Below, one piece after another: positions 1-64,000 of a DNA stretch of 64,000 bases. This DNA comes from Acidobacteriota bacterium (lineage in GTDB: Bacteria; Acidobacteriota; Blastocatellia; RBC074). The notes beneath the pieces are model-generated. The model searched no databases. It was not told where the DNA came from and worked only from the letters and a program-made list of their open reading frames with translations. The translations under genes and the position numbers were made by a program. Positions within the stretch are counted from its first letter, which is position 1. The number at the start of each line of letters is the position of its first letter. The stretch covers positions 62,001 to 126,000 of the forward strand of contig JACPYM010000002.1 in the NCBI GenBank assembly GCA_016196035.1, read 5' to 3'.

Positions 1-175
1 CGATGACGAAGTCGGTTGCGTTGATGCGCCGCATCAATTTCAGCATCGAACTTTTGTCGCCGCCGTAACCGTGCAGCGCGATGACCAGTGGTTTGGGTTG
101 CGCGCCGCCGGGCACATAGAGGTCGTAATAACAGGGGAACTCTTGCACGACGCGGCATTCGATGGGTTCGGGCAT
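1..175 (-). CDS. Alpha/beta hydrolase, N-terminal part (runs off the window)
   Basis: The first 58 codons of a gene whose rest lies to the left of the window. The translation starts MPEPIECRVVQEF and reaches an IALHGYGGDKSSM stretch, the oxyanion-hole HG motif with the small glycine-rich turn typical of alpha/beta hydrolases of the carboxylesterase/phospholipase or dienelactone-hydrolase type. The nucleophile elbow GxSxG lies outside the window, so the substrate cannot be judged. No signal peptide is seen at this start. It is read on the same strand as the TonB-dependent receptor, about 300 bp downstream of that gene and separated from it by a hairpin and a MITE-like insertion. Confidence 0.6.
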   Translation of the reverse strand, partial: MPEPIECRVVQEFPCYYDLYVPGGAQPKPLVIALHGYGGDKSSMLKLMRRINATDFVI

Positions 176-230
176 GTTTGCTTGGCGCTCCTTCTCAGCT
201 TGGCTTTTCAAACCGGTGCTCAAGATAAAA

Positions 231-298
231 CGCGGATGGCGCGGGCGCAACGGCTGGCGAATTGATTGTTCGCCAGACCGTGCGCCGCGCCATCCGCG
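231..298. repeat. Inverted repeat / cruciform between hydrolase and receptor genes
   Basis: A 14-bp perfect outer stem (CGCGGATGGCGCGG at 231-244 against its complement at 285-298) encloses an inner 6-bp stem (GGCGAA at 256-261, TTCGCC at 269-274). It lies between the receptor and the hydrolase, both read leftward. It could fold in RNA as a terminator-like hairpin, but no T-run follows on either strand, so a dispersed palindromic repeat is more likely. Confidence 0.5.
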
Positions 299-326
299 TC
301 GTCAGCGGGAAGCGGTTATTCCACGG

Positions 327-464
327 GGCTTTGCACAAAAACCTCTAAAAATGACGGACTTTTTGTGCAGGTTGAAAAAAAGCGGCGATAAGTCATTTGG
401 ATTTGCGCGCGCTTCTACGCAATCACTCGACTTTTTGTGCAAACGGGACTTTTTGTGCAAAGCC
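327..464. mobile_element. 138-bp MITE-like element with 15-bp inverted ends and 9-bp target duplication
   Basis: The ends are perfect 15-bp inverted repeats (GGCTTTGCACAAAAA at 327-341, complement at 450-464). The element is flanked on both sides by the same nonamer ATTCCACGG (318-326 and 465-473), which reads as a target-site duplication. The interior has two further copies of GACTTTTTGTGCA (357-369 and 429-441) beside the one at the right end (447-459). It has no coding capacity. It sits immediately after the stop codon of the receptor gene (474-476), so it does not disrupt the protein. A non-autonomous element mobilised by a transposase elsewhere is the natural reading. Confidence 0.75.
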
Positions 465-473
465 ATTCCACGG

Positions 474-3400
474 CTAGAAATTCAGCCGCGCCGCAAACTG
501 GAACGCACGCGGCCCGCCCGTGCCAAAGATTTGATTGACGCGGTTGCTGGGCTGGCCGAAGGTCGCCTGTTGTACCGTCCCTGGTGCTGCGACAGCGTTC
601 AACCCGCTGCCGTAACCGGACAAATTGGCGATGTTGAAGATGTTGAAGCCTTCGGCAATCAACGAGAGCCGCCGCTTTTCGCCAAGTTGAATCTGCCGCG
701 TCAGCCGCACATCCTGCGAGAGGAACGGATCGCCATTCGCGATTTTATCCGGCAAATAAATCAGCGGGATCACCTGGTTTTGCGGGGTGCGCGCGCCGCA
801 CATCCGCGTGCCGTTCACAAAGACCGTGCATTGCGCGATCTGCGCCGCCGTCGCCGTGGCGGGCACGGGTTTGGCGCGCGCGATGACATCGGCATTATGC
901 GCTTCGACCGCTTTGCGAATGTCGCTGGCATCCAGGCCGCGTCCGAACTTGTTCCAGCCAATGCCGGGCAGCAGGTAGCGCGAACTGCCGTCGCCATCAA
1001 TGTCCAAACCCAAATTCGGATTCAGCGTGGGACGGCTGCGCATATCCGAAATCAGTCCGACCATCCAGGTGTTGAGCAATCCGCGCAACAGTTTGTTTTC
1101 ACCCTTGAAGCGCGGCACTTCATAAAAGCCGCTGAAGGTGAAGCGGTGCGGCACATCGTTGCCGGCGATGCCGCGCGTTTCATATAGATTCGCCGGCGTC
1201 GTCGGGTTGGCAATCGTCGTATTGACGTTGCTCACATAACGCGACAACGCATACGACCCGGTGAACTGCCAGCCGTTGGCAAAGCGTTTGTCGAGCTTCA
1301 TCAACAGCCCGGTGTAGCGCGTGTTGATGCCCGACCAATAACCGATGATCGCGCCCGATGAGCAAGGGAATTTCGGCGTATTCAGTTGCGTGGCGTTCGC
1401 GCAGAACGGAATGACGGGCGTTTGCGCGAAGGTCACGACTTGCGTGATGGGATCAGTGGCAACGACCGTGGGCCGCGTCGCACGATTGAGGTCGGTGCCA
1501 AACCCGGCTTCGGTGCCGCCGAAATGCACGGCGCGCCGCATCACGAAATCCGCCGTCAAAATCATGTTGCGGCGAATCTCGCGCTGCACTCCGGCGGTGA
1601 TGTGGAAGGTGTAGCCCGTCGTCAAGTCGCTCATGAAGATGCCTTCACCAGCGGCCCCCAACGCTTGCTTGGTGACTTCGATGCCGCGAATCGAAAGGTC
1701 AGTGCCGCCGCCCCAACGCGCCAACAATTGCGTGCGCAAATCCGGGATGATGGCAATCGCGTTCTGCCCGGTGAACGAAGTCGGCGCGGTGAAATTCAAC
1801 GTCACCGGCTGGGGCGTCGTGCTGCCCGGCGTCGGCGTGCCCGCAAACGGATTGGGCACGAGTTGCGAATTGAACGGCACGAGGCCATTGCCCGCCGGCC
1901 CGATAAAGCCGCGTTCGCCCAGCCGTGTGTAAAACGAATTCGGCGAAGCGTGATAGATGCCCGACCCGCCGCGAATGACCGTCTTGCTCTGTTTGCCCAA
2001 GGCCCAGGCCCAGCCGATGGCCGGTTGGAAGTTGTTGTAATCATAGCGCGTCGGACGCAGGTCAGCATTCGCCCCGCCCAGCACCGGACGCAGCCATTCG
2101 GGCTTGTCCAAATCGTGGCTGACGAGGTTGTCGTCAAATGACCAGGCCATGCCATAGCTGAAGCTGAACTTTGGTTTGACCTGCCAGGTGTCTTGCGCGT
2201 AGAGGCGATAGGCGTCATTGCGCGCGGCCTCTTTGCCGCGATAGACGGGCGGCTGTTTGGCATCGCCGACGCTGACCGAGATGTTACCCGTGACCGGCAA
2301 TTTCAAAATATCAGCGAAGGTCGGCAAGCCCGCCGTTGTCGTGCGCAACGTCGCCGGCAGCGCGTTGTAAAGTGTGGTGTTTTGCGTCAACAGCGTGTCG
2401 GGCGAATAAAGATTGAAGGTGCCCTGATAAATGCGCGCCCAACTACCGTGGCCGTAAAGATGTTCCCAATTGCCGCCAAAGCGGATGCGATGCGCGCCCT
2501 TCTGCCAATAAACATTTTCATTCAACTGATAGGTGCGCAAGATGCGGTGCTGGGTGACGTTGGCGTCATTGCCCAGCGTCAGCCCGAAGCCGCCAATGCG
2601 CGGCCCGTTCAGATTGAAACAGTATTGTGGATTGCTGCACTCCTCTTGATTCGGCGGCCGCAGTTGGTTGCTGTAAAACGAATAGGAAAGGCGCAGTTCA
2701 TTCACCAGCGTCGGCTTCAAAATGCTGGTCAGGCCCACGTTGGTTTGATCGGCGTAATTGCGGCTGGAAGTCCAAGTGGATTCCAGATTGCCGCTGCCCG
2801 ACAGATTGGTGTTGCGATCCTGACTGTAGCGCAGGTAAAGGCTGTGCTTGCTGTTGAGCCGGTAATCCAGGCGCGTGTTGAACAGCTTGCCGCGAAACGG
2901 CAATTGTCCGACGTGGCTAAAACCCGCAAAGATCGGATTGGTAAAGCTAATGGTTTGCGCGCCCACCTGGTTGGTGTATTCAAAGTTGGAGAAGAAGAAG
3001 AGCTTGTCTTTCTTGAGCGGCCCGCCCAGATTAACGCCCATGTTGCGCCGGGCAAAAAACGGATCAATCAGCCGTTTGCGCAGGTCAGGGTTGTTGAAAC
3101 CGGGATTGAACGCGCTGGGATCATCGGGCCGTTTGAAGGCGGGGTAAGCGGCGAGGTTGTGATCGCGATAAAAATAAAAGCCGCTGCCGCGATACTGATT
3201 GCCGCCCGTGCGCGAGACGATGTTGACCGCGCCTGACGAAGTATTGCCGACCGACAGATCAAAGTTGAAGGTCGAGATTTGAAATTCCTGCACCGTCTCT
3301 TGCGAGAAATTTTGCGCCGTGCCGCCCGTGATGCGGTCGTTGACATTGGCCCCATCCACCGAAATGCGCGTCAAGGTGCTGGTGCTGCCGGCAATCGAAA

Positions 3401-3944
3401 CGCGAAAGTAATTGTTCGGCCCGCCCGCGCCTGGGTTCGGATCGAAGGTCACATCCACGCCGGGTTCCAGCGACGCCAACGAGAGAAAGCTGCGGCCATT
3501 GAGCGGCAGGTTCTCGATGCGTTCGCGCGTGATAACGCCATCCACTTTGTAATCGCTGGTGTTGACCTGCGCGGAGTCCGAAGTGATAACGACCGTCTCG
3601 TTGTTTGAGCCGACGGTCAGCGCGAAATGCTCTTCGACGCTGGCGCCGGTCAGCAGCGTGAATGGTTTCAGGGTTTTCTGAAAGCCGCGCGCCTCGATGG
3701 TGACTTCATATTCGCCGGGCGCGAGGTTGTCTACGGCAAAAGTTCCCTCCTCATTGGTAACGGCTTTGCGCGTGGCATTGGTGTCGCGATTCTTGACGGT
3801 GACCGCCGCATTGGGCAGCACTGCGCCGTTGGGATCGGTGACACTGCCGCGCAAGTTCCCGTTCGTGGTTTGCGCATAAAGCAACGTGGTGCAGAAAAGT
3901 GAGAGAACAAGGCTGCCCGCGAGCAGCAAGCTGCGTGTCTGCAT
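474..3944 (-). CDS. Oar-like TonB-dependent outer-membrane receptor
   Basis: A 1156-residue outer-membrane protein. A signal peptide (MQTRSLLLAGSLVLSLFCTT, cleavage near AQT) is followed by a carboxypeptidase-regulatory-like Ig-type domain (about residues 28-110, with RGSVTDPNGAVLPNAAVTV and EYEVTIEARGF), a plug region (about 115-230, including ENLPLNGRSFLSLASLEPGV) and a long beta-barrel rich in aromatic/asparagine strands that ends in a terminal phenylalanine (AARLNF), as expected for BAM-inserted barrels. This architecture is the Oar/CarboxypepD_reg-TBDR type that is greatly expanded in Acidobacteria. Likely role: TonB-driven import of a large substrate such as an oligosaccharide or peptide; the ligand cannot be inferred. 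The ATG is preceded by GGAGG at a good distance. The gene is intact. A MITE-like element follows its stop codon. Confidence 0.9.
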   Translation of the reverse strand: MQTRSLLLAGSLVLSLFCTTLLYAQTTNGNLRGSVTDPNGAVLPNAAVTVKNRDTNATRKAVTNEEGTFAVDNLAPGEYEVTIEARGFQKTLKPFTLLTGASVEEHFALTVGSNNETVVITSDSAQVNTSDYKVDGVITRERIENLPLNGRSFLSLASLEPGVDVTFDPNPGAGGPNNYFRVSIAGSTSTLTRISVDGANVNDRITGGTAQNFSQETVQEFQISTFNFDLSVGNTSSGAVNIVSRTGGNQYRGSGFYFYRDHNLAAYPAFKRPDDPSAFNPGFNNPDLRKRLIDPFFARRNMGVNLGGPLKKDKLFFFSNFEYTNQVGAQTISFTNPIFAGFSHVGQLPFRGKLFNTRLDYRLNSKHSLYLRYSQDRNTNLSGSGNLESTWTSSRNYADQTNVGLTSILKPTLVNELRLSYSFYSNQLRPPNQEECSNPQYCFNLNGPRIGGFGLTLGNDANVTQHRILRTYQLNENVYWQKGAHRIRFGGNWEHLYGHGSWARIYQGTFNLYSPDTLLTQNTTLYNALPATLRTTTAGLPTFADILKLPVTGNISVSVGDAKQPPVYRGKEAARNDAYRLYAQDTWQVKPKFSFSYGMAWSFDDNLVSHDLDKPEWLRPVLGGANADLRPTRYDYNNFQPAIGWAWALGKQSKTVIRGGSGIYHASPNSFYTRLGERGFIGPAGNGLVPFNSQLVPNPFAGTPTPGSTTPQPVTLNFTAPTSFTGQNAIAIIPDLRTQLLARWGGGTDLSIRGIEVTKQALGAAGEGIFMSDLTTGYTFHITAGVQREIRRNMILTADFVMRRAVHFGGTEAGFGTDLNRATRPTVVATDPITQVVTFAQTPVIPFCANATQLNTPKFPCSSGAIIGYWSGINTRYTGLLMKLDKRFANGWQFTGSYALSRYVSNVNTTIANPTTPANLYETRGIAGNDVPHRFTFSGFYEVPRFKGENKLLRGLLNTWMVGLISDMRSRPTLNPNLGLDIDGDGSSRYLLPGIGWNKFGRGLDASDIRKAVEAHNADVIARAKPVPATATAAQIAQCTVFVNGTRMCGARTPQNQVIPLIYLPDKIANGDPFLSQDVRLTRQIQLGEKRRLSLIAEGFNIFNIANLSGYGSGLNAVAAPGTVQQATFGQPSNRVNQIFGTGGPRAFQFAARLNF

Positions 3945-4093
3945 AATCGGCCTCCATTTTCGTACTGGCGTTTGCTGGTGCTGTTCTGAATATCGCCCTC
4001 AGAGTGAGAGCGTTGATGGAATCGAAAAGATAGCGTGATTTATCTGTTCATCTCTGCACGCCCAGCTTGTTGAACTAAGAAAATGACTGCCGC

Positions 4094-4123
4094 TTGACAG
4101 GGTTTGCGAAGCAAAGCTACTCT
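4094..4123 (+). promoter_or_regulatory. Candidate sigma70-type promoter for the etf operon
   Basis: A perfect -35 TTGACA (4094-4099) is followed after 18 bp by TACTCT (4118-4123), a weak -10 with three consensus matches. It lies about 160 bp upstream of etfB in the divergent region between the receptor and the etf genes. Expected transcription start is near 4130, just before the palindrome at 4137-4154. Confidence 0.4.
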
Positions 4124-4136
4124 CCACCTACGGGCA

Positions 4137-4154
4137 ACCTACCGGTCAGTAGGT
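4137..4154. promoter_or_regulatory. Candidate operator palindrome upstream of etfB
   Basis: ACCTAC-CGGTCA-GTAGGT is an 18-bp palindrome with perfect 6-bp arms, placed just downstream of the predicted start of transcription. Position and size fit a dimeric repressor. TetR-family regulators commonly control ETF/acyl-CoA dehydrogenase operons, so a fatty-acid-responsive TetR repressor is a reasonable guess, but no regulator gene is in the window. Confidence 0.4.
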
Positions 4155-4282
4155 CACCGAAAGCGCGGGCATTATAGGCCTGACATCACCGCAAGACAAT
4201 TTTTTCAACATCTATTTTCGCCGGGCGGCAGCGCCTGTGGGGCCATTCCCAAATATCCCGGCAAGGGACTTTATCTGGCATC

Positions 4283-5089
4283 GTGAACATCGTCGTCTGT
4301 CTCAAACAAATCCTCGATCCGCTCGCGCCCGCGCGCGAGTTCCGCGTGGATGCCGACAAAAAAGAAGCCGTGCGTGGGTCGGCCTCGCTGGTCACCAACA
4401 TCTTTTGCGAAAACGCGCTGGAAACGGCGCTCCAATTCAAAGAACAACTTGGCGCGGGCAAAATCACGGCGCTCAGCTTCGGCCCCGAATCCGCCGAAGA
4501 TAGCTTGCGCAAGGCGCTCGCGATGAAAGCCGATGCCGCCGCGCTGGTCGTCAACGATGGTCATCCACATCCTGACCCACTGGCGGTCGCCCAAGTGCTG
4601 GCCGCCGCCATCGGCAAACTCGGCATATTTGATATCGTGATGGTCGGGCGCGAATCCGGTGATTGGGGCGTAGGCCAAACCGCCGGACTGCTGGCCGAAG
4701 TGCTGGGCGTCCCGTCAGTTTCCTTCGTTGATCACATTGAAACTGTAGACGGCAAGTTGCGGTTGAAACGCCAGACTGACAACGGCTTTGAGATTGTCGA
4801 AGCCGCGCCGCCGCTGGTCGTCTCGATCACCAACGACGAACACAACGTGCCGCGCATCCCCAAAACCCGCGACGTGATGATGTCGTTCCGCCAGCCGCTC
4901 ACCAGATTTACGCTGGATGAATTAGGCGTTGACGCGGCGGCCATCCGAGCTGGCGGTGACTATTACGAGGTCATTGAGCTAAGCATTCCGGTCAAGGACG
5001 TGAATTGCGAATTCGTCAACGGCGACTCGCTGGAACAGAAGGTTGAGCAATTCGCCCAGCGCGTGCTGGCCATCACGCAGTCACTTTAG
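4283..5089 (+). CDS. etfB: Electron transfer flavoprotein, beta subunit
   Basis: A 268-residue EtfB. It starts at a GTG (MNIVVCLKQILDPLAPAREF), the typical N-terminus of the family, and contains the AMP-binding type segment around VGRESGDWGVGQTAGLLAEV and the late signature NVPRIPKTRDVMM. Length matches the family (250-270). With EtfA it forms the FAD/AMP heterodimer that takes electrons from acyl-CoA dehydrogenases in the cytoplasm. Only 4 bp separate its stop from etfA, so the pair is co-transcribed. The neighbours are its expected partners: a membrane iron-sulfur quinone oxidoreductase as electron acceptor and two acyl-CoA dehydrogenases as donors. A promoter and operator-like palindrome lie upstream. 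Confidence 0.95.
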   Translation: MNIVVCLKQILDPLAPAREFRVDADKKEAVRGSASLVTNIFCENALETALQFKEQLGAGKITALSFGPESAEDSLRKALAMKADAAALVVNDGHPHPDPLAVAQVLAAAIGKLGIFDIVMVGRESGDWGVGQTAGLLAEVLGVPSVSFVDHIETVDGKLRLKRQTDNGFEIVEAAPPLVVSITNDEHNVPRIPKTRDVMMSFRQPLTRFTLDELGVDAAAIRAGGDYYEVIELSIPVKDVNCEFVNGDSLEQKVEQFAQRVLAITQSL

Positions 5090-5093
5090 GTTT

Positions 5094-6053
<960 letters not shown>

Positions 6054-6067
6054 TCCATGACGCGCAG

Positions 6068-6222
6068 TGTCTTTGGAGCGCGGCGGCTCGACGCCGCTTT
6101 GGTATTCCCTTCGGCGTTTCGAGCAAGCGCAAGGAACGACGGCCACGCCAGCACAGCCCTCATTGCGTCAATATCAGAGGGGATACCAAAGCGGCATCAA
6201 GCTGCCGCACTCCAAAGGCTTC
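6068..6222. repeat. Long imperfect inverted repeat (MITE/REP-like) between etfA and the oxidoreductase
   Basis: Arms of about 40 bp at each end are mutually complementary with few mismatches. The left arm contains TTTGGAGCGCGGCGGCT and GACGCCGCTTTGGTAT; the right arm holds the complement with TTTGGAGTGCGGCAGCT and GATGCCGCTTTGGTAT. No target duplication was recognised. The mismatches between the arms are mostly transitions, as expected for an old non-coding element. Confidence 0.6.
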
Positions 6223-6231
6223 GCCATGTGA

Positions 6232-8238
6232 ATGTACGCATTGATGCTCATTACTACGCCAACCCGTGAAGTCCTCTGGAACATCTCGCACGTCGAGGTG
6301 TTGTATCTGCTCTTCGCCTTGTCGCTGGCCGTGGCGGCTTACGGCGTTTGGCGGCGCGTGCAAACGTGGCGGCAGGGTTTGCCGGTTGACCGTTTCGACC
6401 GCCCGAAAGAACGCTTGCAGTTGCTGCTGAAACACGCGCTCGGCCAACAACGCACACTGCGCGAACGGCACGCGCGTATCTTTCACACGTTCATCTTCAC
6501 CGGCTTTATCATCCTGACCATCGCCACGACCGTCGTGATGGTGCATCACGATTTCGGCCTACCGCTGATGCAGGGCTGGTTCTATCTGATCTTTCAATCG
6601 TTCATCGTGGATGTGTTCGGCGCGCTGACTTTGTTCGGCGTCGGCCTTGCGTTGTGGCGGCGCTTGAAGTTGAAGCCAAAGAAGCTGGTTTACACCGATG
6701 AAGCCGAAACGATCCTGCTGGCGCTGTTGGCCATCGTGCTAACGGGCTTTCTGGTCGAAGGCTGGCGCATTGCCGCGACACACGACCCGTGGGGCGCATG
6801 GTCGCCGTTCGGGTATGTGATCGCGCGCGCTTCGGCGGTAATTTTGAACGAGACGCTGTTGCAACACTGGCATTTCGCCGCGTGGTGGACGCATGCGATT
6901 TTAGTCTTCGGCTTCATCGCCTGGGCGCCTTACACCAAGATGATTCACGCGCTGACCGGGCCGCTGAACATTTACACCGCACGACTGGCACCGAGCGGGG
7001 CGTTGCTCAAGACGATTGATTTCGAGCAAGCCGAAACGCTGGGCGTCAAGACGCTGGCCGGCTTCACCTGGAAAGACCTGGCCGATTTCGACGCCTGCAC
7101 CGAATGCGGGCGCTGCACATCGGTTTGCCCGGCACACGCGGCGGGCAAGACGCTTTCGCCGCGCGACATCATTCTGGATTTGCGCACGCTGCTGCACGAG
7201 CAATCTCCCATCTCCCATCTCCCATCTCCCATCATCGGCACTGTGCCCGCGACTGCGCCCGAAGCGCTCTGGGCTTGCACGACCTGCGGCGCGTGTATGG
7301 AAGCCTGTCCCGTCTTCATCGAACAGATGCCGAAGATCGTGGACATGCGCCGCTTCCTAGTGATGGAAGAGGCCGAGTTCCCCCACACGATGCAGGACGC
7401 GATCACTTCGCTCGAATCGCGTGGGCATCCCTTCAAAGGCACACAGGCCGGGCGATTGGATTGGGCGGAAGGCTTGAACGTCGAGATGATTGGCGACGCC
7501 GCTGATGCAGAGGTCTTGCTCTGGGTCGGCTGTGGCGGTGCGCTGCTCGAACGCAATCAAAAGGTCGTGCGCGCGACGGCGCAGTTGTTGAAAAAGGCGG
7601 GCGTCAAATTCGCCATCCTGGGCCGCGAAGAGAACTGCACGGGCGATCCGGCACGGCGCATCGGCAACGAATTCCTGTTTGAAATGCTGGCGAAAGAGAA
7701 CGTCGAGACGCTGGCAAAATATCAGGTCAAAAAGATCGTCACGTCATGCCCGCACTGCTTCAACACCTTCCGCAACGAATACCCGCACTTCGGCGGGCAT
7801 TACGAAGTCTTTCACCACAGCGAGTTCCTCGCCGCACTGGTCAACGACGGCAAACTCACGCCCACGGCGGCGACGGATAAACAAGTCACCTTTCACGATC
7901 CGTGCTATCTGGGCCGCCACAACGGCGTTTTCGACGCACCGCGCCAGTTGGTGCAACTGTCGAGCAAACGCGCGCCCGTCGAACCCGAAATGAATCGCGC
8001 GAATGGTTTCTGCTGCGGTGGCGGCGGCGGGATGAGTTTTGTGGACGAACCCAAAGACAAGCGCGTCAATCAGGAGAGGGCGCAGCAACTGCTGGACACA
8101 GGCGCGGACGTCGTCGCGGTCGGCTGTCCGTTCTGTATGACGATGCTGGAAGACGGCGTGAAGGCGCGGAAGGGCGAGCGCGAGGTGCAGGTGGTGGATG
8201 TGGCGGAGTTGTTGTGGCAATCGGTGCAACAGAAATAA
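6232..8238 (+). CDS. Membrane iron-sulfur ETF:quinone oxidoreductase (EtfD-like, heterodisulfide-reductase type)
   Basis: A 668-residue protein. The N-terminal third has several hydrophobic helices (for example FIFTGFIILTIATTVVMVHH and ILLALLAIVLTGFLVEGW), resembling the nitrate-reductase gamma-like cytochrome b domain. Two 4Fe-4S motifs follow: CTECGRCTSVCP starting at residue 289 and CTTCGACMEACP at 349. The C-terminal half has two CCG-type cysteine domains (VGCGGALLER near 432, ending TSCPHCFNTF; and HDPCYLGRHN with FCCGGGGGM near 595). Family knowledge: such proteins pass electrons from ETF to menaquinone (EtfD/EMO type). Its place next to etfBA supports this. The start is uncertain (6232 or 6244); neither has a clear ribosome site. 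Odd: four exact heptamers (TCTCCCA, 7204-7231) are embedded in the coding sequence between the two Fe-S motifs. Confidence 0.85.
   Translation: MYALMLITTPTREVLWNISHVEVLYLLFALSLAVAAYGVWRRVQTWRQGLPVDRFDRPKERLQLLLKHALGQQRTLRERHARIFHTFIFTGFIILTIATTVVMVHHDFGLPLMQGWFYLIFQSFIVDVFGALTLFGVGLALWRRLKLKPKKLVYTDEAETILLALLAIVLTGFLVEGWRIAATHDPWGAWSPFGYVIARASAVILNETLLQHWHFAAWWTHAILVFGFIAWAPYTKMIHALTGPLNIYTARLAPSGALLKTIDFEQAETLGVKTLAGFTWKDLADFDACTECGRCTSVCPAHAAGKTLSPRDIILDLRTLLHEQSPISHLPSPIIGTVPATAPEALWACTTCGACMEACPVFIEQMPKIVDMRRFLVMEEAEFPHTMQDAITSLESRGHPFKGTQAGRLDWAEGLNVEMIGDAADAEVLLWVGCGGALLERNQKVVRATAQLLKKAGVKFAILGREENCTGDPARRIGNEFLFEMLAKENVETLAKYQVKKIVTSCPHCFNTFRNEYPHFGGHYEVFHHSEFLAALVNDGKLTPTAATDKQVTFHDPCYLGRHNGVFDAPRQLVQLSSKRAPVEPEMNRANGFCCGGGGGMSFVDEPKDKRVNQERAQQLLDTGADVVAVGCPFCMTMLEDGVKARKGEREVQVVDVAELLWQSVQQK
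7204..7231. repeat. Four tandem TCTCCCA heptamers inside the oxidoreductase gene
   Basis: TCTCCCA is repeated four times without change, encoding the low-complexity linker QSPISHLPSPI between the two 4Fe-4S motifs. Seven-base units shift the codon phase at each copy, yet the gene stays open. It is one of five heptamer repeat loci in the window and the only one inside a gene. Confidence 0.7.
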
Positions 8239-8239
8239 C

Positions 8240-8743
8240 GTGAGCAAACTTCTTATCAGTGCCTGCCTGCTTGGCAGCAAAGTCCGCTACGATGGCTCAG
8301 ACAAAGCCAGCGACAACGACGCGCTGGCTGATTTGATGGCGCGCGGGCAAGTCGTCACCATTTGCCCCGAAGTCGCGGGCGGGTTGGGCGTGCCGCGTTT
8401 GCCTGCCGAGATTCAAAACGGCGACGGCGCGGCGGTGCTCGCTAAGCAAACACAGGTTTTGGATTCTGCCGGCAACGATGTGACGAACGCTTTTGTCAGC
8501 GGCGCGCGACAGGCCTTACAACTGGCGCAGGCGCACAACATCAAGGTTGCCATTTTGAAAGCGCGCAGCCCGTCGTGCGGCAACGATTTGATTTATGACG
8601 GCAGCTTTGGCAAAACGCTGAAGGCGGGGCAAGGCGTGACGGCGGCTTTGCTGGAACAACACTGCATCAAGGTTTTTAACGAAGCGCAGATCAACGAGGC
8701 GGTGGCTTATGCCGCCAGTCTTATCACCAACGAGGTAATTTAA
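8240..8743 (+). CDS. DUF523 family protein
   Basis: A 167-residue protein of the DUF523 family. The GTG start at 8240 (MSKLLISACLLGSKVRYDG) lies one base after the previous stop and gives the standard family N-terminus. Family landmarks are visible: ACLLG.KVRYDG, then CPEVAGGLGVPRLPAEI, and KARSPSCGNDLIYDG with conserved cysteines. The biochemical role of the family is not established; conserved cysteines suggest metal or Fe-S binding. It is tightly packed between the ETF oxidoreductase and an acyl-CoA dehydrogenase whose ATG directly follows its stop codon, so it is translated as part of that operon. Confidence 0.85.
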   Translation: MSKLLISACLLGSKVRYDGSDKASDNDALADLMARGQVVTICPEVAGGLGVPRLPAEIQNGDGAAVLAKQTQVLDSAGNDVTNAFVSGARQALQLAQAHNIKVAILKARSPSCGNDLIYDGSFGKTLKAGQGVTAALLEQHCIKVFNEAQINEAVAYAASLITNEVI

Positions 8744-9907
8744 ATGGATTTGAAATTATCACCCAGCGAAGAGCAGTTCCGCGACGAATTGCGCGCCTGG
8801 CTCTCGACCAACGTGCCGCCCCCGTGGACGGACGGCAACACCAACGAAGAAGAGCGCGGCGCGTACTTCGAGTTTTTGCGCAACTGGCAACGCAAGGTCT
8901 ACGACGCCGGTTGGGCAGGCGTCTCGTGGCCCAAGGAATACGGCGGACGCGGCGCGGCGATTATCGAACAAGCCATCTGGCAGGAAGAGTGGGCGCGTGC
9001 CGAAGCTCCGGCGTTAATCAACGCGCTCGGCCTGTACCTGATCGGCCCGACGATCATCACGGCGGGCACGCCTGAACAGAAACAGCGCTTCCTGCCCAAG
9101 ATTCTTTCCGCTGAAGAGATTTGGTGCCAGGGCTTTTCCGAACCCAATTCTGGCAGCGACGTGGCATCGCTCGCGACCAAAGGCGTGCTCGATGGCGATC
9201 ATTTCGTCATCAACGGCCAGAAGATTTGGACGAGTCTGGCGCACGTGGCCGATTGGTGTTTGCTGCTTGTGCGCACCGATCCGAATGTTCCGAAGCACAA
9301 GGGCATTACGGCCTTGCTCGTTGACATGCACGCGCCCGGCGTGACCGTGCGCCCGCTCAAACAGATCACCGGCGACGCCAGTTTCAACGAAGTCTTTTTT
9401 GACAACGTGCGCGTGCCCGTCGCTAACGTGCTGGGCGAGGTCAACAAAGGCTGGCAAACAGCCATCACGACACTGATGAACGAACGCGCCAATCTGGGCG
9501 CGGGCACTTACATCGCCTTCAAGCGCAACCTCGAAATGCTGATTGCCCGCGCGCGCGAAATGAACCGCACCGGCGATCCGCTGGTGCGGCAAAAACTGGC
9601 GCAGGCCTATCTCGAACTGGAAATCTTCCGGCTGAATAATACGCGCTCGCTCTCGAAAATCAGCAAGACCGGCGTGCCCGGCCCCGAAGGTTCGATCCTG
9701 AAAATTTTCTGGAGCGAGTACAACCAGCGCTTTCAGCAAACGGCGATGGAAGTGCTGGGGCCTTATGCGCAACTGCACGGCTTCAACAATGGCCGCTGGG
9801 TGTTTGATTACCTGCGTTCGCGCGCCAACACCATTGAGGCGGGCACCAGCGAGATTCTGCGCAACATCGTGGCCGAGCGCGTGTTGGGCTTACCAAAGAG
9901 CTATTGA
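8744..9907 (+). CDS. Acyl-CoA dehydrogenase
   Basis: A 387-residue flavoprotein dehydrogenase. The N-terminal helical domain carries WAGVSWPKEYGGRGA, the middle domain the FAD contact segment GFSEPNSGSDVASLATKG and INGQKIWTSLAHVADWCLLL, and the C-terminal domain YLRSRANTIEAGTSEILRNI, whose GTSEI segment is typical of the family. It oxidises an acyl-CoA to the enoyl-CoA and hands electrons to ETF, encoded upstream. Its length and the motif order fit the long FadE-type enzymes often found as adjacent pairs with a second, more divergent subunit, as here. The chain-length preference cannot be read from the sequence. The start codon directly abuts the DUF523 stop. Confidence 0.93.
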   Translation: MDLKLSPSEEQFRDELRAWLSTNVPPPWTDGNTNEEERGAYFEFLRNWQRKVYDAGWAGVSWPKEYGGRGAAIIEQAIWQEEWARAEAPALINALGLYLIGPTIITAGTPEQKQRFLPKILSAEEIWCQGFSEPNSGSDVASLATKGVLDGDHFVINGQKIWTSLAHVADWCLLLVRTDPNVPKHKGITALLVDMHAPGVTVRPLKQITGDASFNEVFFDNVRVPVANVLGEVNKGWQTAITTLMNERANLGAGTYIAFKRNLEMLIARAREMNRTGDPLVRQKLAQAYLELEIFRLNNTRSLSKISKTGVPGPEGSILKIFWSEYNQRFQQTAMEVLGPYAQLHGFNNGRWVFDYLRSRANTIEAGTSEILRNIVAERVLGLPKSY

Positions 9908-9913
9908 ATCAGT

Positions 9914-9998
9914 TGATAGGTGACAGCTGATAGGTGACGGTTCCTTTCGTCTATCAACCTGCCAACTATCAACTGTCAATTATCAACTATCAACTGAC
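9914..9998. repeat. Inverted heptamer array between the two acyl-CoA dehydrogenase genes
   Basis: Seven-base units on the left (TTGATAG, GTGACAG, CTGATAG, GTGACGG) face complementary units on the right (CTATCAA, then ACTATCA, ACTGTCA, ATTATCA, ACTATCA). The two halves can pair as a hairpin around a short spacer at 9942-9950. The array ends directly at the start codon of the second dehydrogenase (9999), so it forms that gene's 5' untranslated region and displaces any ribosome-binding site. Confidence 0.65.
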
Positions 9999-11129
9999 AT
10001 GGATTTTGATCTCAATAAACCACAACAACTCTTGCAACAATCGGCGCGCGAATTCTTTGCGCGTGAATGCCCATTGGAACGAGTGCGCGAACTGATGGCC
10101 ACCGACACGGCCTTTGATGAAAAGCTCTGGCAAGCCATTGCTGACCAGGGCTGGACAGGCTTGCTCGTGCCCGAAGAATTTGGCGGCCTGGGCCTGGGGC
10201 TAGTCGAATTGGCCGTCGTCGCCGAAGAGATGGGCCGCGCCTGTTTGCCCGGGCCGTTCATTTCGACGCTTTGGGCGGCAGCGTTGATCGAACGCACGGG
10301 CAGCGAAGGGCAGCGCGCGCAGTATCTGGAAAAGATCGCCAATGGCGAATTGAAAGCCACGGTCGCGTTGCTGGAAGAAACCGCCGATTGGAACCCGGCA
10401 ACGGTGGCCTTGCGCGCCGAAAAGAACGGCAAAGGCTACAGCCTGACCGGACGCAAAGAATTCGTCACCGATGCGGCGATTGCCGATCTGATCATCGTCG
10501 TGGCGCGTGGCGATGAAGGCTTGGTTTTCCTGCCCATCAGCAAAGGCGCCAGCGGTCTGACGATTACGGCGACGCCCGGCATTGACGCGACGCGCAAGCT
10601 TTACACGCTCGATTTCGACAACGTCGCGGTCGCCGAAACCGAGGCGCTGGCGTTCAACGCGCGCGCACAGGAAGCGTTGGAAGCGGCGACCGATGTGGCA
10701 ATGGTGGCCTTGTGTGCCGAGCTAACCGGCGGCATGCAATGGACGCTAGACATGGCGGTCGAATACGCCAAGACGCGGCTGCAATTCGGCAAGCCCATCG
10801 GCATTTATCAAGCCGTGCAGCATCGTTGCGCCGACATGTTCCTGTGGCTCGAAAGCTCGCGTTCGGCGGCCTATTACGCGGCCTGGGCCGTTTCCGAAAA
10901 TGATCCGGCGGCCAAGCTAGCGGTGGCGATGGCCAAGGTCTATTGCTCTGACGCTGGGCGCGAAGTCGGCAACAACGGCATACAGGTGCACGGCGGCATC
11001 GGCTTCACCTGGGAACACAACCTGCACCTTTATTACAAACGCGCCAAAGGTTCAGAAATCATGTTCGGCGATGCCAGCTATCACCGCGAAAAGCTGGCGC
11101 AGTTGGTGGTGGACGAAACCGAAGGCTGA
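9999..11129 (+). CDS. Acyl-CoA dehydrogenase (second, divergent paralog)
   Basis: A 376-residue acyl-CoA dehydrogenase. It shows the N-terminal domain (DQGWTGLLVPEEFGGLGLG), a shortened middle domain (YSLTGRKEFVTDAAIADLII) and the C-terminal helical domain with LQFGKPIGIYQAVQHRCADM and QVHGGIGFTWEHNLHLYYKR. The GGIGFTWEH segment is typical of a subfamily that pairs with a FadE-type partner; in several actinobacterial systems such pairs form heterotetramers. Whether these two do so is inference from adjacency. It shares the ETF-linked role of its neighbour. The only sequence between the two genes is a heptamer repeat array, so the pair is probably co-transcribed, with translation of the second gene starting at an ATG right after the array. 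Confidence 0.92.
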   Translation: MDFDLNKPQQLLQQSAREFFARECPLERVRELMATDTAFDEKLWQAIADQGWTGLLVPEEFGGLGLGLVELAVVAEEMGRACLPGPFISTLWAAALIERTGSEGQRAQYLEKIANGELKATVALLEETADWNPATVALRAEKNGKGYSLTGRKEFVTDAAIADLIIVVARGDEGLVFLPISKGASGLTITATPGIDATRKLYTLDFDNVAVAETEALAFNARAQEALEAATDVAMVALCAELTGGMQWTLDMAVEYAKTRLQFGKPIGIYQAVQHRCADMFLWLESSRSAAYYAAWAVSENDPAAKLAVAMAKVYCSDAGREVGNNGIQVHGGIGFTWEHNLHLYYKRAKGSEIMFGDASYHREKLAQLVVDETEG

Positions 11130-11267
11130 GATTTTTGTGACCACGCGCTGAACGTGGGCGTCTTTGGCAGCAGCAATCGGGCGCGCATCGCCGTCACAAG
11201 GTTTCCCCTTTCGGTCCCAAACGCGAGCGCGCTGTTTAACCAAATCCATTTACAGGGAGAAACAACC

Positions 11268-11837
11268 ATGAAAAGAATTCTGTTTACGGGTGCCACCTTG
11301 TGTGCGTTGGTGCTGGCGCTGTCAGCGGCGGCGCTGGCGCAAAAAGGCGCCAATTTCGCCGGCACTTGGGAGCTGGACAAATCCAAGAGCACATTGAATG
11401 AACGCATGGCCAGCATGCTCAATAGCCAGACGCTGACCGTCACGCAGGACGATAAAGAAGTCAAAGTCGAACGCAAGACCGACATGGCGGCCCCTCAGGG
11501 CGGCGGCGGTGCGGGCGGCGGCGGCGGCGCGGGCGGTGGCGGCGGACGCGGGATGGGCGGCGGGATGATGGGCGCGCCCAATTCCGCTTACAAACTCGAT
11601 GGCAGCGAGGTCGTCACCGAAAACCAGCGCGGCAAAACGACCATGAAGGCCAAACTGGCGGGTGACAAGCTCGAAATCAATTCTGTCACCAACGGCAATT
11701 TCAACGGCAATGATTTCACCATGACCAGCAAAGAAACCTGGATGTTGGCGGATGGCGGCAAGACGCTGAAAATCACTACCGTGCGTGAAACGCCGAATGG
11801 CCCGATGGAAACGACGATGGTGTACAACAAGAAATAA
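11268..11837 (+). CDS. Small exported protein with GTWELDKSKS motif
   Basis: A 189-residue protein of unknown function. A signal peptide (MKRILFTGATLCALVLALSA, ending AALAQ) is followed by NFAGTWELDKSKSTL, a motif seen at the start of many small lipocalin-like/beta-barrel secreted proteins, a glycine-rich linker (about residues 77-103, GGGGAGGGGGAGG type) and a C-terminal part of beta-strands with TMTSKETWMLADGGKTLKI. The start is the ATG at 11268, preceded by GGGAG; longer in-frame starts upstream lack a signal peptide. It lies 138 bp after the second acyl-CoA dehydrogenase and may have its own promoter. Function unknown; periplasmic or surface location is likely. Confidence 0.8.
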   Translation: MKRILFTGATLCALVLALSAAALAQKGANFAGTWELDKSKSTLNERMASMLNSQTLTVTQDDKEVKVERKTDMAAPQGGGGAGGGGGAGGGGGRGMGGGMMGAPNSAYKLDGSEVVTENQRGKTTMKAKLAGDKLEINSVTNGNFNGNDFTMTSKETWMLADGGKTLKITTVRETPNGPMETTMVYNKK

Positions 11838-11900
11838 CCTAGCGTTCAACGCGCCACCCAAAGCGGTCAGCTTTCAGCAAGAGAGTTGACCGCTTTCTTT

Positions 11901-11932
11901 GTGTCAGTAGCCCGCGCGTGGGCTACTGACAC
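11901..11932. repeat. Palindromic repeat, GTGTCAGTAGCCC family, copy 1
   Basis: GTGTCAGTAGCCC (11901-11913) and its exact complement (11920-11932) form a 13-bp stem with a 6-base loop of CG-rich sequence. The same arm recurs at 22137-22194. The hairpin follows the gene at 11268-11837 and could act as a transcript end, but only a short T-run (CTTTT) follows seven bases later. Confidence 0.6.
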
Positions 11933-11953
11933 GACTCTTTTATGGAGAACCCT

Positions 11954-12925
11954 ATGAAAGCCTGGCAAGTGACGGAATGGTGCGAACCCGAAGGCATGCA
12001 CTTCAACGACATCCCGCTGCCCGAACCCAACGCGGGCGAAGTGCGCATTCGCAATCACGCGGCGGCGCTCAACTTCTTCGACATCCTGCTGGTGCAGGGC
12101 AAATACCAGACGCGCCCGCCCTTCCCCTTCGCGCCCGGTTCCGAAGTCGCGGGCGTGATTGATGCCGTGGGCGCAGGCGTCACCGGCTTCAACATCGGCG
12201 ACCACGTGCTGGCGATGACCTCCAATGGCTTTGCCGAATACACGACCTCACTCGCGGCCAAGACCTTCCGCATCCCCGATGCAATGAACTTTGCTGAAGC
12301 CGCAGCGATGCCAATCATCTACCAAACTTCCTATCTGGCGCTGAAACAGCGCGGCCAATTGCGCGCGGGTGAATGGCTGCTGGTGCTGGCGGCAGCAGGC
12401 GGCGTAGGAATGTCGGCCATGCAATTGGGCGAGGCCTGGGGCGCACATGTGATTGCCGCCGTCGGCAGCGCGGACAAGTTTGCGTTTTGTTTGGAGAACG
12501 GCGCTGACTACGTCATCAATTACAACGAGAGTGATTGGCCTGAGCAGGTCAAGCGGCTGACAGGCGGGCACGGCGCGGATGTAATTTACGACCCGGTCGG
12601 CGCGGACTATTTCGATCAGGCGCTGAAATGCATCGCGCTCGAAGGCCGCCTGCTCGTCATCGGTTTTGCCGCCGGACGCATACCTTCGATTGCGGCGAAC
12701 CGGATTCTGTTTAAGAACATCTCGATTGTTGGTGCATATTGGGGCGGCTACCTCGAACATCATCCAGGCTTCTTGGCGGAAGCGCAGGCAGAATTATTCG
12801 CGTTGTATGAGGCGGGCCAGATCAAGCCGGTCGTGTCGCAGACCTTCTCGTTGGCGGAAGCACCAGCGGCAATGCGAGCTTTAGGGGAACAGAAGATCGT
12901 AGGCAAGACAGTGCTAACAATTTGA
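11954..12925 (+). CDS. NADPH:quinone oxidoreductase-like medium-chain dehydrogenase (zinc-free MDR)
   Basis: A 323-residue member of the MDR superfamily. The start at 11954 is preferred over an ATG 12 bases upstream because GGAG lies seven bases before it. The N-terminal GroES-like catalytic domain carries YQTRPPFPFAPGSEVAGVID, and the nucleotide-binding domain AAAGGVGMSAMQLGEAWGA (about residues 148-166) then VIYDPVGADYFDQALK and GRLLVIGFAAGRIPSI. The zinc-binding cysteines of alcohol dehydrogenases are missing, which places it with quinone oxidoreductases and enoyl reductases. It probably reduces an enone or quinone with NADPH in the cytoplasm. It ends the run of acyl-CoA metabolism genes and may belong to the same physiology. 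Confidence 0.88.
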   Translation: MKAWQVTEWCEPEGMHFNDIPLPEPNAGEVRIRNHAAALNFFDILLVQGKYQTRPPFPFAPGSEVAGVIDAVGAGVTGFNIGDHVLAMTSNGFAEYTTSLAAKTFRIPDAMNFAEAAAMPIIYQTSYLALKQRGQLRAGEWLLVLAAAGGVGMSAMQLGEAWGAHVIAAVGSADKFAFCLENGADYVINYNESDWPEQVKRLTGGHGADVIYDPVGADYFDQALKCIALEGRLLVIGFAAGRIPSIAANRILFKNISIVGAYWGGYLEHHPGFLAEAQAELFALYEAGQIKPVVSQTFSLAEAPAAMRALGEQKIVGKTVLTI

Positions 12926-12954
12926 TGGGTAAATCGCTGACCACGGTGTAAGAA

Positions 12955-13432
12955 CTACCCCACAAGCCTCACGCGTTTCAGCAAAGCAGTGAATCTAGGA
13001 TCCGAACGTAAAGAGTCAAAGGCTGGCTCAACGTTCAAGTAAACCAGAAAACCGTGCCGCTCTTCGTAGGCTTTTTCCAGCCATGCAACCGCCTGTTTCG
13101 CTTGTCCCAAAGCGGCGTAAATGATGGCGAAATAGCATGGCTGAATGTATTCAGCTTCAGCTCTGGTCTTCAATTCCGTCCGCACGGTCTGCGCTGCCGC
13201 CACGTTCCCGGCGCGCGCCTGGGCGTAGCCGAGCGCAGAAAGCACTCTGATCATGCGCCCGCTTCCCGTAGCAGTTTGCTCAAGTTCAGCGACCGCCTGC
13301 TCGTGTTTTCCCTGCGCCGTGTGAATGAGTCCTAGCACAAACCAGAACATCGGGTAGTTCGGAATCAGAGCGAGAGCCTGATGGCAGGCCGCTTCGGCTT
13401 CGTCGTACCGGCGTGAATAGTAGGATCGCGTC
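12955..13432 (-). pseudogene. TPR-protein gene fragment, 5' end cut off by an IS1-like element
   Basis: An open frame with tetratricopeptide repeats: EAEAACHQALALIPNYPMFW, then VLGLIHTAQGKHEQAVAELE, SALGYAQARAGNVAAAQTV, FAIIYAALGQAKQAVAWLEKA and a terminal YLNVEPAFDSLRSDPRFTAL. This ending is common in acidobacterial TPR proteins that start with a winged-helix or Ser/Thr kinase domain. The frame is open up to about 13432, where it runs into the end of an IS1-like element, so the N-terminal domains are missing. Internal ATG codons exist (for instance at 13350), but a functional product is unlikely. Confidence 0.7.
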
Positions 13433-13790
13433 TCACAAATGATGATGCCCCGCGTTTAGGTGACTAACATAGAGCTTTAACATCGCATCGTGCATCACTG
13501 TAGATTTCGAGTAACAAATCGTGCGCCGCTGTAGACGTTTTAGGTGCGTCCGAAAATTCAAGTTATTCCGTTCGATATGCAAGGTGCCGTCCTTGCCGAT
13601 TTGATGTTTCTCCGGCGGCAAACATTTCACGTAGGATTGCCAGTCATCCGTGTCATAGCGGCCGACTTGGCAGCCGTGCAGTTTCGCGACCAGGCGTTGG
13701 CAGGCGGCATCCGTGCGGCGCTCATTGACGAAAGCCACGACTTGGCGCCACTGCCGGTCAAAACCATACCACGTCCAGCGTTGGCGTTTT
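13433..13790 (-). pseudogene. Truncated IS1-like transposase (InsB part only)
   Basis: The minus strand encodes an InsB-type DDE transposase fragment. Its open frame can be followed from the junction at 13790 (KRQRWTWYGFDRQW, then QVVAFVNERRTDAACQRL, YDTDDWQSYVKCLP, HIERNNLNFRTHLKRLQRR) to a stop at 13433. RWTWYGFDRQ and the NNLNFRTHLKRL segment are diagnostic for IS1-family InsB. The InsA part and the other end are gone, cut by the complete IS1-like element that begins at 13791. The left end abuts the TPR gene fragment. Confidence 0.8.
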
Positions 13791-13812
13791 GGTAGTGGGG
13801 AAGTAGGGAGAG

Positions 13813-14163
13813 ATGACGTATGATTTTACAATGATCGACGTAACTCTTACCTGCTACCACTGTAACAGCGAAAATCTCGTGCGCAACGGGCTTACACGCA
13901 ACGGCAAACAACGTTATAAATGCTACGACTGTGAGCGCACCAGTCGCGACTTGCCCCAACCCAACAGTTACGCTGCTGACGAGCAAGAAAGAATCCGGCG
14001 CGCTTCTGAAGAGCGCCGTTCGCTACGCGGCTTGGAGCGCGTTTTCGGCGTCTCGCGTAAGACCGTCGCTGTCTGGCTCAAAAAAAGCCGCCGCACTGCC
14101 GGCGTTGAGCGCAACGTTGCGCAAGCCCACGTGCACGATGAAACTCGAACTGGAGTTGGATGA
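13813..14163 (+). CDS. insA: IS1-like InsA protein
   Basis: A 116-residue frame with a zinc ribbon (CYHCNSENLVRNG and RYKCYDC) followed by a helix-turn-helix (SLRGLERVFGVSRKTVAVWL), the standard InsA architecture that binds the IS ends and represses transposition. The frame is read from 13813 or from the ATG at 13831. It contains a run of seven A at 14080-14086, the position at which IS1 elements shift frame into InsB. The InsB frame here is offset by +1 (equivalently -2) from InsA, so the classical -1 slip would not join them. Confidence 0.8.
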   Translation: MTYDFTMIDVTLTCYHCNSENLVRNGLTRNGKQRYKCYDCERTSRDLPQPNSYAADEQERIRRASEERRSLRGLERVFGVSRKTVAVWLKKSRRTAGVERNVAQAHVHDETRTGVG

Positions 14164-14560
14164 ACTCTGGTCTTTCGTGCTCAAAAAAGACTGTAAACGT
14201 TGGGTCTGGATTGCGCTTTGCCGACAGACACGACAAATTGTGGCCTTCGTCATCGGTGATCGAAGTGCCGCGACTTGCCGCAAACTATGGCGACTAATTC
14301 CGCGTGGGTATCGACAAGCGCATTGTTACACTGATTTCTGGGAAGCATACCAGAAAATTATCCCTGCCAGCCGACATACCGCGTGCGGCAAAGACAGTGG
14401 GTTAACCGCACACGTTGAACGTTGGAATAATACCTTGCGCCAACGCTTGGCGCGCTTTGTGCGAAAGACATTATCTTTCTCGAAGTCAGACCACATGCAT
14501 GAGATTTGTTTGCGGCTGTTTATTCATCGCTACAACCTCGCGCTGCACCCGAAGAAGTAA
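14138..14560 (+). CDS. insB: IS1-like InsB transposase
   Basis: A 140-residue DDE transposase domain if read from the ATG at 14138, which overlaps the end of insA. Catalytic-core landmarks are visible: ELDELWSFVLKKDCKRWVWI (first Asp), YTDFWEAYQKII (second Asp) and HVERWNNTLRQRLARFVRK (catalytic Glu). The frame is open further upstream to 13931, which would allow a fused InsAB' product if a frame change occurs at the A7 run. It shares motifs with, but is clearly different from, the truncated InsB next to it, so the two belong to different IS1 subgroups. Confidence 0.85.
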   Translation: MKLELELDELWSFVLKKDCKRWVWIALCRQTRQIVAFVIGDRSAATCRKLWRLIPRGYRQAHCYTDFWEAYQKIIPASRHTACGKDSGLTAHVERWNNTLRQRLARFVRKTLSFSKSDHMHEICLRLFIHRYNLALHPKK

Positions 14561-14602
14561 GAGCGGAAATGGAATGTTATCTCTCCCTACTTCCCCACTA
14601 CC

Positions 14603-15190
14603 GCCGACGTTAAGGAAATCACGCCCTTGCTCATCGCCTATCGCAATGGCGACGGAGCGGCAGGTGCGGAACTGATCGGCTTGGTCTAGCAAGAACTGCG
14701 CCAACTCGCGCGGCAGTATCTGCGTCAAGAACGCGCGGATCACACCTTGCAGCCAACGGCGCTCGTCCACGAGGTTTATCTACGCCTGTTTGGCGAGAGC
14801 GCCATCGAGTATCAGGATCGCGGTCATTTTTGCCTCATCGCCGCCCGCCAGATGCGACGCATTTTGGTGGATCATGCGCGCGCCCAACACGCGGCGCGGC
14901 GCGCGGGCGATCTTATCAAAGTGCCGTTGGAAGAGTTGGCCGAAATGCCCCAGCCAATTCAGCAGGATTTGGCCGCGCTGGATGATGCGTTGACCGATCT
15001 TGAACGCTTGCATCCGCGCACCGGCCAAGTCGTCGAACTGCGTTTCTTCGGTGGTTTAACAGAGCAAGAAATTGCGGCGCTGTTGGAGGTTTCAATCTCT
15101 ACCGTCAAACGCGATTGGGAATTTGCCAAGGTGTGGCTTTACAGCCAAGTACAACTTGCTTTTGCTACAACTGACAAGCACAAAAAATAA
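14603..15190 (+). pseudogene. ECF sigma factor (Sig-70_X6 type), 5'-truncated by IS and carrying an in-frame amber codon
   Basis: The frame from 14603 reads ADVKEITPLLIAYRNGDGAA and GAELIGLV, then TAG (14687-14689), then QELRQLARQYLRQERADHTL, LVHEVYLRLF, HFCLIAARQMRRILVDHARA (region 2) and GLTEQEIAALLEVSISTVKR (region 4 helix-turn-helix), ending at 15190. In relatives the position of the amber is a tyrosine in LVYxELRxLA, so a single base change explains it. The start codon and first residues were lost where the IS1-like element ends. A shorter product from 14747 would lack much of region 2. Such sigma factors usually sit beside a Ser/Thr kinase with TPRs; none follows here. Confidence 0.85.
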
Positions 15191-15219
15191 CTGAAAATTT
15201 TGCCGGGGAGGTTGTTGGC

Positions 15220-15248
15220 TTGACACTTGCTGGTTAAATCCATATTCT
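15220..15248 (+). promoter_or_regulatory. Sigma70-type promoter of the rplM-rpsI operon
   Basis: TTGACA at 15220-15225, a 17-bp spacer and TATTCT at 15243-15248 form a good promoter. Transcription should start near 15255, giving a leader of about 34 bases with GGAGA before the rplM ATG. Confidence 0.7.
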
Positions 15249-15288
15249 CGCCGTTCGCTTTTTCGACGAATTTTCATGGAGACTATTT

Positions 15289-15732
15289 ATGAGTACCTAT
15301 TATCCAAGTGGGAAAGGTTTGGAGCAGCATCGCGCATGGCATGTGGTAGACGCTGACGGTAAAACCCTAGGGCGTCTAGCCAGCGAGGTTGCGCATATTC
15401 TGATGGGCAAACATAAGCCCACATACACCCCTTTCCTCGACACCGGCGACCATGTCATCGTGCTCAACGCGGCCAAAGTAGTTCTGAAAGGCAACAAGCT
15501 CGACGACAAGATTTACTACCATCACACGGGTTTCCCTGGTGGTATTAAATCGGAAAGCGCCCGCAAGCGCTTGGCCCGTCGGCCTGAAAAGATGATTGAG
15601 GATGCGGTCAAAGGGATGCTTCCCAAAACCAAGTTAGGACGCGCCATGAGCAGCAAGCTCAAGGTTTATGCGGGCGGCGAACATCCACACGGAGCACAGC
15701 AGCCCACCCCCCTGGCCGTCGAAGCCAAGTAG
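15289..15732 (+). CDS. rplM: Ribosomal protein L13
   Basis: A 147-residue large-subunit protein. It shows the family sequence [20 protein letters not shown], the [20 protein letters not shown] stretch and [20 protein letters not shown], ending with [11 protein letters not shown]. Length is usual (about 142-150). L13 is an early assembly protein of the 50S subunit. It is followed after 25 bp by rpsI in the near-universal bacterial rplM-rpsI order, with a strong promoter upstream (15220-15248). The upstream neighbour is the broken sigma factor gene, so the operon start is intact despite the insertion patch nearby. Confidence 0.97.
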
Positions 15733-15757
15733 CAATATCCAAGGAGCGATTTCAATC

Positions 15758-16150
15758 GTGGCAGAGATTCAACATTACGGAACGGGCCGCCGCAAAAGCG
15801 CGACCGCGCGCGTTTATCTGCGTCCCGGCGAAGGCAAGATCACGGTCAACCGGAGCGGGTTCGATACTTACTTCAAAAACGATACGCTGCGGATGATCAT
15901 TCGCCAGCCGCTGCAATTGACCGACACCGCCAACAAGTTTGACGTGTTGATCAATGTGCAAGGCGGCGGCAGCGCCGGCCAGGCTGGCGCCGTGCGTCAC
16001 GGCATTGCACGCGCGTTGCTGGAATTCAATCCGGAATTGCGCAAGAAGTTAAAAAAAGCTGGGCTGCTCACGCGCGACCCGCGCGCGAAAGAGCGCAAGA
16101 AATATGGTCAAAAAGGTGCGCGTAAGCGTTTCCAATTCTCGAAGCGTTAA
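15758..16150 (+). CDS. rpsI: Ribosomal protein S9
   Basis: A 130-residue small-subunit protein. The GTG at 15758, preceded by AAGGAG, gives the normal start [20 protein letters not shown]. Family motifs include [34 protein letters not shown] and the basic C-terminal tail [17 protein letters not shown], whose last residues reach the tRNA in the P site. The longer reading frame upstream overlaps rplM and is not family sequence. It is the second gene of the rplM-rpsI operon; a strong hairpin terminator follows its stop codon. Confidence 0.97.
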
Positions 16151-16158
16151 TGACATTG

Positions 16159-16192
16159 GGGAGACGGGCAGCAATTGCCCCGTCTCCCTTTT
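16159..16192 (+). terminator. Intrinsic terminator after rpsI
   Basis: GGGAGACGGG (16159-16168) pairs with CCCGTCTCCC (16179-16188) and is followed by TTTT. It separates rpsI from rpsB, so rpsB-tsf should have its own promoter or be reached by read-through. Confidence 0.85.
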
Positions 16193-16306
16193 ATCTGTCC
16201 GCTTCAAATCCATTGCCAGCCGCCTGCTTGGTTGTTCCCTTAGAGAAAGCCGCGGGACGCGCGGTTGGCGAGTACACAAACCAATTCGATTCGACGGAGG
16301 ACTTGT

Positions 16307-17488
16307 TTGACTACAGTTACGATGAAAGAACTGCTCGAAGCCGGTGTGCATTTCGGGCATCAGGTGCGGCGTTGGAACCCGAAGATGAAGGAGTTCATCT
16401 TTGGCGAACGCAATGGCATTTACATTATTGACCTGCAAAAAACCCAGCGCATGTTCAAAGAGGCGATGAAATTCATCACCAACCTCACGAGCGAAGGCAG
16501 CAACAAGACGGTGCTGTTTGTGGGCACCAAACGGCAAGCACAGGACGCGATCAAAGAAGAGTCGCTGCGCTGCAATCAGTACTACATCAATCAGCGCTGG
16601 CTGGGCGGTTTGCTCACCAATTTCCAAACGATTCAAAAATCCATCAAGCGCTACAAAGAGATCGAAGCGATGCAGGCCGATGGCCGCATTGAGCATTACG
16701 CCAAGAAAGAGCGGCTTCAGATTGAACGTGAACGGCTGGCATTGGAAAAGAACTTCTCGGGCATTAAGGACATGAAGCGGTTGCCCGATCTGATCTTCGT
16801 CATTGACACCAACAAGGAAGAAATCGCGGTCAAGGAAGCCAATATCCTGGCCATCCCGGTCGTCGCGGTGGTGGACACCAATTGCACGCCCGAAGGGGTG
16901 GATTATGTGATCCCAGGCAACGACGACGCCTTGCGCGCGGTGCGCCTGTTCGCCGCCCGCATCGCCGATGCTATTCTCGAAGGCCAGCAATTGGCTCAAC
17001 AGAAGGAAGCCGAAGAGGCTGCGGCTGCGGCTGAACGACGCACACAGGAAGGTGTCACGGTCGAGATTTCGCCCCGTCAACAACGTGACCGCGGGGAACG
17101 TCGTGAGCGTGGCGAACGCGGTGGTGAGCGAGGTGGCCGTGAGCGTGGACGTGGCGGAGATCGTCCTGCTGGCCGTAGTGGGGCTGGTGGTGGTGGTAGC
17201 CGTGAGGGTGGACGACGCGAGCGTGGCCCGCGTCAGGCAAGTGCGCCAACTGCGGTACCTGCTCCGGCAGAAACCGCAACTGAAGCGCCCATTCTGCAAC
17301 CAGAAGTGCAGGCCGCTGAACCAATCGTGGAGACACCAATTACGGCACCGCTTCCTGAACCAACATCACCTCCGATAATGGCTGAAGCGCCTGCTATTGT
17401 AGCACCCGAAGCTGTAGCAGCGCCCGAAACTGCGGCAGCGCCCGAGGCTGTGGCGGCGGAAGCTAGTGCAGCGGCAGAGACGGCTTAG
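16307..17488 (+). CDS. rpsB: Ribosomal protein S2 with a long arginine/glycine-rich and Ala/Pro-rich tail
   Basis: A 393-residue S2. The TTG at 16307 is chosen because GGAGG ends six bases before it and it gives the standard start [19 protein letters not shown]. The core, about residues 1-250, has all S2 landmarks ([59 protein letters not shown]). Bacterial S2 is usually 230-270 residues. Here about 130 more follow: a coiled Ala/Glu segment, an RGG-like basic stretch (about 265-310, [20 protein letters not shown]) and an acidic Ala/Pro/Glu tail. S2 binds the 30S subunit and helps to recruit S1 and mRNA; a tail that binds RNA would be placed near the mRNA exit. It forms the usual rpsB-tsf-pyrH-frr cluster. 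Confidence 0.95.
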
Positions 17489-17551
17489 TCGGAGTTTACC
17501 AAGCGAATCAGCCAGACAAATCAATACTATGGATTCGCTGTTGGAAGTTTG

Positions 17552-17594
17552 ACGGCGCAGCGGCTGCAAAAACGCAACGGCTGCGCCGTTTTTT
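17552..17594 (+). terminator. Intrinsic terminator after rpsB
   Basis: ACGGCGCAGC (17552-17561) pairs with GCTGCGCCGT (17580-17589) around an 18-base loop and runs into TTTTTT. It lies between rpsB and tsf, where most bacteria have a partial terminator or attenuator that lowers expression of tsf relative to rpsB. Confidence 0.8.
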
Positions 17595-17648
17595 CAAGCA
17601 GGCATTGATAGAGCGCCGCAGGCGCGAATTTTTTACGAGGCAAAAAGT

Positions 17649-18314
17649 ATGGCGACAATTACAGCAGAGATGGTTAAAAATCTGCGCGAGAAAACCGGCG
17701 CAGGCATGATGGAATGCAAAAAAGCCCTAACCGAAACCGGCGGCAACGAAGAGCAGGCAATCGAGGCCCTGCGCAAAGCTGGTCTGGCCAGCGCCAAAAA
17801 ACGTGAAGGCCGGATCGCCGCCGAAGGCGTGGTCGGTTCCTACATTCACATGGGCGGTAAGGTCGGCGTCTTGGTCGAAGTCAATTGCGAGACAGATTTC
17901 GTGGCGCGCGGTGAAGACTTCCAGCAATTTGTCAAAGATGTGGCGATGCACATTTGCGCTTCCGAGCCGCAGTTTGTCACCAAAGCGGAAGTACCGGCGG
18001 AACTCGTCGAAAAAGAGCGGCGCATCGCTTTTGAGACGGCCAAAGCTGATCCGAAGAATGCCAACAAACCGGACAACATTATCGAAAAAATGGTGGAAGG
18101 TCGTTTATCGAAGTTCTTTACTGAAGCGGTACTGCTGGAACAGCCCTTCGTCAAAGACCAGGCGATCACCATCAGCGATTTGATGACCCAAATGACGGCT
18201 AAGACGGGCGAGAAAGTCAGCATTCGCCGCTTTGCCCGCTACAAAATGGGCGAAGGCCTGGAGAAGCGCGCTGACGATTTCGCGAGTGAAGTAGCCGCAG
18301 CGGTAAATCAGTAA
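17649..18314 (+). CDS. tsf: Elongation factor Ts
   Basis: A 221-residue EF-Ts, the nucleotide exchange factor that recycles EF-Tu. Family sequence is plain: [60 protein letters not shown] and [20 protein letters not shown]. It is of the short type (about 200-220 residues, lacking the large insertion of the E. coli protein) as in many non-proteobacteria. It starts at the ATG of 17649, 160 bp after rpsB, and a hairpin follows its stop codon within five bases. Confidence 0.96.
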
Positions 18315-18318
18315 ATAA

Positions 18319-18346
18319 AAGAGGAGCGTTTTTACCGCTCCTCTTT
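18319..18346 (+). terminator. Intrinsic terminator after tsf
   Basis: AAGAGGAGCG (18319-18328) and CGCTCCTCTT (18336-18345) form a 10-bp stem with a T-rich loop. The downstream T-run is short (CTTTC). It lies 18 bases before the start of pyrH and may work as an attenuator. Confidence 0.65.
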
Positions 18347-18363
18347 CCCGTTCATACCAATAA

Positions 18364-19125
18364 TTGATCAGCGTGGGCAAAGCAGCGATACAAGAGAAAC
18401 CGCACTTCAAACGCATCCTTCTTAAATTGAGTGGCGAAGCGTTGATGGGCGACGTAGGTTATGGCATTGATCCACTCGTCGCGCGACGCGTGGCACAAGA
18501 GGTCAAAGACATTCACCTGTTGGGCGTCGAGGTGGCGCTGGTCGTCGGTGGCGGCAACATCTTCCGTGGCTTGAAAGCCAGCACCAGCGGGATGGATCGC
18601 GCCTCGGCTGATTACATGGGGATGTTGGCCACGGTGATGAATGCGGTGGCCTTGCAAGACGCCTTAGAGAAGCTGGATGTCTTCACACGCGTCGTCTCGG
18701 CCATCGAAATGCGGGAAGTCGCGGAGCCGTTTATTCGCCGCCGGGCTGTGCGCCATCTGGAAAAAGGCCGCATCGTCATCTTTGCGGCGGGCATCGGACA
18801 GCCTTATTTTACGACCGACACGGCGGCAGCCATGCGCGCATTGGAAGTCCACGCCGATGTGTTAATGAAGGCCACACGCGTAGGCGGGATTTACACGGCT
18901 GACCCACGCTTGGATGCAACTGCCGTTAAGATTGACGAATTGAGCCATGCCAAGGTGTTACAGGATGGCCTGGCGGTAATGGACGCTTCCGCAGTTTCGC
19001 TGTGTAAAGACAACCATTTGCCCATCCTGGTTTTCGACATGACGCAACCTGGCAATATCAAGCGGGCTGTGATGGGCGAGCGTGGTATAGGCTCGCTGGT
19101 GCGGCCAGTGAACGAAAAATCCTAG
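18364..19125 (+). CDS. pyrH: UMP kinase
   Basis: A 253-residue uridylate kinase of the amino-acid kinase fold, which phosphorylates UMP to UDP in pyrimidine synthesis. Motifs seen are [17 protein letters not shown] at the N-terminus (phosphate binding), [13 protein letters not shown], the acceptor-site region [19 protein letters not shown], and the nucleotide-binding [19 protein letters not shown]. The start could be TTG at 18364 or GTG at 18373; the family core begins shortly after either. It sits between tsf and frr as in most bacteria, where linkage with ribosome genes is conserved. Confidence 0.95.
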
Positions 19126-19149
19126 CTGTTTCATCGAAAGAGGCAATCT

Positions 19150-19707
19150 ATGATTAAAGCAGTCAGTAAAGACACCGAAACGCGAATGAAGAAAGTGATC
19201 GAGGATTTTCGGCACAAGCTTACCACTGTGCGCACAGGCCGTGCCTCGACCAACATCCTGGACAACATCACAGTCGAAGCTTACGGTGCCGAAATGCCCT
19301 TGAATCAGGTGGCCACCATCAATGCGCCCGAAGCCGCATTGCTCACGGTACAACCCTTCGATCCTTCGCTTGTGAATACGATTGATAAAGCGATTCGCAG
19401 TTCCGACTTGGGACTCAACCCGGCGAATGATGGCAAATTATTGCGCATTCCCATTCCACCATTGACCGAAGAGCGACGCAAAAGTTTTGTCAAACACATT
19501 CACGAGATGGCCGAAGATCACAAAACCGCCTTGCGTAACATTCGGCGCGACGCCAATGAAAAACTCAAGAAGGCATTAAAAGATAAAGCAATTTCGGAAG
19601 ATGACGAGAAAAATGGCTTAGCGGACGTGCAGAAGCTTACCGATCAATTTGTCGCCGCAATCAGTGATTTGTCGAAACATAAAGAAGACGAAATCCTGAA
19701 GGTTTAA
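19150..19707 (+). CDS. frr: Ribosome recycling factor
   Basis: A 185-residue RRF that, with EF-G, splits post-termination ribosomes. The family segments are all present: [80 protein letters not shown] and [15 protein letters not shown]. The length is exactly typical. It ends the rplM-to-frr translation cluster; a 10-bp hairpin with T-run follows at 19734-19769. Confidence 0.97.
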
Positions 19708-19733
19708 TAGCCATTTCATTCTCACAATTGACT

Positions 19734-19769
19734 AGCGCAAGCTTGAAATACTCTCGAGCTTGCGCTTTT
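19734..19769 (+). terminator. Intrinsic terminator after frr
   Basis: AGCGCAAGCT (19734-19743) pairs with AGCTTGCGCT (19757-19766), followed by TTTTCGTTTT. It closes the pyrH-frr transcript. Confidence 0.85.
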
Positions 19770-19888
19770 CGTTTTGGCAGTATCTGTCTTGGATACTTCA
19801 AAGCGCTAAAGCAACAATTTGAATTTTTTTGGAAGCCTAAAGATAATGCCTGCCACAATTCTTTTTCACGAAATGAGGCTCTATTGCC

Positions 19889-20422
19889 ATGCCGCTGGTC
19901 ATCAATTCAATCCTGCTGCTTTCCCTGCTAGCGCAAGCGATGGCTTGGATCAATCCAGTCGCAGGGCAAACACGCCCAGATGCTCAGCGTGAAAAAGCAG
20001 TCATCAAGCAACAATTCAGCAAAAGCTTTCATGACCTACAGATCATTAGCCAACAAATGCTGCGCCAACACGATGATGGCCAACTGACCACGGTTCAGTT
20101 AGCAAAACAGTCTAAGTCAATCAACAGGTCGGCTAAGACATTACGCTCATTGATGGCGTTGGGTGAATTAGCACAAGAACCTCAACCTGTTGAAAAGGCC
20201 TTATCCACGGCGGATGCGTTTGATAAATCAATCCGGCGTTTAGCCAAAATGATCTACGACTTTTCACACAGCCCACATCATCAGAACAGCAAGGTTTTTG
20301 ACACCGCCGAAGCCACGAAAGTACAAAGAGACTTGCTCACAATCATTGCGCTTTCAAAAGTCATTGAGACAAATGCGAAAAACTACTCTCGCACCTTTGC
20401 CCATGAAACAGGAAAATCTTAA
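19889..20422 (+). CDS. Exported protein of unknown function
   Basis: A 177-residue protein not recognised as a known family. The N-terminus (MPLVINSILLLSLLAQAMAW followed by AGQTRPDAQ) looks like a signal peptide. The mature part is helical and polar, with heptad-like spacing (SKSFHDLQIISQQMLRQHDD, SKSINRSAKTLRSLMALGEL, SIRRLAKMIYDFSHSPHHQN), suggesting a small alpha-helical bundle. It follows the frr terminator and has no obvious Shine-Dalgarno close to the ATG, so the exact start is unsure. The AT content is higher than that of its neighbours. The next 700 bp are non-coding and hold RNA-like structures. Confidence 0.6.
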   Translation: MPLVINSILLLSLLAQAMAWINPVAGQTRPDAQREKAVIKQQFSKSFHDLQIISQQMLRQHDDGQLTTVQLAKQSKSINRSAKTLRSLMALGELAQEPQPVEKALSTADAFDKSIRRLAKMIYDFSHSPHHQNSKVFDTAEATKVQRDLLTIIALSKVIETNAKNYSRTFAHETGKS

Positions 20423-20510
20423 ACTGCGCCCCACTTAATCATTCGCTTGTCAAAAGCGGCCAAACCTAAACATTAGCTTCGAAAAAATTACAAAATATAA
20501 AACAAAGAGA

Positions 20511-20539
20511 TTGACACTATAGCACTGGTGTACTATATT
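20511..20539 (+). promoter_or_regulatory. Near-consensus sigma70 promoter with no gene downstream
   Basis: TTGACA (20511-20516), exactly 17 bp, then TATATT (20534-20539) is the best promoter match in the window. Transcription should start near 20546 on the plus strand. No open frame of convincing length follows until the minus-strand pseudogene at 21135, so the transcript is probably non-coding and could reach the terminator at 21006-21050. Confidence 0.65.
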
Positions 20540-20843
20540 CACCTTCGTCAGATCGGACCCAGTCCTACAAAGCTTGCGAAAAAGTATTAAGCGTCGTTTC
20601 AATACCGCAATGCTTTCCGGTTTGGCTTAATTCCCTGTTACGATTTGGTTTTGAGCAAAACGTGGTCGAGAGAATGGTTGGTGGAATTGGTGATGGTGGC
20701 CGGTGAAAGGTGAGTCAGGTGCGCGGTCGTCCCACTGCTGCAAATATCAGAATCGCACTCACACAAAGCGTTCTTCAATCCCGCAACATTCACAAAAAAT
20801 TTATTTGTTTTCCTGTCGAGTTTTCGCTACTACCGACTGAGAC

Positions 20844-20917
20844 GTCAGTAGGGGATGCCTGGCCCTCGGATCGGTATATCTGAGACAGGCGTCAGCATTC
20901 GTGTTGGCGCCTGTCTC
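20844..20917 (+). ncRNA. Candidate structured RNA, unit 1 (conserved hairpin plus long stem)
   Basis: The unit begins with GTCAGTAGGGGATGCCTG (20844-20861) continuing GCC, a motif that can form a 5-bp stem GUCAG/CUGGC around a 10-base loop UAGGGGAUGC. After a 17-base linker a very stable stem of about 15 bp follows (20882-20896 with 20903-20917, loop AUUCGU). The second unit 127 bases downstream repeats the same design. There is no T-run after this stem, so it may be an internal domain of a longer RNA rather than a separate transcript. Confidence 0.45.
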
Positions 20918-20970
20918 CAGAATAACACAAGCAATTATTCAGAAATCCTACGAGCTTCTCGCCCTCTTGT

Positions 20971-21050
20971 GTCAGTAGGGGATGCCTGACCTAGAGTAGC
21001 GGAAGGGCTGAGGCAGATGCGATCACGGGCGTTTGCCTCAGCCATTTTTT
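20971..21050 (+). ncRNA. Candidate structured RNA, unit 2 with intrinsic terminator
   Basis: GTCAGTAGGGGATGCCTG (20971-20988) continues ACC, identical to unit 1 in 20 of 21 positions. The one difference turns a G-U pair of the first hairpin into A-U (GUCAG/CUGAC), keeping the pairing. A 14-base linker leads to a stem of about 15 bp (21006-21020 with 21029-21043) whose sequence is unrelated to that of unit 1, followed by ATTTTTT (21044-21050), an intrinsic terminator on the plus strand. Conserved 5' element plus different terminal stem is what is expected for duplicated small RNAs. Confidence 0.5.
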
Positions 21051-21134
21051 GTTTAAGCACGGCCATTGGGCGTTGGTATCCAGACTGTTACTTCAATCAA
21101 TTTCCCTCTTTAACATTTTCCCAAGCCTCAACTG

Positions 21135-22118
21135 CTACCTCGCCCTGATCGCACAAAACCTGAGTGAATAGAACAACCGCCACCACACTTGCGGAAAATT
21201 CCGCGCAGGAATTCTCATTGATTCCCTGGTCGTGTTGTCGGTGCCGGAGTAGTTGCCGGTAGCGCCTCGCCACGGGCTAGCGGTAGCGGCGGCATTTGCT
21301 CCTTGCTGAATTGCGGTAGCTATTTCAGTGCGCATGGCGAGAACGTAAAGTGCACCCGCAATGGCGATAGCGGATTTCTTGACGCCGTCTTCGATGATTC
21401 GTTCGTAGTTGTCGAGGTTCGTATGATGCGTATGAGTGTCGTATTCGATGGGGTACTGTCTCATCCCGATTCCCGGCAGTCCGGCTTGGTGCTGTCGGTG
21501 CCGCCCAGGTTGCGACTGCGCAAAGCAACCGCGCCATAAACGCCAAGGTCTTCAAAGGGCGCGAGCGCCTGGCGCAAAAACTGCGGCGGCTTCCGCTGGT
21601 CCGAAAACGCCGCGCCGTGGACTTGGCCGGTGCCGGTATCCACATTGAAGTAGCCGCCAAATTTGAAGAACTCCAGCTTGGGATTTCGGCTGAGTTGAAG
21701 TGTTCCTTGACGTAAGCCTGCGAACCAAGCAGCCTTTCTTCTTCGCCGCTCCAAAGCGCGACGCGGATGGTACGGTGCGGTTTAACGCCGATGACTTTCA
21801 GGATGCGCGCGGCCTCCATCAGCGCGGCCAGTGACATTGTCGGTCGCCGCGTGTCACGAATCGAGATGCCCGCCGAGCATAACCACTTCATCTTTCGTAT
21901 GCGTGCCTTGAATCTCTGAAATTGCGTTGTACGAGGTGCGGCCTTCGGGATAGCTGCGGTTGACGATGTCGAACTCCAATTCGACCGGCGTACCATCGGC
22001 CAGGAGGCGCGCGATGCGCCCGTAATCTTCGTTACGCATCAGCATCGTTGGCGGGGCCGTCGCCGGATCGTAGGTGCGGTTGTTGAGGGCGATGATTTGG
22101 CCGTAGTGGCTTATAGCG
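21135..22118 (-). pseudogene. M28-family aminopeptidase pseudogene (several frameshifts, 5' end lost)
   Basis: Pieces of one zinc aminopeptidase are spread over three frames on the minus strand: [10 protein letters not shown] and [29 protein letters not shown] (22045-21854), then [20 protein letters not shown] and [19 protein letters not shown] (metal ligands HxD and EE), then [20 protein letters not shown] with [11 protein letters not shown], and finally [20 protein letters not shown] with the last metal histidine. The order is that of PA-M28 peptidases. At least three frameshifts and a missing segment after GGHLDS make it non-functional. The 5' end stops at a palindromic repeat near 22110-22194. 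Confidence 0.8.
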
Positions 22119-22136
22119 GTTTGCGGGTCAGCTCCG

Positions 22137-22194
22137 TGTCAGTAGCCCGCGCGTCAGCCAGTCAAGCCCGGCTGACGCGCGGGCTACTGACACA
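22137..22194. repeat. Palindromic repeat, GTGTCAGTAGCCC family, copy 2 (24-bp perfect arms)
   Basis: The arms at 22137-22160 and 22171-22194 are perfect complements; the outer 19 bases match the arm of the copy at 11901. Just outside, at 22112-22125, lies TATAGCGGTTTGC, which recurs in the palindrome at 29439-29500, so two repeat families meet here. The pseudogene to the left breaks off at this point. Confidence 0.7.
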
Positions 22195-22224
22195 GCCCAC
22201 CGGACTTCGCCGCTACAGCCTGGT

Positions 22225-24348
22225 TTATGGTTGTAAGGCGAACGCCAGTAAAACATCGCCGCCCGTTTCGCCGCGCCGGGCCTTACCGCCCGTCGCATGA
22301 ACCACGACGTATTGCCGCCCGTTCACCTGATATGTCGCAGGCGTAGCGTTGCCGGAAAAAGGCAGCGTCGTTTCCCACAACAACTTGCCTGTCAGTTTGT
22401 CGAAGGCGCGGAATTTCTTGTCGAAATTCGTGGCTGCGATAAACACCAACCCGCCCGCCGTCACGACCGGCCCGCCATAATTCTCCGAGCCGGTATCTTT
22501 CATCCCTTGCGCCGCAAGCTCCGGGTATTCACCCAATGGAATCTTCCACGCATACGCGCCCGTGTTGAGGTTGATGGCATTCAACGTGCCCCAGGGTGGC
22601 GCGATGGCCGGGTAGCCATCGGGGTCAACGAATTTTCGATAGCCAGTGAAACGGTATTTCGGCAGGTTAGCTGCGGCAGCGTCGTTGGCGAGTTCTTTTG
22701 TTTCGCCACTCAGCAGGAATTGCACTAAGGCAGTCATGTCTTCCTTCGACAGATTCGGAAAGGCAGGCATGCGGCCTGCGCCTTGCCGAATGAAACTGGA
22801 GAGAGTGGTCAGATTATGCTTCGTACCGACGCCGACCAGCGTGGGCATTTGCGGCGGCGAACCCGTCAGATCGTCGCCGTGGCAAGTGGCACAACTGCGC
22901 ATGTAAATTTGCCGCCCCGAATTCCCGCTCTGATTTTCGGCCAGACTCGCGTGCCAAGCCATCTCATTCGCGTTGACGTAAAGCAACCCCGTTTCAGGAT
23001 CGAACGCCGAGCCGCCCCATTCCGCGCCGCCGTCAAAACCGGGGAAGATGATCGTTTCCTGCCCCACCGTCATCGGAATGAATTGGCCGCCACCGTTGAA
23101 CGTTTTGAATTGTGCGAGCGCCCATTCGTGCGCGTTGGGTGTGCGATTGGTGAGCAAGTCTGCGGTCAGCGTTTGCCGTGAAAAGGGCGCGGGTTTTGTC
23201 GGTAGCGGTTGCGTCTCTGCCGCGACTTCGCCGGGCACGGTGCTGGCGGGATAGTTTCGATATTCGATGGGAAAGAGCGGCTTGCCGGTGGCGCGCTCAA
23301 ACAAATAGACGTGGCCCGACTTGGTCGTTTGCGCAACGGCGTCAATGATGCTGCCGTTTTGCCTGACCGTCACCAACGTCGGCGGTGACGGGAAGTCGCG
23401 ATCCCAGATGTCGTGTTTGACGGCTTGAAAGTGCCAAATGCGCTCGCCCGTTGCGGCATTCAAGGCCAGCAATGTGTTGGCAAACAAGTCATCGCCGACG
23501 CGATTGGCGCCATAAAAATCATCTGCTGCCGAACCGGTCGGAACGAAGACGATGCCGCGCTTTTCATCCACCGCCATGCCCGCCCAGTTGTTGGCTGAGC
23601 CGGTATACGTCCACGCCTCTTGCGGCCAGGTCCCAGAGCCGAATTCGCCGGGACGCGGGATGGTGTGAAACGACCAGCGCAGCTTGCCCGTGCGCACATC
23701 GAAGGCGCGAATATCGCCCGGCGGCGCAGGCAGCGATTCGGGCATGCGCCCGCTGACGATCAACACGTCTTTGTAAATGACACCTGGCGTCGTCAGCACA
23801 ACCGAAACCTTGCTGGCTTCGCGTCCCAAGCCTTCGCGCAAATCAAGACGGCCCGCTTGGCCGAAACTCCGAATCGGCTGGCCCGTGTTGGCATCCAGCG
23901 CGTAGATGTAACTTTGCACAGCCGCGAAAATGCGTTTGTCTTGGCCCTCGCGCCATACGCTCACGCCGCGATTCGGCCCGCGTCCCACCTGGCCGGAATC
24001 AAACCGCCATAACTCCTTGCCCGTGGCGGCGTCGAGCGCGACGACTTTGTGTTTGGCCGTTACGGCATACAACACACCGTCGGCGATGACCGGCTGGTTT
24101 TGCGAATCGCCCGCGCCGTCGCCCAACTCAACCTGCCAGGCGACGGCCAGCCTTTGCACGTTGCTGCGGTTGATTTGGTTGAGCCTTGAATAGCGCGTCC
24201 CGCCCGCGTCACCGCCATAAAGAAATGGCGCGTTCGCTGGTTTGGTGGCGCGTTGGGCACGGACGTCTGTTGAATGAAACCGAGCCTGCCAGAACAGCAC
24301 GCAAGTTAGGCCGAAAAGCAGGGTGTATTTCAAGGATTGGCGATGCAT
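22225..24348 (-). CDS. PQQ-dependent dehydrogenase with embedded cytochrome c domain
   Basis: A 707-residue periplasmic quinoprotein. The start at 24348 gives a signal peptide (MHRQSLKYTLLFGLTCVLFW); longer starts add unrelated sequence from a repeat element. The beta-propeller begins with FLYGGDAGGTRYSRLNQINR and shows repeated tryptophan-docking type segments (VVALDAATGKELWRFDSG, ALNAATGERIWHFQAVKHDI, WDRDFPSPPTLVTV). A c-type heme motif CATCH at residues 486-490 belongs to a cytochrome domain inserted before the last blades (AINLNTGAYAWKIPLGEYPE, FDKLTGKLLWETTLPFSG). This is the glucose/sugar or alcohol dehydrogenase type common in Acidobacteria; the substrate is not certain. It passes electrons from PQQH2 through the heme to the respiratory chain. 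Confidence 0.88.
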   Translation of the reverse strand: MHRQSLKYTLLFGLTCVLFWQARFHSTDVRAQRATKPANAPFLYGGDAGGTRYSRLNQINRSNVQRLAVAWQVELGDGAGDSQNQPVIADGVLYAVTAKHKVVALDAATGKELWRFDSGQVGRGPNRGVSVWREGQDKRIFAAVQSYIYALDANTGQPIRSFGQAGRLDLREGLGREASKVSVVLTTPGVIYKDVLIVSGRMPESLPAPPGDIRAFDVRTGKLRWSFHTIPRPGEFGSGTWPQEAWTYTGSANNWAGMAVDEKRGIVFVPTGSAADDFYGANRVGDDLFANTLLALNAATGERIWHFQAVKHDIWDRDFPSPPTLVTVRQNGSIIDAVAQTTKSGHVYLFERATGKPLFPIEYRNYPASTVPGEVAAETQPLPTKPAPFSRQTLTADLLTNRTPNAHEWALAQFKTFNGGGQFIPMTVGQETIIFPGFDGGAEWGGSAFDPETGLLYVNANEMAWHASLAENQSGNSGRQIYMRSCATCHGDDLTGSPPQMPTLVGVGTKHNLTTLSSFIRQGAGRMPAFPNLSKEDMTALVQFLLSGETKELANDAAAANLPKYRFTGYRKFVDPDGYPAIAPPWGTLNAINLNTGAYAWKIPLGEYPELAAQGMKDTGSENYGGPVVTAGGLVFIAATNFDKKFRAFDKLTGKLLWETTLPFSGNATPATYQVNGRQYVVVHATGGKARRGETGGDVLLAFALQP

Positions 24349-24416
24349 AAAGTTGAATAAATAGCGTGAAAGTGAAATGATTAGAAGCAAATCGTCGTTA
24401 CAGGAGATGCAACTCT

Positions 24417-24514
24417 GGGTGCGCACCGCTTCCAGCGTGCAGGACTGATTGCAAAACATCATTGATTCAACTGCGCCCTTTGCCAAGACTGCGCGCTGGA
24501 AGCGGTGCGCACCC
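24417..24514. repeat. Inverted repeat element upstream of the PQQ dehydrogenase
   Basis: 24-bp arms (24417-24440, containing GGGTGCGCACCGCTTCCAGC, and 24491-24514) match in 23 of 24 positions around a 50-bp centre, and the right end runs into eight T. It lies between two minus-strand genes, so on that strand it precedes the dehydrogenase. MITE/REP-like; no target duplication found. Confidence 0.6.
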
Positions 24515-24568
24515 GGTTTTTTTTGACGAACCCGGCAACCTTGTGCGGAACATCCGGCGCTTCCAAGA

Positions 24569-25507
24569 TCAGGCTTTGAGCTTAAAAACCTTGTGGGCGT
24601 TCTCCCACGTCAGCTTGCGGAAGGCGGCCGGCTTGGCGTGGGTCTTGAGAATCCTCAGGGTTTCATGCGCCACGCATTTGCCACGCAACCGTGCAGCGGC
24701 TGGATTATTGGCCTGACTAACGCCGCCACCTTTGCCGTCCTGGCACGAGCAATCGCTGCCAAAGAGTAATTTGTTTTGCTGGCGCGCGAGGAAATCAGCG
24801 GTGAATTCAGGATCGCGCGACAAAGCGTTGTTGCCCGAATTCGCCGACAAATCGCCATATAGGTTCGGGTAATCCGCGAGCAACTTATCCGTGACGCCGC
24901 CGCGTTTAATGGGCCCTGCGGGGTAAGCTTCCTGCTCGGCATAATCGGCGCTCACATTCGCCCAAAAAGCGTCCGCATGGCCTATGAAGGTAGTTTTTGG
25001 ATACGCCTTCAAAATGGCGGCGAAGCGCTTGAAGCCCGTGCTCCAAACGCCTTCGCCTTCAAAGTGCGGCACTTCCTGAAAGTGCACAAGGATGGGGACT
25101 TTCAACTCAGCCGCGAGCGCGTACATGCGCCGCAGTTCCGGCCCGTCGGCCTCAACGTGAAATTTGATTTCGCCGAGGCCTTGCGCGCCGTCCTTGACGG
25201 CCTTGGTTAATAACTCGGCAGCTTCGGGCTTCGTGATGTCGGTGCTGGCCGCCCAGACAAAACGACCGGGATATTTGGCTTGGATCGCCTTGACTTGCTC
25301 GCTGGCGGGCAGCCGCGACAACAAGACCGCATGCGTCACACCACAACCTTGCATGTGAATCATGTTGGCGTCCGGCGCTGGCCGCAGATGCGAGTGAATG
25401 TCTATTACCGGGCCGCCCCACTCCGTCGTCGCGGCGGTTTGCGCGCGCAACCCTGTGGCGGCGGTTGCCAGCACGGAGGTCGCAAGAAACTGTCTTCGAT
25501 TAAGCAT
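24569..25507 (-). CDS. Tat-exported amidohydrolase family protein
   Basis: A 312-residue TIM-barrel hydrolase of the amidohydrolase-2 (COG2159-like) family. The start at 25507 gives a twin-arginine signal, MLNRRQFLATSVLATAATGL. Metal-binding landmarks are HSHLRP near the N-terminus (HxH), VHFQEVPHF, FIGHADAF and the terminal aspartate in LLFGSDCSC. These are the usual ligands for one or two divalent ions. Family members decarboxylate or hydrolyse small cyclic or aromatic acids; the substrate cannot be told. Export by Tat is common for acidobacterial paralogs. It lies upstream of the PQQ dehydrogenase with an inverted repeat in between. Confidence 0.85.
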   Translation of the reverse strand: MLNRRQFLATSVLATAATGLRAQTAATTEWGGPVIDIHSHLRPAPDANMIHMQGCGVTHAVLLSRLPASEQVKAIQAKYPGRFVWAASTDITKPEAAELLTKAVKDGAQGLGEIKFHVEADGPELRRMYALAAELKVPILVHFQEVPHFEGEGVWSTGFKRFAAILKAYPKTTFIGHADAFWANVSADYAEQEAYPAGPIKRGGVTDKLLADYPNLYGDLSANSGNNALSRDPEFTADFLARQQNKLLFGSDCSCQDGKGGGVSQANNPAAARLRGKCVAHETLRILKTHAKPAAFRKLTWENAHKVFKLKA

Positions 25508-25706
25508 TGTTTGGGGTTCCTTTCGTTGCTGTGAAAAGTGCGGGATTGAAATCACAGCTTTTCGGCAACTTGTCAAGCACGCGAGGTTGCGGTTGGCAGG
25601 CGGGCGTCAAATTCTTGCTTCCTCTAAAAAAAAACGGTGAAACGAACTGCGGCTCTGCCGGCCAGGCAATCCCCGAAAAATTTACAGCAGGAATTCTTGT
25701 TCTGAG

Positions 25707-26636
25707 TTAGCCGAGCCGTTTGGCAATCCGCCTGGCCTTGGCGATGGCGCGCCGCCACAACGGCGGCGATGCGGGCTGGCCTAAAAAATGATGCTGAAAA
25801 GTGTGATCGTCCGCTGTCACGTGGCGCGTGATGCTGGTCGGATGGCGTAAAGGGAAAGTCATCTCCACAGCGGGCACGTTGGCATAAATGCTCTCAGTAT
25901 CGAAGGTGTGCGTGGCATCCGCGCCGAAGCCGATGTTGGAAACCAGATTGGCGCGCGGCGTGGCAGCCAGGCCATCGTGAGCCATCAACTCGAACGTCAA
26001 TTGATAATCCCAGGCATTGGTCGCGCCGCGCAAACTGGCGTCAAAGACGTCTTCCCAAAACTTCCTGAACTGCGGATGTTGCGAACGCTTGGCCAGAAAA
26101 TCAGTCTCGCGCAAGCGCGCCCATTGCTTGACCTCCAGATCGTACTTGTCCCACACGCGCCGCCATGACGCCCAGCCCCAGGTGTGCGGGATGTGCGAAA
26201 AGTAGTAACTGTCCCGTATGCGCTGCTGCATTTTTGGCAACAGATACATATTGCCGCTGATGACCATCACGCGCGGCTTGTGGCGATAGCGTTCCAGCAG
26301 TTCGGCACAAAAGCAAAAGAAACTCGGATGGGGCAGGCAATCGTCTTCGAGAATGATCGCTTCCGCGCACTGTTCAAAGACCCAATTCAAACCGGAAAAC
26401 ATACGTGGCTTGCAACCCATGTTCGTTTCGGACAGATTGGTCAGCACCTCGCACTCCCAATCCACCTGATCGAGGATCGCGCGCGTGGCGGCGCATTTCT
26501 CGGCTTCTGCCGCATGGCGCGGCCCGTCGGCGATGACCAGCAAACGGCGCGGTTGAGCGCGGGCGATCTCGGCAAAGACGCGTTGGGTTTGTTCCGGACG
26601 ATTGAAGATGAACAGGGCGACGGGCGTGTGCAACAT
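25707..26636 (-). CDS. Glycosyltransferase (GT-A fold, GT2/GNT-I-like)
   Basis: A 309-residue cytoplasmic enzyme. VALFIFNRPEQTQRVFAEIA and LLVIADGPRHAAEAE at the N-terminus form the nucleotide-binding start of a GT-A fold, and AIILEDDCLPHPSFFCFCAE contains the EDD metal-binding motif. The later HTWGWASWRRVWDKYD and DYQLTFELMAHDGLA segments are typical for a family of bacterial glycosyltransferases annotated in surface-polysaccharide loci. It lies about 3 kb downstream of the large polysaccharide cluster, separated by unrelated genes, and might once have belonged to it. Confidence 0.8.
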   Translation of the reverse strand: MLHTPVALFIFNRPEQTQRVFAEIARAQPRRLLVIADGPRHAAEAEKCAATRAILDQVDWECEVLTNLSETNMGCKPRMFSGLNWVFEQCAEAIILEDDCLPHPSFFCFCAELLERYRHKPRVMVISGNMYLLPKMQQRIRDSYYFSHIPHTWGWASWRRVWDKYDLEVKQWARLRETDFLAKRSQHPQFRKFWEDVFDASLRGATNAWDYQLTFELMAHDGLAATPRANLVSNIGFGADATHTFDTESIYANVPAVEMTFPLRHPTSITRHVTADDHTFQHHFLGQPASPPLWRRAIAKARRIAKRLG

Positions 26637-26691
26637 GACTGCATCCTATACCATGCCTGACCTGGGATTGCGCTCTTGCGCAAGGCTTTTT

Positions 26692-26769
26692 GAGATTACG
26701 GAACGGGCGGAAATAACGGAACAAACAGCAGTCGCCAACCAACCAGCTTTCCGTCTGTTCTGTAATCTC
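26692..26769. repeat. Inverted repeat with GAGATTAC ends
   Basis: GAGATTACGGAAC (26692-26704) and GTTCTGTAATCTC (26757-26769) pair in 12 of 13 positions, with T-runs outside both arms. The interior carries further GGAA/TAACGGAAC motifs spaced by about nine bases. It fills the region between the glycosyltransferase and DinB genes, which are transcribed away from each other. Confidence 0.5.
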
Positions 26770-26884
26770 TTTTTTGTCACTCGGGGCTACGCTTGTACTT
26801 GCTCTAAGCCAGTGGGTTGCTTTCTGAACGCGTCCCGCTTATTTTGCGCGGCGGCGCTCAACCTTTCTGATAGGAGACCAAGTT

Positions 26885-27514
26885 ATGAAATCAATGCAAC
26901 CGATCTGGCAGGCGCTGGCACTCGCGCTGCTTTGCGCTTTACCCGCGCTCGCACAATCAGACCCGAAGATGACGGCGGATGAACGCGCCAAACTCATTCG
27001 CTGGCTCAACGAGTCGCAAGCCGAAACCATTGCTGCCGTCGAAAAGCTGAGTGACGCGCAGTGGAATTGGAAAGCCGCGCCCGAAAAATGGTCGGTCGCG
27101 GAATGCGTCGAACACATCATGCTGGCCGAAAGCACGTTGATGGCGCAGGCCGAAAAAGCCCTGGCTGCGCCGCCCAATCCCGACTGGGCCGAAAAAACCA
27201 AGGGCAAATCCGAATTCATCGAAAATGTCATGGTCAAACGCCTCGGCAAAGCCCAAGCACCCGAAGCCATCGTCCCCAACGGCAAACTCCCGCGCGCCGA
27301 ATTGATGAAACGCTTGCGCGAGGCGCGGGCCAAGACGCTAAAATTTGCCGAGACGACGCAACTGCCGCTGAAAGCGCACACGGCTGAACATCCGTTTCCG
27401 GTGTTCGGCACGCTCAACGCTTATCAATGGGTGATTTACATCCCGCTGCACAACATTCGCCACAATCAGCAGATTGCCGAGGTCAAAGCGAATCCGAATT
27501 TTCCGCTGAAGTAG
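26885..27514 (+). CDS. Exported DinB-family protein
   Basis: A 209-residue protein with a signal peptide (MKSMQPIWQALALALLCALP, cleavage at ALAQS) followed by a DinB/YfiT four-helix bundle. The metal-binding pattern is visible as VAECVEHIMLAES and HNIRHNQQIAEV near the end, with WNWKAAPEKWSVAECVEH being the typical entry. DinB-like proteins bind a divalent metal; some are thiol-dependent S-transferases, but most are of unknown function. An exported version is unusual, though frequent in Acidobacteria. The ATG is preceded by TAGGAG. A heptamer array follows directly after the stop codon. Confidence 0.88.
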   Translation: MKSMQPIWQALALALLCALPALAQSDPKMTADERAKLIRWLNESQAETIAAVEKLSDAQWNWKAAPEKWSVAECVEHIMLAESTLMAQAEKALAAPPNPDWAEKTKGKSEFIENVMVKRLGKAQAPEAIVPNGKLPRAELMKRLREARAKTLKFAETTQLPLKAHTAEHPFPVFGTLNAYQWVIYIPLHNIRHNQQIAEVKANPNFPLK

Positions 27515-27618
27515 TTGGCAGTTGGCAGTTCTTAAATACCAAGTCCGGTTATGAATTAACGATCACTCGTGACAACGATCTACAACTGCCAACTGCCATC
27601 TGCCATCTGCCAACCGCC
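27515..27618. repeat. Inverted heptamer array (TTGGCAG / CTGCCAA)
   Basis: Two TTGGCAG units (27515-27528) directly follow the dinB-like stop codon; five units on the right (AACTGCC twice, ATCTGCC twice, AACCGCC, 27584-27618) are complementary in sense. About 55 bp of unrelated sequence lies between. The array fills most of the gap to the next gene, leaving only a short leader with CAGGAG. Confidence 0.65.
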
Positions 27619-27639
27619 AACTTTTCCCAGGAGCACACA

Positions 27640-28200
27640 ATGTCATTCACACGCATGGATCAAAGCAGCGTTGCCGATTGGCTGGCCATTGGCAACGAAG
27701 TCGCCCAGCGCCAGGCCGCAATGCCGGCGATGATCAAAGGCTTGCTGCGGCAATTGGCTGCGCAGACTGATGGTTTTGCGATTGACCAATTGCAGCACGC
27801 CTTGCAAACGGCCACGCGCGCCGAACGCGCAGGGGCTTCGGAAGAAATGATCGTCGCCGCGCTCTGCCACGACATCGGCAAGGCCATCTCGGTCGTCAAT
27901 CATCCGGCCATTGCGGCGGAGATTTTGCGCCCGTATGTCTCGCCGACCATTTACGAAATCATCCGCACGCATCAGGATTTTCAGGGTAAACATTACTACG
28001 CGCTGATGGGCCTGAACCCGGATGCGCGGCAGCAATACGTCAATGAGCCGTGGTATGAACAGGCGCGCGTGTTTACCGATGAATGGGATCAGACTTCGTT
28101 TGACCCGGCGTATGACACCCTGCCGTGGGAGCATTTCGAGCCGCTGGTTGAGCGGGTGTTTTCAAAAGAGTTGGTGAAGGTAGCTGTGCAAGGCGCTTGA
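27640..28200 (+). CDS. HD-domain protein (PhnZ-like)
   Basis: A 186-residue HD-fold protein. The start at 27640 follows CAGGAG at a suitable distance. The motif set ALQTATRAERAGASEEMIVA, ALCHDIGKAISVVNHPAIAA, EILRPYVSPTIYEIIRTHQD and FQGKHYY is that of the small HD family that includes PhnZ/TmpB, mixed-valence di-iron oxygenases that cleave organophosphonates. HD residues in CHDIGK and the distal histidines bind the metals. Because no PhnY-like hydroxylase is nearby, phosphonate breakdown cannot be assumed; plain phosphohydrolase activity is the alternative. Confidence 0.75.
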   Translation: MSFTRMDQSSVADWLAIGNEVAQRQAAMPAMIKGLLRQLAAQTDGFAIDQLQHALQTATRAERAGASEEMIVAALCHDIGKAISVVNHPAIAAEILRPYVSPTIYEIIRTHQDFQGKHYYALMGLNPDARQQYVNEPWYEQARVFTDEWDQTSFDPAYDTLPWEHFEPLVERVFSKELVKVAVQGA

Positions 28201-28294
28201 GCTTAGAAGGTAAGCAGGTGAAATCTCATCCGTTGGCCTGCGCTTGAAGAGTGTCCGTTAGCATTTTGCATAAGCGCCGCGTTCTCTGTTTACC

Positions 28295-28581
28295 CTTGTC
28301 ATTACCCACATTTTTTGATTTGGCTCGAAGCCAGAATTTTCGAGGTTTCTTTGAGAAAAGTGGCGCCTCTCTTGGCTCCGTAGGAGCCGGATATTGATAG
28401 CTTGGGCGGTTCGTTGTTTCCCAAGCTCCAGAGGAGCGGCATCTGACAGATGTCGCTCCTCTGGAGCTTGGGGGTGATTTTGGCCTGAATGCTATAAACA
28501 TCCCGCCCCGCTGGGGCGAAGAGCAGGAGCCGCCCCTGAAATCAAAGACCAGGAAACTGGGAAAATGTGGGTAATGACAAG
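28295..28581. mobile_element. 287-bp MITE with 20-bp inverted ends and 9-bp target duplication
   Basis: The ends are perfect 20-bp inverted repeats (CTTGTCATTACCCACATTTT at 28295-28314, complement at 28562-28581) and both sides are flanked by CTGTTTACC (28286-28294 and 28582-28590). The interior contains a strong hairpin (AAGCTCCAGAGGAGCG ... complement, about 28424-28471) and TATAAACATCCCGCCCCGCTG, closely similar to the interior of the element at 43117-43336. No protein is encoded; a 91-codon open frame over the element is fortuitous. Confidence 0.8.
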
Positions 28582-28674
28582 CTGTTTACCTTGTGCGTAG
28601 AACTTGGACGGACGTTCCTTTCCTCTATTTGTTCTCAAACGCCTAACGGCAGTATGAGGGCTCTGACTACTTCT

Positions 28675-29019
28675 TTAAGGTGGAGAAAAGAACAATTCAT
28701 TCTGATCTAAATCCAGTATTTCGATGATTGGCATTCCCCAGTGAGAATCACGAGCTTCGATCCTCTTTTCTTCAATCTCTTTTCGCAATGATTTTTCTTG
28801 TTCATGATCAAGCGAAATAAATACCCTCCCCTTACCAGCTTTGGGTTCATCCTGAGCAAGAATTAGCTCGAATCCGTTTCGGCTAACCTGGCATACATAG
28901 GCACGACCTTCTACTTCGTGGTTCCAGTCCAGCGAAAAGCCGAGCTTTTCGCGGTAAAAATGCATTGAGCTTTCTGCATCCCTTACGAAAAAGACTGATC
29001 TCGAATACCAATTCTTCAT
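28675..29019 (-). CDS. VOC-family (glyoxalase/bleomycin-resistance-like) protein
   Basis: A 114-residue single-unit VOC protein. The start at 29019 gives MKNWYSRSVFFVRDAESSMH, followed by FYREKLGFSLDWNHEVEGRA, CQVSRNGFELILAQDEP and EILDLDQNELFFSPP, the usual beta-alpha-beta-beta-beta halves and terminal glutamate region. Members act as dioxygenases, glyoxalases or antibiotic-binding proteins; this one resembles the bleomycin-resistance type that dimerises to bind a ligand. Its AT-rich composition differs from the surroundings, and it is bordered by a MITE and a transposase remnant, so it may have been acquired. Confidence 0.85.
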   Translation of the reverse strand: MKNWYSRSVFFVRDAESSMHFYREKLGFSLDWNHEVEGRAYVCQVSRNGFELILAQDEPKAGKGRVFISLDHEQEKSLRKEIEEKRIEARDSHWGMPIIEILDLDQNELFFSPP

Positions 29020-29035
29020 AGTTCTACCGTAAGCC

Positions 29036-29428
29036 TTACGGCCCAAATGTACCGGGCCGGGTTTCCAGCTTCAAGTTATCCAACGTTACTCGTATCACTT
29101 TCGCGTGTGGATTACGTTCGTCTACGTGCCAGCGCAGTTGCGCGGCGCCGTCCACTTTGGCGCGCCGCTCGGCAAGCGCGCCGTGCCGCCAACCGGCTTA
29201 TGGTTCAACGAACATAAACAGGTTCGCCGTGCCGTGGCGCCCTTACGCATAAGCATCTTTGGCGACTTGCCCGGTTTGCGGCGGCAACGGCGCGCGCGTC
29301 TCTTTGAGCCGTTGCTTGTGCGTCCCGTCGAAGTGCACCTTCGGACGTTCCGGGTCGTATGGCACGGCATTCCAGTCAAGGACGTCTTCCAGGGCCGCGA
29401 TGCACGCGCTGCTGCCCGCCAAGATACA
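29036..29428 (-). pseudogene. IS630-like transposase remnant
   Basis: Reading the minus strand gives ALEDVLDWNAVPYDPERPKV, HFDGTHKQRLKETRAPLPPQ, then a stop, RHGTANLFMFVEP, another stop, GWRHGALAERRAKVDGAAQL and VIRVTLDNLKLETRPG. This is the central DDE region of IS630-family transposases (the HFDxTHKQLL segment holds the first Asp and VTLDNLN the second), broken by two stops and lacking both ends. It abuts the palindrome at 29439-29500. Non-functional. Confidence 0.75.
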
Positions 29429-29438
29429 CCATTGCTTT

Positions 29439-29500
29439 TTATAGCGGTTTGCAGTTGCGCATGGTTGTGGCAGATCGCACGCAACTGCAAACCGCTATAA
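29439..29500. repeat. Palindromic repeat with 21-bp arms (TTATAGCGGTTTGC family)
   Basis: TTATAGCGGTTTGCAGTTGC plus one base (29439-29459) is complemented perfectly by 29480-29500, around a 20-base loop. Its outer part recurs at about 22112-22125. It lies 18 bp downstream of the end of a YdcF-like gene (minus strand) and could act as a transcript end there. Confidence 0.65.
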
Positions 29501-29518
29501 CTTACCCGCTACCTCACG

Positions 29519-30136
29519 TCACCAGCATTCAGTGTAAAAAAAGTCGAAGCCGGTATTGAGCGCTTCGCCCGTGAGGCGTTGCGTTTTCCAGTGCTCGCGC
29601 CACCAGTTTGTCGTTAGCACTTCGTAATCGCGCGGCGCATAGGTCAGGCCCAATTGGATGCCGGCGCGCGCAAAAACCGGCGTGGCCAGGCGGCGATTGG
29701 CCGCGCTTACAGTGGGTTCGACCACCATCAAGGCGCGCCGCCAGCCGTGCTGTTTTACGTATTCAGCGATGATCGGCATGACCTGGGCGCGGCATTCCAG
29801 GTTCGCCGGCAAATGCAGCGTCGAAACCTGAGCGGGCGGCACACCGAGTTCGAGCAAGTGCTGGCGGGCATAATCAGCCGGATAGACTTCCCAGGAGGAT
29901 TGCGAGCTGAGACAGACAATGTGTTGGGCTTTCCCCTGGCGCAGCAATTCGGCGGCGTAAGCATCGCCGTTCAACTGTGCATCCAGGGCGAAATGCAAAA
30001 TGACATCGGAGGGCGGCGCATCCGCCCGGCCAATCACCAGCCAGGGCAGCGCAAAGAAAATGAGCAGGCCCAAAACGCCGCTCAACGACAGCGCAAACAC
30101 GGCGCGGCGTCCCCATTTCAAGAGGGCGCGTTTCAT
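29519..30136 (-). CDS. YdcF/SanA-like (DUF218) membrane-anchored protein, divergent copy
   Basis: A 205-residue protein. One N-terminal membrane helix (VFALSLSGVLGLLIFFALPW) precedes a Rossmann-like DUF218 domain: PPSDVILHFALDAQLNGDAY, AAELLRQGKAQHIVCLSSQS, CRAQVMPIIAEYVKQHGWRR, ALMVVEPTVSAANRRLATPV. The typical IVVLGGG motif at the start of the domain is replaced by ILHFALD, so it is a degenerate family member. Its ATG overlaps the stop of the next YdcF gene (ATGA), so the two are translationally coupled and likely act together. Family members are linked to envelope and surface polysaccharide biology; no reaction is established. Confidence 0.75.
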   Translation of the reverse strand: MKRALLKWGRRAVFALSLSGVLGLLIFFALPWLVIGRADAPPSDVILHFALDAQLNGDAYAAELLRQGKAQHIVCLSSQSSWEVYPADYARQHLLELGVPPAQVSTLHLPANLECRAQVMPIIAEYVKQHGWRRALMVVEPTVSAANRRLATPVFARAGIQLGLTYAPRDYEVLTTNWWREHWKTQRLTGEALNTGFDFFYTECW

Positions 30137-30738
30137 TGCCAACCACCCACCAGAGTATTTCCCCACGAGATGAATTCGCGCACGGTGACAAAGACATCCT
30201 TGCGGCGCTGCCACCATTGCTGCGGTTGCCATTCCGGCGGCGCGGGCGCCACGGGCGAGGAGAGGAATTTCAATTCGCCCGCGTGACGCTCGATGGTAAA
30301 CAGCGCGCGCCGGGCGTGAAAGGGCGAAGTCACGACGATCATCGAATGCCACTGGTTGCGCCGCATCAGCGCGTGCAAGGTGCTGGCCTCCTGGCGCGTG
30401 TTGGTCGCTTCGGGCAGCACCACGATGTCGGCGGCGGGCACGCCCCAGCAGACGAGATACACCCGCTTCGCATCGCCGGTATTGCCGCCCCAGGCAAAGG
30501 GCAATCCGGCAATGATGATCTTGCGGCCCAGACCGCGATGATAAAGCTCCGCCGCGTGCTGTTCGCGCAAACACAGCGGATCGCCGCCCAACGCGACGAT
30601 GGCATCGGCAGGTTGCAAAGGGTCTTCGCGCATCAACTGCCGCGCGGCCGCATTGAGCAGCGCAGGCAAGCAGAAATACACGATCAAGAGCACCGTTACG
30701 ACAATCAGCATGCGTTGTGGCGGCGCGAGCGAATTCAT
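30133..30738 (-). CDS. YdcF/SanA-like (DUF218) membrane-anchored protein
   Basis: A 201-residue protein with an N-terminal membrane helix (MLIVVTVLLIVYFCLPALLN) and a canonical DUF218 domain: QPADAIVALGGDPLCLREQH, AAELYHRGLGRKIIIAGLPF, PEATNTRQEASTLHALMRRN, SMIVVTSPFHARRALFTIER. The ALGGD, TRQEA and TSPFHxRRA elements are the conserved core. It overlaps the following gene by four bases and lies at the downstream end of the polysaccharide cluster, one base after the methyltransferase stop region. A role in envelope glycan metabolism is inferred from context only. Confidence 0.85.
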   Translation of the reverse strand: MNSLAPPQRMLIVVTVLLIVYFCLPALLNAAARQLMREDPLQPADAIVALGGDPLCLREQHAAELYHRGLGRKIIIAGLPFAWGGNTGDAKRVYLVCWGVPAADIVVLPEATNTRQEASTLHALMRRNQWHSMIVVTSPFHARRALFTIERHAGELKFLSSPVAPAPPEWQPQQWWQRRKDVFVTVREFISWGNTLVGGWQ

Positions 30739-30739
30739 C

Positions 30740-31801
30740 TCAACTTGTCTTTACCGTGTCGGCCAGCGGCTTGCGCCCGCTGGCGCACCAGCCGTAATTG
30801 GGGCGCACGACAATTTCCTCCAGCCCCGCGCGTTCCAGCCAGCCGCGCACTTCCGCCTGGGTGTAGCGATATTCAAGCGGCGCCGAGAAGCGGTCGAACT
30901 GATCGTTGACGCAAACGCCAAAGGGGTAATGGGCGTACTGCCTCATCGGCAACTTCTCTGCCAGGCCTTTCAATCCGGCCAACCGCAATAGGCGGTACGG
31001 CCAAACAAACCCGGCGAAGGCCGCCGCCGCCGCCGGATAGGAGAGCGCATGCAGCAACGGATGCGGCAGCCGCGTCGTCACCTGCCGCAACGCCTTGACC
31101 GCCGCCAACAGCAACCGCTTGACGGGTTGCCCTTCCGGTTGCCAGTAGAGGTAGATTTGAATTGCGCCGCCCGGTTTAACGTAGCGCAGCAAATAACGAA
31201 ACGCCTCTTCGGGGTCGGGCAGATGATGCAGTACGCCGATGGAATAAACGAAGTCGAAGCTGGCGGGCGCGAAGGGCAGTTGCTGCAAATCGGCTTGCAC
31301 GCATTGCACGGTCGCGCAATCGGCGGTGTTGCGCTGGGCGACTTCGACGGCCGGCCCCAAATCAACCGCCCATACTCGCGCGCCGAATTTCGCCGCGTAA
31401 AACGCATGACGGCCAATGCCGCAGCCTGCGTCCAGCACCTGTTTGCCGCGAAAGAAAGCCGGCGTGTGCGGCAGCATATAAGCCAGAAAGTTGCGCTCCC
31501 ACTCCGGTCGCATCGCGGCGAAGTGTGTCCACTCGTAACCGAAGCTGTGCGCCGTCCGCACACGCCGTTCGTCCACGGCGCCGTGGTTTTGCCGGCCCGC
31601 CAGCGCGGCCCGTAGCGGCGCGAGCAGCATTCGCGGGATACCGCTGATGAGCGGGAAAGACTCGCGGCAGGCAGGGCATTCCAGGCTTTCGGCCAGGCTT
31701 TCGGCGGCGCGGCGGGACGGCGACAAGACGCCGCCACACGCCGGACAGCGCAATGCTGCGTAGCGCGCGGGCAGCGTCTCGTTGTGGGCAATGGCATTCA
31801 T
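30740..31801 (-). CDS. Class I SAM-dependent methyltransferase with N-terminal zinc-ribbon
   Basis: A 353-residue protein. The N-terminus has a Trm112-like zinc ribbon (RCPACGGVLSPS and LECPACRESFPLISGIPRM). The Rossmann methyltransferase core begins with KQVLDAGCGIGRHAFYAAKF (motif I) and AVDLGPAVEVAQRNTADCAT, with DFVYSIGVLHHLPDPEEAFR (motif post-I/II) and YVKPGGAIQIYLYW. Such enzymes occur in polysaccharide loci, where they may methylate sugars or lipid carriers. The start at 31801 avoids overlap with the upstream ACP-LnmK gene. A short duplication of AESL codons is seen in the ribbon. Confidence 0.85.
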   Translation of the reverse strand: MNAIAHNETLPARYAALRCPACGGVLSPSRRAAESLAESLECPACRESFPLISGIPRMLLAPLRAALAGRQNHGAVDERRVRTAHSFGYEWTHFAAMRPEWERNFLAYMLPHTPAFFRGKQVLDAGCGIGRHAFYAAKFGARVWAVDLGPAVEVAQRNTADCATVQCVQADLQQLPFAPASFDFVYSIGVLHHLPDPEEAFRYLLRYVKPGGAIQIYLYWQPEGQPVKRLLLAAVKALRQVTTRLPHPLLHALSYPAAAAAFAGFVWPYRLLRLAGLKGLAEKLPMRQYAHYPFGVCVNDQFDRFSAPLEYRYTQAEVRGWLERAGLEEIVVRPNYGWCASGRKPLADTVKTS

Positions 31802-31832
31802 AGCTTCAAAAACAGGCGGGGCTGGTGCGATC

Positions 31833-33149
31833 TCAAGTCTCCAGCCGGGCAAAAAACGGAGCATCTTCCAGCGCGCGGCCAGAGACGGTTTTCTCCACCG
31901 TCGAAACCATCATCAGGCGCGCATCCGATTGGCGAAACATCTTGTAGTTGATCCACAGGCGAATCGGCGCCAGTTCCGGCGCGGGATGACCCGCTGCGAA
32001 CGGATTTTCGACCCACGGCTCGGCTTCGATCAGCAGCAGGTCGCGGGCCGAGGCGTTGTTCAAATAGGCGCTGCGGCGGCGCACCAACGTGCGCCGGTCA
32101 AGCAATTCCTCGGTCAACGGCAACGCCGCTCCGGCCAGCAACTCGCGTTCGGCGAGGTCCAGAAAGAGCGGATAATTGGCGAAATACACCAGCCCCGCGC
32201 CGTTCAGATCACGATCCGGCGCCAGCTTGTAAGTCGTTTGCACCGGCCCCGCCGTCATCGGCACGTAACCGGCGGGCGGACGCGCAAAGCAGCCCTCTTT
32301 CTCGGCCTGCTTAACCAACAGATAAGCATCGGGCGCTTCAGCCAACGCGGGGATGGTCTCGAAGCCGGGATTGGCCGGGCGCGCTTTCTTCAGCCACTCC
32401 GCGCCGTTGAATTGCAGCACGAAGATATTCGACAACCGAATCGCCGGCACGTTGGCCGCGACCGCTGCGGCGACATCGGCAAACGGCGGCAGCGCCGGCT
32501 CAGCGTGCTCTGCGGGCAACAGATAAAACGTGCCGTCGAGCATCGAAGCGCCGAAGCGCTGCAGGCTGCTGGCCGCCGTGAAGCGGTCGTTCTCGCCAAA
32601 TGCCGCCAACGGGCGCGCGGCGGGAAAAGCCAACTCGACGTAGAAAAACGTCGGGTAAAGCCGGTGCCCTTCAGCGTCAGCAAGTTGTTTGCTGGGCACA
32701 CCGCACAAATGCGCAATGTGCCGCCAACGCAAATCGCCCAGCAACTGCAACAGCGGCCCTTCGGCCAAGTTGTTGCGCCCGGTCAGCGGCATGCCGATTT
32801 CCACATCGGCATACAGCGTGCCCGCCGCCGTGTAACGCCGCTCGCTGCGCGCGGCGTCTTTCACTACGGCCGGCTGCAATGCAGCGGCGGACGGCAGGCC
32901 GTTGTTTGTCCCGGCTTTGCGCAGCGCCACATAATCCACCAGTTCGCGGATGGAGCCGAACCCAAGCCAGACCGCATCGGAGAAATGCGTTTGCAGCACG
33001 CTCTCCAGCGTCTCGCGCAGCACCAGCAATTGCAGTGAATCTATGCGGTAGTGCGTGGCCCAGCGCCCCGCATCAATCTCGCCCGCCGTCGTCTGCGCCA
33101 GTCCGGCGATGACGCTTTTGACCTGTGTTTCAAGCTGTACTCTATCCAT
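31833..33149 (-). CDS. Acyl carrier protein fused to a LnmK-like acyltransferase/decarboxylase domain
   Basis: A 438-residue fusion. Residues 1-75 are an acyl carrier protein with the phosphopantetheine site at YRIDSLQLLVL (Ser38 in DSL). After a linker, from about residue 108, comes a double-hotdog domain resembling the LnmK/Pnap_2097 family: ADVEIGMPLTGRNNLAEGPL, LGDLRWRHIAHLCGVPSK, then LYPTFFYVELAFPA, TYKLAPDRDLNGAGLVYFAN and YPLFLDLAERELL. LnmK of leinamycin synthesis loads methylmalonyl and decarboxylates it to propionyl-ACP. I could not place the catalytic tyrosine with certainty. Its presence amid sugar genes suggests that an acyl unit is made on this ACP for transfer to the glycan; an acyltransferase gene lies directly upstream. 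The ATG at 33149 is used; a TTG precedes it. Confidence 0.75.
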   Translation of the reverse strand: MDRVQLETQVKSVIAGLAQTTAGEIDAGRWATHYRIDSLQLLVLRETLESVLQTHFSDAVWLGFGSIRELVDYVALRKAGTNNGLPSAAALQPAVVKDAARSERRYTAAGTLYADVEIGMPLTGRNNLAEGPLLQLLGDLRWRHIAHLCGVPSKQLADAEGHRLYPTFFYVELAFPAARPLAAFGENDRFTAASSLQRFGASMLDGTFYLLPAEHAEPALPPFADVAAAVAANVPAIRLSNIFVLQFNGAEWLKKARPANPGFETIPALAEAPDAYLLVKQAEKEGCFARPPAGYVPMTAGPVQTTYKLAPDRDLNGAGLVYFANYPLFLDLAERELLAGAALPLTEELLDRRTLVRRRSAYLNNASARDLLLIEAEPWVENPFAAGHPAPELAPIRLWINYKMFRQSDARLMMVSTVEKTVSGRALEDAPFFARLET

Positions 33150-33335
33150 CAAACCTCATTTCAACCAAACCTCATTTCAACCAAACCAGGACTTACGCAA
33201 AGATTTGCCACAGAGGCACGGAGACACAGAGCAAGACAGAAACTCTCACCAGCACTGTAGCCAAACTCTATGTCTCCGTGCCTCTGTGGCAACTTCGCTC
33301 GCGTTTTGCGTAAGTCCTGCAAACCTTATTTCAAC
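33150..33335. repeat. 16-bp tandem repeats split by a 131-bp inverted-repeat element
   Basis: CAAACCTCATTTCAAC is repeated at 33150-33165 and 33166-33181; a third copy starts at 33182, is broken after CAAACC (33187) and resumes at 33320 (CAAACCTTATTTCAAC). The break holds an element with 14-bp ends (AGGACTTACGCAAA at 33188-33201, complement at 33305-33318) and an inner pair TTTGCCACAGAGGCACGGAG / complement. CAAACC thus flanks the insert on both sides (with one extra G), resembling a target duplication. Confidence 0.7.
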
Positions 33336-34095
33336 CGCCCGCCGCCTGCTCCTGCGCGGGTTCCACGGGCAACGGCCAGGCTTCATCGGGCAAGTCCCGG
33401 CGCGTCTTGTCGAAGATCAGCACGTAATCTTCCGGCGTCAACCGCCGCAACGCGCGCGCCGGCACGCCCGCAATCAACGTATAGCTTTCGCTCAGCGGCT
33501 GGCTCAGCAACGAGCCGATGCTGACGACGCAACAAGCGGCCACGCGCGCGCCCGGCGCGACACGCAACTCGGAACCCAGATAACAATAGTCCCCGATCTC
33601 AACCGGTTTGGTCTGCCGGCGGTTGTGCGTCCAGATCGAAGAGTTGCGCCCGCCCAGCATCGAACAACGCCCGATGCGCACACGGTCGGTAAAATCAATC
33701 CGGTGTTCCGCCGTAATGACCGCGCCGTAGCCCAAATAAAACGACGCATCCGGTTCGTTCGTGCAATCGTTGTTGGGGATCGCGTTGATCACATTCAAGC
33801 GCAACACCTGCGCCCAATCGCCCAATTCAATTACGTCGCCACCACGAAACAGATTGAGCGGCCCAATCACCGCGTGTGCACCAACCCGCACCGCCCCGCA
33901 GCGCCAGAAGACCGTACCGTGCCCGATGCGCGCCTCGTCGCCAAGCGTCAGCCCGCGGCAATCCAAATAAGCAATCCCAATCCGCACGTTGCGCCCAATG
34001 CGATACCCAAAGCCCCAACGATAAATCGCGCGTTTCAACACCCCCGGCAAAATCGCCGCCAGCATCAACACCAATTGGCGCAACCGCAATCTCAT
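33331..34095 (-). CDS. Left-handed beta-helix (hexapeptide) acyltransferase
   Basis: A 254-residue acyltransferase. After a short hydrophobic/basic N-terminus (MRLRLRQLVLMLAAILPGVL) hexapeptide repeats form the helix: IGRNVRIGIAYLDCRGLTLG, DEARIGHGTVFWRCGAVRVG, AHAVIGPLNLFRGGDVIELG, and VEIGDYCYLGSELRVAPGAR, ending with the family signature YTLIAGVPARALRRL. The active-site histidine is probably in AEHRIDF or WTHNRR. Such LbH enzymes O- or N-acylate sugars with acetyl-CoA or an acyl-ACP. The neighbour downstream is the ACP-LnmK fusion, which makes an acyl-ACP donor conceivable. Confidence 0.82.
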   Translation of the reverse strand: MRLRLRQLVLMLAAILPGVLKRAIYRWGFGYRIGRNVRIGIAYLDCRGLTLGDEARIGHGTVFWRCGAVRVGAHAVIGPLNLFRGGDVIELGDWAQVLRLNVINAIPNNDCTNEPDASFYLGYGAVITAEHRIDFTDRVRIGRCSMLGGRNSSIWTHNRRQTKPVEIGDYCYLGSELRVAPGARVAACCVVSIGSLLSQPLSESYTLIAGVPARALRRLTPEDYVLIFDKTRRDLPDEAWPLPVEPAQEQAAGG

Positions 34096-34151
34096 GCAAT
34101 TCCACTCTCAAATCAGAACAATAACGCTGGAAGCCGCCCGGATGGGCTTCA

Positions 34152-34245
34152 TCAGATTTCAGGATTCACAGAGCGGGCCGAAGGTTGAATCAACCCAAGA
34201 CCATTAACCTCATTGAACCCTGTCCATCCTGTCCATCCTGTCAAA
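34152..34245. repeat. Nonamer-type repeats (TCAGGATT / CCATCCTGT)
   Basis: ATCAGATTTCAGGATTCACA on the left faces CCTGTCCAT, CCTGTCCAT, CCTGT on the right (34219-34241), i.e. nine-base units in opposite orientation. Similar nonamer arrays are widespread in planctomycetes and acidobacteria as I recall them. This accounts for much of the gap 34096-34265. Confidence 0.45.
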
Positions 34246-34265
34246 ACCCCGCTCTTCCCCGCGCA

Positions 34266-34425
34266 TCCCAATTCTGGGTAGTGGCTCAAAGAGGAGAGGT
34301 CTGGCCGCAGATCAACGCTGAAAAACGCGGATCAAGTTGCATAGACAATGGAATTGATCTGCGTTCGTCGGCGTTGATCTGCGGCCTAGCTCTCCCCATT
34401 GACCTACTACCCCAATTCTGTTCTC
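34266..34425. repeat. Long inverted repeat with about 65-bp imperfect arms
   Basis: The left arm (CCAATTCTGGGTAGTGG ... GAGGAGAGG ... GCCGCAGATCAACGC) and the right arm (GCGTTGATCTGCGGC ... CTCTCCCC ... CTACTACCCCAATTCTG) are complementary over most of their length, with inner pairs GATCAA/TTGATC. No open frame inside. The element separates the acyltransferase from the GT4 gene. Confidence 0.6.
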
Positions 34426-34454
34426 AAATCCCAAATCCCAAATCTCAAATTCGC

Positions 34455-35546
34455 TTAGCGCTTTTCTGCCGCCGCCTCCCGCAACACCTCCGCCAACCGT
34501 GGCGCGTGTACCTGCAACGAATATCGCTCCGTCACCGTCCTTCGCCCCGCCTCCGCCAACTGCCCGCGCAAGGCTTCATCCATCAACAACCGCTCCAAGG
34601 CCGCCACCCAGGCTTCCGTCGAATTGACCAGCAACCCATTCACGCCGTCGCACACCACTTCTGTCGTCATCCCCACCGGCGAACACACACACGCGGCGCC
34701 CGCCGCCATGTATTGAATCGCCTTGAACGCACATTTACCCCGCGCCCATTCATCATCGCGAATCGGATACACGCCGATGTCCAGACCGCGAAACTCCTGA
34801 ATTTCCGTCGCCATTTGCCAGGGCCGATGTTCAACTTCAACGTCAGGGATCGTCACCGGCGCGCCCGCGCCAATCACCCGAAACACAAATGCGCGCCGCC
34901 GCGCCAATTCCTGTAACGCCGGTTTGATGATGTCCAGATACGGCGCCGTTGAATGACTGCCGATCCAGCCAATCACCGGGCGCGCATCCACGCGCGGCGC
35001 GGCGGGCGTGGCGGCAAACTGCGCGACATCCACCACTGTCGGCAAAATCGAAACACGCGGATTATGTTGTAACGCAAACTCCGCCAGATATTGGTTGCCC
35101 GCTAACACGCGCGTGCTCATGGCCAAAATCCGCGCCGTCTTGGTTGAGAATTTCAACCACTGCGCCAGCCGCCCATAGGTCGGACTAACATACGTAACAA
35201 AGATCGCATCATCGAAATCAAACACCAGCGGCCGTTGCATAACATTTCGTAACAGCCATTCAATCACCGGCGGCCCGAATAACAACGCTTCACGCGAAAT
35301 GAACACCACGTCGTACTGCCCCGCCCGCAAGACATCGCGCACCCGCCCGAACGTCGCCCGCGCCAGTCCCCACGCTTTTCGCCCCGCGCCGCCCGGCGCA
35401 TATAACACACGGAATAACTCGCTCGACAAAAACGGCGCGACTTCACACGCGATTCCCTGCCCGTGTAAGTACGGCAGGAATTGCACGATACGATAGCGCG
35501 TGCTGGCCGCCTCCACCGGATTGGGCGTGAGAAACAAAACCCTCAT
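34455..35546 (-). CDS. GT4-family glycosyltransferase
   Basis: A 363-residue GT-B glycosyltransferase. The start at 35546 gives [20 protein letters not shown], the N-terminal domain opening of the family; an in-frame extension overlaps the upstream membrane protein. Landmarks are [60 protein letters not shown] and the donor-binding region [40 protein letters not shown]. It overlaps the upstream gene by four bases, showing translational coupling. It adds a sugar to the growing repeat unit on the cytoplasmic face; the sugar is unknown. Confidence 0.88.
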
Positions 35547-36871
35547 CCCTGTCGCAACTCCGGTTCCGGTTCGACCCAAACCGGGAGCGCTGCCACGGGT
35601 TGTTGCTCCGCCCAACGCCGTGCCCGCCGCTGTTGCAAACCCACCACGGCGAAGATCAATAACCAAGGCAGCAATTGCGCCCGCTGCCGGAAAATCAACC
35701 CGACGTTGCCAAACATCATGCTATAAAGCAGACCCAGCCCGGCCACAAAAAATAACATCGGTTGTACCTCGCTAAACCGTTGTCGCACCAGATACCACAA
35801 CCCCGGCAACAAGCCGGCAAAAAACAGGTACCACCAGACTAACAACTCCGGCAACGTGAGTAACGCGCGCACACTCGCCCCGCCCAATTGCCACGGGAAC
35901 GGGGCCAGCGCCAGATGCGCCGCGCCCACCGCCGTCCCCAGCACCAACCCGCCCGGCGTGCGTATGTCGAAGTTATTTTCCACCCCGGAACCCGCCCCCT
36001 TCGCCACATCGTGTCGAAAGTTTTGTACCATCTGTAAATCGAATTTCTCGAAATAAGCTTCGTTGCGCGCAAATAAACCCGAGGAAACCGCCAGCGCGCC
36101 CACCAACCCCACCACCGCCACGCCCGAAACAAAGGTTGACCGCGCCTGGCTCAAACGCGGCAACGTCAACGCCACCACCGCCGCCGCCGCCGCGATATAG
36201 GCCGCATAAAACCGGAACGGCAGTAACAGCACGATGGCGAAGCCGCATAACAGCACGTAACGCAATGAGAAGCCCGACAGTTTCAATTGCACGCAGCCAT
36301 ACAGTGCGACGGTTTCCAGCAAAATCACCACCGGCTCTTTCAACGTTTGCGCCGACCAGATAATCATCGAAGGGAAAAAGCAGGCCAGCCAACCGGCGCG
36401 CGTCGCCACCCAGGGCGAAAACAGCGTGCGTGCGATACGATAAACAAACACCACCGTCAACGCTCCAAAAAAACAATTCAACGCCGCCGCTGATAACCGC
36501 GCTGGCTCGCCGGTGAAATAAAACAGCGTCCCCACCAAATACGAGTAACCGCGATGCTGCCCTTCAAATGCGCCCAGTAACTCACCGGGCAAATCCACCA
36601 GACTCATGTGACGCTGTGCCCACCGATTAAAATACAACACGCCGCCTAACCAGCCACTCGAATCCTCGTCGCCCAACACTTGCACCAAGCCGAACTCATA
36701 CACTGTTACCGCCATCGCAAAGCGCGTCAGCAAGGCCACCAGAAACAGCTTCACCTGTTCGGCCAGGCTCTCGCGATGCCGCTGCGTCAACGTCAGCAGG
36801 TAGGCCCCGCCGCCCGCCAGTACCAACAGAATCAAAATGCCAAAAGGGAGATCATTGACTGCTCGATACAT
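35543..36871 (-). CDS. Polytopic membrane protein, GT-C/PMT-like
   Basis: A 442-residue protein with about ten membrane helices ([57 protein letters not shown] and others). The segment [20 protein letters not shown] followed by [18 protein letters not shown] is typical of glycosyltransferase family 39-like or polysaccharide-biosynthesis membrane proteins, and GDEDSSGW at the first loop is an acidic motif that may be catalytic. It may transfer a sugar from a lipid carrier on the periplasmic side. A role as a second polymerase is an alternative. It overlaps the next GT4 gene. Confidence 0.72.
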
Positions 36872-36874
36872 AAC

Positions 36875-38113
36875 TTATTCGCCCGCCCCTTCAAACATTC
36901 GTTTATACAATCGGCGGTAACGCACGCCGCCCACCGCCGCCAGATCGAAATGCTTCAGCGCCGCCGCCCGGCAACGTGCCGCCAAATCAGGCTGCTGTTG
37001 TAACAACTCCGCCTCGCGCAACGCGGCTTGATACGCCGCCGTCGTGAATTCTTTCAAAATAACACCGACCCGCTCACTCGTAATCAGTTCATCCAGATCG
37101 CCAATGCCCGCGTTGCTAATCACGGGCAAGCCGCTCGCCAGGTATTCGGCAATTTTCGTCGGCGACGAAGCGAGTTTGGAATAACAAGGCTTGATGAGCG
37201 AGAGCGCCACGTCTGCGGCTTTCAGGTAGCGCGGAATCTCGGCGGGCGTGACCTGGCGAACGAGATAATCTTGCGGCGCGAGGCCCAAAGCCTGCAAGCG
37301 CGAAGCCATGACCTCCGCCCGGCTCTGCGTTAGGACAAGCGCAAAGGTCGCGGCATCCTGGGCGTGCGCGGCGGCCAGCATCTCCGCCAACTCATCAGTC
37401 AGATACCAGCCACCCAGGGCGCCGACATAAACCACTACGCGCCGCCCGCTCAATCCAAGCTCACGCCGCACATCCTCCCTGGCCCAACCGTCAACCGCGC
37501 CAAACCGCTCGCTGTCTACGCAACATGGAATCACCTCAATAGGACGCCCTCGCTCATCGGTGTCACCACGGCCAGAAAAAAAGACGCGCCGCGCTTGTTC
37601 AGTCAGTACGACGAAGCCCGCCGCCTCTTTCAACAACCGCCGCTCCACTGCTTTCGCCAGGCGGAAATGCAGGCCATCTTTGGGCCAAATACCCGCGTCA
37701 ACATACTCCTCCGGAACAAATCCGCGAATGTCCAGCAACAGCCGCCCGCCGCTTAAGCGTTTGGCGAGCGCGCCCATCGCCCCGGCAAAGATGCTGCGCG
37801 CGTGCAGCAAATCTATCTGCTCACGCCTGATTAGCCGCGCTGCCACCCAAGCGCCAGCGGCGATGTCATACATCGTCGCTGGCAGTGAGGGCCATTTGTG
37901 ATAGGGCAACGCCTGCCAGCCAATCCCCCAGGCCGCCAACTTCGCGCGCCACTCTTCCACCTCAGCGCTCGCCCAACTGCGCGGCCAGTCCGGCTCAAAA
38001 GTAAGCAGCCTGACGTCAATCCCCTGCTGGCTGAGTTGTTGCAAATAAGGGATCACCTGCGTTTGTACCAATGGCTCGCGCACGCCGAAGTAACAAAGAT
38101 AAAGCGTCCGCAT
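36875..38113 (-). CDS. GT4-family glycosyltransferase
   Basis: A 412-residue GT-B enzyme. MRTLYLCYFGVREPLVQTQV at the start and PYLQQLSQQGIDVRLLTFEP form the acceptor domain; LLDIRGFVPEEYVDAG, EVIPCCVDSERFGAVDGWAR (the PxxVD hinge) and VVYVGALGGWYLTDELAEML open the donor domain; VALSLIKPCYSKLASSPTKI and AEYLASGLPVISNAGIGDLD hold the EX7E-like donor region. Three bases separate it from the downstream gene and three from the upstream oxygenase, so it is part of one operon. Confidence 0.9.
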   Translation of the reverse strand: MRTLYLCYFGVREPLVQTQVIPYLQQLSQQGIDVRLLTFEPDWPRSWASAEVEEWRAKLAAWGIGWQALPYHKWPSLPATMYDIAAGAWVAARLIRREQIDLLHARSIFAGAMGALAKRLSGGRLLLDIRGFVPEEYVDAGIWPKDGLHFRLAKAVERRLLKEAAGFVVLTEQARRVFFSGRGDTDERGRPIEVIPCCVDSERFGAVDGWAREDVRRELGLSGRRVVVYVGALGGWYLTDELAEMLAAAHAQDAATFALVLTQSRAEVMASRLQALGLAPQDYLVRQVTPAEIPRYLKAADVALSLIKPCYSKLASSPTKIAEYLASGLPVISNAGIGDLDELITSERVGVILKEFTTAAYQAALREAELLQQQPDLAARCRAAALKHFDLAAVGGVRYRRLYKRMFEGAGE

Positions 38114-38116
38114 CGT

Positions 38117-38968
38117 TTATTTGTTCTCCGGCGGCAGGCCTTTGATCCGGCGCAAGGAACGTTTGAGTAAGTTACTCGACAACCCTTCCACCCCGCTTGT
38201 CCGCACTCGCTCAAGGGCCGCTTGCGCGCCAGCCAGCGCGGTCTTTACATACCCTGACGCCCCGGTTGTTTGCTGGTACAAAGTGTTATGCTCCGGCGCG
38301 ACCGCCGCAGCCTCGCGTTCGGCGGTGTAATAATAGATCGCGAGCGATTTACGCGTGAGTTGCGGCGGCGTCTTGAGCGGCTGCGGATGCCCGTGATAGG
38401 AGATTTCATTCGTCTCAAAAATTACCCCGCGATTGAACACCGGCGCGATGTTCTCTAACTGACGCCGCGCCGCCATGTCCCACAACTCCAGACAACCTTG
38501 ATACTCAGCTTTCCAGTCCTTGTTCAAATAAACCAGCAGGTTCAAGCGCCGATGCAACTTGGTCTTCGGATGAAAATTGTAATCAACGTGAACATCCAAA
38601 AATCCGCCGCAACTGATTTGATGTAACCCGCCGCCAGTTAAATCCGGGTCGGCAAGCAACTGCGGAATGCCGGTAATTTCGCTCATCAACCGGCGAAACT
38701 CCGGACTGGCCGTGAGCGCAAAAAATTTCTCTATCGGTAAGAGAAAATCTTTTGTGCGCGAGGATTTATGCCGCTGGTGTAAGTAGGTGGTGTTATCCCA
38801 GCCCCCCGCTTCAGGCGGTGGATAGGCTTGCAAGATCGCCTCAGCGAAATCCCCGGTTAACACATCATCAATAACCAGATAATGAAAAGGCTCTTTGGAA
38901 AACCATTCCCGCCGTAACTCAGTAACTCGAGTACTTAATTTTTCCAGTGTCAGCTCAACTTCGTTCAT
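38117..38968 (-). CDS. 2-oxoglutarate/Fe(II)-dependent oxygenase, prolyl-4-hydroxylase-like
   Basis: A 283-residue double-stranded beta-helix oxygenase. The metal triad is visible as HVD (His127, Asp129 in GGFLDVHVDYN) and a distal histidine in SYHGHPQPL (His192 or His194); Arg206 and Ser208 in LTRKSLAIYYYT bind 2-oxoglutarate. RRLNLLVYLNKDWKAEYQGC and LELWD are typical of the P4H-like group found in polysaccharide loci. The start MNEVELTLEKL at 38968 is preferred over a start four codons upstream. A sugar or lipid-linked glycan may be hydroxylated; free amino-acid side chains are the alternative. Confidence 0.82.
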   Translation of the reverse strand: MNEVELTLEKLSTRVTELRREWFSKEPFHYLVIDDVLTGDFAEAILQAYPPPEAGGWDNTTYLHQRHKSSRTKDFLLPIEKFFALTASPEFRRLMSEITGIPQLLADPDLTGGGLHQISCGGFLDVHVDYNFHPKTKLHRRLNLLVYLNKDWKAEYQGCLELWDMAARRQLENIAPVFNRGVIFETNEISYHGHPQPLKTPPQLTRKSLAIYYYTAEREAAAVAPEHNTLYQQTTGASGYVKTALAGAQAALERVRTSGVEGLSSNLLKRSLRRIKGLPPENK

Positions 38969-38981
38969 ACATAACTCCAAC

Positions 38982-40028
38982 TCAACCCTCGCAGTTCTGT
39001 TTTGGCGGGCCAGCGAAAAGCCGCCGTTTCCGCTGCTCTAACCAGCCCTGTCCCCAGCCCACGAACATCGCCAAATCAAGCGCCAGCAAAATCAGCCCCA
39101 CGCTGATGAATTGCGCCGGGTTGAGTAACCACCCTAAACTGCGCCCTGCGCGCCGCACCCAAATACTTTTCGCCGTGCGTGCCAGCCAGCCCAACACCGG
39201 TAACATCAGCCACCACGCGCTGAGTAACATAGCCAAGCCAACGCAAGCCAATCCGATGGTATATTGCCGCGCCACGCCGTAATGCCAGTAACGTTGCCAG
39301 TCCGCCAGAACGTTGTGCCGCGAATACAAAACAAACTTGCGCAAAGTGCGCCGCAGCGTCGGCTGCAATTGCCACCACACCGTGGCGTCAGCCACCCAGC
39401 CTGTCCTGGCGCCCGTTTCAGCCGCCTGTTGCATAAACGCCAGGTCTTCTGCCGCGCGCCAATCCGGGAACCCGCCCACACGCTCCCACAACGAGCGGCG
39501 CAATAGCGACGAAGCGATGAACGGGCCACGTAACAGACGACCATCGCGCAGCGCTTTTGGTGGTACATAAGCCAAGGCCGCACAGCGTTCAAAAAAACTC
39601 GCCGTTACAGCTTCGAAGTTGCCGTAAACGATCTCCAGCGTCGGGTCGGCCTCAACCGCCGCACACAACCGCGCGAGCCATTCCGGTTCCAGCCGAATCC
39701 CCGCATCCGTTAAGGCAACCCACTCGTGCGTGGCGGCGGCGATGCCTAAATTACGGCCCTTGCCGGGAGTGGCGGCGGGCACGCGCACGATGCGCAACGG
39801 CACGGCAAAACCATGTTGCCGATGCCACCTCTCGATGATCGCGCAGGTTTCATCGGCCGAACCGCCGTCAACGAGAATTACTTCATCGGGGAGGCGGCGT
39901 TGGGCGGCGACGCTGGCCAGTAGCCGCTCAATCGAGTCCGCTTCATTTTTGACCGGCACAACGAGCGTGACCTTCACCGATTCGCTAACCCTCCTTGTCT
40001 GATTCGCGCGAGGTTCTCGCAACGACAA
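38982..40028 (-). CDS. GT2-family glycosyltransferase with C-terminal membrane helices
   Basis: A 348-residue GT-A enzyme. Core motifs are KVTLVVPVKNEADSIERLLA, RLPDEVILVDGGSADETCAI, GRNLGIAAATHEWVALTDAG (the DAG taking the place of DxD) and GGFPDWRAAEDLAFMQQAAE (catalytic base region ED). The C-terminal third has three hydrophobic helices (IGLACVGLAMLLSAWWLMLP, ISVGLILLALDLAMFVGW), anchoring it to the membrane. Its stop abuts the downstream oxygenase gene region and it starts directly next to the acyltransferase stop, within the same operon. The sugar donor is unknown. Confidence 0.88.
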   Translation of the reverse strand: MSLREPRANQTRRVSESVKVTLVVPVKNEADSIERLLASVAAQRRLPDEVILVDGGSADETCAIIERWHRQHGFAVPLRIVRVPAATPGKGRNLGIAAATHEWVALTDAGIRLEPEWLARLCAAVEADPTLEIVYGNFEAVTASFFERCAALAYVPPKALRDGRLLRGPFIASSLLRRSLWERVGGFPDWRAAEDLAFMQQAAETGARTGWVADATVWWQLQPTLRRTLRKFVLYSRHNVLADWQRYWHYGVARQYTIGLACVGLAMLLSAWWLMLPVLGWLARTAKSIWVRRAGRSLGWLLNPAQFISVGLILLALDLAMFVGWGQGWLEQRKRRLFAGPPKQNCEG

Positions 40029-40679
40029 TCAAGCGCTGCGCCGTTGCGCCGGGATTTCATCAAGCGCGTCCTCCAGATTGTTGGCCAGATTATTGGCGCT
40101 GCCTTCTCTCATTCTGAGCAAGCGCGCCGGATTGCCGGCGACGATGGCATAAGCAGGCACAGGTTTTGTGACGACCGCACCCGCGCCAACGATAGCGTCG
40201 TGGCCAACGCTGGCAAGAATAGTGGCGTTCGCGCCGATCCAAGCGCCATTCCCGATCACCAGCGCTTCTTTGGGCAGATTGCCTTGCTGCTTGACCGGCA
40301 CATCCAGCCGGTCAAACCGGTGTTGTTTGCCGCCCGCCAGCAAAACCGCCTGCGGCCCGATTAACACGTGGTTGCCGATGTGCGCATAATCCACATAACA
40401 ATTCGTGCTCAGCCAAACATCCGTGCCCAGCGTGGTGCGCGGGTCTTCCAGGATGACGCCAAAATGCAACACGGCATCGGCCCCGATGGCAGGCAACACC
40501 TGGCGGTAAACGGCGCGCCGCAACTTCCAACCAAACGAAAACGGCACGCGGGACAGGGCTTCGGAAACAAACGGAAAGTAAAGCACGCCACACCGCACGC
40601 CATAACACACAAGTAAGCCGATGGCACCGCCCAGCACAGCAATCCCGCCATTCCAAATTGCAGCAAGTAATTGACGCAT
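40029..40679 (-). CDS. Hexapeptide-repeat acyltransferase
   Basis: A 216-residue LbH acyltransferase. A hydrophobic N-terminus (GIAVLGGAIGLLVCYGVRC) is followed by hexapeptide coils: IGADAVLHFGVILEDPRTTL, GTDVWLSTNCYVDYAHIGNH, VLIGPQAVLLAGGKQHRFDR (probable catalytic His), VIGNGAWIGANATILASVGH and DAIVGAGAVVTKPVPAYAIV, ending in AGNPARLLRMR. This is the typical NodL/LacA/WbbJ-like ending. It likely O-acetylates or N-acetylates a residue of the repeat unit. It is the second hexapeptide transferase of the locus. Confidence 0.87.
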   Translation of the reverse strand: MRQLLAAIWNGGIAVLGGAIGLLVCYGVRCGVLYFPFVSEALSRVPFSFGWKLRRAVYRQVLPAIGADAVLHFGVILEDPRTTLGTDVWLSTNCYVDYAHIGNHVLIGPQAVLLAGGKQHRFDRLDVPVKQQGNLPKEALVIGNGAWIGANATILASVGHDAIVGAGAVVTKPVPAYAIVAGNPARLLRMREGSANNLANNLEDALDEIPAQRRSA

Positions 40680-40705
40680 GTTACTAACTACACCTGCAAC
40701 TAAAT

Positions 40706-40812
40706 TTCCTGGTAGTTACAGCTTCACCTTGTAGTAACGACTTTAGTCGTTATGTGTGCGGGATTGAACGACTAAAGTCGTTACTACAAGGTGAAGCTGT
40801 AACTGCCAGGGA
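40706..40812. repeat. Palindromic element with perfect 37-bp arms
   Basis: The arm at 40715-40751 (GTTACAGCTTCACCTTGTAG ... CTTTAGTCGTT) is complemented without mismatch at 40767-40803; the pairing continues imperfectly outward to about 40706 and 40812 (CCTGG / CCAGG). The loop is 15 bases. It contains a smaller palindrome AACGACTTTAGTCGTT. No coding capacity. It fills the gap between two sugar-transferase genes read on the minus strand. Confidence 0.75.
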
Positions 40813-40867
40813 ACTTAGTAGCTGACGGACTAACTGAATAATTCAAATCTTCGTTTGTGGCCGGGCA

Positions 40868-41836
40868 TCAGCGCCCAAACAATTCCCGGTACGACTCTTT
40901 CAAATACTTCCTCTGCAATTGCATGACAGCAGCCAGGTACTCAGCCGGTTGCCGCAGCAAAGTTCGCCGCAAGCGCAAGCTGCCGATGACCAGCGTATGC
41001 GCCAGTGTATTACGGACAAACCCGCCCGGCGAAAGCACGGCCTTTTGATAGCGAAACCAGGCGTCAATTTCCTGCAAGCGGCGCTCGTGATTCGTCCAGC
41101 GTTTCAGCGCACTTTGGCCGCCATGATGAACGACCTCGGCGGCTGGCTCGAAAATCAATTGCCAGCCTTGTTTGCGCATCCGCGTGCACCATTCCCCGTC
41201 TTCGCCATACATTTCAAACGATTCGTCCAGGGGGCCAACAGCGGCAATCATTTCACGTTTGACCATCATGGCCGCGCCGCTAAACGCCGAAACGCTGCGG
41301 CGTTCAGTGTGATCCCAATGCTGTGCCAGCAACCAATTCGCCCGCAACTGCGCGGGCAGGAAACGATAAAGCTGCCAGCCTTCCAGCAAGATCGTGAGCA
41401 CGGTGGGCGGATTGCGCCAGACACTCGGTTGTAAACTGCCATCCGAATTTAACAGGCGCGGCGCGCACGCTCCAATGCGCGGCGCGGCTTGTAAGGTGCG
41501 CAGTAACATCGCCAGCGCGCCGGGTTTCACTTCCGTGTCCGGGTTCAACAAAAAAACATAGGGGGCGGCGCTGCCAGCCAGGGCTTGGTTATTCGCTTTG
41601 GCGAAGCCCAGGTTTTTCTCGTTCGCCATAAACCGCAGCGGGGCATCGGCCAAACCGGGGCGTGCGACTAAGGCGCGCGCCGCCGCCAGGCTGCCATCCG
41701 TTGATGCATTATCGGCGATCACAATTTCGTAACGCACAGGCGGCGGCTGGCGCAGCACGCTTTCGATACAACGCGCAAGCAACTCGCCGCCGTTCCAATT
41801 CACAATAACGATTGTCAATTCGACTGCTTGATTCAT
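40868..41836 (-). CDS. GT2-family glycosyltransferase (rhamnosyltransferase-like)
   Basis: A 322-residue GT-A enzyme. It starts MNQAVELTIVIVNWNGGELL at 41836; the upstream extension is not family sequence. Motifs are YEIVIADNASTDGSLAAARA, RFMANEKNLGFAKANNQALA, YVFLLNPDTEVKPGALAMLL (DTE as metal-binding triad) and GAAMMVKREMIAAVGPLDES followed by MYGEDGEWCTRMRKQGW (catalytic ED). This set is typical for the WbbL/RfbF-like group that transfers rhamnose or similar deoxysugars. It forms part of the repeat-unit assembly set. Confidence 0.9.
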   Translation of the reverse strand: MNQAVELTIVIVNWNGGELLARCIESVLRQPPPVRYEIVIADNASTDGSLAAARALVARPGLADAPLRFMANEKNLGFAKANNQALAGSAAPYVFLLNPDTEVKPGALAMLLRTLQAAPRIGACAPRLLNSDGSLQPSVWRNPPTVLTILLEGWQLYRFLPAQLRANWLLAQHWDHTERRSVSAFSGAAMMVKREMIAAVGPLDESFEMYGEDGEWCTRMRKQGWQLIFEPAAEVVHHGGQSALKRWTNHERRLQEIDAWFRYQKAVLSPGGFVRNTLAHTLVIGSLRLRRTLLRQPAEYLAAVMQLQRKYLKESYRELFGR

Positions 41837-41898
41837 CCCTTGTACGATCAAATTACGGCTATAGGAAAAACACACCAAGCTGTCGGGCCAGCAAGCTA

Positions 41899-41991
41899 CC
41901 GGTACGGAACCGGGAGCGATAGCGACTGGGTTTTCCCGCGTTAGACGTGCTCAAAAGCACCCGGTCGCTATCGCTCCCGGTTCCGTACCGG
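41899..41991. repeat. Inverted repeat with 28-bp perfect arms
   Basis: CCGGTACGGAACCGGGAGCG plus eight further bases (41899-41926) is complemented exactly at 41964-41991. Each arm also contains internal self-complementary parts (CCGGTACGGAACCGG). The loop is about 37 bp. It lies just beyond the end of the methyltransferase gene, which is read toward it on the minus strand's downstream side. Confidence 0.7.
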
Positions 41992-42020
41992 CGCATTGCC
42001 GACATCTTGGTGTAGCACTT

Positions 42021-43109
42021 CTAGGCCTTGCTCGCCCAGCATTGCAATACATCGCCCCGCAGCGGCTGGCAAAGCCAGTTCCAATACGCGCGCAGTAATA
42101 GTTTGCGGGCCGGCCAATACTCTGCGGGTTGGAGCTGGAAGCGCGGCGCGCGTTGTGTTTCGGGGTGCGCCGCCTCGTAATCATAGGAAAATTCCGCCGT
42201 ATACCCGCCGGGTAACACCGGCAGAGTGCGCTGGCGTTGTAACTGCAACCCGGCGGCTTCGATAATTTGCCGCAGCGTCGCCGGTGAAAAGAGATAAAGA
42301 TGGCGTGGCGTTTCGCAGCCGTACCAGCGGCTTTGCCAGTGCTGGAAACTAAAACTATCGGCATTGGGCGTTTGCAGGAAGACCGTCCCGCCCGGTTTGA
42401 GAAAGCGCGCCACCAACCGCAAGGTTTCAACCGGGTCGTAGACATGTTCGAGCACGTCACATAACCGCACGTAATCGAAGCTCTCCGGCGCAAACGTGTC
42501 AGCGGCGAGCGTCCCAGTATGAATCTCGATCCCCCAGCGCTGTTTCCCCAGCAAAGCGGCGCGTTCGCTCAACTCAACGCCCGCCACCCGCCAGCCATGT
42601 TGCTTTAGACAAGCCAGGTACACGCCATTGCCGCAGCCGATTTCCAGCGCGCGTCCCGCCGGCACATAGCGCGGAAAATCATTCGCGCTATACAACGCCC
42701 GCTTGCCAAAGACTTTCACCAACGCGGGCTGTAACAAACGAAAGCCGAAGCCCGGTTTTTTGACGGGGTAGCCCCAGGCTGCCAGCACGCTCTGACGAAT
42801 GCCATCCCGCAACCAGCGCAACCAGCCGGAACTGTCCAAGGCCGGATTCGGCGTCATCTCGTTCTGGTAGCTGTAATACTCAGCCTCGGGGTAGTAATAA
42901 CCAATCTGCTCCGCGATCGGGCGCGGAGAAAGAATCAGAAGCTGGCAGCCCGCACAGTTCACCAGCCCAAACTCACCGGGCAATTGATACAACCGGTCAC
43001 GCACGGCGAAGAGCCGCTGGAATGCGCCGCCAGCGCACAGCGGGCAGTTGCGCACCTCTTCAGTGCGCGGAATGCGTGGCTGTGGTTCTTTTGTTTCAGT
43101 TAACTGCAT
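42021..43109 (-). CDS. Class I SAM-dependent methyltransferase with N-terminal cysteine motif
   Basis: A 362-residue protein. The N-terminus carries a zinc-type ribbon (NCPLCAGGAFQRLF and VNCAGCQLLILSPRPIAEQI), and the methyltransferase core starts with AGRALEIGCGNGVYLACLKQ (SAM motif I), then AGVELSERAALLGKQRWG, VRLCDVLEHVYDPVETLRLV and RFLKPGGTVFLQTPNADSFS. This two-part layout is frequent in capsule and O-antigen loci, where such enzymes methylate sugars. The start MQLTETKEP at 43109 is chosen; the codon lies inside the left direct repeat of the element at 43117, so that element has been inserted right in front of the gene. Confidence 0.85.
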   Translation of the reverse strand: MQLTETKEPQPRIPRTEEVRNCPLCAGGAFQRLFAVRDRLYQLPGEFGLVNCAGCQLLILSPRPIAEQIGYYYPEAEYYSYQNEMTPNPALDSSGWLRWLRDGIRQSVLAAWGYPVKKPGFGFRLLQPALVKVFGKRALYSANDFPRYVPAGRALEIGCGNGVYLACLKQHGWRVAGVELSERAALLGKQRWGIEIHTGTLAADTFAPESFDYVRLCDVLEHVYDPVETLRLVARFLKPGGTVFLQTPNADSFSFQHWQSRWYGCETPRHLYLFSPATLRQIIEAAGLQLQRQRTLPVLPGGYTAEFSYDYEAAHPETQRAPRFQLQPAEYWPARKLLLRAYWNWLCQPLRGDVLQCWASKA

Positions 43110-43116
43110 CTTACTT

Positions 43117-43336
43117 GAAGAGTGTGCGTAATTGCGTAATTCAGAAAGCATCGAATCCGGCTCCAGCGGAGCCAAATGTTTATAGCAGCCGCGTGGTGAA
43201 TGCTCTTAAGCTCCAGCGGAGCGGCAGTCAGATGTCGCTCCGCTGGAGCTTGGGAACACTGTTCGAACGAACTATAAACATGCCGCGCCACTGGCGCTAA
43301 ACCCCTTGTAAACACAGGGCCGGAATTACGCACAAG
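43117..43336. mobile_element. MITE-like element (220 bp) flanked by a 13-bp direct repeat
   Basis: CTGCATCTTACTT stands on both sides (43104-43116 and 43337-43349). The ends have related inverted sequences (GTGTGCGTAATT near 43122 and complement AATTACGCACAAG at 43324-43336). The interior hairpin (AAGCTCCAGCGGAGCG ... complement, about 43208-43250) and TATAAACATGCCGCGCCACTG match the interior of the element at 28295-28581, so both belong to one family with differing ends. It separates wzx from the methyltransferase gene of the same operon. Confidence 0.65.
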
Positions 43337-43343
43337 CTGCATC

Positions 43344-45026
43344 TTACTTCAGGGAGGCGCTGGCAAAGTAGTGCCGGGTTTGCCTCCGTAACCATTCCCG
43401 ATCCTCCGGGTTCAGCAAAACACGGTACGCCAACCCGCCATAACTCAACAACGCGCCGGTCACGACGAAGCCCTGCCAGAGGGGCGGCCAGCCAAACCAT
43501 TTGCCAGCACACAGCGGCAGCAGCAACCACAGCACGCCGGCAAAATACGCTCGCCACGAACTGGCGAAGGGCGAGAACGGCAGCCCGCTGAGTTGCCGGC
43601 TGGCACGTATGAATAACACCGCATCCGTCAGTACGCGCAAGCCCCAGGCGAGCGCCGCGCCGCGTGCCCCGAACCACCAGGTCAGGGTGATCACACACAG
43701 GATATAAGGGAGCAACTCAAGCCAATAATAACGTGCCACCAATTCCGCTTTACCGGCAGCCAGCACCAGATTCAACGGCGCCACCGCTAAAATGTTAAAG
43801 ACCGCGCCGCCGAGCAAGAGATAAAACGGCCCGGTGCTCTCGCGTCCATATTCGGCGCCCGCCCAAAAGGTAAAAAACGGTTGCGCGAGCAACGCCATGA
43901 TGACCACCAGCGGCGGCGCCGTCACTAAAATGGCGCGGCTCGCTTGCTGGTAAAGCCGCTGCAAGTCAGCGCGCGCGGCGCTGGCCTGCAAGCGCGTAAG
44001 TGCTGGCAATAAGACCTGGCCCAAGGCCGTGGGAATCATCGTCAGCAAATTGGCCAGCGTATAAGCCACTGTGTAATGCGCGAGCGTCTTGACTGAAGCG
44101 ACGCGCGCCAGCACCAGCTTTTCGCCATTCGCCAGCACCAAGGCCGCCAATTGCGAAGCCACCAACGCCGCCCCAAAGCGGGCCAGCGACCTGAGCATGA
44201 CAAAATCAAACCTGGGCCTGACTAATTGCGGCAGCAGCCGTAGCGAAAAAAAGCCGTGCACCAGCGCCAATAAACCATTGCTGACCGCCACCACCGCAAC
44301 GGCTCCCACCAAACCGCCGCCGCACCACAGCACGATTGGCGTGAAAATGATCTGGGCGAGATTGGCGCCGGTCGTCAGCAGTGAGTTCAGCCGCATCCGC
44401 AACCGCACCAGTTGCGGCGTGTTCAACACACTGCTGAGCGCGCGCGCCATGAATCCTAACGCGGCAATGCGCAACGCCAGCGTGGCGGGCGGTTGCAACG
44501 CTGCGGGCAAGTGCAGCCCGCGTTCCAGCAACAGCTCCGCCGTCAAGACCAGCAAGACCGCCAAGACCAAGACTGGCGCCAGACCGATGAGCAACGCCGT
44601 CCAGATGACGGTGGCTTCCCCCTCGTCATCGCCGCGCGCGTGCGCCTCGGCCCCGTAACGTGTCGAAGCCATCCCCATGCCCAAATCACCAAAGGCCAGA
44701 TAGCCAATCAGCAGGTTGATTAACGTCAAAACCCCATACGCTTCGGCACCCAGCCAGCGAATCACCAACGGCGTCGCCACAAACGAGGCCACTAAGGTCA
44801 CACCTTGCCCGCCCAGATTCCATAAGCTGCCGCGCGCGACCTGCTGGGCCATTCCCATGGTTTGGGTATTGGGGAAGCCGCTCTTCGGCTCCGGCTTCCC
44901 AGGAAAATTGGATTCCGCTTGTGTCGGGGAGTCTGAAGAAATTGCCGCTGATGTTACCGCCTTAGCCTTTGGAGTAAGGTCAGGGGGTTGATTAATTTGG
45001 ACAGTCACATTCCCGCCAGCCGCCAC
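43344..45026 (-). CDS. Wzx-like polysaccharide flippase (MOP superfamily)
   Basis: A polytopic protein of up to 560 residues with twelve or more membrane helices. The MOP-type start of the membrane part is VARGSLWNLGGQGVTLVASF, with TPLVIRWLGAEAYGVLTLIN and LLIGYLAFGDLGMGMASTRY; later LAHYTVAYTLANLLTMIPTA and AEYGRESTGPFYLLLGGAVF. It moves lipid-linked repeat units across the inner membrane to the Wzy-like polymerase. The start is uncertain: the long frame begins with a GTG at 45026 and a polar, Pro/Ser-rich leader of about 55 residues; MGMAQQVARG at 44858 is the alternative that fits other flippases better. A MITE-like element follows the stop codon. Confidence 0.88.
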   Translation of the reverse strand: MAAGGNVTVQINQPPDLTPKAKAVTSAAISSDSPTQAESNFPGKPEPKSGFPNTQTMGMAQQVARGSLWNLGGQGVTLVASFVATPLVIRWLGAEAYGVLTLINLLIGYLAFGDLGMGMASTRYGAEAHARGDDEGEATVIWTALLIGLAPVLVLAVLLVLTAELLLERGLHLPAALQPPATLALRIAALGFMARALSSVLNTPQLVRLRMRLNSLLTTGANLAQIIFTPIVLWCGGGLVGAVAVVAVSNGLLALVHGFFSLRLLPQLVRPRFDFVMLRSLARFGAALVASQLAALVLANGEKLVLARVASVKTLAHYTVAYTLANLLTMIPTALGQVLLPALTRLQASAARADLQRLYQQASRAILVTAPPLVVIMALLAQPFFTFWAGAEYGRESTGPFYLLLGGAVFNILAVAPLNLVLAAGKAELVARYYWLELLPYILCVITLTWWFGARGAALAWGLRVLTDAVLFIRASRQLSGLPFSPFASSWRAYFAGVLWLLLPLCAGKWFGWPPLWQGFVVTGALLSYGGLAYRVLLNPEDREWLRRQTRHYFASASLK

Positions 45027-45151
45027 GTTGCTTGCTCAAGCAGTGCTGCGTTTACCTCCGCACCTTGCTCTTTGTTACTGCTGTAAATATGGTCAAAGTG
45101 TGCTGCAAAAAATTGCGCCCCGTAAAAAATTCGGGGATGTCGTGAAAGCGC

Positions 45152-45221
45152 AAGTTCAGAGTTCACGCTCCAGCGTCTCACGGGTAGGAAGCTGACACGC
45201 TGAAGCGTGAACTCTGAACTT
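45152..45221. repeat. Inverted repeat with 18-bp arms
   Basis: AAGTTCAGAGTTCACGCT (45152-45169) is complemented perfectly at 45204-45221. The spacer holds a second weaker pair (CAGCGTCTCA / TGACACGCTG). It lies between the GT4 gene and the flippase gene in a 240-bp gap without a coding frame. Confidence 0.65.
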
Positions 45222-45268
45222 CTCTCCCCAATTTTTTTACAGAAAGAAAAATCGTCACGCACAGCTTA

Positions 45269-46816
45269 TCACTCCGCTTCATCCAGAATTTGCCGCGTGT
45301 CGGCGCTGATCTTGCCCTGCTGCGCGAGAATCTTTTGCAGATGCGTTTTCATCACCTGGCGATAGACGTTGAAGTATTCCCGCGCCACCCGCTCGGCGCT
45401 CATATAATCCAAAATGAATTTGCGGCCCGCGCGCGCGCGTTCCTGGGCTTGCCCCATATTATGCACCGTCCAACCCAGGGCCGCGTGCAAGGCCTCGGTA
45501 TTGCGCGGGGGCACGATGATGCCGTGCTTGCTGTTGCCCACGACATCGCGCACGCCGCTGACATCCGTCACCACCAGCGGGCGTTCCAGCATCAAGGCTT
45601 CGATGACCACCGAGGGGAGCGCTTCCTGCAACGAGGCGTGCACGATCACGTCGGCGGCGGCCATCAGCAACAAGGCGTCGTCGCGCCAGCCCAGAAACAC
45701 CACACGGTCGTAGACATCCAACTCTTTCGCCAGGTTTTCCAGCAGTTCGCGGTCAGGGCCAATGCCCACCAAATAAAGCGTGGCATCCAAGCCCTCATCG
45801 CGCAACAGGGCAAAGGCTTCCAGCAAAAACCGGTGACCTTTCTCCCAATGCAGGCGCGCCACACACAGCAAGGACAAGCGCTCGCGCATACCCAACTCGG
45901 CGCGCAACTTTTCCACCAACTCCGGCTTGACGGTCTCGAACCGCTCCAGCGTCTGGCCATAAGGGATCAACGAGACTTTGCTTTCAGGCACGTGTTCACG
46001 GCGCGTCAAAATATCGCGCACCATTTGCGACGGAGCGATGATGTGATCGGCCTGACGGTTGATCCAGTCTTCCAGTTTGAGATAAACATCGCGTTTGAAT
46101 TTGGAGGGTATTTGATAGACCGCATCCGAGTGATGGCGCGTCACGACCAGGCCGCGTTGCCGTTGTTTGGCCGCCAACAGCCCCACCAGCGTCGGGTCAA
46201 CCAGATGCGTATGGACAATGTCTATGCGCTCTTTTTGAATGATTTGCAGCAGGCGGTAAAGGGCTTTTGGATACTGGCTGCGATGGCGGCAATCGAGCGC
46301 ATAAACCTGCACGCCGCGTTTGTCTAAATCTTTGGTGAAACTGCCTTCTTTGCCCAGCGTCACGGCCAGATACGTGATGGCCCGGCGGTCAGTGAAATCA
46401 CAGAGGCTGTTGAGATAGTAGTTGGAGGTCTCGACATTCGTAACGTGCAACACCCGTAACGGACGCGTAAACGGTTTGACCTTGGGCATCTCGTAGGCAT
46501 CAACGACCGCTTGCAGCTTGCCGCTGCGGCTGGGCTTGGGTAGCGGTTCGTCCTTTGATTCAACGCGCACCTGCGGCGGCGGTACGGGTTGGGTATAAAC
46601 ATCCGCCAGAATTTCTTCACGATGACCCGGTGCTTTGGGGGCTGACCGCTGGAAACTTTCGGCGGCTGGCCCTTCGGAGGGCGGCGGCAAGGGCGAAACA
46701 TAGGCTTGCGCCGGTTGTGGGCGAGGCTGCCGCAACTTCCCCGTAGGCTCACGCCGAAACTCGGTGGCGGGTTTGATGGAAATCACTTCAGCGAATTCTT
46801 GGTCCTTACTGTTCAT
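45269..46816 (-). CDS. GT4-family glycosyltransferase with disordered N-terminal extension
   Basis: A 515-residue protein. The start at 46816 (MNSKDQEFAEVISIKPATEF) is chosen; the upstream part of the frame is a repeat element. About 130 residues of proline- and charge-rich sequence (for example LRQPRPQPAQAYVSPLPPPS) precede the GT-B domain, which begins PLRVLHVTNVETSNYYLNSL. Landmarks are IDIVHTHLVDPTLVGLLAAK, VSLIPYGQTLERFETVKPEL, LSLLCVARLHWEKGHRFLLE, LLMAAADVIVHASLQEALPS and EALMLERPLVVTDVSGVRDV. It adds a sugar in the cytoplasm. The long N-terminal tail is uncommon and may tether it to partners in the export complex. Confidence 0.87.
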   Translation of the reverse strand: MNSKDQEFAEVISIKPATEFRREPTGKLRQPRPQPAQAYVSPLPPPSEGPAAESFQRSAPKAPGHREEILADVYTQPVPPPQVRVESKDEPLPKPSRSGKLQAVVDAYEMPKVKPFTRPLRVLHVTNVETSNYYLNSLCDFTDRRAITYLAVTLGKEGSFTKDLDKRGVQVYALDCRHRSQYPKALYRLLQIIQKERIDIVHTHLVDPTLVGLLAAKQRQRGLVVTRHHSDAVYQIPSKFKRDVYLKLEDWINRQADHIIAPSQMVRDILTRREHVPESKVSLIPYGQTLERFETVKPELVEKLRAELGMRERLSLLCVARLHWEKGHRFLLEAFALLRDEGLDATLYLVGIGPDRELLENLAKELDVYDRVVFLGWRDDALLLMAAADVIVHASLQEALPSVVIEALMLERPLVVTDVSGVRDVVGNSKHGIIVPPRNTEALHAALGWTVHNMGQAQERARAGRKFILDYMSAERVAREYFNVYRQVMKTHLQKILAQQGKISADTRQILDEAE

Positions 46817-46862
46817 AAGTTTCAACGCACACGACAGCGCACCCAACCTGACGGACAACCGG

Positions 46863-47113
46863 CTATAGACTTCAAGAAAAAGAATTTCCGTAGCCAACTC
46901 CAACGGAGCATCAGCCAACAGCCTGGGGGGGGCAACCCCAGGAAGTCCATTGAGTCGTGGTGCGAAGCCCTGAAAGGGCGGCAGCCAAGCCTCTGGCTGG
47001 CGCCCTTTCAGGGCTGGCCGAACCATTTGCACGACTCCCCAGGGCTTCACCCTGGGCTGTTGGCTGGTCGCCCCTTTGGGACTTTTCGGAAATTCTTTTT
47101 CTTAAAAGCTATG
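46863..47113. repeat. Nested inverted-repeat element (about 250 bp)
   Basis: Outer ends AAGAAAAAGAATTTCCG (46874-46890) and its complement (47087-47103) enclose inner pairs AGCCAACAGCCTGGGG / CCCTGGGCTGTTGGCT and GAAAGGGCGGCAGCCA / GGCTGGCGCCCTTTC. No gene inside. It covers nearly the whole gap between the GT4 gene and the upstream Wzc-like gene and explains a spurious extension of the GT4 frame. Confidence 0.7.
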
Positions 47114-47123
47114 GTTCGACGAA

Positions 47124-49604
47124 CTAATCGCCTACCCCAGCCTTGCCCAACCCAATGTCTTTGCTTTGGCTTCCGTAATTTGAATGATAACGATAATAGT
47201 AGTAATCGTAATATCCCTCGCGTTTCAAATCTACGTTATTGAGTACCACGCCAAAAATTTTCGCGCCGACACTGCGTAAATCCTGCTTGGCCCGGCGCAC
47301 GATCTCGCGCGTGGAACGGCCCGCTTGCACCACCAGAATAACGCCGTCCACGAGGGTGGACAGAATGGCAGGATCGGTCACATTCATCAATGGCGGCGAG
47401 TCAATCAGAATGTGGTCGTACTCTTTGGCCGCCGTGCGAATCAGTTCGCGCATGCGCTCTGACGCAATCAGTTCCGCCGGATTCGGCGGAATCGGCCCGC
47501 AAGGCAGCAGGGTCAAATGCGGAATCGGCAATTGTTGGATCACCGAATCCAACGGCACATTGCTCGACAAGTAAGTCGAAAGGCCACGTGTTTGATTGAG
47601 CTTGAATTGCCGGTGAATCGCGGGGCGGCGCAAATCGCCGTCAATGAGCAAAACCGAAACGCCCAGATTGGCCAACGAAATTGCCGTGTTGATGGCCGTG
47701 GTCGTCTTGCCTTCGGCAGGCTGGCTGCTGGTGATCAAAATTGTTTTGGGCGGATTGCCCGCCGAAGAGAGCAACACCGCCGTGCGCAACATACGATAGG
47801 CTTCAACCACGGAAGACAATCCATCCAAGGTGGCCAATGCCTCGCCTTCGAGGGGTTGCAAACCGCGCGGGGCCAGCGCGGCGATCCCGTCAGCCTCAGC
47901 CGCCGATTCATTGAGGACTCCGGTGACGGCCTCTTTGCGTTTGGAACTCAGCATCCGCATCGCGCTCTGACTAACCGCTGGAATCATCGCCAGGGTCGGC
48001 AATTGCGCGGCGCGCAACACGTCTTCGACATTCTTGACGGTGTTGTCGAGGTACTCTAACAACAAGGCCAGACCGATCCCGGCAAACAGGCTCAAAAACA
48101 TGCCAATCAAGATCGAACGAGCGCGGCGCGGGCCGACGGCGCCATTGGGAATGCGCGCGGGTTCGATGATGCGCAAATCGGGGCTTTGCTCCGCCAGTTG
48201 GAAATTGGCTTGATTGGTTTTGGAAAGGAAATCGTTGTAAAGCGCTTTGGCCGTGTCTACGCGCTGTTTGAGAATGTTGAACTGAATCGCGGCCTGATTT
48301 TGCTGCACGGCCTCGCTTTTGGCTTTGTTGAGCGAGGTCTTCAATCCCTGTTCGTCGCGCACGGCGCGTTCATAATCGGCGCGCAACTTGTCTTCCAGCT
48401 TGCGGCGCGTCTCGGACAACAACTTTTCCAGTGCGGCAATCTGTTGTGTAACTTCGGCCACCTTGGGATTCTCAGGGCCGAATTTGACATTCAATTGCGC
48501 GGCTTGCACCTGCAACTCGCCGAGCTTGGCTTGCAGGGTATTGGTCTTCGGATCGGAAAAGGCGTCGGGCAGGCGGGCGACGCGCCCTTGCTTGACCTCT
48601 TCGTAAAGCGATTGTTTGAGCATCCGGTCGGTTTCGGCCTTGAGCGACTCGTCGTGCAATTTGGTGAGCTTGTCGCTGGTCAGCGTCTCTTTGCCTTCGG
48701 TCGAAAAGATATTGTTGACGCGGCTGTAATCAGCCAACGCCTGTTCGGATTGTTGCACCTGCGTTTGCAACTTGCGCGTCGTTTCGTCCAACCAGCCAGC
48801 CGATTTATTAAAGCGCGAGGTCTTGGCCTCGAAGCTGCGATTCAATAACACCTGCGCCGCGCCGTTGGCGACAGCGGCGGCGATCAAGGGGTCGGTATGC
48901 GTGTACGTAATCAGCAAGGCGCGCGTCTCGGGAATTTGATCTACGTACAAGGAGCGGCTCAGCACTTCGACATACGGTTCCAGCCTGGCGCTTTCCTGCG
49001 GCGTCGGGGGCGCGAGTTGGTCTTCGTTCAGTTGGATGGGGTTGACCGGCGGCAAATAACTGGGCTGTTCGAGCGGGCGGCGCAGTTTGGCCAAAATTGT
49101 TTTTAAGGCTTCGGCAAAGGTCTTTTTCTGCTCTACGTCCATAAAATGCGGTTGCGACTCCAGCTTCAAACGCCGGACGACCTCCTCTTTCAGCGGGTAA
49201 GTCGTCAGCAACAGCATTTCGGTTTTGATCTTGTCGGTATCGTCGGCCTGCACGAGCACGTTATTCTCTTTGAGAAAGGTGGCTGTGTCTTTGGCGACGG
49301 CCACCTTGGCCGTCGCCTGGTAGGTGGATTTAACGCGGAAAGATTCCAGGGTGACAATCAGCGTGGCAATAAACAGCACCGTCAGGATCAGCCATTTGCG
49401 TTTGCGCACCTTACGCCAGATCTCTCGGAAGTTGAGGCTGTCCGCGCCCGCGCCTGTCTGCGGCAAACCGTTGGCGTCACCCATACCATTCGCCATCAAC
49501 CCCGTGAGCGCGCCCGGAAGATAGGCCGGGTTCAGGCGCATCAACTCCTGTGAAGTGGAGTTGCGGTCAGACACCTGCTCCGGGTTGCGATTCTCTTCCG
49601 ACAT
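47124..49604 (-). CDS. Wzc-like chain-length regulator with BY-kinase domain (copy 1)
   Basis: An 826-residue inner-membrane protein. The second of two adjacent ATGs is used because GGAGG lies five bases before it; this gives MSEENRNPEQ, like the paralog. A Wzz domain with membrane helix (KWLILTVLFIATLIVTL, residues about 72-88) leads to long periplasmic coiled coils (GNVR-type), a second helix (ILIGMFLSLFAGIGLALLLE) and the cytoplasmic tyrosine kinase: Walker A SSQPAEGKTTTAINTAIS (about 615-632), Walker A' LLIDGDLRRPAIH, Walker B ILIDSPPLMNVTDP. The C-terminus is a tyrosine cluster, YYDYYYYRYHSNYG, the usual autophosphorylation site. It regulates polymerisation and export with the Wza-like protein. 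Confidence 0.93.
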   Translation of the reverse strand: MSEENRNPEQVSDRNSTSQELMRLNPAYLPGALTGLMANGMGDANGLPQTGAGADSLNFREIWRKVRKRKWLILTVLFIATLIVTLESFRVKSTYQATAKVAVAKDTATFLKENNVLVQADDTDKIKTEMLLLTTYPLKEEVVRRLKLESQPHFMDVEQKKTFAEALKTILAKLRRPLEQPSYLPPVNPIQLNEDQLAPPTPQESARLEPYVEVLSRSLYVDQIPETRALLITYTHTDPLIAAAVANGAAQVLLNRSFEAKTSRFNKSAGWLDETTRKLQTQVQQSEQALADYSRVNNIFSTEGKETLTSDKLTKLHDESLKAETDRMLKQSLYEEVKQGRVARLPDAFSDPKTNTLQAKLGELQVQAAQLNVKFGPENPKVAEVTQQIAALEKLLSETRRKLEDKLRADYERAVRDEQGLKTSLNKAKSEAVQQNQAAIQFNILKQRVDTAKALYNDFLSKTNQANFQLAEQSPDLRIIEPARIPNGAVGPRRARSILIGMFLSLFAGIGLALLLEYLDNTVKNVEDVLRAAQLPTLAMIPAVSQSAMRMLSSKRKEAVTGVLNESAAEADGIAALAPRGLQPLEGEALATLDGLSSVVEAYRMLRTAVLLSSAGNPPKTILITSSQPAEGKTTTAINTAISLANLGVSVLLIDGDLRRPAIHRQFKLNQTRGLSTYLSSNVPLDSVIQQLPIPHLTLLPCGPIPPNPAELIASERMRELIRTAAKEYDHILIDSPPLMNVTDPAILSTLVDGVILVVQAGRSTREIVRRAKQDLRSVGAKIFGVVLNNVDLKREGYYDYYYYRYHSNYGSQSKDIGLGKAGVGD

Positions 49605-49860
49605 CATTCCCTCCCAATTGCCTTGCAAAATTCGGATGTGCAGTACACTGCTGGCAAAGACCGGGCACCATCCAAGTCTCTTCAGTCCGCCGCCTCTGTT
49701 AGGGACAGCTCAATCTTCCCTGCACCAAGTACGTATTATGTGTGTATGACGAAACGGCTCATCAGTCAGACCGCCTGTCAGCAAACAATCTCTCAAAACA
49801 ATCTGTATTGCTCAGGCTCTTAACTTGATCGTTTGAGCCAGGCAGCGCTGCGTGGCATGG
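49605..49860. other. Gap upstream of copy-1 Wzc-like gene, nothing recognised
   Basis: About 250 bp with no convincing open frame. On the minus strand CATAAT (complement at about 49734-49739) might be a -10 box, but no matching -35 was found. The sequence is less GC-rich than the neighbours. It probably holds the promoter and leader of the Wzc-like gene. Confidence 0.3.
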
Positions 49861-49865
49861 GACGC

Positions 49866-49969
49866 ATTGTTCATTGTTCATTGTTCATTTGTCATTGTTC
49901 ATTTGTCATTGCCTGACAGCACCTTCCGCAATGACAAATGAACAATGAACAATTTATCTTTTGAACAAT
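49866..49969. repeat. Inverted heptamer array (ATTGTTC / GAACAAT)
   Basis: Six left-hand units (ATTGTTC three times, ATTTGTC, ATTGTTC, ATTTGTC; 49866-49907) face right-hand units GACAAAT, GAACAAT, GAACAAT (49933-49953) and a further GAACAAT at 49963. The halves are complementary and can form a long hairpin. The right end stops at the stop codon of the next minus-strand gene. Confidence 0.7.
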
Positions 49970-49972
49970 GCC

Positions 49973-50533
49973 TTAATCCGCCCGCCTGACCCAACGCCGG
50001 GCTTGCCGCAGGCGCAGGGCGTAACATAACGCCGCCAGCGCCAGCCACGGCGTGAAAATCAAAACCTCATACAGGCTGATTTCCAGCCCCCGCCGCAAGA
50101 CGGTATTGATTGGCTCGCTGCCCGGATAAAACGCGAAATAGTCGAATAAGCCAAAGCGCAATTTCTCATCCGAGAAAGGCCAGTACAAGGCCGCACCGCC
50201 AAAATCTTTGCGCACCAGCATGTCCAACACACCGTGCGAGAACGTCGCGCCGCTCAAGAGCCAGACCTCGCGCGCGCGCCAGGCGCGTCCGTGCCGCTGC
50301 CAACCCGCCACCAGCAACCCTACACCAACCGCAAAGAAGGCTGAATGTGTCGGGCCGCCGTGTACGGCAACTCCCCAGCCCAGCACCCAGGCAAAAACCA
50401 AATCCACATCCGGCAAAATCCCCAGCACCGCGCCCAGCGCCAGGGCCTTGCCCAACCGTCCGCCGGCGCGCGGTTCCCGACTGGCTAAAATGACGCTTGC
50501 GCCCACGATTCCATGAGCGATTGGTAATGGCAT
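49973..50533 (-). CDS. DUF457-like membrane protein (YdjM family metal-dependent hydrolase)
   Basis: A 186-residue inner-membrane protein. The start MPLPIAHGIVGASVILASRE at 50533 gives the family opening with a histidine in the first helix (PIAHGIVG), then LGAVLGILPDVDLVFAW (Asp pair), GGPTHSAFFAVGVGLLVAGW and SGATFSHGVLDML. The conserved H, D, HS and SHGxLD residues match the YdjM/LexA-regulated membrane hydrolase family whose substrate is unknown. It is placed between the two Wzc-like kinases on the same strand, so it may work on the cell envelope or on undecaprenyl-linked glycans. Confidence 0.82.
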   Translation of the reverse strand: MPLPIAHGIVGASVILASREPRAGGRLGKALALGAVLGILPDVDLVFAWVLGWGVAVHGGPTHSAFFAVGVGLLVAGWQRHGRAWRAREVWLLSGATFSHGVLDMLVRKDFGGAALYWPFSDEKLRFGLFDYFAFYPGSEPINTVLRRGLEISLYEVLIFTPWLALAALCYALRLRQARRWVRRAD

Positions 50534-50650
50534 GCAGTCCTTTGCCAGCCAGACCGGCTGTGAAAACAAAAGGGTGATCCAGGTTTCATCCTCACCCAAT
50601 CACCCTTGCACCATGCCGAATTGTCATCCCATCCGAGCCTGCTGAGAGGT

Positions 50651-53098
50651 TCAGCCGCGTGCCCGGCCCGCTTCGATCCGCTCTTCCACGCTGCGGTAAT
50701 AAGAATAGTCGTTGCTGTACCCTTCCCGCTTCATATCGAAGTTATTCAAGACCACGCCAAACACCTTGGCGCCCACATTGACCAGTTCCTGCCGGGCGCG
50801 GCGCACGATGTCCCGTGTGCTGCGACCGGATTGGACGACCAGAATGACGCCATCCACCATCGTCGAAAGAATCACCGGATCGGTCACATGCATCAGGGGC
50901 GGCGAATCAATGATCACGTGTTCATAACGAGCCGCCGCCTCTTGCAACAAACTGCGCATGCGCTCCGAAGCAACCAGTTCCGCCGGGTTGGGCGGGATCG
51001 GCCCACATGTCAACACATCCAATTTGGGCACGCGCGAATGCTGCACTACTTCATCCAACGCCACCCGGCCCGACGAGAGAAAGCTGGAAAGCCCCACCGA
51101 TTTGTCCACACGCAGCGCGCGGTGCACCGACGGACGCCGCAGATCGGCATCTATCAGCAAAACCGTCGAACCGAGTTGCGCCAGCGAAATCGCCGTATTG
51201 ACCGAAGTCGTCGTCTTACCATCGCCGGGCTGGCTGCTGGTGAACAGGATCGTTTTGGGCGGATTGCCCGCTGTGGAAAGCAACACCGAGGTGCGCAACA
51301 TGCGATAGGCCTCCATCACCGAAGCGACATGATCGCCTGGGACGACGGGCTTCACTTGCGCGCGCATGGCTTCACTGGCGCCTTCGCCAGTCACGGGAAT
51401 CAAGGTGCCTGTGCCATCACCTTCCGCAGCCAGCGCGCCGGTCTTGGCGGACAATTGCTTGCGGCTGGCCAGCTTCATGGCACGCGCGGACGAATCACTG
51501 ATGGCCGGAATGACCGCCAGCGTGGGCAACCCCGCGATGCGATGCACGTCCTCGACGCTTTTCACGGTGTTGTCCAGATATTCGAGGAAGAAGGCCAACC
51601 CCATCCCAATCGCCAGACTCACCAGGAAGCCCAGCAGAATCGTGCGCAACCGTTGCGGGCCAATCGGCGAAGCCGGCACTTCCGCCGGTTCGATCATGCG
51701 CAGGTTATTGTGTTGCTCAGCGACGGCCAGGTTGGCTTGATTCGTCTTGTTCAAAAAGTCGGTATAAAGCTGCTTGGCCGTATCCACCTGAGATTTCAGA
51801 ATGTCGTATTGAATCGAATTCTGGTTTTGCTCGACCGCTTCGGACTTGGCCTTGGCCAGGGCGTTTTTGAGCGAGAGTTCATCACGCACGGAACGCTCGT
51901 AATCGGCCCTGAGCTTTTCGGCCAGCGTGCCACGCGTATCTTTCACCTGGGATTTCAGGGTTTGAATCTTTTGCTGCACCTCGGCAACACGCGGATTTTC
52001 GGGGCCGTACTTGACGCTTAACTCCGAGGATTGGACTTCGAGTTTGCCTAACTCTTCCTGCAATTTGCCGGTTTGCGGATCAGAGAATGAATCGGGCAAC
52101 TGGGCGACGCGGCCCTGTTTGACTTCTTCGTAAACGGATTGTTTCAACATCCGCTCCGTCTCGGCTTTCATCACCTGACTGTGTAATTCGGAAAGCTTCT
52201 CGGCGGGCAGCGACTCTTTGCCTTCGGTCGTAAAGATGCCCCGCGCCTTGGTGTAATCGGCCAGGGCTTGCGTGGCCTTTTCCACTTGGGCCTTGAGTTC
52301 AGCGGTAGAACGCTTCAGCCATTCAGAGGTGTCGCTAAAACGCTGGGTTTTGCGCTCGAAACTGCGGTCAATGAAATTGTTCGCCACGCTGTTGACGATG
52401 GCGGCAGCCAGTTGCGGGTCGCTGTGGTTATAGGCGATTTCGATCACCCGCGTGTCTTTGAGCGCGGAAACATTGAGCGTGTTCTTAAGCGTGTTGACAT
52501 ACGGCGACAGCCGCGCGCTTTCCTCTTCACTGCGCTCGGTGAGCGTAGGCTTGCTTTGCACCGGCGCGGGCAGCGGCGCGCCAAACGCGCCCCCCGTCAT
52601 TTTATGCAGAATGTCCGCCATCGCTTCGGTCACGGAACGTTTGCGCGTGGCGTTGAGGAAGTTTGGATTTTGATCGAGCTTCAAATTGACCACGACATCT
52701 TCCAGCAAAGGACGGCTCTTGATAACGACCAATTTGGTGTTGATGTTGTCGGCGTCATCGCTTTGCACCACGAAATCTTTGGTGCTGACGGTGGTCGCGC
52801 CAATGTCCTTGGTGACTTCGATCTGGGCGGCGGCTTGATAGGTGGAAGGCGTGCGATGAATCTCGATGGTGACGAGCGAGGTAATGATCGCGACGACGGC
52901 CAGCACCAGCCATTTCCGTTTGCGCAAGATGCGCGCCAATTCGCGCGCGTGCAACCCTTCGGCATGGACGGTTTCGGTAAAACTGTTGTAGCCGTATTCG
53001 TCGTTCAAGCTGCTGAGCCGGGTTGCCGTGACCGGACGCGCCAACAAAGACTCGTCTTGTGGTTCAAACTTCTCCAGACCCTTACTTTCTTCAGACAT
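50651..53098 (-). CDS. Wzc-like chain-length regulator with BY-kinase domain (copy 2)
   Basis: An 815-residue paralog of the gene at 47124. MSEESKGLEKFEPQDESLLA opens the protein, with the first helix KWLVLAVVAIITSLVTIEIH, long coiled-coil GNVR-like periplasmic region (VKQGRVAQLPDSFSDPQTGK, KYGPENPRVAEVQQKIQTLK), the second helix TILLGFLVSLAIGMGLAFFL and the kinase: SSQPGDGKTTTSVNTAIS, LLIDADLRRPSVHRALRVDK and VIIDSPPLMHVTDPVILSTM. The C-terminal tyrosine cluster is shorter (GYSNDYSYYRSVEERIEA). The two copies share the same exon-like layout but differ throughout, so the duplication is old. It is directly downstream of the Wza-like gene. Confidence 0.93.
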   Translation of the reverse strand: MSEESKGLEKFEPQDESLLARPVTATRLSSLNDEYGYNSFTETVHAEGLHARELARILRKRKWLVLAVVAIITSLVTIEIHRTPSTYQAAAQIEVTKDIGATTVSTKDFVVQSDDADNINTKLVVIKSRPLLEDVVVNLKLDQNPNFLNATRKRSVTEAMADILHKMTGGAFGAPLPAPVQSKPTLTERSEEESARLSPYVNTLKNTLNVSALKDTRVIEIAYNHSDPQLAAAIVNSVANNFIDRSFERKTQRFSDTSEWLKRSTAELKAQVEKATQALADYTKARGIFTTEGKESLPAEKLSELHSQVMKAETERMLKQSVYEEVKQGRVAQLPDSFSDPQTGKLQEELGKLEVQSSELSVKYGPENPRVAEVQQKIQTLKSQVKDTRGTLAEKLRADYERSVRDELSLKNALAKAKSEAVEQNQNSIQYDILKSQVDTAKQLYTDFLNKTNQANLAVAEQHNNLRMIEPAEVPASPIGPQRLRTILLGFLVSLAIGMGLAFFLEYLDNTVKSVEDVHRIAGLPTLAVIPAISDSSARAMKLASRKQLSAKTGALAAEGDGTGTLIPVTGEGASEAMRAQVKPVVPGDHVASVMEAYRMLRTSVLLSTAGNPPKTILFTSSQPGDGKTTTSVNTAISLAQLGSTVLLIDADLRRPSVHRALRVDKSVGLSSFLSSGRVALDEVVQHSRVPKLDVLTCGPIPPNPAELVASERMRSLLQEAAARYEHVIIDSPPLMHVTDPVILSTMVDGVILVVQSGRSTRDIVRRARQELVNVGAKVFGVVLNNFDMKREGYSNDYSYYRSVEERIEAGRARG

Positions 53099-53170
53099 AA
53101 CTTTACCTGGAATAACAGTCTGTTACTTGGTGGCGGGACAAGCTGGCACCCCCTGTCCCGCGTAGCGATT

Positions 53171-54310
53171 TTAGAAGCGCGTAGGCAGCCGCATAGAGTT
53201 GGTGCCGAGCGCTTGCAGCAACGCCTGACTTACCGATTTCACACGACTGTTGGGGATCATAATGATGTCGTTGGCTAAGATCACCGGGTCCTCTTTCGAT
53301 TTGCCCGTCATGACTGCGTTGACATCTACGGGGATTTCTTTGCGGCCTCCGGTAGCGGGGTCGTCGCGAAAGATCACGGCGCGGTTGGAGGCGGCTTTGA
53401 AGAGCGTGCCTTGGGCGAGCGCCACGGCTTGGCGCAAGGTCGTGCCTTCTTTCAAGGGGTACGAGCCGGGCGCATTCACTTCGCCCGCCACGTAAAAGAC
53501 ATCAATCACCGGCACCGTCACCACATCGCCCGGCTCAATCAAAATGTTTTGCTCAAACTGGCCGCGAAACAGGCCGCTGATCTGGGCGGTAATCAGTTCG
53601 ACTTGCGTGTCGGCCTCATCGCTGTTGACCTCGGCCTTGATCCCGGCGGCATTACCATTCGCGTTCGCCGCAGCCGGTTCCGTCTTCGCGCCTGCACCCT
53701 TCTTTTCGCGAATGACAAAGGCGGTCGAGCCATGATTGTCCTGCAAGCCACCGGCAATGGTCAGCAAGCGGAACAGGGTCGGGCGGCCTTCGATCATGTA
53801 AACGCCCGGCGCGCGGACAGCCCCCTGGATGAAAAAGCTACGGCTGTTGTATTGCTTGACGACGACGCTGACTTTGGGGTCTTTGAGATAACGCCCGCGC
53901 AAGCCATCCGCGACTTGCTTCGACAACTCTTCGGTCGTCAGGCCCGCCACCTTGATCTGCCCCAAATGTCCCATCAGGATCATGCCGGCGGCATTGATCT
54001 GAAAGTTGCGCGACAGTTCGGGCGCGTCTTCGATGGTGACTTCGATGACATCCTTGGCGGCCATCCGATAGTCTTCATTGGAGAGCATAATCACTTCCGG
54101 CCCGCGCGCATTGCCGCCACCGCCGCCGTTTGAAGTGGGAGGCGGATCGAACCGTTTGGTCGTCGCGGGCGCGCGTTGTTGCGCCCAGGCCGGCAAACCC
54201 AAACAGCTTGCCACAGCCAGCAGCGCCACAAACCGCAGCGTCAAGCGCCCAAACGACCATTGCCGATCAAAGAACAATTCTATTTCCCTTAAAGAGCCAA
54301 ACTGCTTCAT
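53171..54310 (-). CDS. Wza-like outer-membrane polysaccharide export protein
   Basis: A 379-residue exported protein. After a positively charged start and the signal segment LTLRFVALLAVASCLGLPAW (ending AQQ) comes a glycine-rich linker, then the Poly_export domain (MAAKDVIEVTIEDAPELSRN, ILMGHLGQIKVAGLTTEELS, LKDPKVSVVVKQYNSRSFFI) and two SLBB units (GAVRAPGVYMIEGRPTLFRL, LTIAGGLQDNHG; and YVAGEVNAPGSYPLKEGTTL). No lipoprotein cysteine is seen. It forms the channel for polymer export, contacted by the Wzc-like proteins encoded just downstream. The glycine/asparagine linker and an Ala/Asn-rich insertion between the SLBB parts are lineage-specific. Confidence 0.9.
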   Translation of the reverse strand: MKQFGSLREIELFFDRQWSFGRLTLRFVALLAVASCLGLPAWAQQRAPATTKRFDPPPTSNGGGGGNARGPEVIMLSNEDYRMAAKDVIEVTIEDAPELSRNFQINAAGMILMGHLGQIKVAGLTTEELSKQVADGLRGRYLKDPKVSVVVKQYNSRSFFIQGAVRAPGVYMIEGRPTLFRLLTIAGGLQDNHGSTAFVIREKKGAGAKTEPAAANANGNAAGIKAEVNSDEADTQVELITAQISGLFRGQFEQNILIEPGDVVTVPVIDVFYVAGEVNAPGSYPLKEGTTLRQAVALAQGTLFKAASNRAVIFRDDPATGGRKEIPVDVNAVMTGKSKEDPVILANDIIMIPNSRVKSVSQALLQALGTNSMRLPTRF

Positions 54311-54388
54311 AACCACGACCTCCTTGTGAGGTGGAGGGATTCAGCATTTATCCGAGAACGGACGCGCGGGGCCAGCGACGCTGCTGAA

Positions 54389-55747
54389 TCAAATTGTTTT
54401 TGCCGTCTTCTGGCTGCGCGCCGGGGTGCCAATGACAGAGACAAAGGCAGCGAGCAACAAAAACAACAGCGAATTCGAAGGTAACTGCAAATTGAAATCA
54501 AAGAAACTATGCACCAACATTGCAAAAACACCACTCCCGGCACCCAACACCAACGCAGCCAACGCCGGATCGGGATGTTGCACCCCACGGAAAAAGCTGC
54601 GAAAGAAAACGATCAAAAACCAAAGCGCCAAACCACCGCCAACCAACCCGGCATCTGCCAGCACTTGCAAATAATCGTTGTGAGCTTCGGCCACTGGCAG
54701 ATATGCGCTATCCCAGTTCGTGAACTGCGGAAAGGCCGTTTGATACGCGCCCAAGCCAACACCCAGCACCGGATTGGCGGCGATCAATTTCAAGGTTCCA
54801 TCCCAGATGACGCCGCGACTGGAATACAAGGTCTGTACGCCCTGCCCGGCTTCACCCGATACCCGACTTTTCGCCAGACGATCCAGCACCGGATCAACGC
54901 CCACCCAGAAAATCCCGCCCAGGATAGTCACGAGCACCAAAACCCCGACGCTCACCCGCGAGAGCAACAAGGCGCGTTGATGCAGCACAGGTTGCCCGGC
55001 ACGGACACGCCTTTTTTGCGCGACCCATAAACTCACCGCCAGGGCAAAAAGCACACTGCTGAACATGCTGATTAAGCCGCCCCGGGAAAGCGAAATGACC
55101 GCCGCCACGCCCATCACCACAGCGGCAAATCCATAAAAGAGCCGCGCGTCCCGGCGCACGCTTTTGAGCAACACCATGGCCAGCGGGATGGGCATCAGCA
55201 TCTCGACATAACCGGCAAAATGGTTCCGATTCACAAACGGCCCGAAGACTCCCTCTTTTGGGAACGTCGGTTCGATGAACCAAAAAAACTTGCCATTCCA
55301 GGAAAAATGTTGCGCCAACCCAAAAACTGCAAATAGCAAACCATAAAATGCCAGAAACCGGCCCACCGCTTCAATCCGCTCGCGTTTCGTCAAAAAGTTC
55401 GCCGCCAGCAACATCGCCGCTAACAAACAACCGAGTAAGAGCACGCGCAAGCGGGTCGCTTCGACATCCGCCGACAGGCTGCGGATTTGCCCATCCGCTT
55501 CCGTCACCGCCACACTTTGCGCCAAGCCAACCAGGAGCAGGGCGAAAACGGGCCAACAGAGCGCCGGCACCAACACAACCAATTGCTGATCGAGTACAGC
55601 CTTGACAGCCCAGAGTATCAGCAAAATCGTAACCGCCAATTCAAAGAGCGCCACCGACCAGGGTTCGACAGTCCCAAACGCCAAGGCTGTAAAAACCAGC
55701 AGCACGATCAATCCGGCAGAGATAATCTTATCCAAGGCGGCACCCAT
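54389..55747 (-). CDS. Wzy-like O-antigen polymerase/ligase
   Basis: A 452-residue polytopic protein with about eleven helices (AGLIVLLVFTALAFGTVEPW, LALAVSLWVAQ and others). The conserved periplasmic region is GVFGPFVNRNHFAGYVEMLM followed by LSRGGLISMFSSVLFALAVS, then SSRGVIWDGTLKLIAANPVL and GVGLGAYQTAFPQFTN with AEAHNDYLQVLADAGLVGGG, the latter two being typical Wzy_C/ligase segments with the HNDYLQ motif. It joins repeat units to long chains on the periplasmic face. The start at 55747 (MGAALDKIISAG) is preferred over an ATG eight codons upstream. Confidence 0.87.
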   Translation of the reverse strand: MGAALDKIISAGLIVLLVFTALAFGTVEPWSVALFELAVTILLILWAVKAVLDQQLVVLVPALCWPVFALLLVGLAQSVAVTEADGQIRSLSADVEATRLRVLLLGCLLAAMLLAANFLTKRERIEAVGRFLAFYGLLFAVFGLAQHFSWNGKFFWFIEPTFPKEGVFGPFVNRNHFAGYVEMLMPIPLAMVLLKSVRRDARLFYGFAAVVMGVAAVISLSRGGLISMFSSVLFALAVSLWVAQKRRVRAGQPVLHQRALLLSRVSVGVLVLVTILGGIFWVGVDPVLDRLAKSRVSGEAGQGVQTLYSSRGVIWDGTLKLIAANPVLGVGLGAYQTAFPQFTNWDSAYLPVAEAHNDYLQVLADAGLVGGGLALWFLIVFFRSFFRGVQHPDPALAALVLGAGSGVFAMLVHSFFDFNLQLPSNSLLFLLLAAFVSVIGTPARSQKTAKTI

Positions 55748-55814
55748 GGGTTGATTGCAGCCCGCGCCCAATCACAGCGGCGACAGGTCAAAGAGAAATT
55801 CCTGAACTACAAAA

Positions 55815-57083
55815 CTACTGTTCACGCAGCACGAAATCATCCAACCAAATCGCCCCGCTCGTCGGATCGTCATAGGCGTATTTAGGAATACGTACCAAAG
55901 CGATATTGACCCCTGCACTGTCCAGCGGTGCCGTAAATTCAAACTGCAAATGCTGCCAGTCTTTTTGGCCCGGTTCGACTGGGGCCGACGTCGCCAGAAT
56001 GCTGCCCGCATTGCGCACCGCCAAGCGCGGCCCTTCAGGCGTCACCAACTGCTCAACTTTGGCATAACATTCGAGATGGTATTGTACACCCGGCCTGACG
56101 GCCGCTAACTGAAAAGTTTCACCATTGAGCGTAGTGGTATCACGTCCGAGAAAGATCACTTTTAAGGCTCTTGAGCCGCCCCGGCCATGCTCGGCATCAA
56201 TGCCAAAGCGCGCGAATTTGCTCTCACCCAAATACCAATCGAATTGGCTTAACGACTTCGCCACCGGCGGCAACTCGAAGTCTCCGTTCCAAAGCAAATT
56301 GCCCGCATTCGGCTTTGCAGCGCCAATCAAATCAAGCCAGACCATACGCGCCAAGGCAGTTTGTTTGCGCGCGATCAAGGTATTGATGAACTGTGCGCAT
56401 TGCGGATCAAGTGCGGCTTTGTGCCGATCAAGCGTTTTGAACAGTGTTGCGGCCTCGGCAAACAAATCCTGTTCGGCAAAAAATTGCAGCAGCGCCATCT
56501 GCGCTTCAAACTTCGTGCCGGTCACTGCGTGCAGCAAGGCCAGTCTTTTACCTCCGACCTGCCACAATAAGTCAAAAGCCAGCGGATAAAGGCTCGCATT
56601 TAGCTCACCTGCTCGAGCAAAGGCTGGCACAGACTCTTCAACCCTATCCAAGCGAACAAGCAAATTCGCCAACGCCCAATTTGCATCGCTGTTGCGGGGC
56701 GCCAATGCGACCGCACGCTGCAAGGACTTTTCCGCCGCAGCCGCTTCACCCACGCCTTCCTGCGCTTGCCCCAATATCTGCCAGGCGGCGTCATTATGAG
56801 GGATCAGTTTCACGGCCTGCTCGGCATAGGGGAGCGCGGCGGCAAAATCGGTTTTGTCGCGAATCAAGGCTTTCGCCATCCCCAGGTTCAACCGGGCCGA
56901 ATGCGGCCAAGTGCCTAAAGCAGCGGCATAAACACTAGCCTCAAAGGTGAACCGGACATCGGATAACTGCCGCACGATGAAATGTGCCCGGATCAGACTG
57001 AGCATTAAACCGCTCACCAAGAAGACTGGCAACAACAACGTAAGCTTTGCGGCAGGCCGATCAAGCTTATAAAAAAGTATCAC
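55815..57083 (-). CDS. TPR-containing membrane-anchored protein with C-terminal carbohydrate-binding-like domain
   Basis: About 422 residues from a GTG at 57083 (MILFYKLDRPAAKLTLLLPV); a TTG at 57131 would add 16 residues. One N-terminal helix (LTLLLPVFLVSGLMLSLI) anchors it. Tetratricopeptide units follow (LPYAEQAVKLIPHNDAAWQI, LGQAQEGVGEAAAAEKSLQR, AVALAPRNSDANWALANLLV). The C-terminal 150 residues form a jelly-roll-like domain (NLLWNGDFELPPVAKSLSQF, GSRALKVIFLGRDTTTLNGE, IWLDDFVLREQ), the pattern of CBM-type domains. It may link glycan synthesis and secretion in the periplasm. Its downstream neighbour is the Wzy-like polymerase, 67 bp away. Confidence 0.75.
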   Translation of the reverse strand: MILFYKLDRPAAKLTLLLPVFLVSGLMLSLIRAHFIVRQLSDVRFTFEASVYAAALGTWPHSARLNLGMAKALIRDKTDFAAALPYAEQAVKLIPHNDAAWQILGQAQEGVGEAAAAEKSLQRAVALAPRNSDANWALANLLVRLDRVEESVPAFARAGELNASLYPLAFDLLWQVGGKRLALLHAVTGTKFEAQMALLQFFAEQDLFAEAATLFKTLDRHKAALDPQCAQFINTLIARKQTALARMVWLDLIGAAKPNAGNLLWNGDFELPPVAKSLSQFDWYLGESKFARFGIDAEHGRGGSRALKVIFLGRDTTTLNGETFQLAAVRPGVQYHLECYAKVEQLVTPEGPRLAVRNAGSILATSAPVEPGQKDWQHLQFEFTAPLDSAGVNIALVRIPKYAYDDPTSGAIWLDDFVLREQ

Positions 57084-57131
57084 GTGAATAACCTTATCAT
57101 TACCCAAGGTGAGGAAAAACGGGTAAGGCAA

Positions 57132-57487
57132 CGGCTTGATGATAACTGTCTCGTCACTAAATTATGCGAAAACCGGCGGCTGGCCGTGTCTGATTCAGCC
57201 AGCAAAGCACCATTCTCTTGTGTGCGAAGGTAAACGCCCTTCTCTCCGCCCACAGTGGCTCATCAAATATTTATTATTTTCAGTTTGTGGCGCCGTCCTT
57301 TTAATTGGACAGCTTCGGTAGTTGGAACGGCGATGTGAAAGGTCTACGGGGAATTATGTGCCGGTTGATATTTGATGAGCCGTCCCCGCGCGTACTGAGC
57401 CTAGTGCAAAGCCAATCAGCCGCTTGGAAATAAGCCAAACCTGAAAACTTTGCACCAGCCTCGACGCGCTTACTAGCACCTAAAATC
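57132..57487. other. Gap of about 350 bp, no gene recognised
   Basis: No convincing open frame; a 61-codon plus-strand frame (57136-57321) lacks a ribosome site and any family likeness. A small inverted pair GTGCAAAG / CTTTGCAC (about 57407 and 57450) lies just downstream of the next gene on the minus strand and may be its transcript end. The region should contain the promoter of the polysaccharide operon. Confidence 0.3.
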
Positions 57488-58123
57488 TTACGGAAGCGTT
57501 ACAGAAGCAGGAAAATCTTTCTGCGAGACGGCAACACCGGTAGCAATTGCAGCACCACCCGCACCCGCCAACAAGGCGGCGATTGCCCCCGCGCCCAAGG
57601 AGCCGCCACCGCCGCCGCCACTGCCTTTGGCAACCAACGGATTACAACGGCTTCCTTTTTGAGAATTGACCGCTAAGGTGGCAGGCTCTTTGCCATCCGC
57701 ACCAGACATCCCGGCAGGGGTCGTAATCGCGACCTTTACCCCAGCCGTGTTATTGACTACGGCATTGCCAGTCAGCAATTCACCACTGATTAAGCCGTCA
57801 GAAAAACGCACGACCATTTGCGCGCCCGGCGACAATTCAATGTGACCGAGCTTGCCCAGATTAACCGTGGCACTATTGCCTGACGTGCAAGCCACACTGA
57901 TGCGGCTATCACTCAAGACCGTGGTACCGGTAATCGCGCGCTTGCCATTCAAAGTGACCGAGCCGTTGACGGTTAACTGCCCTTTCAGATTCGTCTCGTC
58001 TCCTTTTTCAGCAATTGCTTTCGGAGCAGTCCCTGCAAAGGTTGGTGAGGGCAAAGGAGCGCCAAAGCTGCACAGTGCCAACCCCAAGACGATAACTGCT
58101 AATCGTCGGAGTTTGTTATTCAC
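57488..58123 (-). CDS. Exported FecR-like small protein with glycine-rich hydrophobic C-terminus
   Basis: A 211-residue protein of unknown function. The GTG at 58123, preceded by GGAGGAAGAAAC, is a clear start (MNNKLRRLAVIVLGLALCSF, cleavage near TFAGT). The middle shows repeated short beta-strand segments (GQLTVNGSVTLNGKRAITGT, TVNLGKLGHIELSPGAQMVV, GELLTGNAVVNNTAGVKVAI), like FecR/PEGA-type beta-sandwich domains. The end is SGGGGGGSLGAGAIAALLAG followed by GGAAIATGVAVSQK, a hydrophobic glycine-rich stretch that could insert in the membrane. It lies between the light-sensing kinase and the polysaccharide operon; a palindrome is in its leader. Confidence 0.75.
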   Translation of the reverse strand: MNNKLRRLAVIVLGLALCSFGAPLPSPTFAGTAPKAIAEKGDETNLKGQLTVNGSVTLNGKRAITGTTVLSDSRISVACTSGNSATVNLGKLGHIELSPGAQMVVRFSDGLISGELLTGNAVVNNTAGVKVAITTPAGMSGADGKEPATLAVNSQKGSRCNPLVAKGSGGGGGGSLGAGAIAALLAGAGGAAIATGVAVSQKDFPASVTLP

Positions 58124-58141
58124 GTTTCTTCCTCCAGAAGA

Positions 58142-58159
58142 TGACCTGATCAAAGGTCA
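58142..58159. promoter_or_regulatory. Candidate operator palindrome TGACCT-N6-AGGTCA
   Basis: Perfect 6-bp arms with a 6-bp spacer lie 18-35 bp upstream of the start codon of the exported protein gene (minus strand). The arms could be a repressor site or an RNA hairpin just in front of the ribosome-binding site. No regulator gene is adjacent. Confidence 0.4.
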
Positions 58160-58404
58160 GGAACTAAGGGGCACGGGGATGCAAGAGGCGTTACTACTTT
58201 AGGGGCGCGCGCAGATTAGCGCAGAAGCATATCTTTTTCAAACTTAAAATTATCGTCCGGTGCCGCAGGGGGAATTTTTGTTAGGCACTACTCAGCCATT
58301 GGCACGCGCTCAGAGCAATTCCCCATCACTAAAGTTGCCAGCCGCGGAAAATTTCTTTTGCACGCGGGTCTTATTGCAAGCTTGAGCCCTTGAAAAAAAC
58401 CACG

Positions 58405-61400
58405 CTACAATTCGATGCCAGCCTCACTCCGGCCCAAGGTACGCGCGACCATGCGCGCCAATTCGACCGGCTCAATCGGCTTCGCCAAATGTACCTGGAA
58501 GCCGCTTTCAAGCGCTTTCTGACGATCCTGGCTGCTGGCAAAGGCAGTGAGCGCAAGGGCGGGCGTTGCACCGCCTTCTTCGGCAGCAAGGGCGCGCAGT
58601 TTAGTGATGAAGACGTAACCATCTTCGACAGGCATGCCGATGTCCGAAACCAGGAGATCGGGCCGCCATGATTTCAGGGTGCGCAACCCTTCGGCGACGG
58701 AGCCGCCCGTGCGAACTTCGGCGCCGAAGCGGCCCAGCATTACCGAGAGAATCTCACGCGTATCGCGCTCATCATCCACTACCAGCACACGCACACCGCG
58801 CAAACTGCCCCCCCCGCGCAATTCAAGCGTCTCAGCATTGGGCGCCCAGAGTTCCTGCGCGGTCGTTTCGGCATTCGGTGTCGCCAGCGGCAAGGTCACC
58901 ATAAAGTCTGTGCCTTGGTCTTTCCCCGCGCTGTAGGCGTAAATCGCGCCGCCATGCATTTCGACCAGCGATTTGACAATCGCCAAGCCCAATCCTAAAC
59001 CACCATGCTGGCGCTTGGTTGAGCTGTCGGATTGCCGGAAGCGCTCGAAAACATAGGGGAGAAATTCAGGTTCGATGCCCTGGCCCGTATCGCTCACGAT
59101 GAGCAAAGCGCGGTCTTCCATTTTTTCCAGTCGAACTTCAATCAGGCCGGCGGGTGGGGTAAACTTGACTGCATTTGAAAGCAGGTTCCAAACGATCTGT
59201 TTCATGCGCTCCGGGTCGCCTTCAAAGGGACCAACCCAGGGTTCCATCACCACTTGTAAGCGCAGGCTCTTGGCTTCGACCGAGGGCCTGATGGCGTCAA
59301 TGGCCGCGTCAATCAACTCGCGCAATTCGCAAGGCTTTTTATCCAGGCGCAGCTTGCCGGTGGCGATGCGCGAGGCGTCGAGCAGGTCTCCCACCAGGTG
59401 GGCTTGCGATTTGGCATTGCGTTCGATGGTCGCCAAAGCGCGCTCAGCAGCCGTGCGATCCATTGTTCCGGCACGCAACATTTGCGCCCAGCCTAGAATG
59501 GCCGTGAGTGGCGCGCGCAATTCGTGCGAAATCATGGCCAGGAAATCGTCTTTCAACCGGCTGGCTTCTTCGGCTTCGCGGCGCGCGGCTTGTTCATTGG
59601 CGAGTAGCGCGGCACGGGCTGCTTCAGCCTTGCGCCGCTCGACGCCCAGAACGATTTGATCGGCGACGGCGGCCAAGGCATTGAGCGTGTCCGGTTTGAG
59701 TTCGTGCCTGGCAAACATCGCCAGCACGCCCAGCAACTTGCCTTGCGAAAGTAACGGATACCCGGCAAATGCGGATAAGCCTTCACGCGCGGCCCATTCT
59801 TTGTCGCCGACGCGCGGATCGTTCAGAACGTCGTTTGTCAGATGCGGCATTTTCTCTTCCGCGATCAACCCGATTTTGAATTGGCCGAGGGGGACGAATT
59901 GATGCGCGCCGTCGGTGTGCGTGTAAAGCCCCGCGCTGGCCTGTAATTCCAGCGTGTCGCCACTATCATTGACCAGCCAGACACGCGCAAAAGCCGCGTC
60001 GAGATGGCTGACGACCGCGTGGGCGCAACCTTGCAGCATTTCAGGCAACGTCGTTTCCAGTTGATTGAGGGCGCTGCTGATTTCGATGCGCAACGCCGCG
60101 TGCTGATTGGCGCGGGCGGCTTCGCGCGCTTGCAAGCGAGCGCGCTCTTCCTGTGCGCGTTGGCGCTCAAGTCCGAGCACCAGCGTGTCTGAAGCCGCGC
60201 CCAGCGCGCTGAGCACGTCCGCGTCGAAGGGTTGGCGCGCATAGATCGCCAGCACGCCCAGCAACCGTTCACCGGCCAACAACGGATACCCGGCGAATGA
60301 GTTCAAGCCCGCCTGCTCTGCCAATTCCTGCTCACTTTGCGCCAGGGGGCGCGTGTCCAGTTCGATCAGTACGGAATCGCTGTCGCCGTGTTCAAACAGT
60401 CCGACGGCGCTGTTGGAGAGCAGCGGTTTGCGCGCCTGCGCGATCTGGCCGATGCGCCCCGGCGCGGTCGTGGCCTGGCTTGGCACCGAAACGGCGCTAG
60501 CCGCCAAAACCGTAGTTCCCGCCGAGGCCTGCAAGTCCAATTCACCGCTCTTTTCGTCGCGCAGCCAACAACGCGCCAGTTCGACCTGCATTTTCTCGAC
60601 CACGATTTCCAGCGCCTGGGCGAGCAATTGCTGCGGACTGGCAGTGACATCGGCCAGCGCTTCTGAAAGCGCCAGCCGCAAGGCGGTTTGGCGGGTGAAG
60701 CGTTCCTGGGCGCGGCGGCGCTCGGTGATGTCATTCGCGATGGCCAGGTAGCCGGTGAGTTCGCCTTGCGCATCGCGTAAGGCCGAAACCGAGAGATTGA
60801 CCGGCAGCCGCGCGCCATCTTTGCGCAGGTACGTCCATTCGGATTCGTTGGACTGCTGCAAGCGCGCTTTGGCAACCAACACGTCAAAGCCCGGCGCGAG
60901 GCGCTGCTCCAACTCCTCCGCCAGTGTTTGCGCGCGTTCGGCCAGTTCGCTGGGGTCGTGCAAGATCACGAGACTCTGTTGCCCGATCAATTCGTCGGCG
61001 TGATAGCCCAGCAACTTTTCGGCGGCTGGATTGAAGGTCGTAATCACGCCGTCGGGCGTGGTCGCAATGATCGCGTAGCTGGCGAAATCGAGGATGGCGC
61101 GCTGCACGGCGGTCGCTTCGAGCACGGCCTGTTCGGCCTTTTTCTTGGCCGTGATGTCGTTCTCAAAACCGACGAAGTGCGTCACCGCGCCCTGCGCATC
61201 GCGCACCGGCGAGACGGTCAGTTCATTCCAAAACAGCGTGCCGTCTTTGCGATAGTTGCGCAGCGTAATCGTGCAATCGCGCCCTTCGTTGAGCGCTGCG
61301 CGCAATTCAACCAAACCCGGCTGCTCGCGCTCTGCGCCTTGCAAGAAGCGGCAGTTCTTGCCGCGCACTTCGGCGGCGCTGTAACCGGTGGTGCGTTCAA

Positions 61401-63624
61401 AAGCCGGATTGACGTAGATCAATGGCATGTCGGGCGCTTGAGCATCCGCGATCAAAATCGGAAAAGCGCTAGCTTCGAGCGCGCGCATATTCAGGCGCAG
61501 TTTTTCTTCGGCCAGTTTGCGCTCGCTGATGTCGCGGATGATGCCCGTGCGCAGCCGTTTGCCTTCGCGTGTAAATTCATTGAAAGAGACTTCCAGGGCG
61601 ACCTCGCGCCCGTCACGATGCAAACCGCGTAATTCAACGCCCTGCCAATCATAGCCGCGCTTGGTCGTGCCGTTGGTCGCTGTGGCTTTGTGAATGTGCT
61701 GATCGTAAGTCGGCATCAGCTCAGTCACGTTACGCCCGAGCAAGGCTTGCGCTTCGTGGCCGAACACGCGCGCCACGGCGGGATTGGCGAATTGGATCGT
61801 GTCTTCGTCATCCACGGTGACGATGGCTTCGCCGGCAGTGAGCGCCACGTTGCGGTAACGCTCTTCGCTTTCCTGAATCTGTTGCTCCATCCGGCGGCGT
61901 TCGGTGATGTCGCGGATGATGCCGGTGAAATAATGGCGTTCTTCGCGTTTGAATTCGCTGAAGGAGAGTTCGATTTGAATTTCGTGCCCGTCCTTGTGCA
62001 AGGCGGGCACTTCGATGTGGCTCCAATTGAGGCGCTTTTCGCCGGTCGTCAAATAGTGTTTGAGTTCAGCGGCGGAATCGCCTTTTTCCTGCGCGGGCAA
62101 AAGCAAGGTGAGCGGTTGGCCGGCCAGTTCTTCGGGCGTGTAGCCAAACACCCGTGTCATCGCCGGATTGGCAAATTGGATCGCCACCTGGTCATCCACG
62201 GTAAAGATCGCTTCGGCGGCGGTCAGCGCGACATTGCGATAACGCTCTTCGCTCTCGCGCAGTTTGACCTCGATGCGGCGGCGTTCGGTGATGTCGCGGA
62301 TGAAGGCGGTATAGAGCACCTGGCCTTGCTGCTTAAACTGGCTGTTCGAGATTTCGACCAATACCTCGCCGCCATCTTTGCGCACCGCCATCGTTTCCTG
62401 CCGCGACTCGGCCTGCCGCAATTTGCCCGTGGTGACGGGTTGGCGTCCGGCTTCGGCTTGGCCGTGGTGCGGCAATAACAGGCTGACCGATTTACCGATC
62501 AACTCTTCGGGCCGGTAACCGAAGACGCGCAACGAGGCGGAATTGACAAAGCGGATGGTGCGGTCGGCATCCATCGTCAAAATCACATCTTGCGCCGTTT
62601 CAGCCAGCGCGCGGTGGCGGCCTTCGCTGTTGTGCAATTCCTGCTGAATGCGCTGCCGCTCGCTGATGTCGCGAATGACGCTCATCAGCAACAACCCGTC
62701 TTCGGTGACGATGGGGCGCTGGGTAATCTCGGTCAGGAATTCGCGGCCATGCGCATCCAAGACATAAAATTCGATTTGCTGCGCGCGCTCGTCCGCATTG
62801 CGCAAAATCAGCGCGTTGCGATTCTCTTCCTGGGGTTCGAGCAGAGCGCTGAGGTCGCTGAGATTAGCGTCGGCGCCGGAACTGGCGGCTGCTTCTTCGC
62901 CAGTTTTTTTGCGGTAGCGTTCGGGTACCAACAACTCTACGCTTTGGCCGAGCAGGGCTTCGCGGTTGTAACCAAACAGCTTTTCGGTTTGCGAATTGAT
63001 CAGCACGATGTTGCCTTCCTGATTGGCCAGCACGATGGCATCCGGCGCAAATTCGAGCAACTCCTGAAAGCGCGTGCGCGCCGAAACCAGGCTGTCAATC
63101 AAATGCCGCTGCTGGCGCATATCGCGCGCCACGGCTAGGACGCCCGTGATTTTGTCCTGTTTGTCGTGCATCAAGGTCAGCGAGAAACTGACCGGAATCA
63201 CCGTGCCTTCAGGTGGCCGCACATCCACATCCAGCGTGACGCTGCGCCAGCCATTGGCCATTTCCATCAGCTTCCAGGGCGTCGCCGGAAGTTCTTCGTT
63301 GTTGCAAACGACCGAGAGCAGACGGCCCAAAATGGCTTCTTCGCTGCACCCCAACAGCGCTGCCGCCGCCGGGTTGGCGCGCACGACGCGGCCCGCGCGG
63401 TCGGTCAGGAATAACGCCTCCGACATCGAAGAGATGATCTGTTGCACCAGATCGCGCGTCTCGGCGATTTCGGAAGCGCGCCGCTCCAATTCAAATTGCG
63501 CATTGGTCAGTTCGGCATACGCGCTTTGCAGATTGGCGAACATATCCGGCCAAGCCGTCTCTTGTTGCAGCTTGTCCTGAATTTCAGTCTCGTTGTTTTT
63601 GAATTTCCAACTGGGCAATCGCAT
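58405..63624 (-). CDS. Hybrid histidine kinase with seven PAS units (one LOV), two GAF domains and a receiver
   Basis: A 1739-residue soluble-looking sensor. The start at 63624 follows GGAGG at seven bases. Seven PAS units come first (for example [20 protein letters not shown] and [20 protein letters not shown]). Unit six carries the LOV signature GKNCRFLQG with the photoactive Cys758, followed by [18 protein letters not shown]. Two GAF domains follow ([40 protein letters not shown]), then HisKA ([20 protein letters not shown], His1367), HATPase ([37 protein letters not shown]) and a receiver ([20 protein letters not shown], Asp1661 in SDIGMP). It integrates blue light and other cues. No transmembrane helix is evident. 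The neighbour upstream may be its partner. Confidence 0.92.
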
Positions 63625-63643
63625 GGGCAACCTCCTCAAAGAA

Positions 63644-63895
63644 GATGCTGGATGTTAGATGCTAGATGCTAGAGCGGATGCTAGATACTAGACACGGAAG
63701 CGGGATGCCGGAAGCGGGATGCCGGAAGCGGGATGCCGGATGCCGGATGCCGGATACCGGATGCCGGATGCGGATGCCGGATGCCGGATGCCGGATGCGG
63801 ATGCCGGATGCGGATGCCGGATGCCGGATACGGAGGAAACCTGAGTTCTCCGCCATGAGCCTCTTCCTAGCATCTAGCATCTAGCATCTAGCATC
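63644..63895. repeat. Large heptamer array (GATGCTA, GATGCCG and inverted TAGCATC)
   Basis: GATGCTG, GATGTTA and GATGCTA units on the left (63644-63690) pass into a block of GAAGCGG/GATGCCG heptamers with occasional six-base variants GATGCG (about 63697-63830); four TAGCATC units close the array (63868-63895), complementary to the left part. Open frames run through the array on both strands because of its regular composition, but they are not genes. Confidence 0.75.
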
Positions 63896-63899
63896 TTTT

Positions 63900-64000
63900 T
63901 TACGGATCAAAACTGCGGATCGTCCGCATTAAGTCAATGCCGGTAAATTCGTCCGGTTCGGTGAACTCTTCCAGGATGGGCGTATTCAGCAAGGCCGCTT
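63900..64000 (-). CDS. C-terminal end of a protein that runs off the window
   Basis: The last 32 or so codons of a minus-strand gene, ending at TAA (63900-63902). The visible end reads [20 protein letters not shown] followed by [12 protein letters not shown]. No family can be assigned from this much sequence. It lies upstream of the hybrid kinase gene on the same strand and could form an operon with it, with only the heptamer array between them. Confidence 0.5.

Follow-up and report, generated by a model that had tools for sequence, protein, structure and literature searches.

An invariant hairpin tip on a covarying stem points to a family of tandem structured RNAs in Acidobacteriota

The window, by which we mean the whole 64,000-nucleotide (64-kb) stretch of acidobacterial DNA that was analysed, contains an array of two RNA-like units between an open reading frame (ORF) without known function, downstream of frr, and a degraded gene on the opposite strand. 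The nearest upstream ORF lies ~400 bp before the array, with a promoter-like site in between (Table 1), and no ORF of at least 60 amino acids was found between 20422 and 21135, in agreement with the original prediction that no coding frame covers the units. A scan of the window confirmed the 21-base motif from which the two units had been recognised, at 20844-20864 and 20971-20991 on the plus strand, 127 bp apart and identical at 20 of 21 bases. The single G/A difference keeps a base pair, as had been proposed, by turning U-G into U-A. No further copy of the motif was found in the 64-kb window at up to three mismatches, nor in 100 shuffles of it, and the 18-base core, allowed one mismatch, occurred in the whole 9.6 Mb genome only at the window's two sites.

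The motif had been described as the conserved head of each unit, and it proved to be part of a 46-51 nt hairpin (H1) that starts ~17-20 nt upstream of the tip. The supposed ten-base loop is likewise better read as a 3-bp GUA/UGC inner helix closing a GGGGA pentaloop, with a 1-nt bulge below. A stem of about 15 bp had been described after each motif; this holds for the second unit, whereas the corresponding hairpin (H2) of the first unit has 19 pairs. The T6 terminator assigned to the second unit was also found, its H2 stem running directly into an ATTTTTT tail, and no intrinsic terminator was detected at the first unit. The 215-nt segment 20836-21050 folds 5.1 SD better than dinucleotide-shuffled sequences. 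Taken singly, the hairpins of the two units (W1 and W2) are no better than those with shuffled arms (z of −0.9 and −0.3), so that the case for them rests on homology. Promoter-like sites in the region numbered two, compared with 2.1 expected in shuffles, and the one listed in Table 1 is the best candidate start for a ~500 nt transcript through both units.

Table 1. Predicted parts of the two units and associated signals in the window
Feature	Position	Strand	Basis
Promoter-like TTGACA-17-TATATT, 11/12 consensus match	20511..20539	+	consensus match only
Unit 1 H1, 18 pairs, 46 nt	20831..20876	+	RNAfold; homology to 12 other units
Unit 1 invariant tip GTAGGGGATGC, GUA/UGC helix and GGGGA loop	20848..20858	+	
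Unit 1 H2, 19 pairs, starting 2 nt past H1, without T-run	20879..20921	+	
Unit 2 H1, 19 pairs, 51 nt	20955..21005	+	RNAfold; homology
Unit 2 invariant tip GTAGGGGATGC	20975..20985	+	
Unit 2 H2, 15 pairs, 0 nt past H1; intrinsic terminator stem	21006..21043	+	
ATTTTTT tail of the unit 2 terminator	21044..21050	+	

Other features were observed around the array. The minus strand of 21135-22045 holds overlapping ORFs in several frames that together, judged by eye, resemble a broken M28-type peptidase gene. About 60 bp past the terminator, at 21106-21115, lies CTCTTTAACA, identical to the E. coli rrn boxA core. A palindromic repeat starting GTCAGTAGCCCGCGCG occurs at 22138-22191, where it forms a long inverted repeat, and at 11903; a 16-mer of this repeat has 23 exact copies in the same genome compared with none for the reversed control. 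The string GTCAGTAG is common to this repeat and to the motif of the units, probably by coincidence.

Rfam 15 gave no matches in the window, and only weak, chance-type hits appeared at E values up to 10, consistent with the earlier suggestion of an RNA not previously known, and a literature search for structured and small RNAs of acidobacteria found little RNA biology. A pattern search of 58 genomes detected the core in the genome of the window (G000) and in a genome of the same genus (G001). BLAST with the region of the array revealed three copies in G001 on contig C1076, together with a weak one on C1115, and reading of the C1115 DNA gave three copies. A covariance model of these eight units (R1; arrays W, A and B) detected two units in tandem in G006 and one unit in G008, and a scan for the neighbouring surface protein described below led to two more units in L242 (JAGNMH010000411.1), from an acidobacterial metagenome assembly, which matches a G009 hit on contig C810. 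In total, 13 units were found in six arrays, five of which hold two or three tandem units: W1 and W2 in the window, A1-A3 and B1-B3 in G001, C1 and C2 in G006, D1 in G008, and E1 and E2 in L242. Homologues with tandem copies had been predicted, and the 11 further units, from four other genomes, form five further arrays, four of them tandem (two or three units). The carriers are the two genomes of the window's genus, one with a single array and the other with two three-unit arrays, plus three genomes from a second genus of the same family; they make up five of the 11 family genomes examined, all apparently draft assemblies, with one to six confident copies each.

In the searches made, matches outside the carrier family were at chance level only. 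A hairpin-only model (R2) run over 162 genomes of the class found members of the same family only. Over 396 genomes of the phylum, it found G000 and G006 together with seven weak single matches of 24-29 bits, about the number expected by chance at E 0.02. Weak single R1 hits in G001 (contig C1007), G024, G040 and G041 were dropped; the first three regions were read, and R2 gave no match on the C1007 and G041 stretches. R1 also gave minus-strand hits to the stems of array A. Low-scoring R2 hits in family genomes (E 1-5) were read and dropped, the one in G009 excepted. The plasmid collection held no match to the element, and three phage matches were 27 nt long and of the chance type. A 16-letter scan of viral contigs gave four sites on four contigs, one of 27 bits with a partly extended stem (L198) and three of 22 bits, and no second unit with the tip was found beside any of them; L201 was another weak match (24 bits). 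Past array B, at L036:1190-1250, a hairpin with a GAGGC/GCCTC stem, whose loop contains AGGGGAT, is followed by a hairpin with a T-run, and the former is perhaps a decayed unit.

Comparison of the predicted folds revealed a common architecture. In 13/13 units H1 is a bulged hairpin of 41-57 nt and 16-21 pairs, made up of an outer helix, a middle helix (P2), a 1-nt bulge on the 3' side or a 1x1 mismatch, and the tip GUA-GGGGA-UGC, which is identical in 12 of the 13 units and has a final A instead of C in E1. H2 starts 0, 1, 2 or 4 nt after H1 in every unit, and H1 followed by H2 was recovered in all 13 units compared with 99 of 2,600 arm-shuffled controls. For the eleven units besides W1 and W2, hairpin z values against arm shuffles ranged from −1.7 to −5.6. 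In the units bulged on one side only, the G can alternatively form the closing pair with the second C, in competition with the 3-bp inner helix, so that the tip geometry of these units is provisional.

The stems of the relatives showed strong covariation, as expected from the compensatory changes that had been predicted. In a fixed alignment of nine rows, representing seven distinct ones, 7 of 11 pairs had changes on both sides and 87% of the cells paired; all five measures exceeded all 500 shuffles, and sliding the partner by 1-3 columns reduced pairing to 21-38%. When the 11 distinct units were compared in a register of our own, double changes were found in 7/7 pair columns of P2, the cells of this kind numbering 24 compared with 7.0 ± 2.2 for shuffles; the type of bulge or mismatch was chosen here per unit to fit, which favours pairing, but the nine-row alignment, which has no such freedom, agrees. 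A MAFFT alignment of the whole of H1 was left out because the outer helix was out of register. Furthermore, P2 contains nine G-U pairs and the tip an invariant U-G, the plus strand folds better in 10 of 13 units (the exceptions being W2, B2 and B3), and T-runs follow H2 on the same strand as the element in W2, A1, A2 and A3, pointing to a plus-strand RNA. Consensus scans found no intrinsic terminator in arrays B and C and no promoter-like site in arrays A or B. Collectively, the conserved tip on a covarying stem makes a structured RNA well supported at the level of sequence.

A surface-protein gene terminates within each of arrays C, D and E, its stop codon being the UAG of the first tip; the encoded proteins end in ..FPPQGCQ, ..FPPSCL or ..FPAQGCQ, and the one at array D has many DUF11 domains. 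Array B begins ~110 bp (within ~113 bp) past a gene of the same C-terminal family. Instead of the conserved intergenic position that had been predicted, four arrays (B, C, D and E) thus overlap or follow the stop codon of a co-directional surface-protein gene. Of the five arrays whose upstream sequence is visible, four lie at a co-directional gene end or no more than ~113 bp from it; the window array has no adjoining co-directional gene 3' end, and array A, which lies ~30 bp from a contig end with its upstream side cut off, was left out of the count. On the downstream side, the ORF lists for W, A, B and C showed a next gene of opposite orientation in W, A and C and a co-directional one in B only. 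The frr region was also located in relatives, and the genome-wide model search covered what lies downstream of it there.

The C-terminal domain of these surface proteins is ~290 aa long and restricted to the family (for example, L181:5020-5895, L180:5596-6453 and L036:5-646). It mostly ends in FPPxC and a stop, giving a C-terminal cysteine, lies in open frames that range from several hundred residues to thousands, and is not covered by any Pfam or NCBIfam model. We found 11-32 copies per genome in 11/11 family genomes and none in the 18 others. The domain also occurs on contigs labelled Gammaproteobacteria (L263), Limisphaerales (L269) and Ignavibacteriae (L294), which are most likely mis-binned acidobacterial contigs. 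The tip was found near the C-terminus in 4 of 63 distinct surface-protein copies, and R2 applied to 65 named loci matched L242 only. On a poorly resolved tree of the surface genes, the four fall in three lineages, those of C and E being sister genes, and clustering as low was seen in 30 of 500 shuffles; with three lineages and so little resolution, neither vertical descent nor movement is established. Since such genes would make up well under 1% of a genome, the link between the element and this gene family looks real, yet it appears neither obligatory nor a matter of simple shared descent.

Several known kinds of element were compared with the arrays and rejected. A riboswitch or leader attenuator does not fit the opposite strand of the next downstream gene in W, A and C, B alone having a co-directional one. 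Type III toxin-antitoxin RNAs consist of tandem repeats followed by a toxin gene, and no plausible co-directional gene lies directly downstream in W, A and C. Reading of the sequences set aside a mini-ORF starting from the AUG in the tip, as mini-ORFs are not conserved between units; attC sites, as conservation lies in the tip instead of the base; a diversity-generating retroelement, as the listed ORFs carry no retro-element signs; and stop-codon readthrough.

The tip, the stem covariation, the geometry of H1 and H2, the tandem copies and the plus polarity are thus read directly from the aligned units. To explain them we tentatively favour, while holding it somewhat short of probable, a new family of structured RNAs that act as tandem small RNAs or as mRNA 3' ends and whose tip docks a partner in trans, likelier a protein than an mRNA. 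A pair of copies spaced 127 bp apart in a single genome would also fit chance similarity or plain local duplication without function, but diverged units in five genomes keep the tip and the pairing while the stem sequence changes, and this covariation refutes such a reading in practice, leaving it hardly credible. A palindromic repeat that acts as DNA, in the manner of REP or MITE elements, could account for tandem duplication at unrelated locations, in a genome where at least one further palindromic repeat occurs, but is highly improbable. REP elements form many dispersed palindrome copies with GTAG at their foot; the carriers here have one to six copies, with GTAG at the tip. The G-U pairs and the better folding of the plus strand, the fixed orientation relative to genes and T-runs, the absence of plasmid relatives and the short, chance-type phage matches also speak against a DNA repeat.

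Two further RNA-level explanations deserve more weight. The arrays could be cis-acting 3'-end structures that protect the mRNA of the upstream gene or terminate it, with no partner in trans. The strong hairpins, the terminators in W2 and A1-A3 and the proximity of four of five arrays to a co-directional gene end are consistent with this, but a plain stabiliser or terminator needs no invariant 11-nt tip on a covarying stem, and the window array stands well apart from the nearest upstream ORF, with the promoter-like site between, so that we consider it unlikely though worth keeping in view. We regard it as rather doubtful that the units are tandem sibling antisense sRNAs whose G-rich tip (GGGGAU) opens to pair with C-rich sites near the start codons of targets. 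Such a shared seed would also look like an invariant tip, arrays W and A have the tandem layout with terminators, and tandem sibling sRNAs are a known kind, as the available part of one article describes (PMC4211561). However, the tip is partly helical in most folds, which makes the open ten-base antisense loop of the original prediction less likely than a shaped recognition tip. Moreover, the exact 11-mer of the tip gave five matches in its own 9.6 Mb genome, both strands counted, two of them the array, and the three non-self matches (one for the reversed control) showed, when read by eye, no sign of a start-codon site.

The docking of a partner in trans agrees with the invariance of the tip on a freely changing stem, which looks like a recognition site, and a protein is favoured over pairing through an open antisense seed because base pairing takes up much of the tip in the predicted folds. 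Each unit would form a rod of two adjoining hairpins, in which H1 presents the tip as a putative docking site and H2 could act as an intrinsic terminator in the window's genus; several units in a row would provide several docking sites. The window array may be transcribed as a tandem small RNA from the promoter-like site near 20511 or processed from an upstream transcript. In relatives, the unit would form the 3' end of surface-protein mRNAs with the UAG stop inside the tip, suggesting that the stand-alone arrays may descend from 3'-UTR-type RNAs that gained independence. A more specific model, which we consider a long shot, is that the tip is recognised by an RNA-binding protein that manages the giant surface-protein mRNAs, the stand-alone arrays being competing sponges. 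As the stop codon lies inside the binding hairpin, which a terminating ribosome would melt, translation would gate binding. An invariant 11-nt tip on a covarying stem, occurring both in stand-alone arrays and across the stop codons of surface genes, makes a compact object of study, and if it binds a protein it would open up the post-transcriptional control of surface proteins in this acidobacterial group.

Comparison with known systems shows partial likeness to several. The boxB hairpin of phage lambda has a GNR(N)A pentaloop, and GNRNA is a loop recognised by protein; GGGGA fits the pattern, a resemblance only, and unlike boxB the element lies at 3' ends rather than in leaders and has no antitermination context. 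Sponges of the CsrB/RsmZ type carry a hairpin with a GGA-containing loop that is repeated several times in each RNA. The units likewise have GGA in several hairpin loops (GGGGA in 13/13), but in their tip GGGGA is invariant and the pairs flanking it are fixed. The GGA loop makes CsrA an obvious candidate partner; csrA is present in G000 and was not found in G001 (73% complete), G006 (96%), G008 (98%) or G009, and its lack in the nearly complete carriers G006 and G008 excludes CsrA as a general partner. Csr/Rsm is mentioned in the available part of PMC4211561, where PrrF1/PrrF2, OmrA/OmrB and AbcR1/AbcR2 are described as tandem sibling sRNAs. As in the siblings described there, related units stand in direct tandem, some with terminators, and the read-through of PrrF into a longer RNA would fit W1, which has no T-run. 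Unlike in those siblings, conservation centres on the shaped tip of a hairpin and not on an unpaired seed, we found no separate promoters, and some copies extend over a gene's stop codon. OppZ and CarZ, 3'-UTR-derived sRNAs (PMC7398697), resemble the element in lying at mRNA 3' ends, and arrays C, D and E include the stop codon in the structure; unlike OppZ and CarZ, the units form tandem repeats and are also seen where no parent gene is evident. Tandem small RNAs, like 3'-end RNAs, are a known kind; the present family is new to the libraries searched.

Follow-up and report, generated by a model that had tools for sequence, protein, structure and literature searches.

A carrier protein fused to an LnmK-type domain in an acidobacterial polysaccharide locus, a candidate self-loading donor for glycan propionylation

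LnmK-type enzymes have so far been studied within polyketide assembly. LnmK, from the leinamycin pathway, and LrgK act together with an acyl carrier protein (ACP) and an HMG synthase in beta-alkylation (PMC9396626), and their ACPs, LnmL and LrgL, are separate proteins. They are double hot-dog proteins with a catalytic tyrosine and a loop asparagine that turn methylmalonyl-CoA into propionyl-ACP. Decarboxylation in both MadB and LnmK uses an asparagine on a similar loop (PMC8666670). To judge from the title of a 2020 paper on LnmK that is cited there, the enzyme is specific for (2R)-methylmalonyl-CoA.

Carriers also supply acyl groups to glycans. In the Dlt system (DltA-DltC-DltB-DltD), which D-alanylates teichoic acid, the adenylating ligase DltA loads a carrier that feeds an O-acyltransferase on a surface polymer, and transfer of the acyl group from the carrier DltC to the MBOAT protein DltB is established (PMC11035591). 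In a second system, MadA and MadB decarboxylate cellular malonyl-ACP, and the resulting acetyl-ACP is a preferred donor of GlmU (PMC8666670). MadA and MadB are single hot-dog proteins (PF09500), with neither a dedicated fused ACP nor acyltransfer from CoA to ACP. GlmU has a hexapeptide (LbH) domain. LpxA and LpxD, too, are LbH acyltransferases that use acyl-ACP donors and sugar-nucleotide acceptors; they differ from the route proposed below in that their long 3-hydroxyacyl chains come out of fatty acid synthesis.

The DNA analysed here, a stretch of 64,000 nucleotides that we call the window, encodes a protein in which an ACP and an LnmK-type domain are joined:

31833–33149, minus strand: ACP-LnmK fusion protein, 438 aa (open reading frame, TIGR04098, PDB LnmK matches, model and Foldseek)
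32910–33149, minus strand: acyl carrier domain, residues 1–80, Ser38 in a DSL motif (PF00550, family profile, model helices)
31836–32834, minus strand: LnmK-type double hot-dog acyltransferase/decarboxylase domain, about residues 106–438 (TIGR04098, Foldseek, alignment)

In our open reading frame analysis the ATG lies at 33149 and the stop codon at 31833–31835. A GAGG stands 5 bases upstream of the ATG, and GC3 and codon-position GC resemble those of the neighbouring genes. Residues 82–102 form a disordered linker between the two domains. PF00550 scores the window ACP at 18.3 bits, just under the gathering threshold of 20.8, and the ACP domains of relatives at 32.6–35.3 bits; the family profile matches solved ACPs at E 2e-11. 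Ser38 is kept wherever a relative has the domain, and the modelled helices are those expected of an ACP (H3–18, H31–34, H38–52, H58–63 and H67–80).

The remainder of the protein scores 128.2 bits with TIGR04098 (NCBIfam; curated cut-off 100). With TIGR04099, the model of the Pnap_2097 family, the protein reaches 60.8 bits, below the cut-off of 125, and with PF09500, the family of the Mad malonyl-ACP decarboxylases, it gives no match at E 0.1. The PDB entries of LnmK are matched at E values of about 4e-7 with the single sequence and 1.6e-23 with the family profile. An AlphaFold2 model of the fusion protein, built on an 11-sequence alignment, has a pLDDT of 85.6 and a pTM of 0.84, and a Foldseek search of the PDB with this model returned all seven LnmK entries as its top seven matches (E 1.6e-23 to 7.7e-22; TM 0.85 by target length), at about 20% identity in the structural alignment. 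Structural work on LnmK is said to have identified Tyr62 as the residue of acyl transfer. Its equivalent is Tyr165, invariant in all 17 sequences including LnmK, as are Asn316, Tyr322, Asp331 and Asn365. Asn316, within DLNGAGLVYFANY, is a candidate for the asparagine of the decarboxylation loop. The family model, the fold and the residues all place the domain in the LnmK family. An earlier note on this DNA had read the gene as an ACP, with Ser38 as its own attachment site, joined to an LnmK-like domain, and had suggested looking for the double hot-dog fold and the catalytic tyrosine; the reading holds, and both are there.

The fusion gene is surrounded by a complete Wzx/Wzy-type polysaccharide locus:

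30133–30738, minus strand: DUF218/ElyC-like envelope protein (PF02698, 73 bits)
30740–31801, minus strand: SAM methyltransferase with a Trm112-like N-terminus, the next gene downstream (31 bp), probably starting at an internal ATG at 31801 (family models)
33331–34095, minus strand: hexapeptide (LbH) acyltransferase, likely acyl acceptor/transfer partner (WcaF-family model, E 1e-12)
34455–35666, minus strand: GT4 glycosyltransferase (family model; syntenic in genome G339)
35543–36871, minus strand: PMT_2-like multi-membrane glycosyltransferase/polymerase (family model; 57% identical syntenic gene in G339)
36875–38113, minus strand: GT4 glycosyltransferase (family models; synteny in G339)
38117–38980, minus strand: 2OG-Fe(II) oxygenase (PF13640, 62 bits)
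38982–40028, minus strand: GT2 glycosyltransferase (family model; synteny in G339)
40029–40679, minus strand: second hexapeptide acyltransferase (PF00132, 48 bits)
43344–45026, minus strand: Wzx-type polysaccharide flippase (PF01943)
47124–49628, minus strand: Wzc-like chain length/tyrosine kinase (family model)
50651–53098, minus strand: second Wzc-like chain length/tyrosine kinase (family model)
53171–54316, minus strand: Wza/SLBB polysaccharide export protein (family model)
54389–55771, minus strand: O-antigen ligase/Wzy-type polymerase (PF04932, 70 bits)

Glycosyltransferases, SAM methyltransferases (two in the locus) and hexapeptide transferases are thus present as the earlier note had listed them, joined by Wzx, Wzc-like, Wza/SLBB and Wzy-type proteins. 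The LbH gene next to the fusion gene scores 25.7 bits with PF00132, just below the threshold of 27, and matches structures of galactoside O-acetyltransferases at E 4e-5. We set aside a model of the window hexapeptide transferase that was built from two sequences (pLDDT 48.6). No MBOAT gene was found among the window genes scanned, and no methylmalonyl-CoA mutase near ACP-LnmK among the scanned genes of the polysaccharide locus.

The locus and its borders have some further features. The LbH and ACP-LnmK genes are parted by a 133-bp repeat element (33187–33319), a MITE-like palindrome with perfect outer arms of 15 nt, CAGGACTTACGCAAA, and inner arms of 27 nt. The outer arm has 28 exact copies in the genome, compared with 0 for a reversed control, and several of these copies are paired at a spacing matching that at 33187–33319. 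The oxygenase at 38117–38980 sits within the run of glycosyltransferases and bears a distant likeness to the peptide-modifying YhhC family. Two Wzc-like genes occur in the one locus, with a gene for a YdjM-like membrane protein in between. The locus is adjoined by a gene for a hybrid histidine kinase of 1744 aa (58405–63639) with at least seven PAS and two GAF domains.

Proteins of the TIGR04098 family are rare and patchily distributed. The fusion protein is the only one in its own genome, and the family occurs in 1 of 11 genomes of the order and in 12 of 396 genomes of a sample of the phylum, with 4 of these 12 above the cut-off. Plasmids and phages searched with the window protein gave no match; a more distant acidobacterial protein, from locus L068, matched 47 plasmid records. 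Further acidobacterial and verrucomicrobial relatives came from a scan of genome contigs. In Verrucomicrobia the family model exceeds its cut-off only in two genomes, G516 and G656. A search of the same group with the whole fusion as query matched 96 genomes, and all matches outside these two were discarded as short and low-scoring, mostly covering the ACP part.

The relatives tell us more about the likely function than the window does by itself; the survey of neighbourhoods that the earlier note had suggested turned up an LbH fusion, MBOAT and SGNH partners, and operonic methylmalonyl-CoA mutase with MeaB. The genome G339 belongs to a different family within the class. It too has an LbH gene paired with ACP-LnmK, the two proteins being 70% and 66% identical to those of the window, and the conserved run GT4-PMT_2-GT4-GT2 adjoins the pair. 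The fusion gene is therefore more than a product of chance: its orthologue in another family is 66% identical end to end and has the same LbH gene alongside. On the same contig as this pair, and likewise within the polysaccharide locus of G339, an MBOAT gene lies beside an open reading frame of unknown family (8356–10762 in locus L015). At locus L021 a single open reading frame of 675 aa encodes an LbH transferase, an ACP and an LnmK domain in that order, and the closest relative of its transferase domain in the window is the second hexapeptide acyltransferase, at 40029–40679 (32% over 171 aa, E 4e-26). At L068 the ACP-LnmK gene follows those for a DegT sugar aminotransferase and a GNAT protein in a sugar-nucleotide cluster.

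The verrucomicrobial relatives, whose ACP-LnmK proteins are 39–41% identical to that of the window, show a different arrangement. Loci L024 and L067 share the gene order MBOAT, SGNH-type protein, ACP-LnmK, methylmalonyl-CoA mutase and MeaB. The mutase is encoded by two genes or by a single fused one, and the genes of the series overlap or touch; at L022 the contig breaks off, leaving SGNH, ACP-LnmK and mutase. The mutase of L067 is assigned at equivalog level (1116 bits, cut-off 876), and the MBOAT protein of the verrucomicrobial relatives is DltB-like (178.8 bits with TIGR04091, below the cut-off of 375). In G516 and G656 the operonic mutase genes are the only ones found in the genome, and hence the mutase probably serves the ACP-LnmK operon. 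The genome of the window holds two mutase-family genes.

We consider it probable that the fusion protein of this soil-type bacterium is a self-loading carrier, which makes propionyl-ACP from methylmalonyl-CoA and passes the propionyl group through a glycan acyltransferase to a surface sugar. Ser38 would first be phosphopantetheinylated. Methylmalonyl-CoA would be drawn from succinyl-CoA by a methylmalonyl-CoA mutase whose gene is part of the operon or lies at another place in the genome. The LnmK domain would accept the (2R)-methylmalonyl group from CoA, probably via Tyr165, and hand it to the attached ACP; decarboxylation with the help of the Asn316 loop would then yield propionyl-ACP. Finally, a glycan acyltransferase would move the propionyl group onto a sugar, either in the exported polysaccharide or in a precursor of it. 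This enzyme may be a hexapeptide (LbH) protein in the window locus, either of the two encoded there, an MBOAT protein with its SGNH partner in the verrucomicrobia and a GNAT protein at L068.

The pointer to the substrate is the position of the mutase genes, directly after ACP-LnmK and together with MeaB in L024 and L067, and also present in L022. Methylmalonyl-CoA mutase makes the (2R) isomer of methylmalonyl-CoA. For the window itself, the partnership between LbH, ACP and LnmK rests on conservation elsewhere, since no mutase lies nearby and the 133-bp repeat intervenes. The earlier note had envisaged a self-contained unit that makes a short acyl thioester for a surface glycan. The fusions and operons of the relatives support such a unit, but it still needs an acyltransferase partner, and we infer both its reaction and the nature of the acyl group.

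One could also argue that the same machine works on malonyl-CoA and supplies acetyl-ACP for O- or N-acetylation of the glycan, as MadA does for GlmU. Where bacteria acylate their glycans, the group is mostly acetyl; no mutase gene was found close to ACP-LnmK in the window; and hot-dog decarboxylases of malonyl-ACP exist in MadA and MadB, with acetyl-ACP preferred by GlmU (PMC8666670). We regard acetylation as unlikely nonetheless. Close verrucomicrobial relatives keep their sole mutase copy in the ACP-LnmK operon, and the reference title in PMC8666670 gives (2R)-methylmalonyl-CoA as the specific substrate of LnmK. Furthermore, LbH enzymes can take acetyl-CoA directly, so that a dedicated acetyl loader would presumably be superfluous.

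Alternatively, propionyl-ACP could be a starter or a beta-branch donor for a polyketide or fatty-acid synthase encoded elsewhere, its gene lying in a polysaccharide locus only incidentally. This would be the role known for LnmK and LrgK with their ACPs and HMG synthase (PMC9396626); large PKS genes do occur elsewhere in the genomes of some relatives, and a distant homologue of the Pnap_2097 type in Azospirillum (L078) lies in an ordinary polyketide cluster, so membership of the family alone does not dictate glycan use. However, as the earlier note had claimed for the surroundings of the gene, no ketosynthase was found on the 300-kb contig that carries ACP-LnmK: the ketosynthase matches of this genome, one full (on contig C86) and three partial, are all on other contigs. 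A search of eight genomes of relatives likewise found none on the LnmK contig in the five whose contigs matched. Neither HMG-CoA synthase nor enoyl-CoA hydratase was found among the scanned genes of the polysaccharide locus, and each of the 7 ACP-LnmK loci readable on that side has an acyltransferase, or its SGNH partner, as a neighbour or as part of the fusion. By context, ACP-LnmK is outside the polyketide beta-branching cassette, and we give a polyketide role very little credence. Least probable of all is a thioesterase-like or transferase-only domain that delivers methylmalonyl or another acyl group without decarboxylation, because acyl-ACP thioesterases, though the next-best structural matches (E about 1e-11), fall twelve orders of magnitude behind LnmK, and the acyltransfer tyrosine and the loop asparagine are kept in 17 of 17 sequences.

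If glycan propionylation is indeed the function, how does it compare with what is known? From LnmK and LrgK the window protein differs in that it carries its ACP in the same chain, has neither an HMG synthase nor a PKS encoded nearby and is expected to pass its product to a glycan acyltransferase. By analogy, the route seems to work much like Dlt and Mad-GlmU, and it is a member of neither. As in Dlt, the carrier would feed an acyltransferase on a surface polymer, and the likeness is greatest in the verrucomicrobial relatives, with their DltB-like MBOAT protein and SGNH-like partner. In contrast to Dlt, the loader is an LnmK domain fused to the carrier instead of a ligase, the acyl source would be methylmalonyl-CoA, and the transferase of the window is a cytoplasmic LbH protein (MBOAT proteins being present in L024 and L067). 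With MadA/MadB-GlmU the route would share its logic, in which a hot-dog decarboxylase provides a short acyl-ACP to an LbH transferase that works on glycan precursors, but the acyl group would be another. Given this precedent (PMC8666670), we see in it a variation on an existing principle more than the new use of the fold that the earlier note had suggested.

A literature search turned up no publication linking LnmK-type enzymes with the acylation of polysaccharides, but it covered subscription journals thinly and is weak evidence for that reason; nothing relevant came up on Pnap_2097 or on carrier-dependent glycan propionylation. With some caution, we lean towards the view that a previously undescribed route spans Acidobacteriota and Verrucomicrobiota, in which a dedicated mutase and a self-loading ACP-LnmK protein would serve unrelated acyltransferases (LbH, MBOAT-SGNH or GNAT) acting on exported polysaccharides. 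The LnmK fold would then serve to charge carriers with short acyl groups destined for sugars on the cell surface, and in some phyla it would have a B12-dependent mutase of its own to go with it. After the DltA ligase and the Mad decarboxylase, this would make three ways in which a carrier is charged for glycan acylation. Polysaccharides of soil and freshwater bacteria would be expected to carry propionyl groups, and ACP-LnmK beside an acyltransferase would be a simple genetic marker of such glycans. Many unassigned LnmK and Pnap_2097 proteins outside polyketide clusters would also gain a function.

The Pnap_2097 family (TIGR04099) has a related LnmK-type domain, and the genes of some of its members overlap those of methylmalonyl-CoA mutase. 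The window protein differs from it in its score below the TIGR04099 cut-off, its ACP and its Wzx/Wzy locus. Acidobacteriota and Verrucomicrobiota proteins of the window type cluster together in our tree, apart from the Pnap_2097 type, with modest support and with LnmK as a long branch. Fusions to a carrier or to an LbH protein occur in both groups, which suggests repeated joining. On the polysaccharide plasmid pRLO149_63 of Roseobacter litoralis, a hexapeptide transferase is fused straight to an LnmK domain, with no ACP (11395–12852 in locus L077), and hence some proteins of this kind can do without the carrier; on visual inspection, this transferase seems to lack the usual catalytic histidine. 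In two Burkholderiales Nit1 clusters (MSMEG_0565-0572; 7971–10936 in L079 and 7971–10942 in L080) there is a 4-bp overlap between a Pnap_2097 gene and a gene for methylmalonyl-CoA mutase. We set these relatives aside as a functional model, since they belong to the other clade and have no fused ACP. Their gene arrangement suggests that the Nit1 clusters of Burkholderiales may also use a propionyl thioester, and both clusters hold a GNAT and a glycosyltransferase gene as well.
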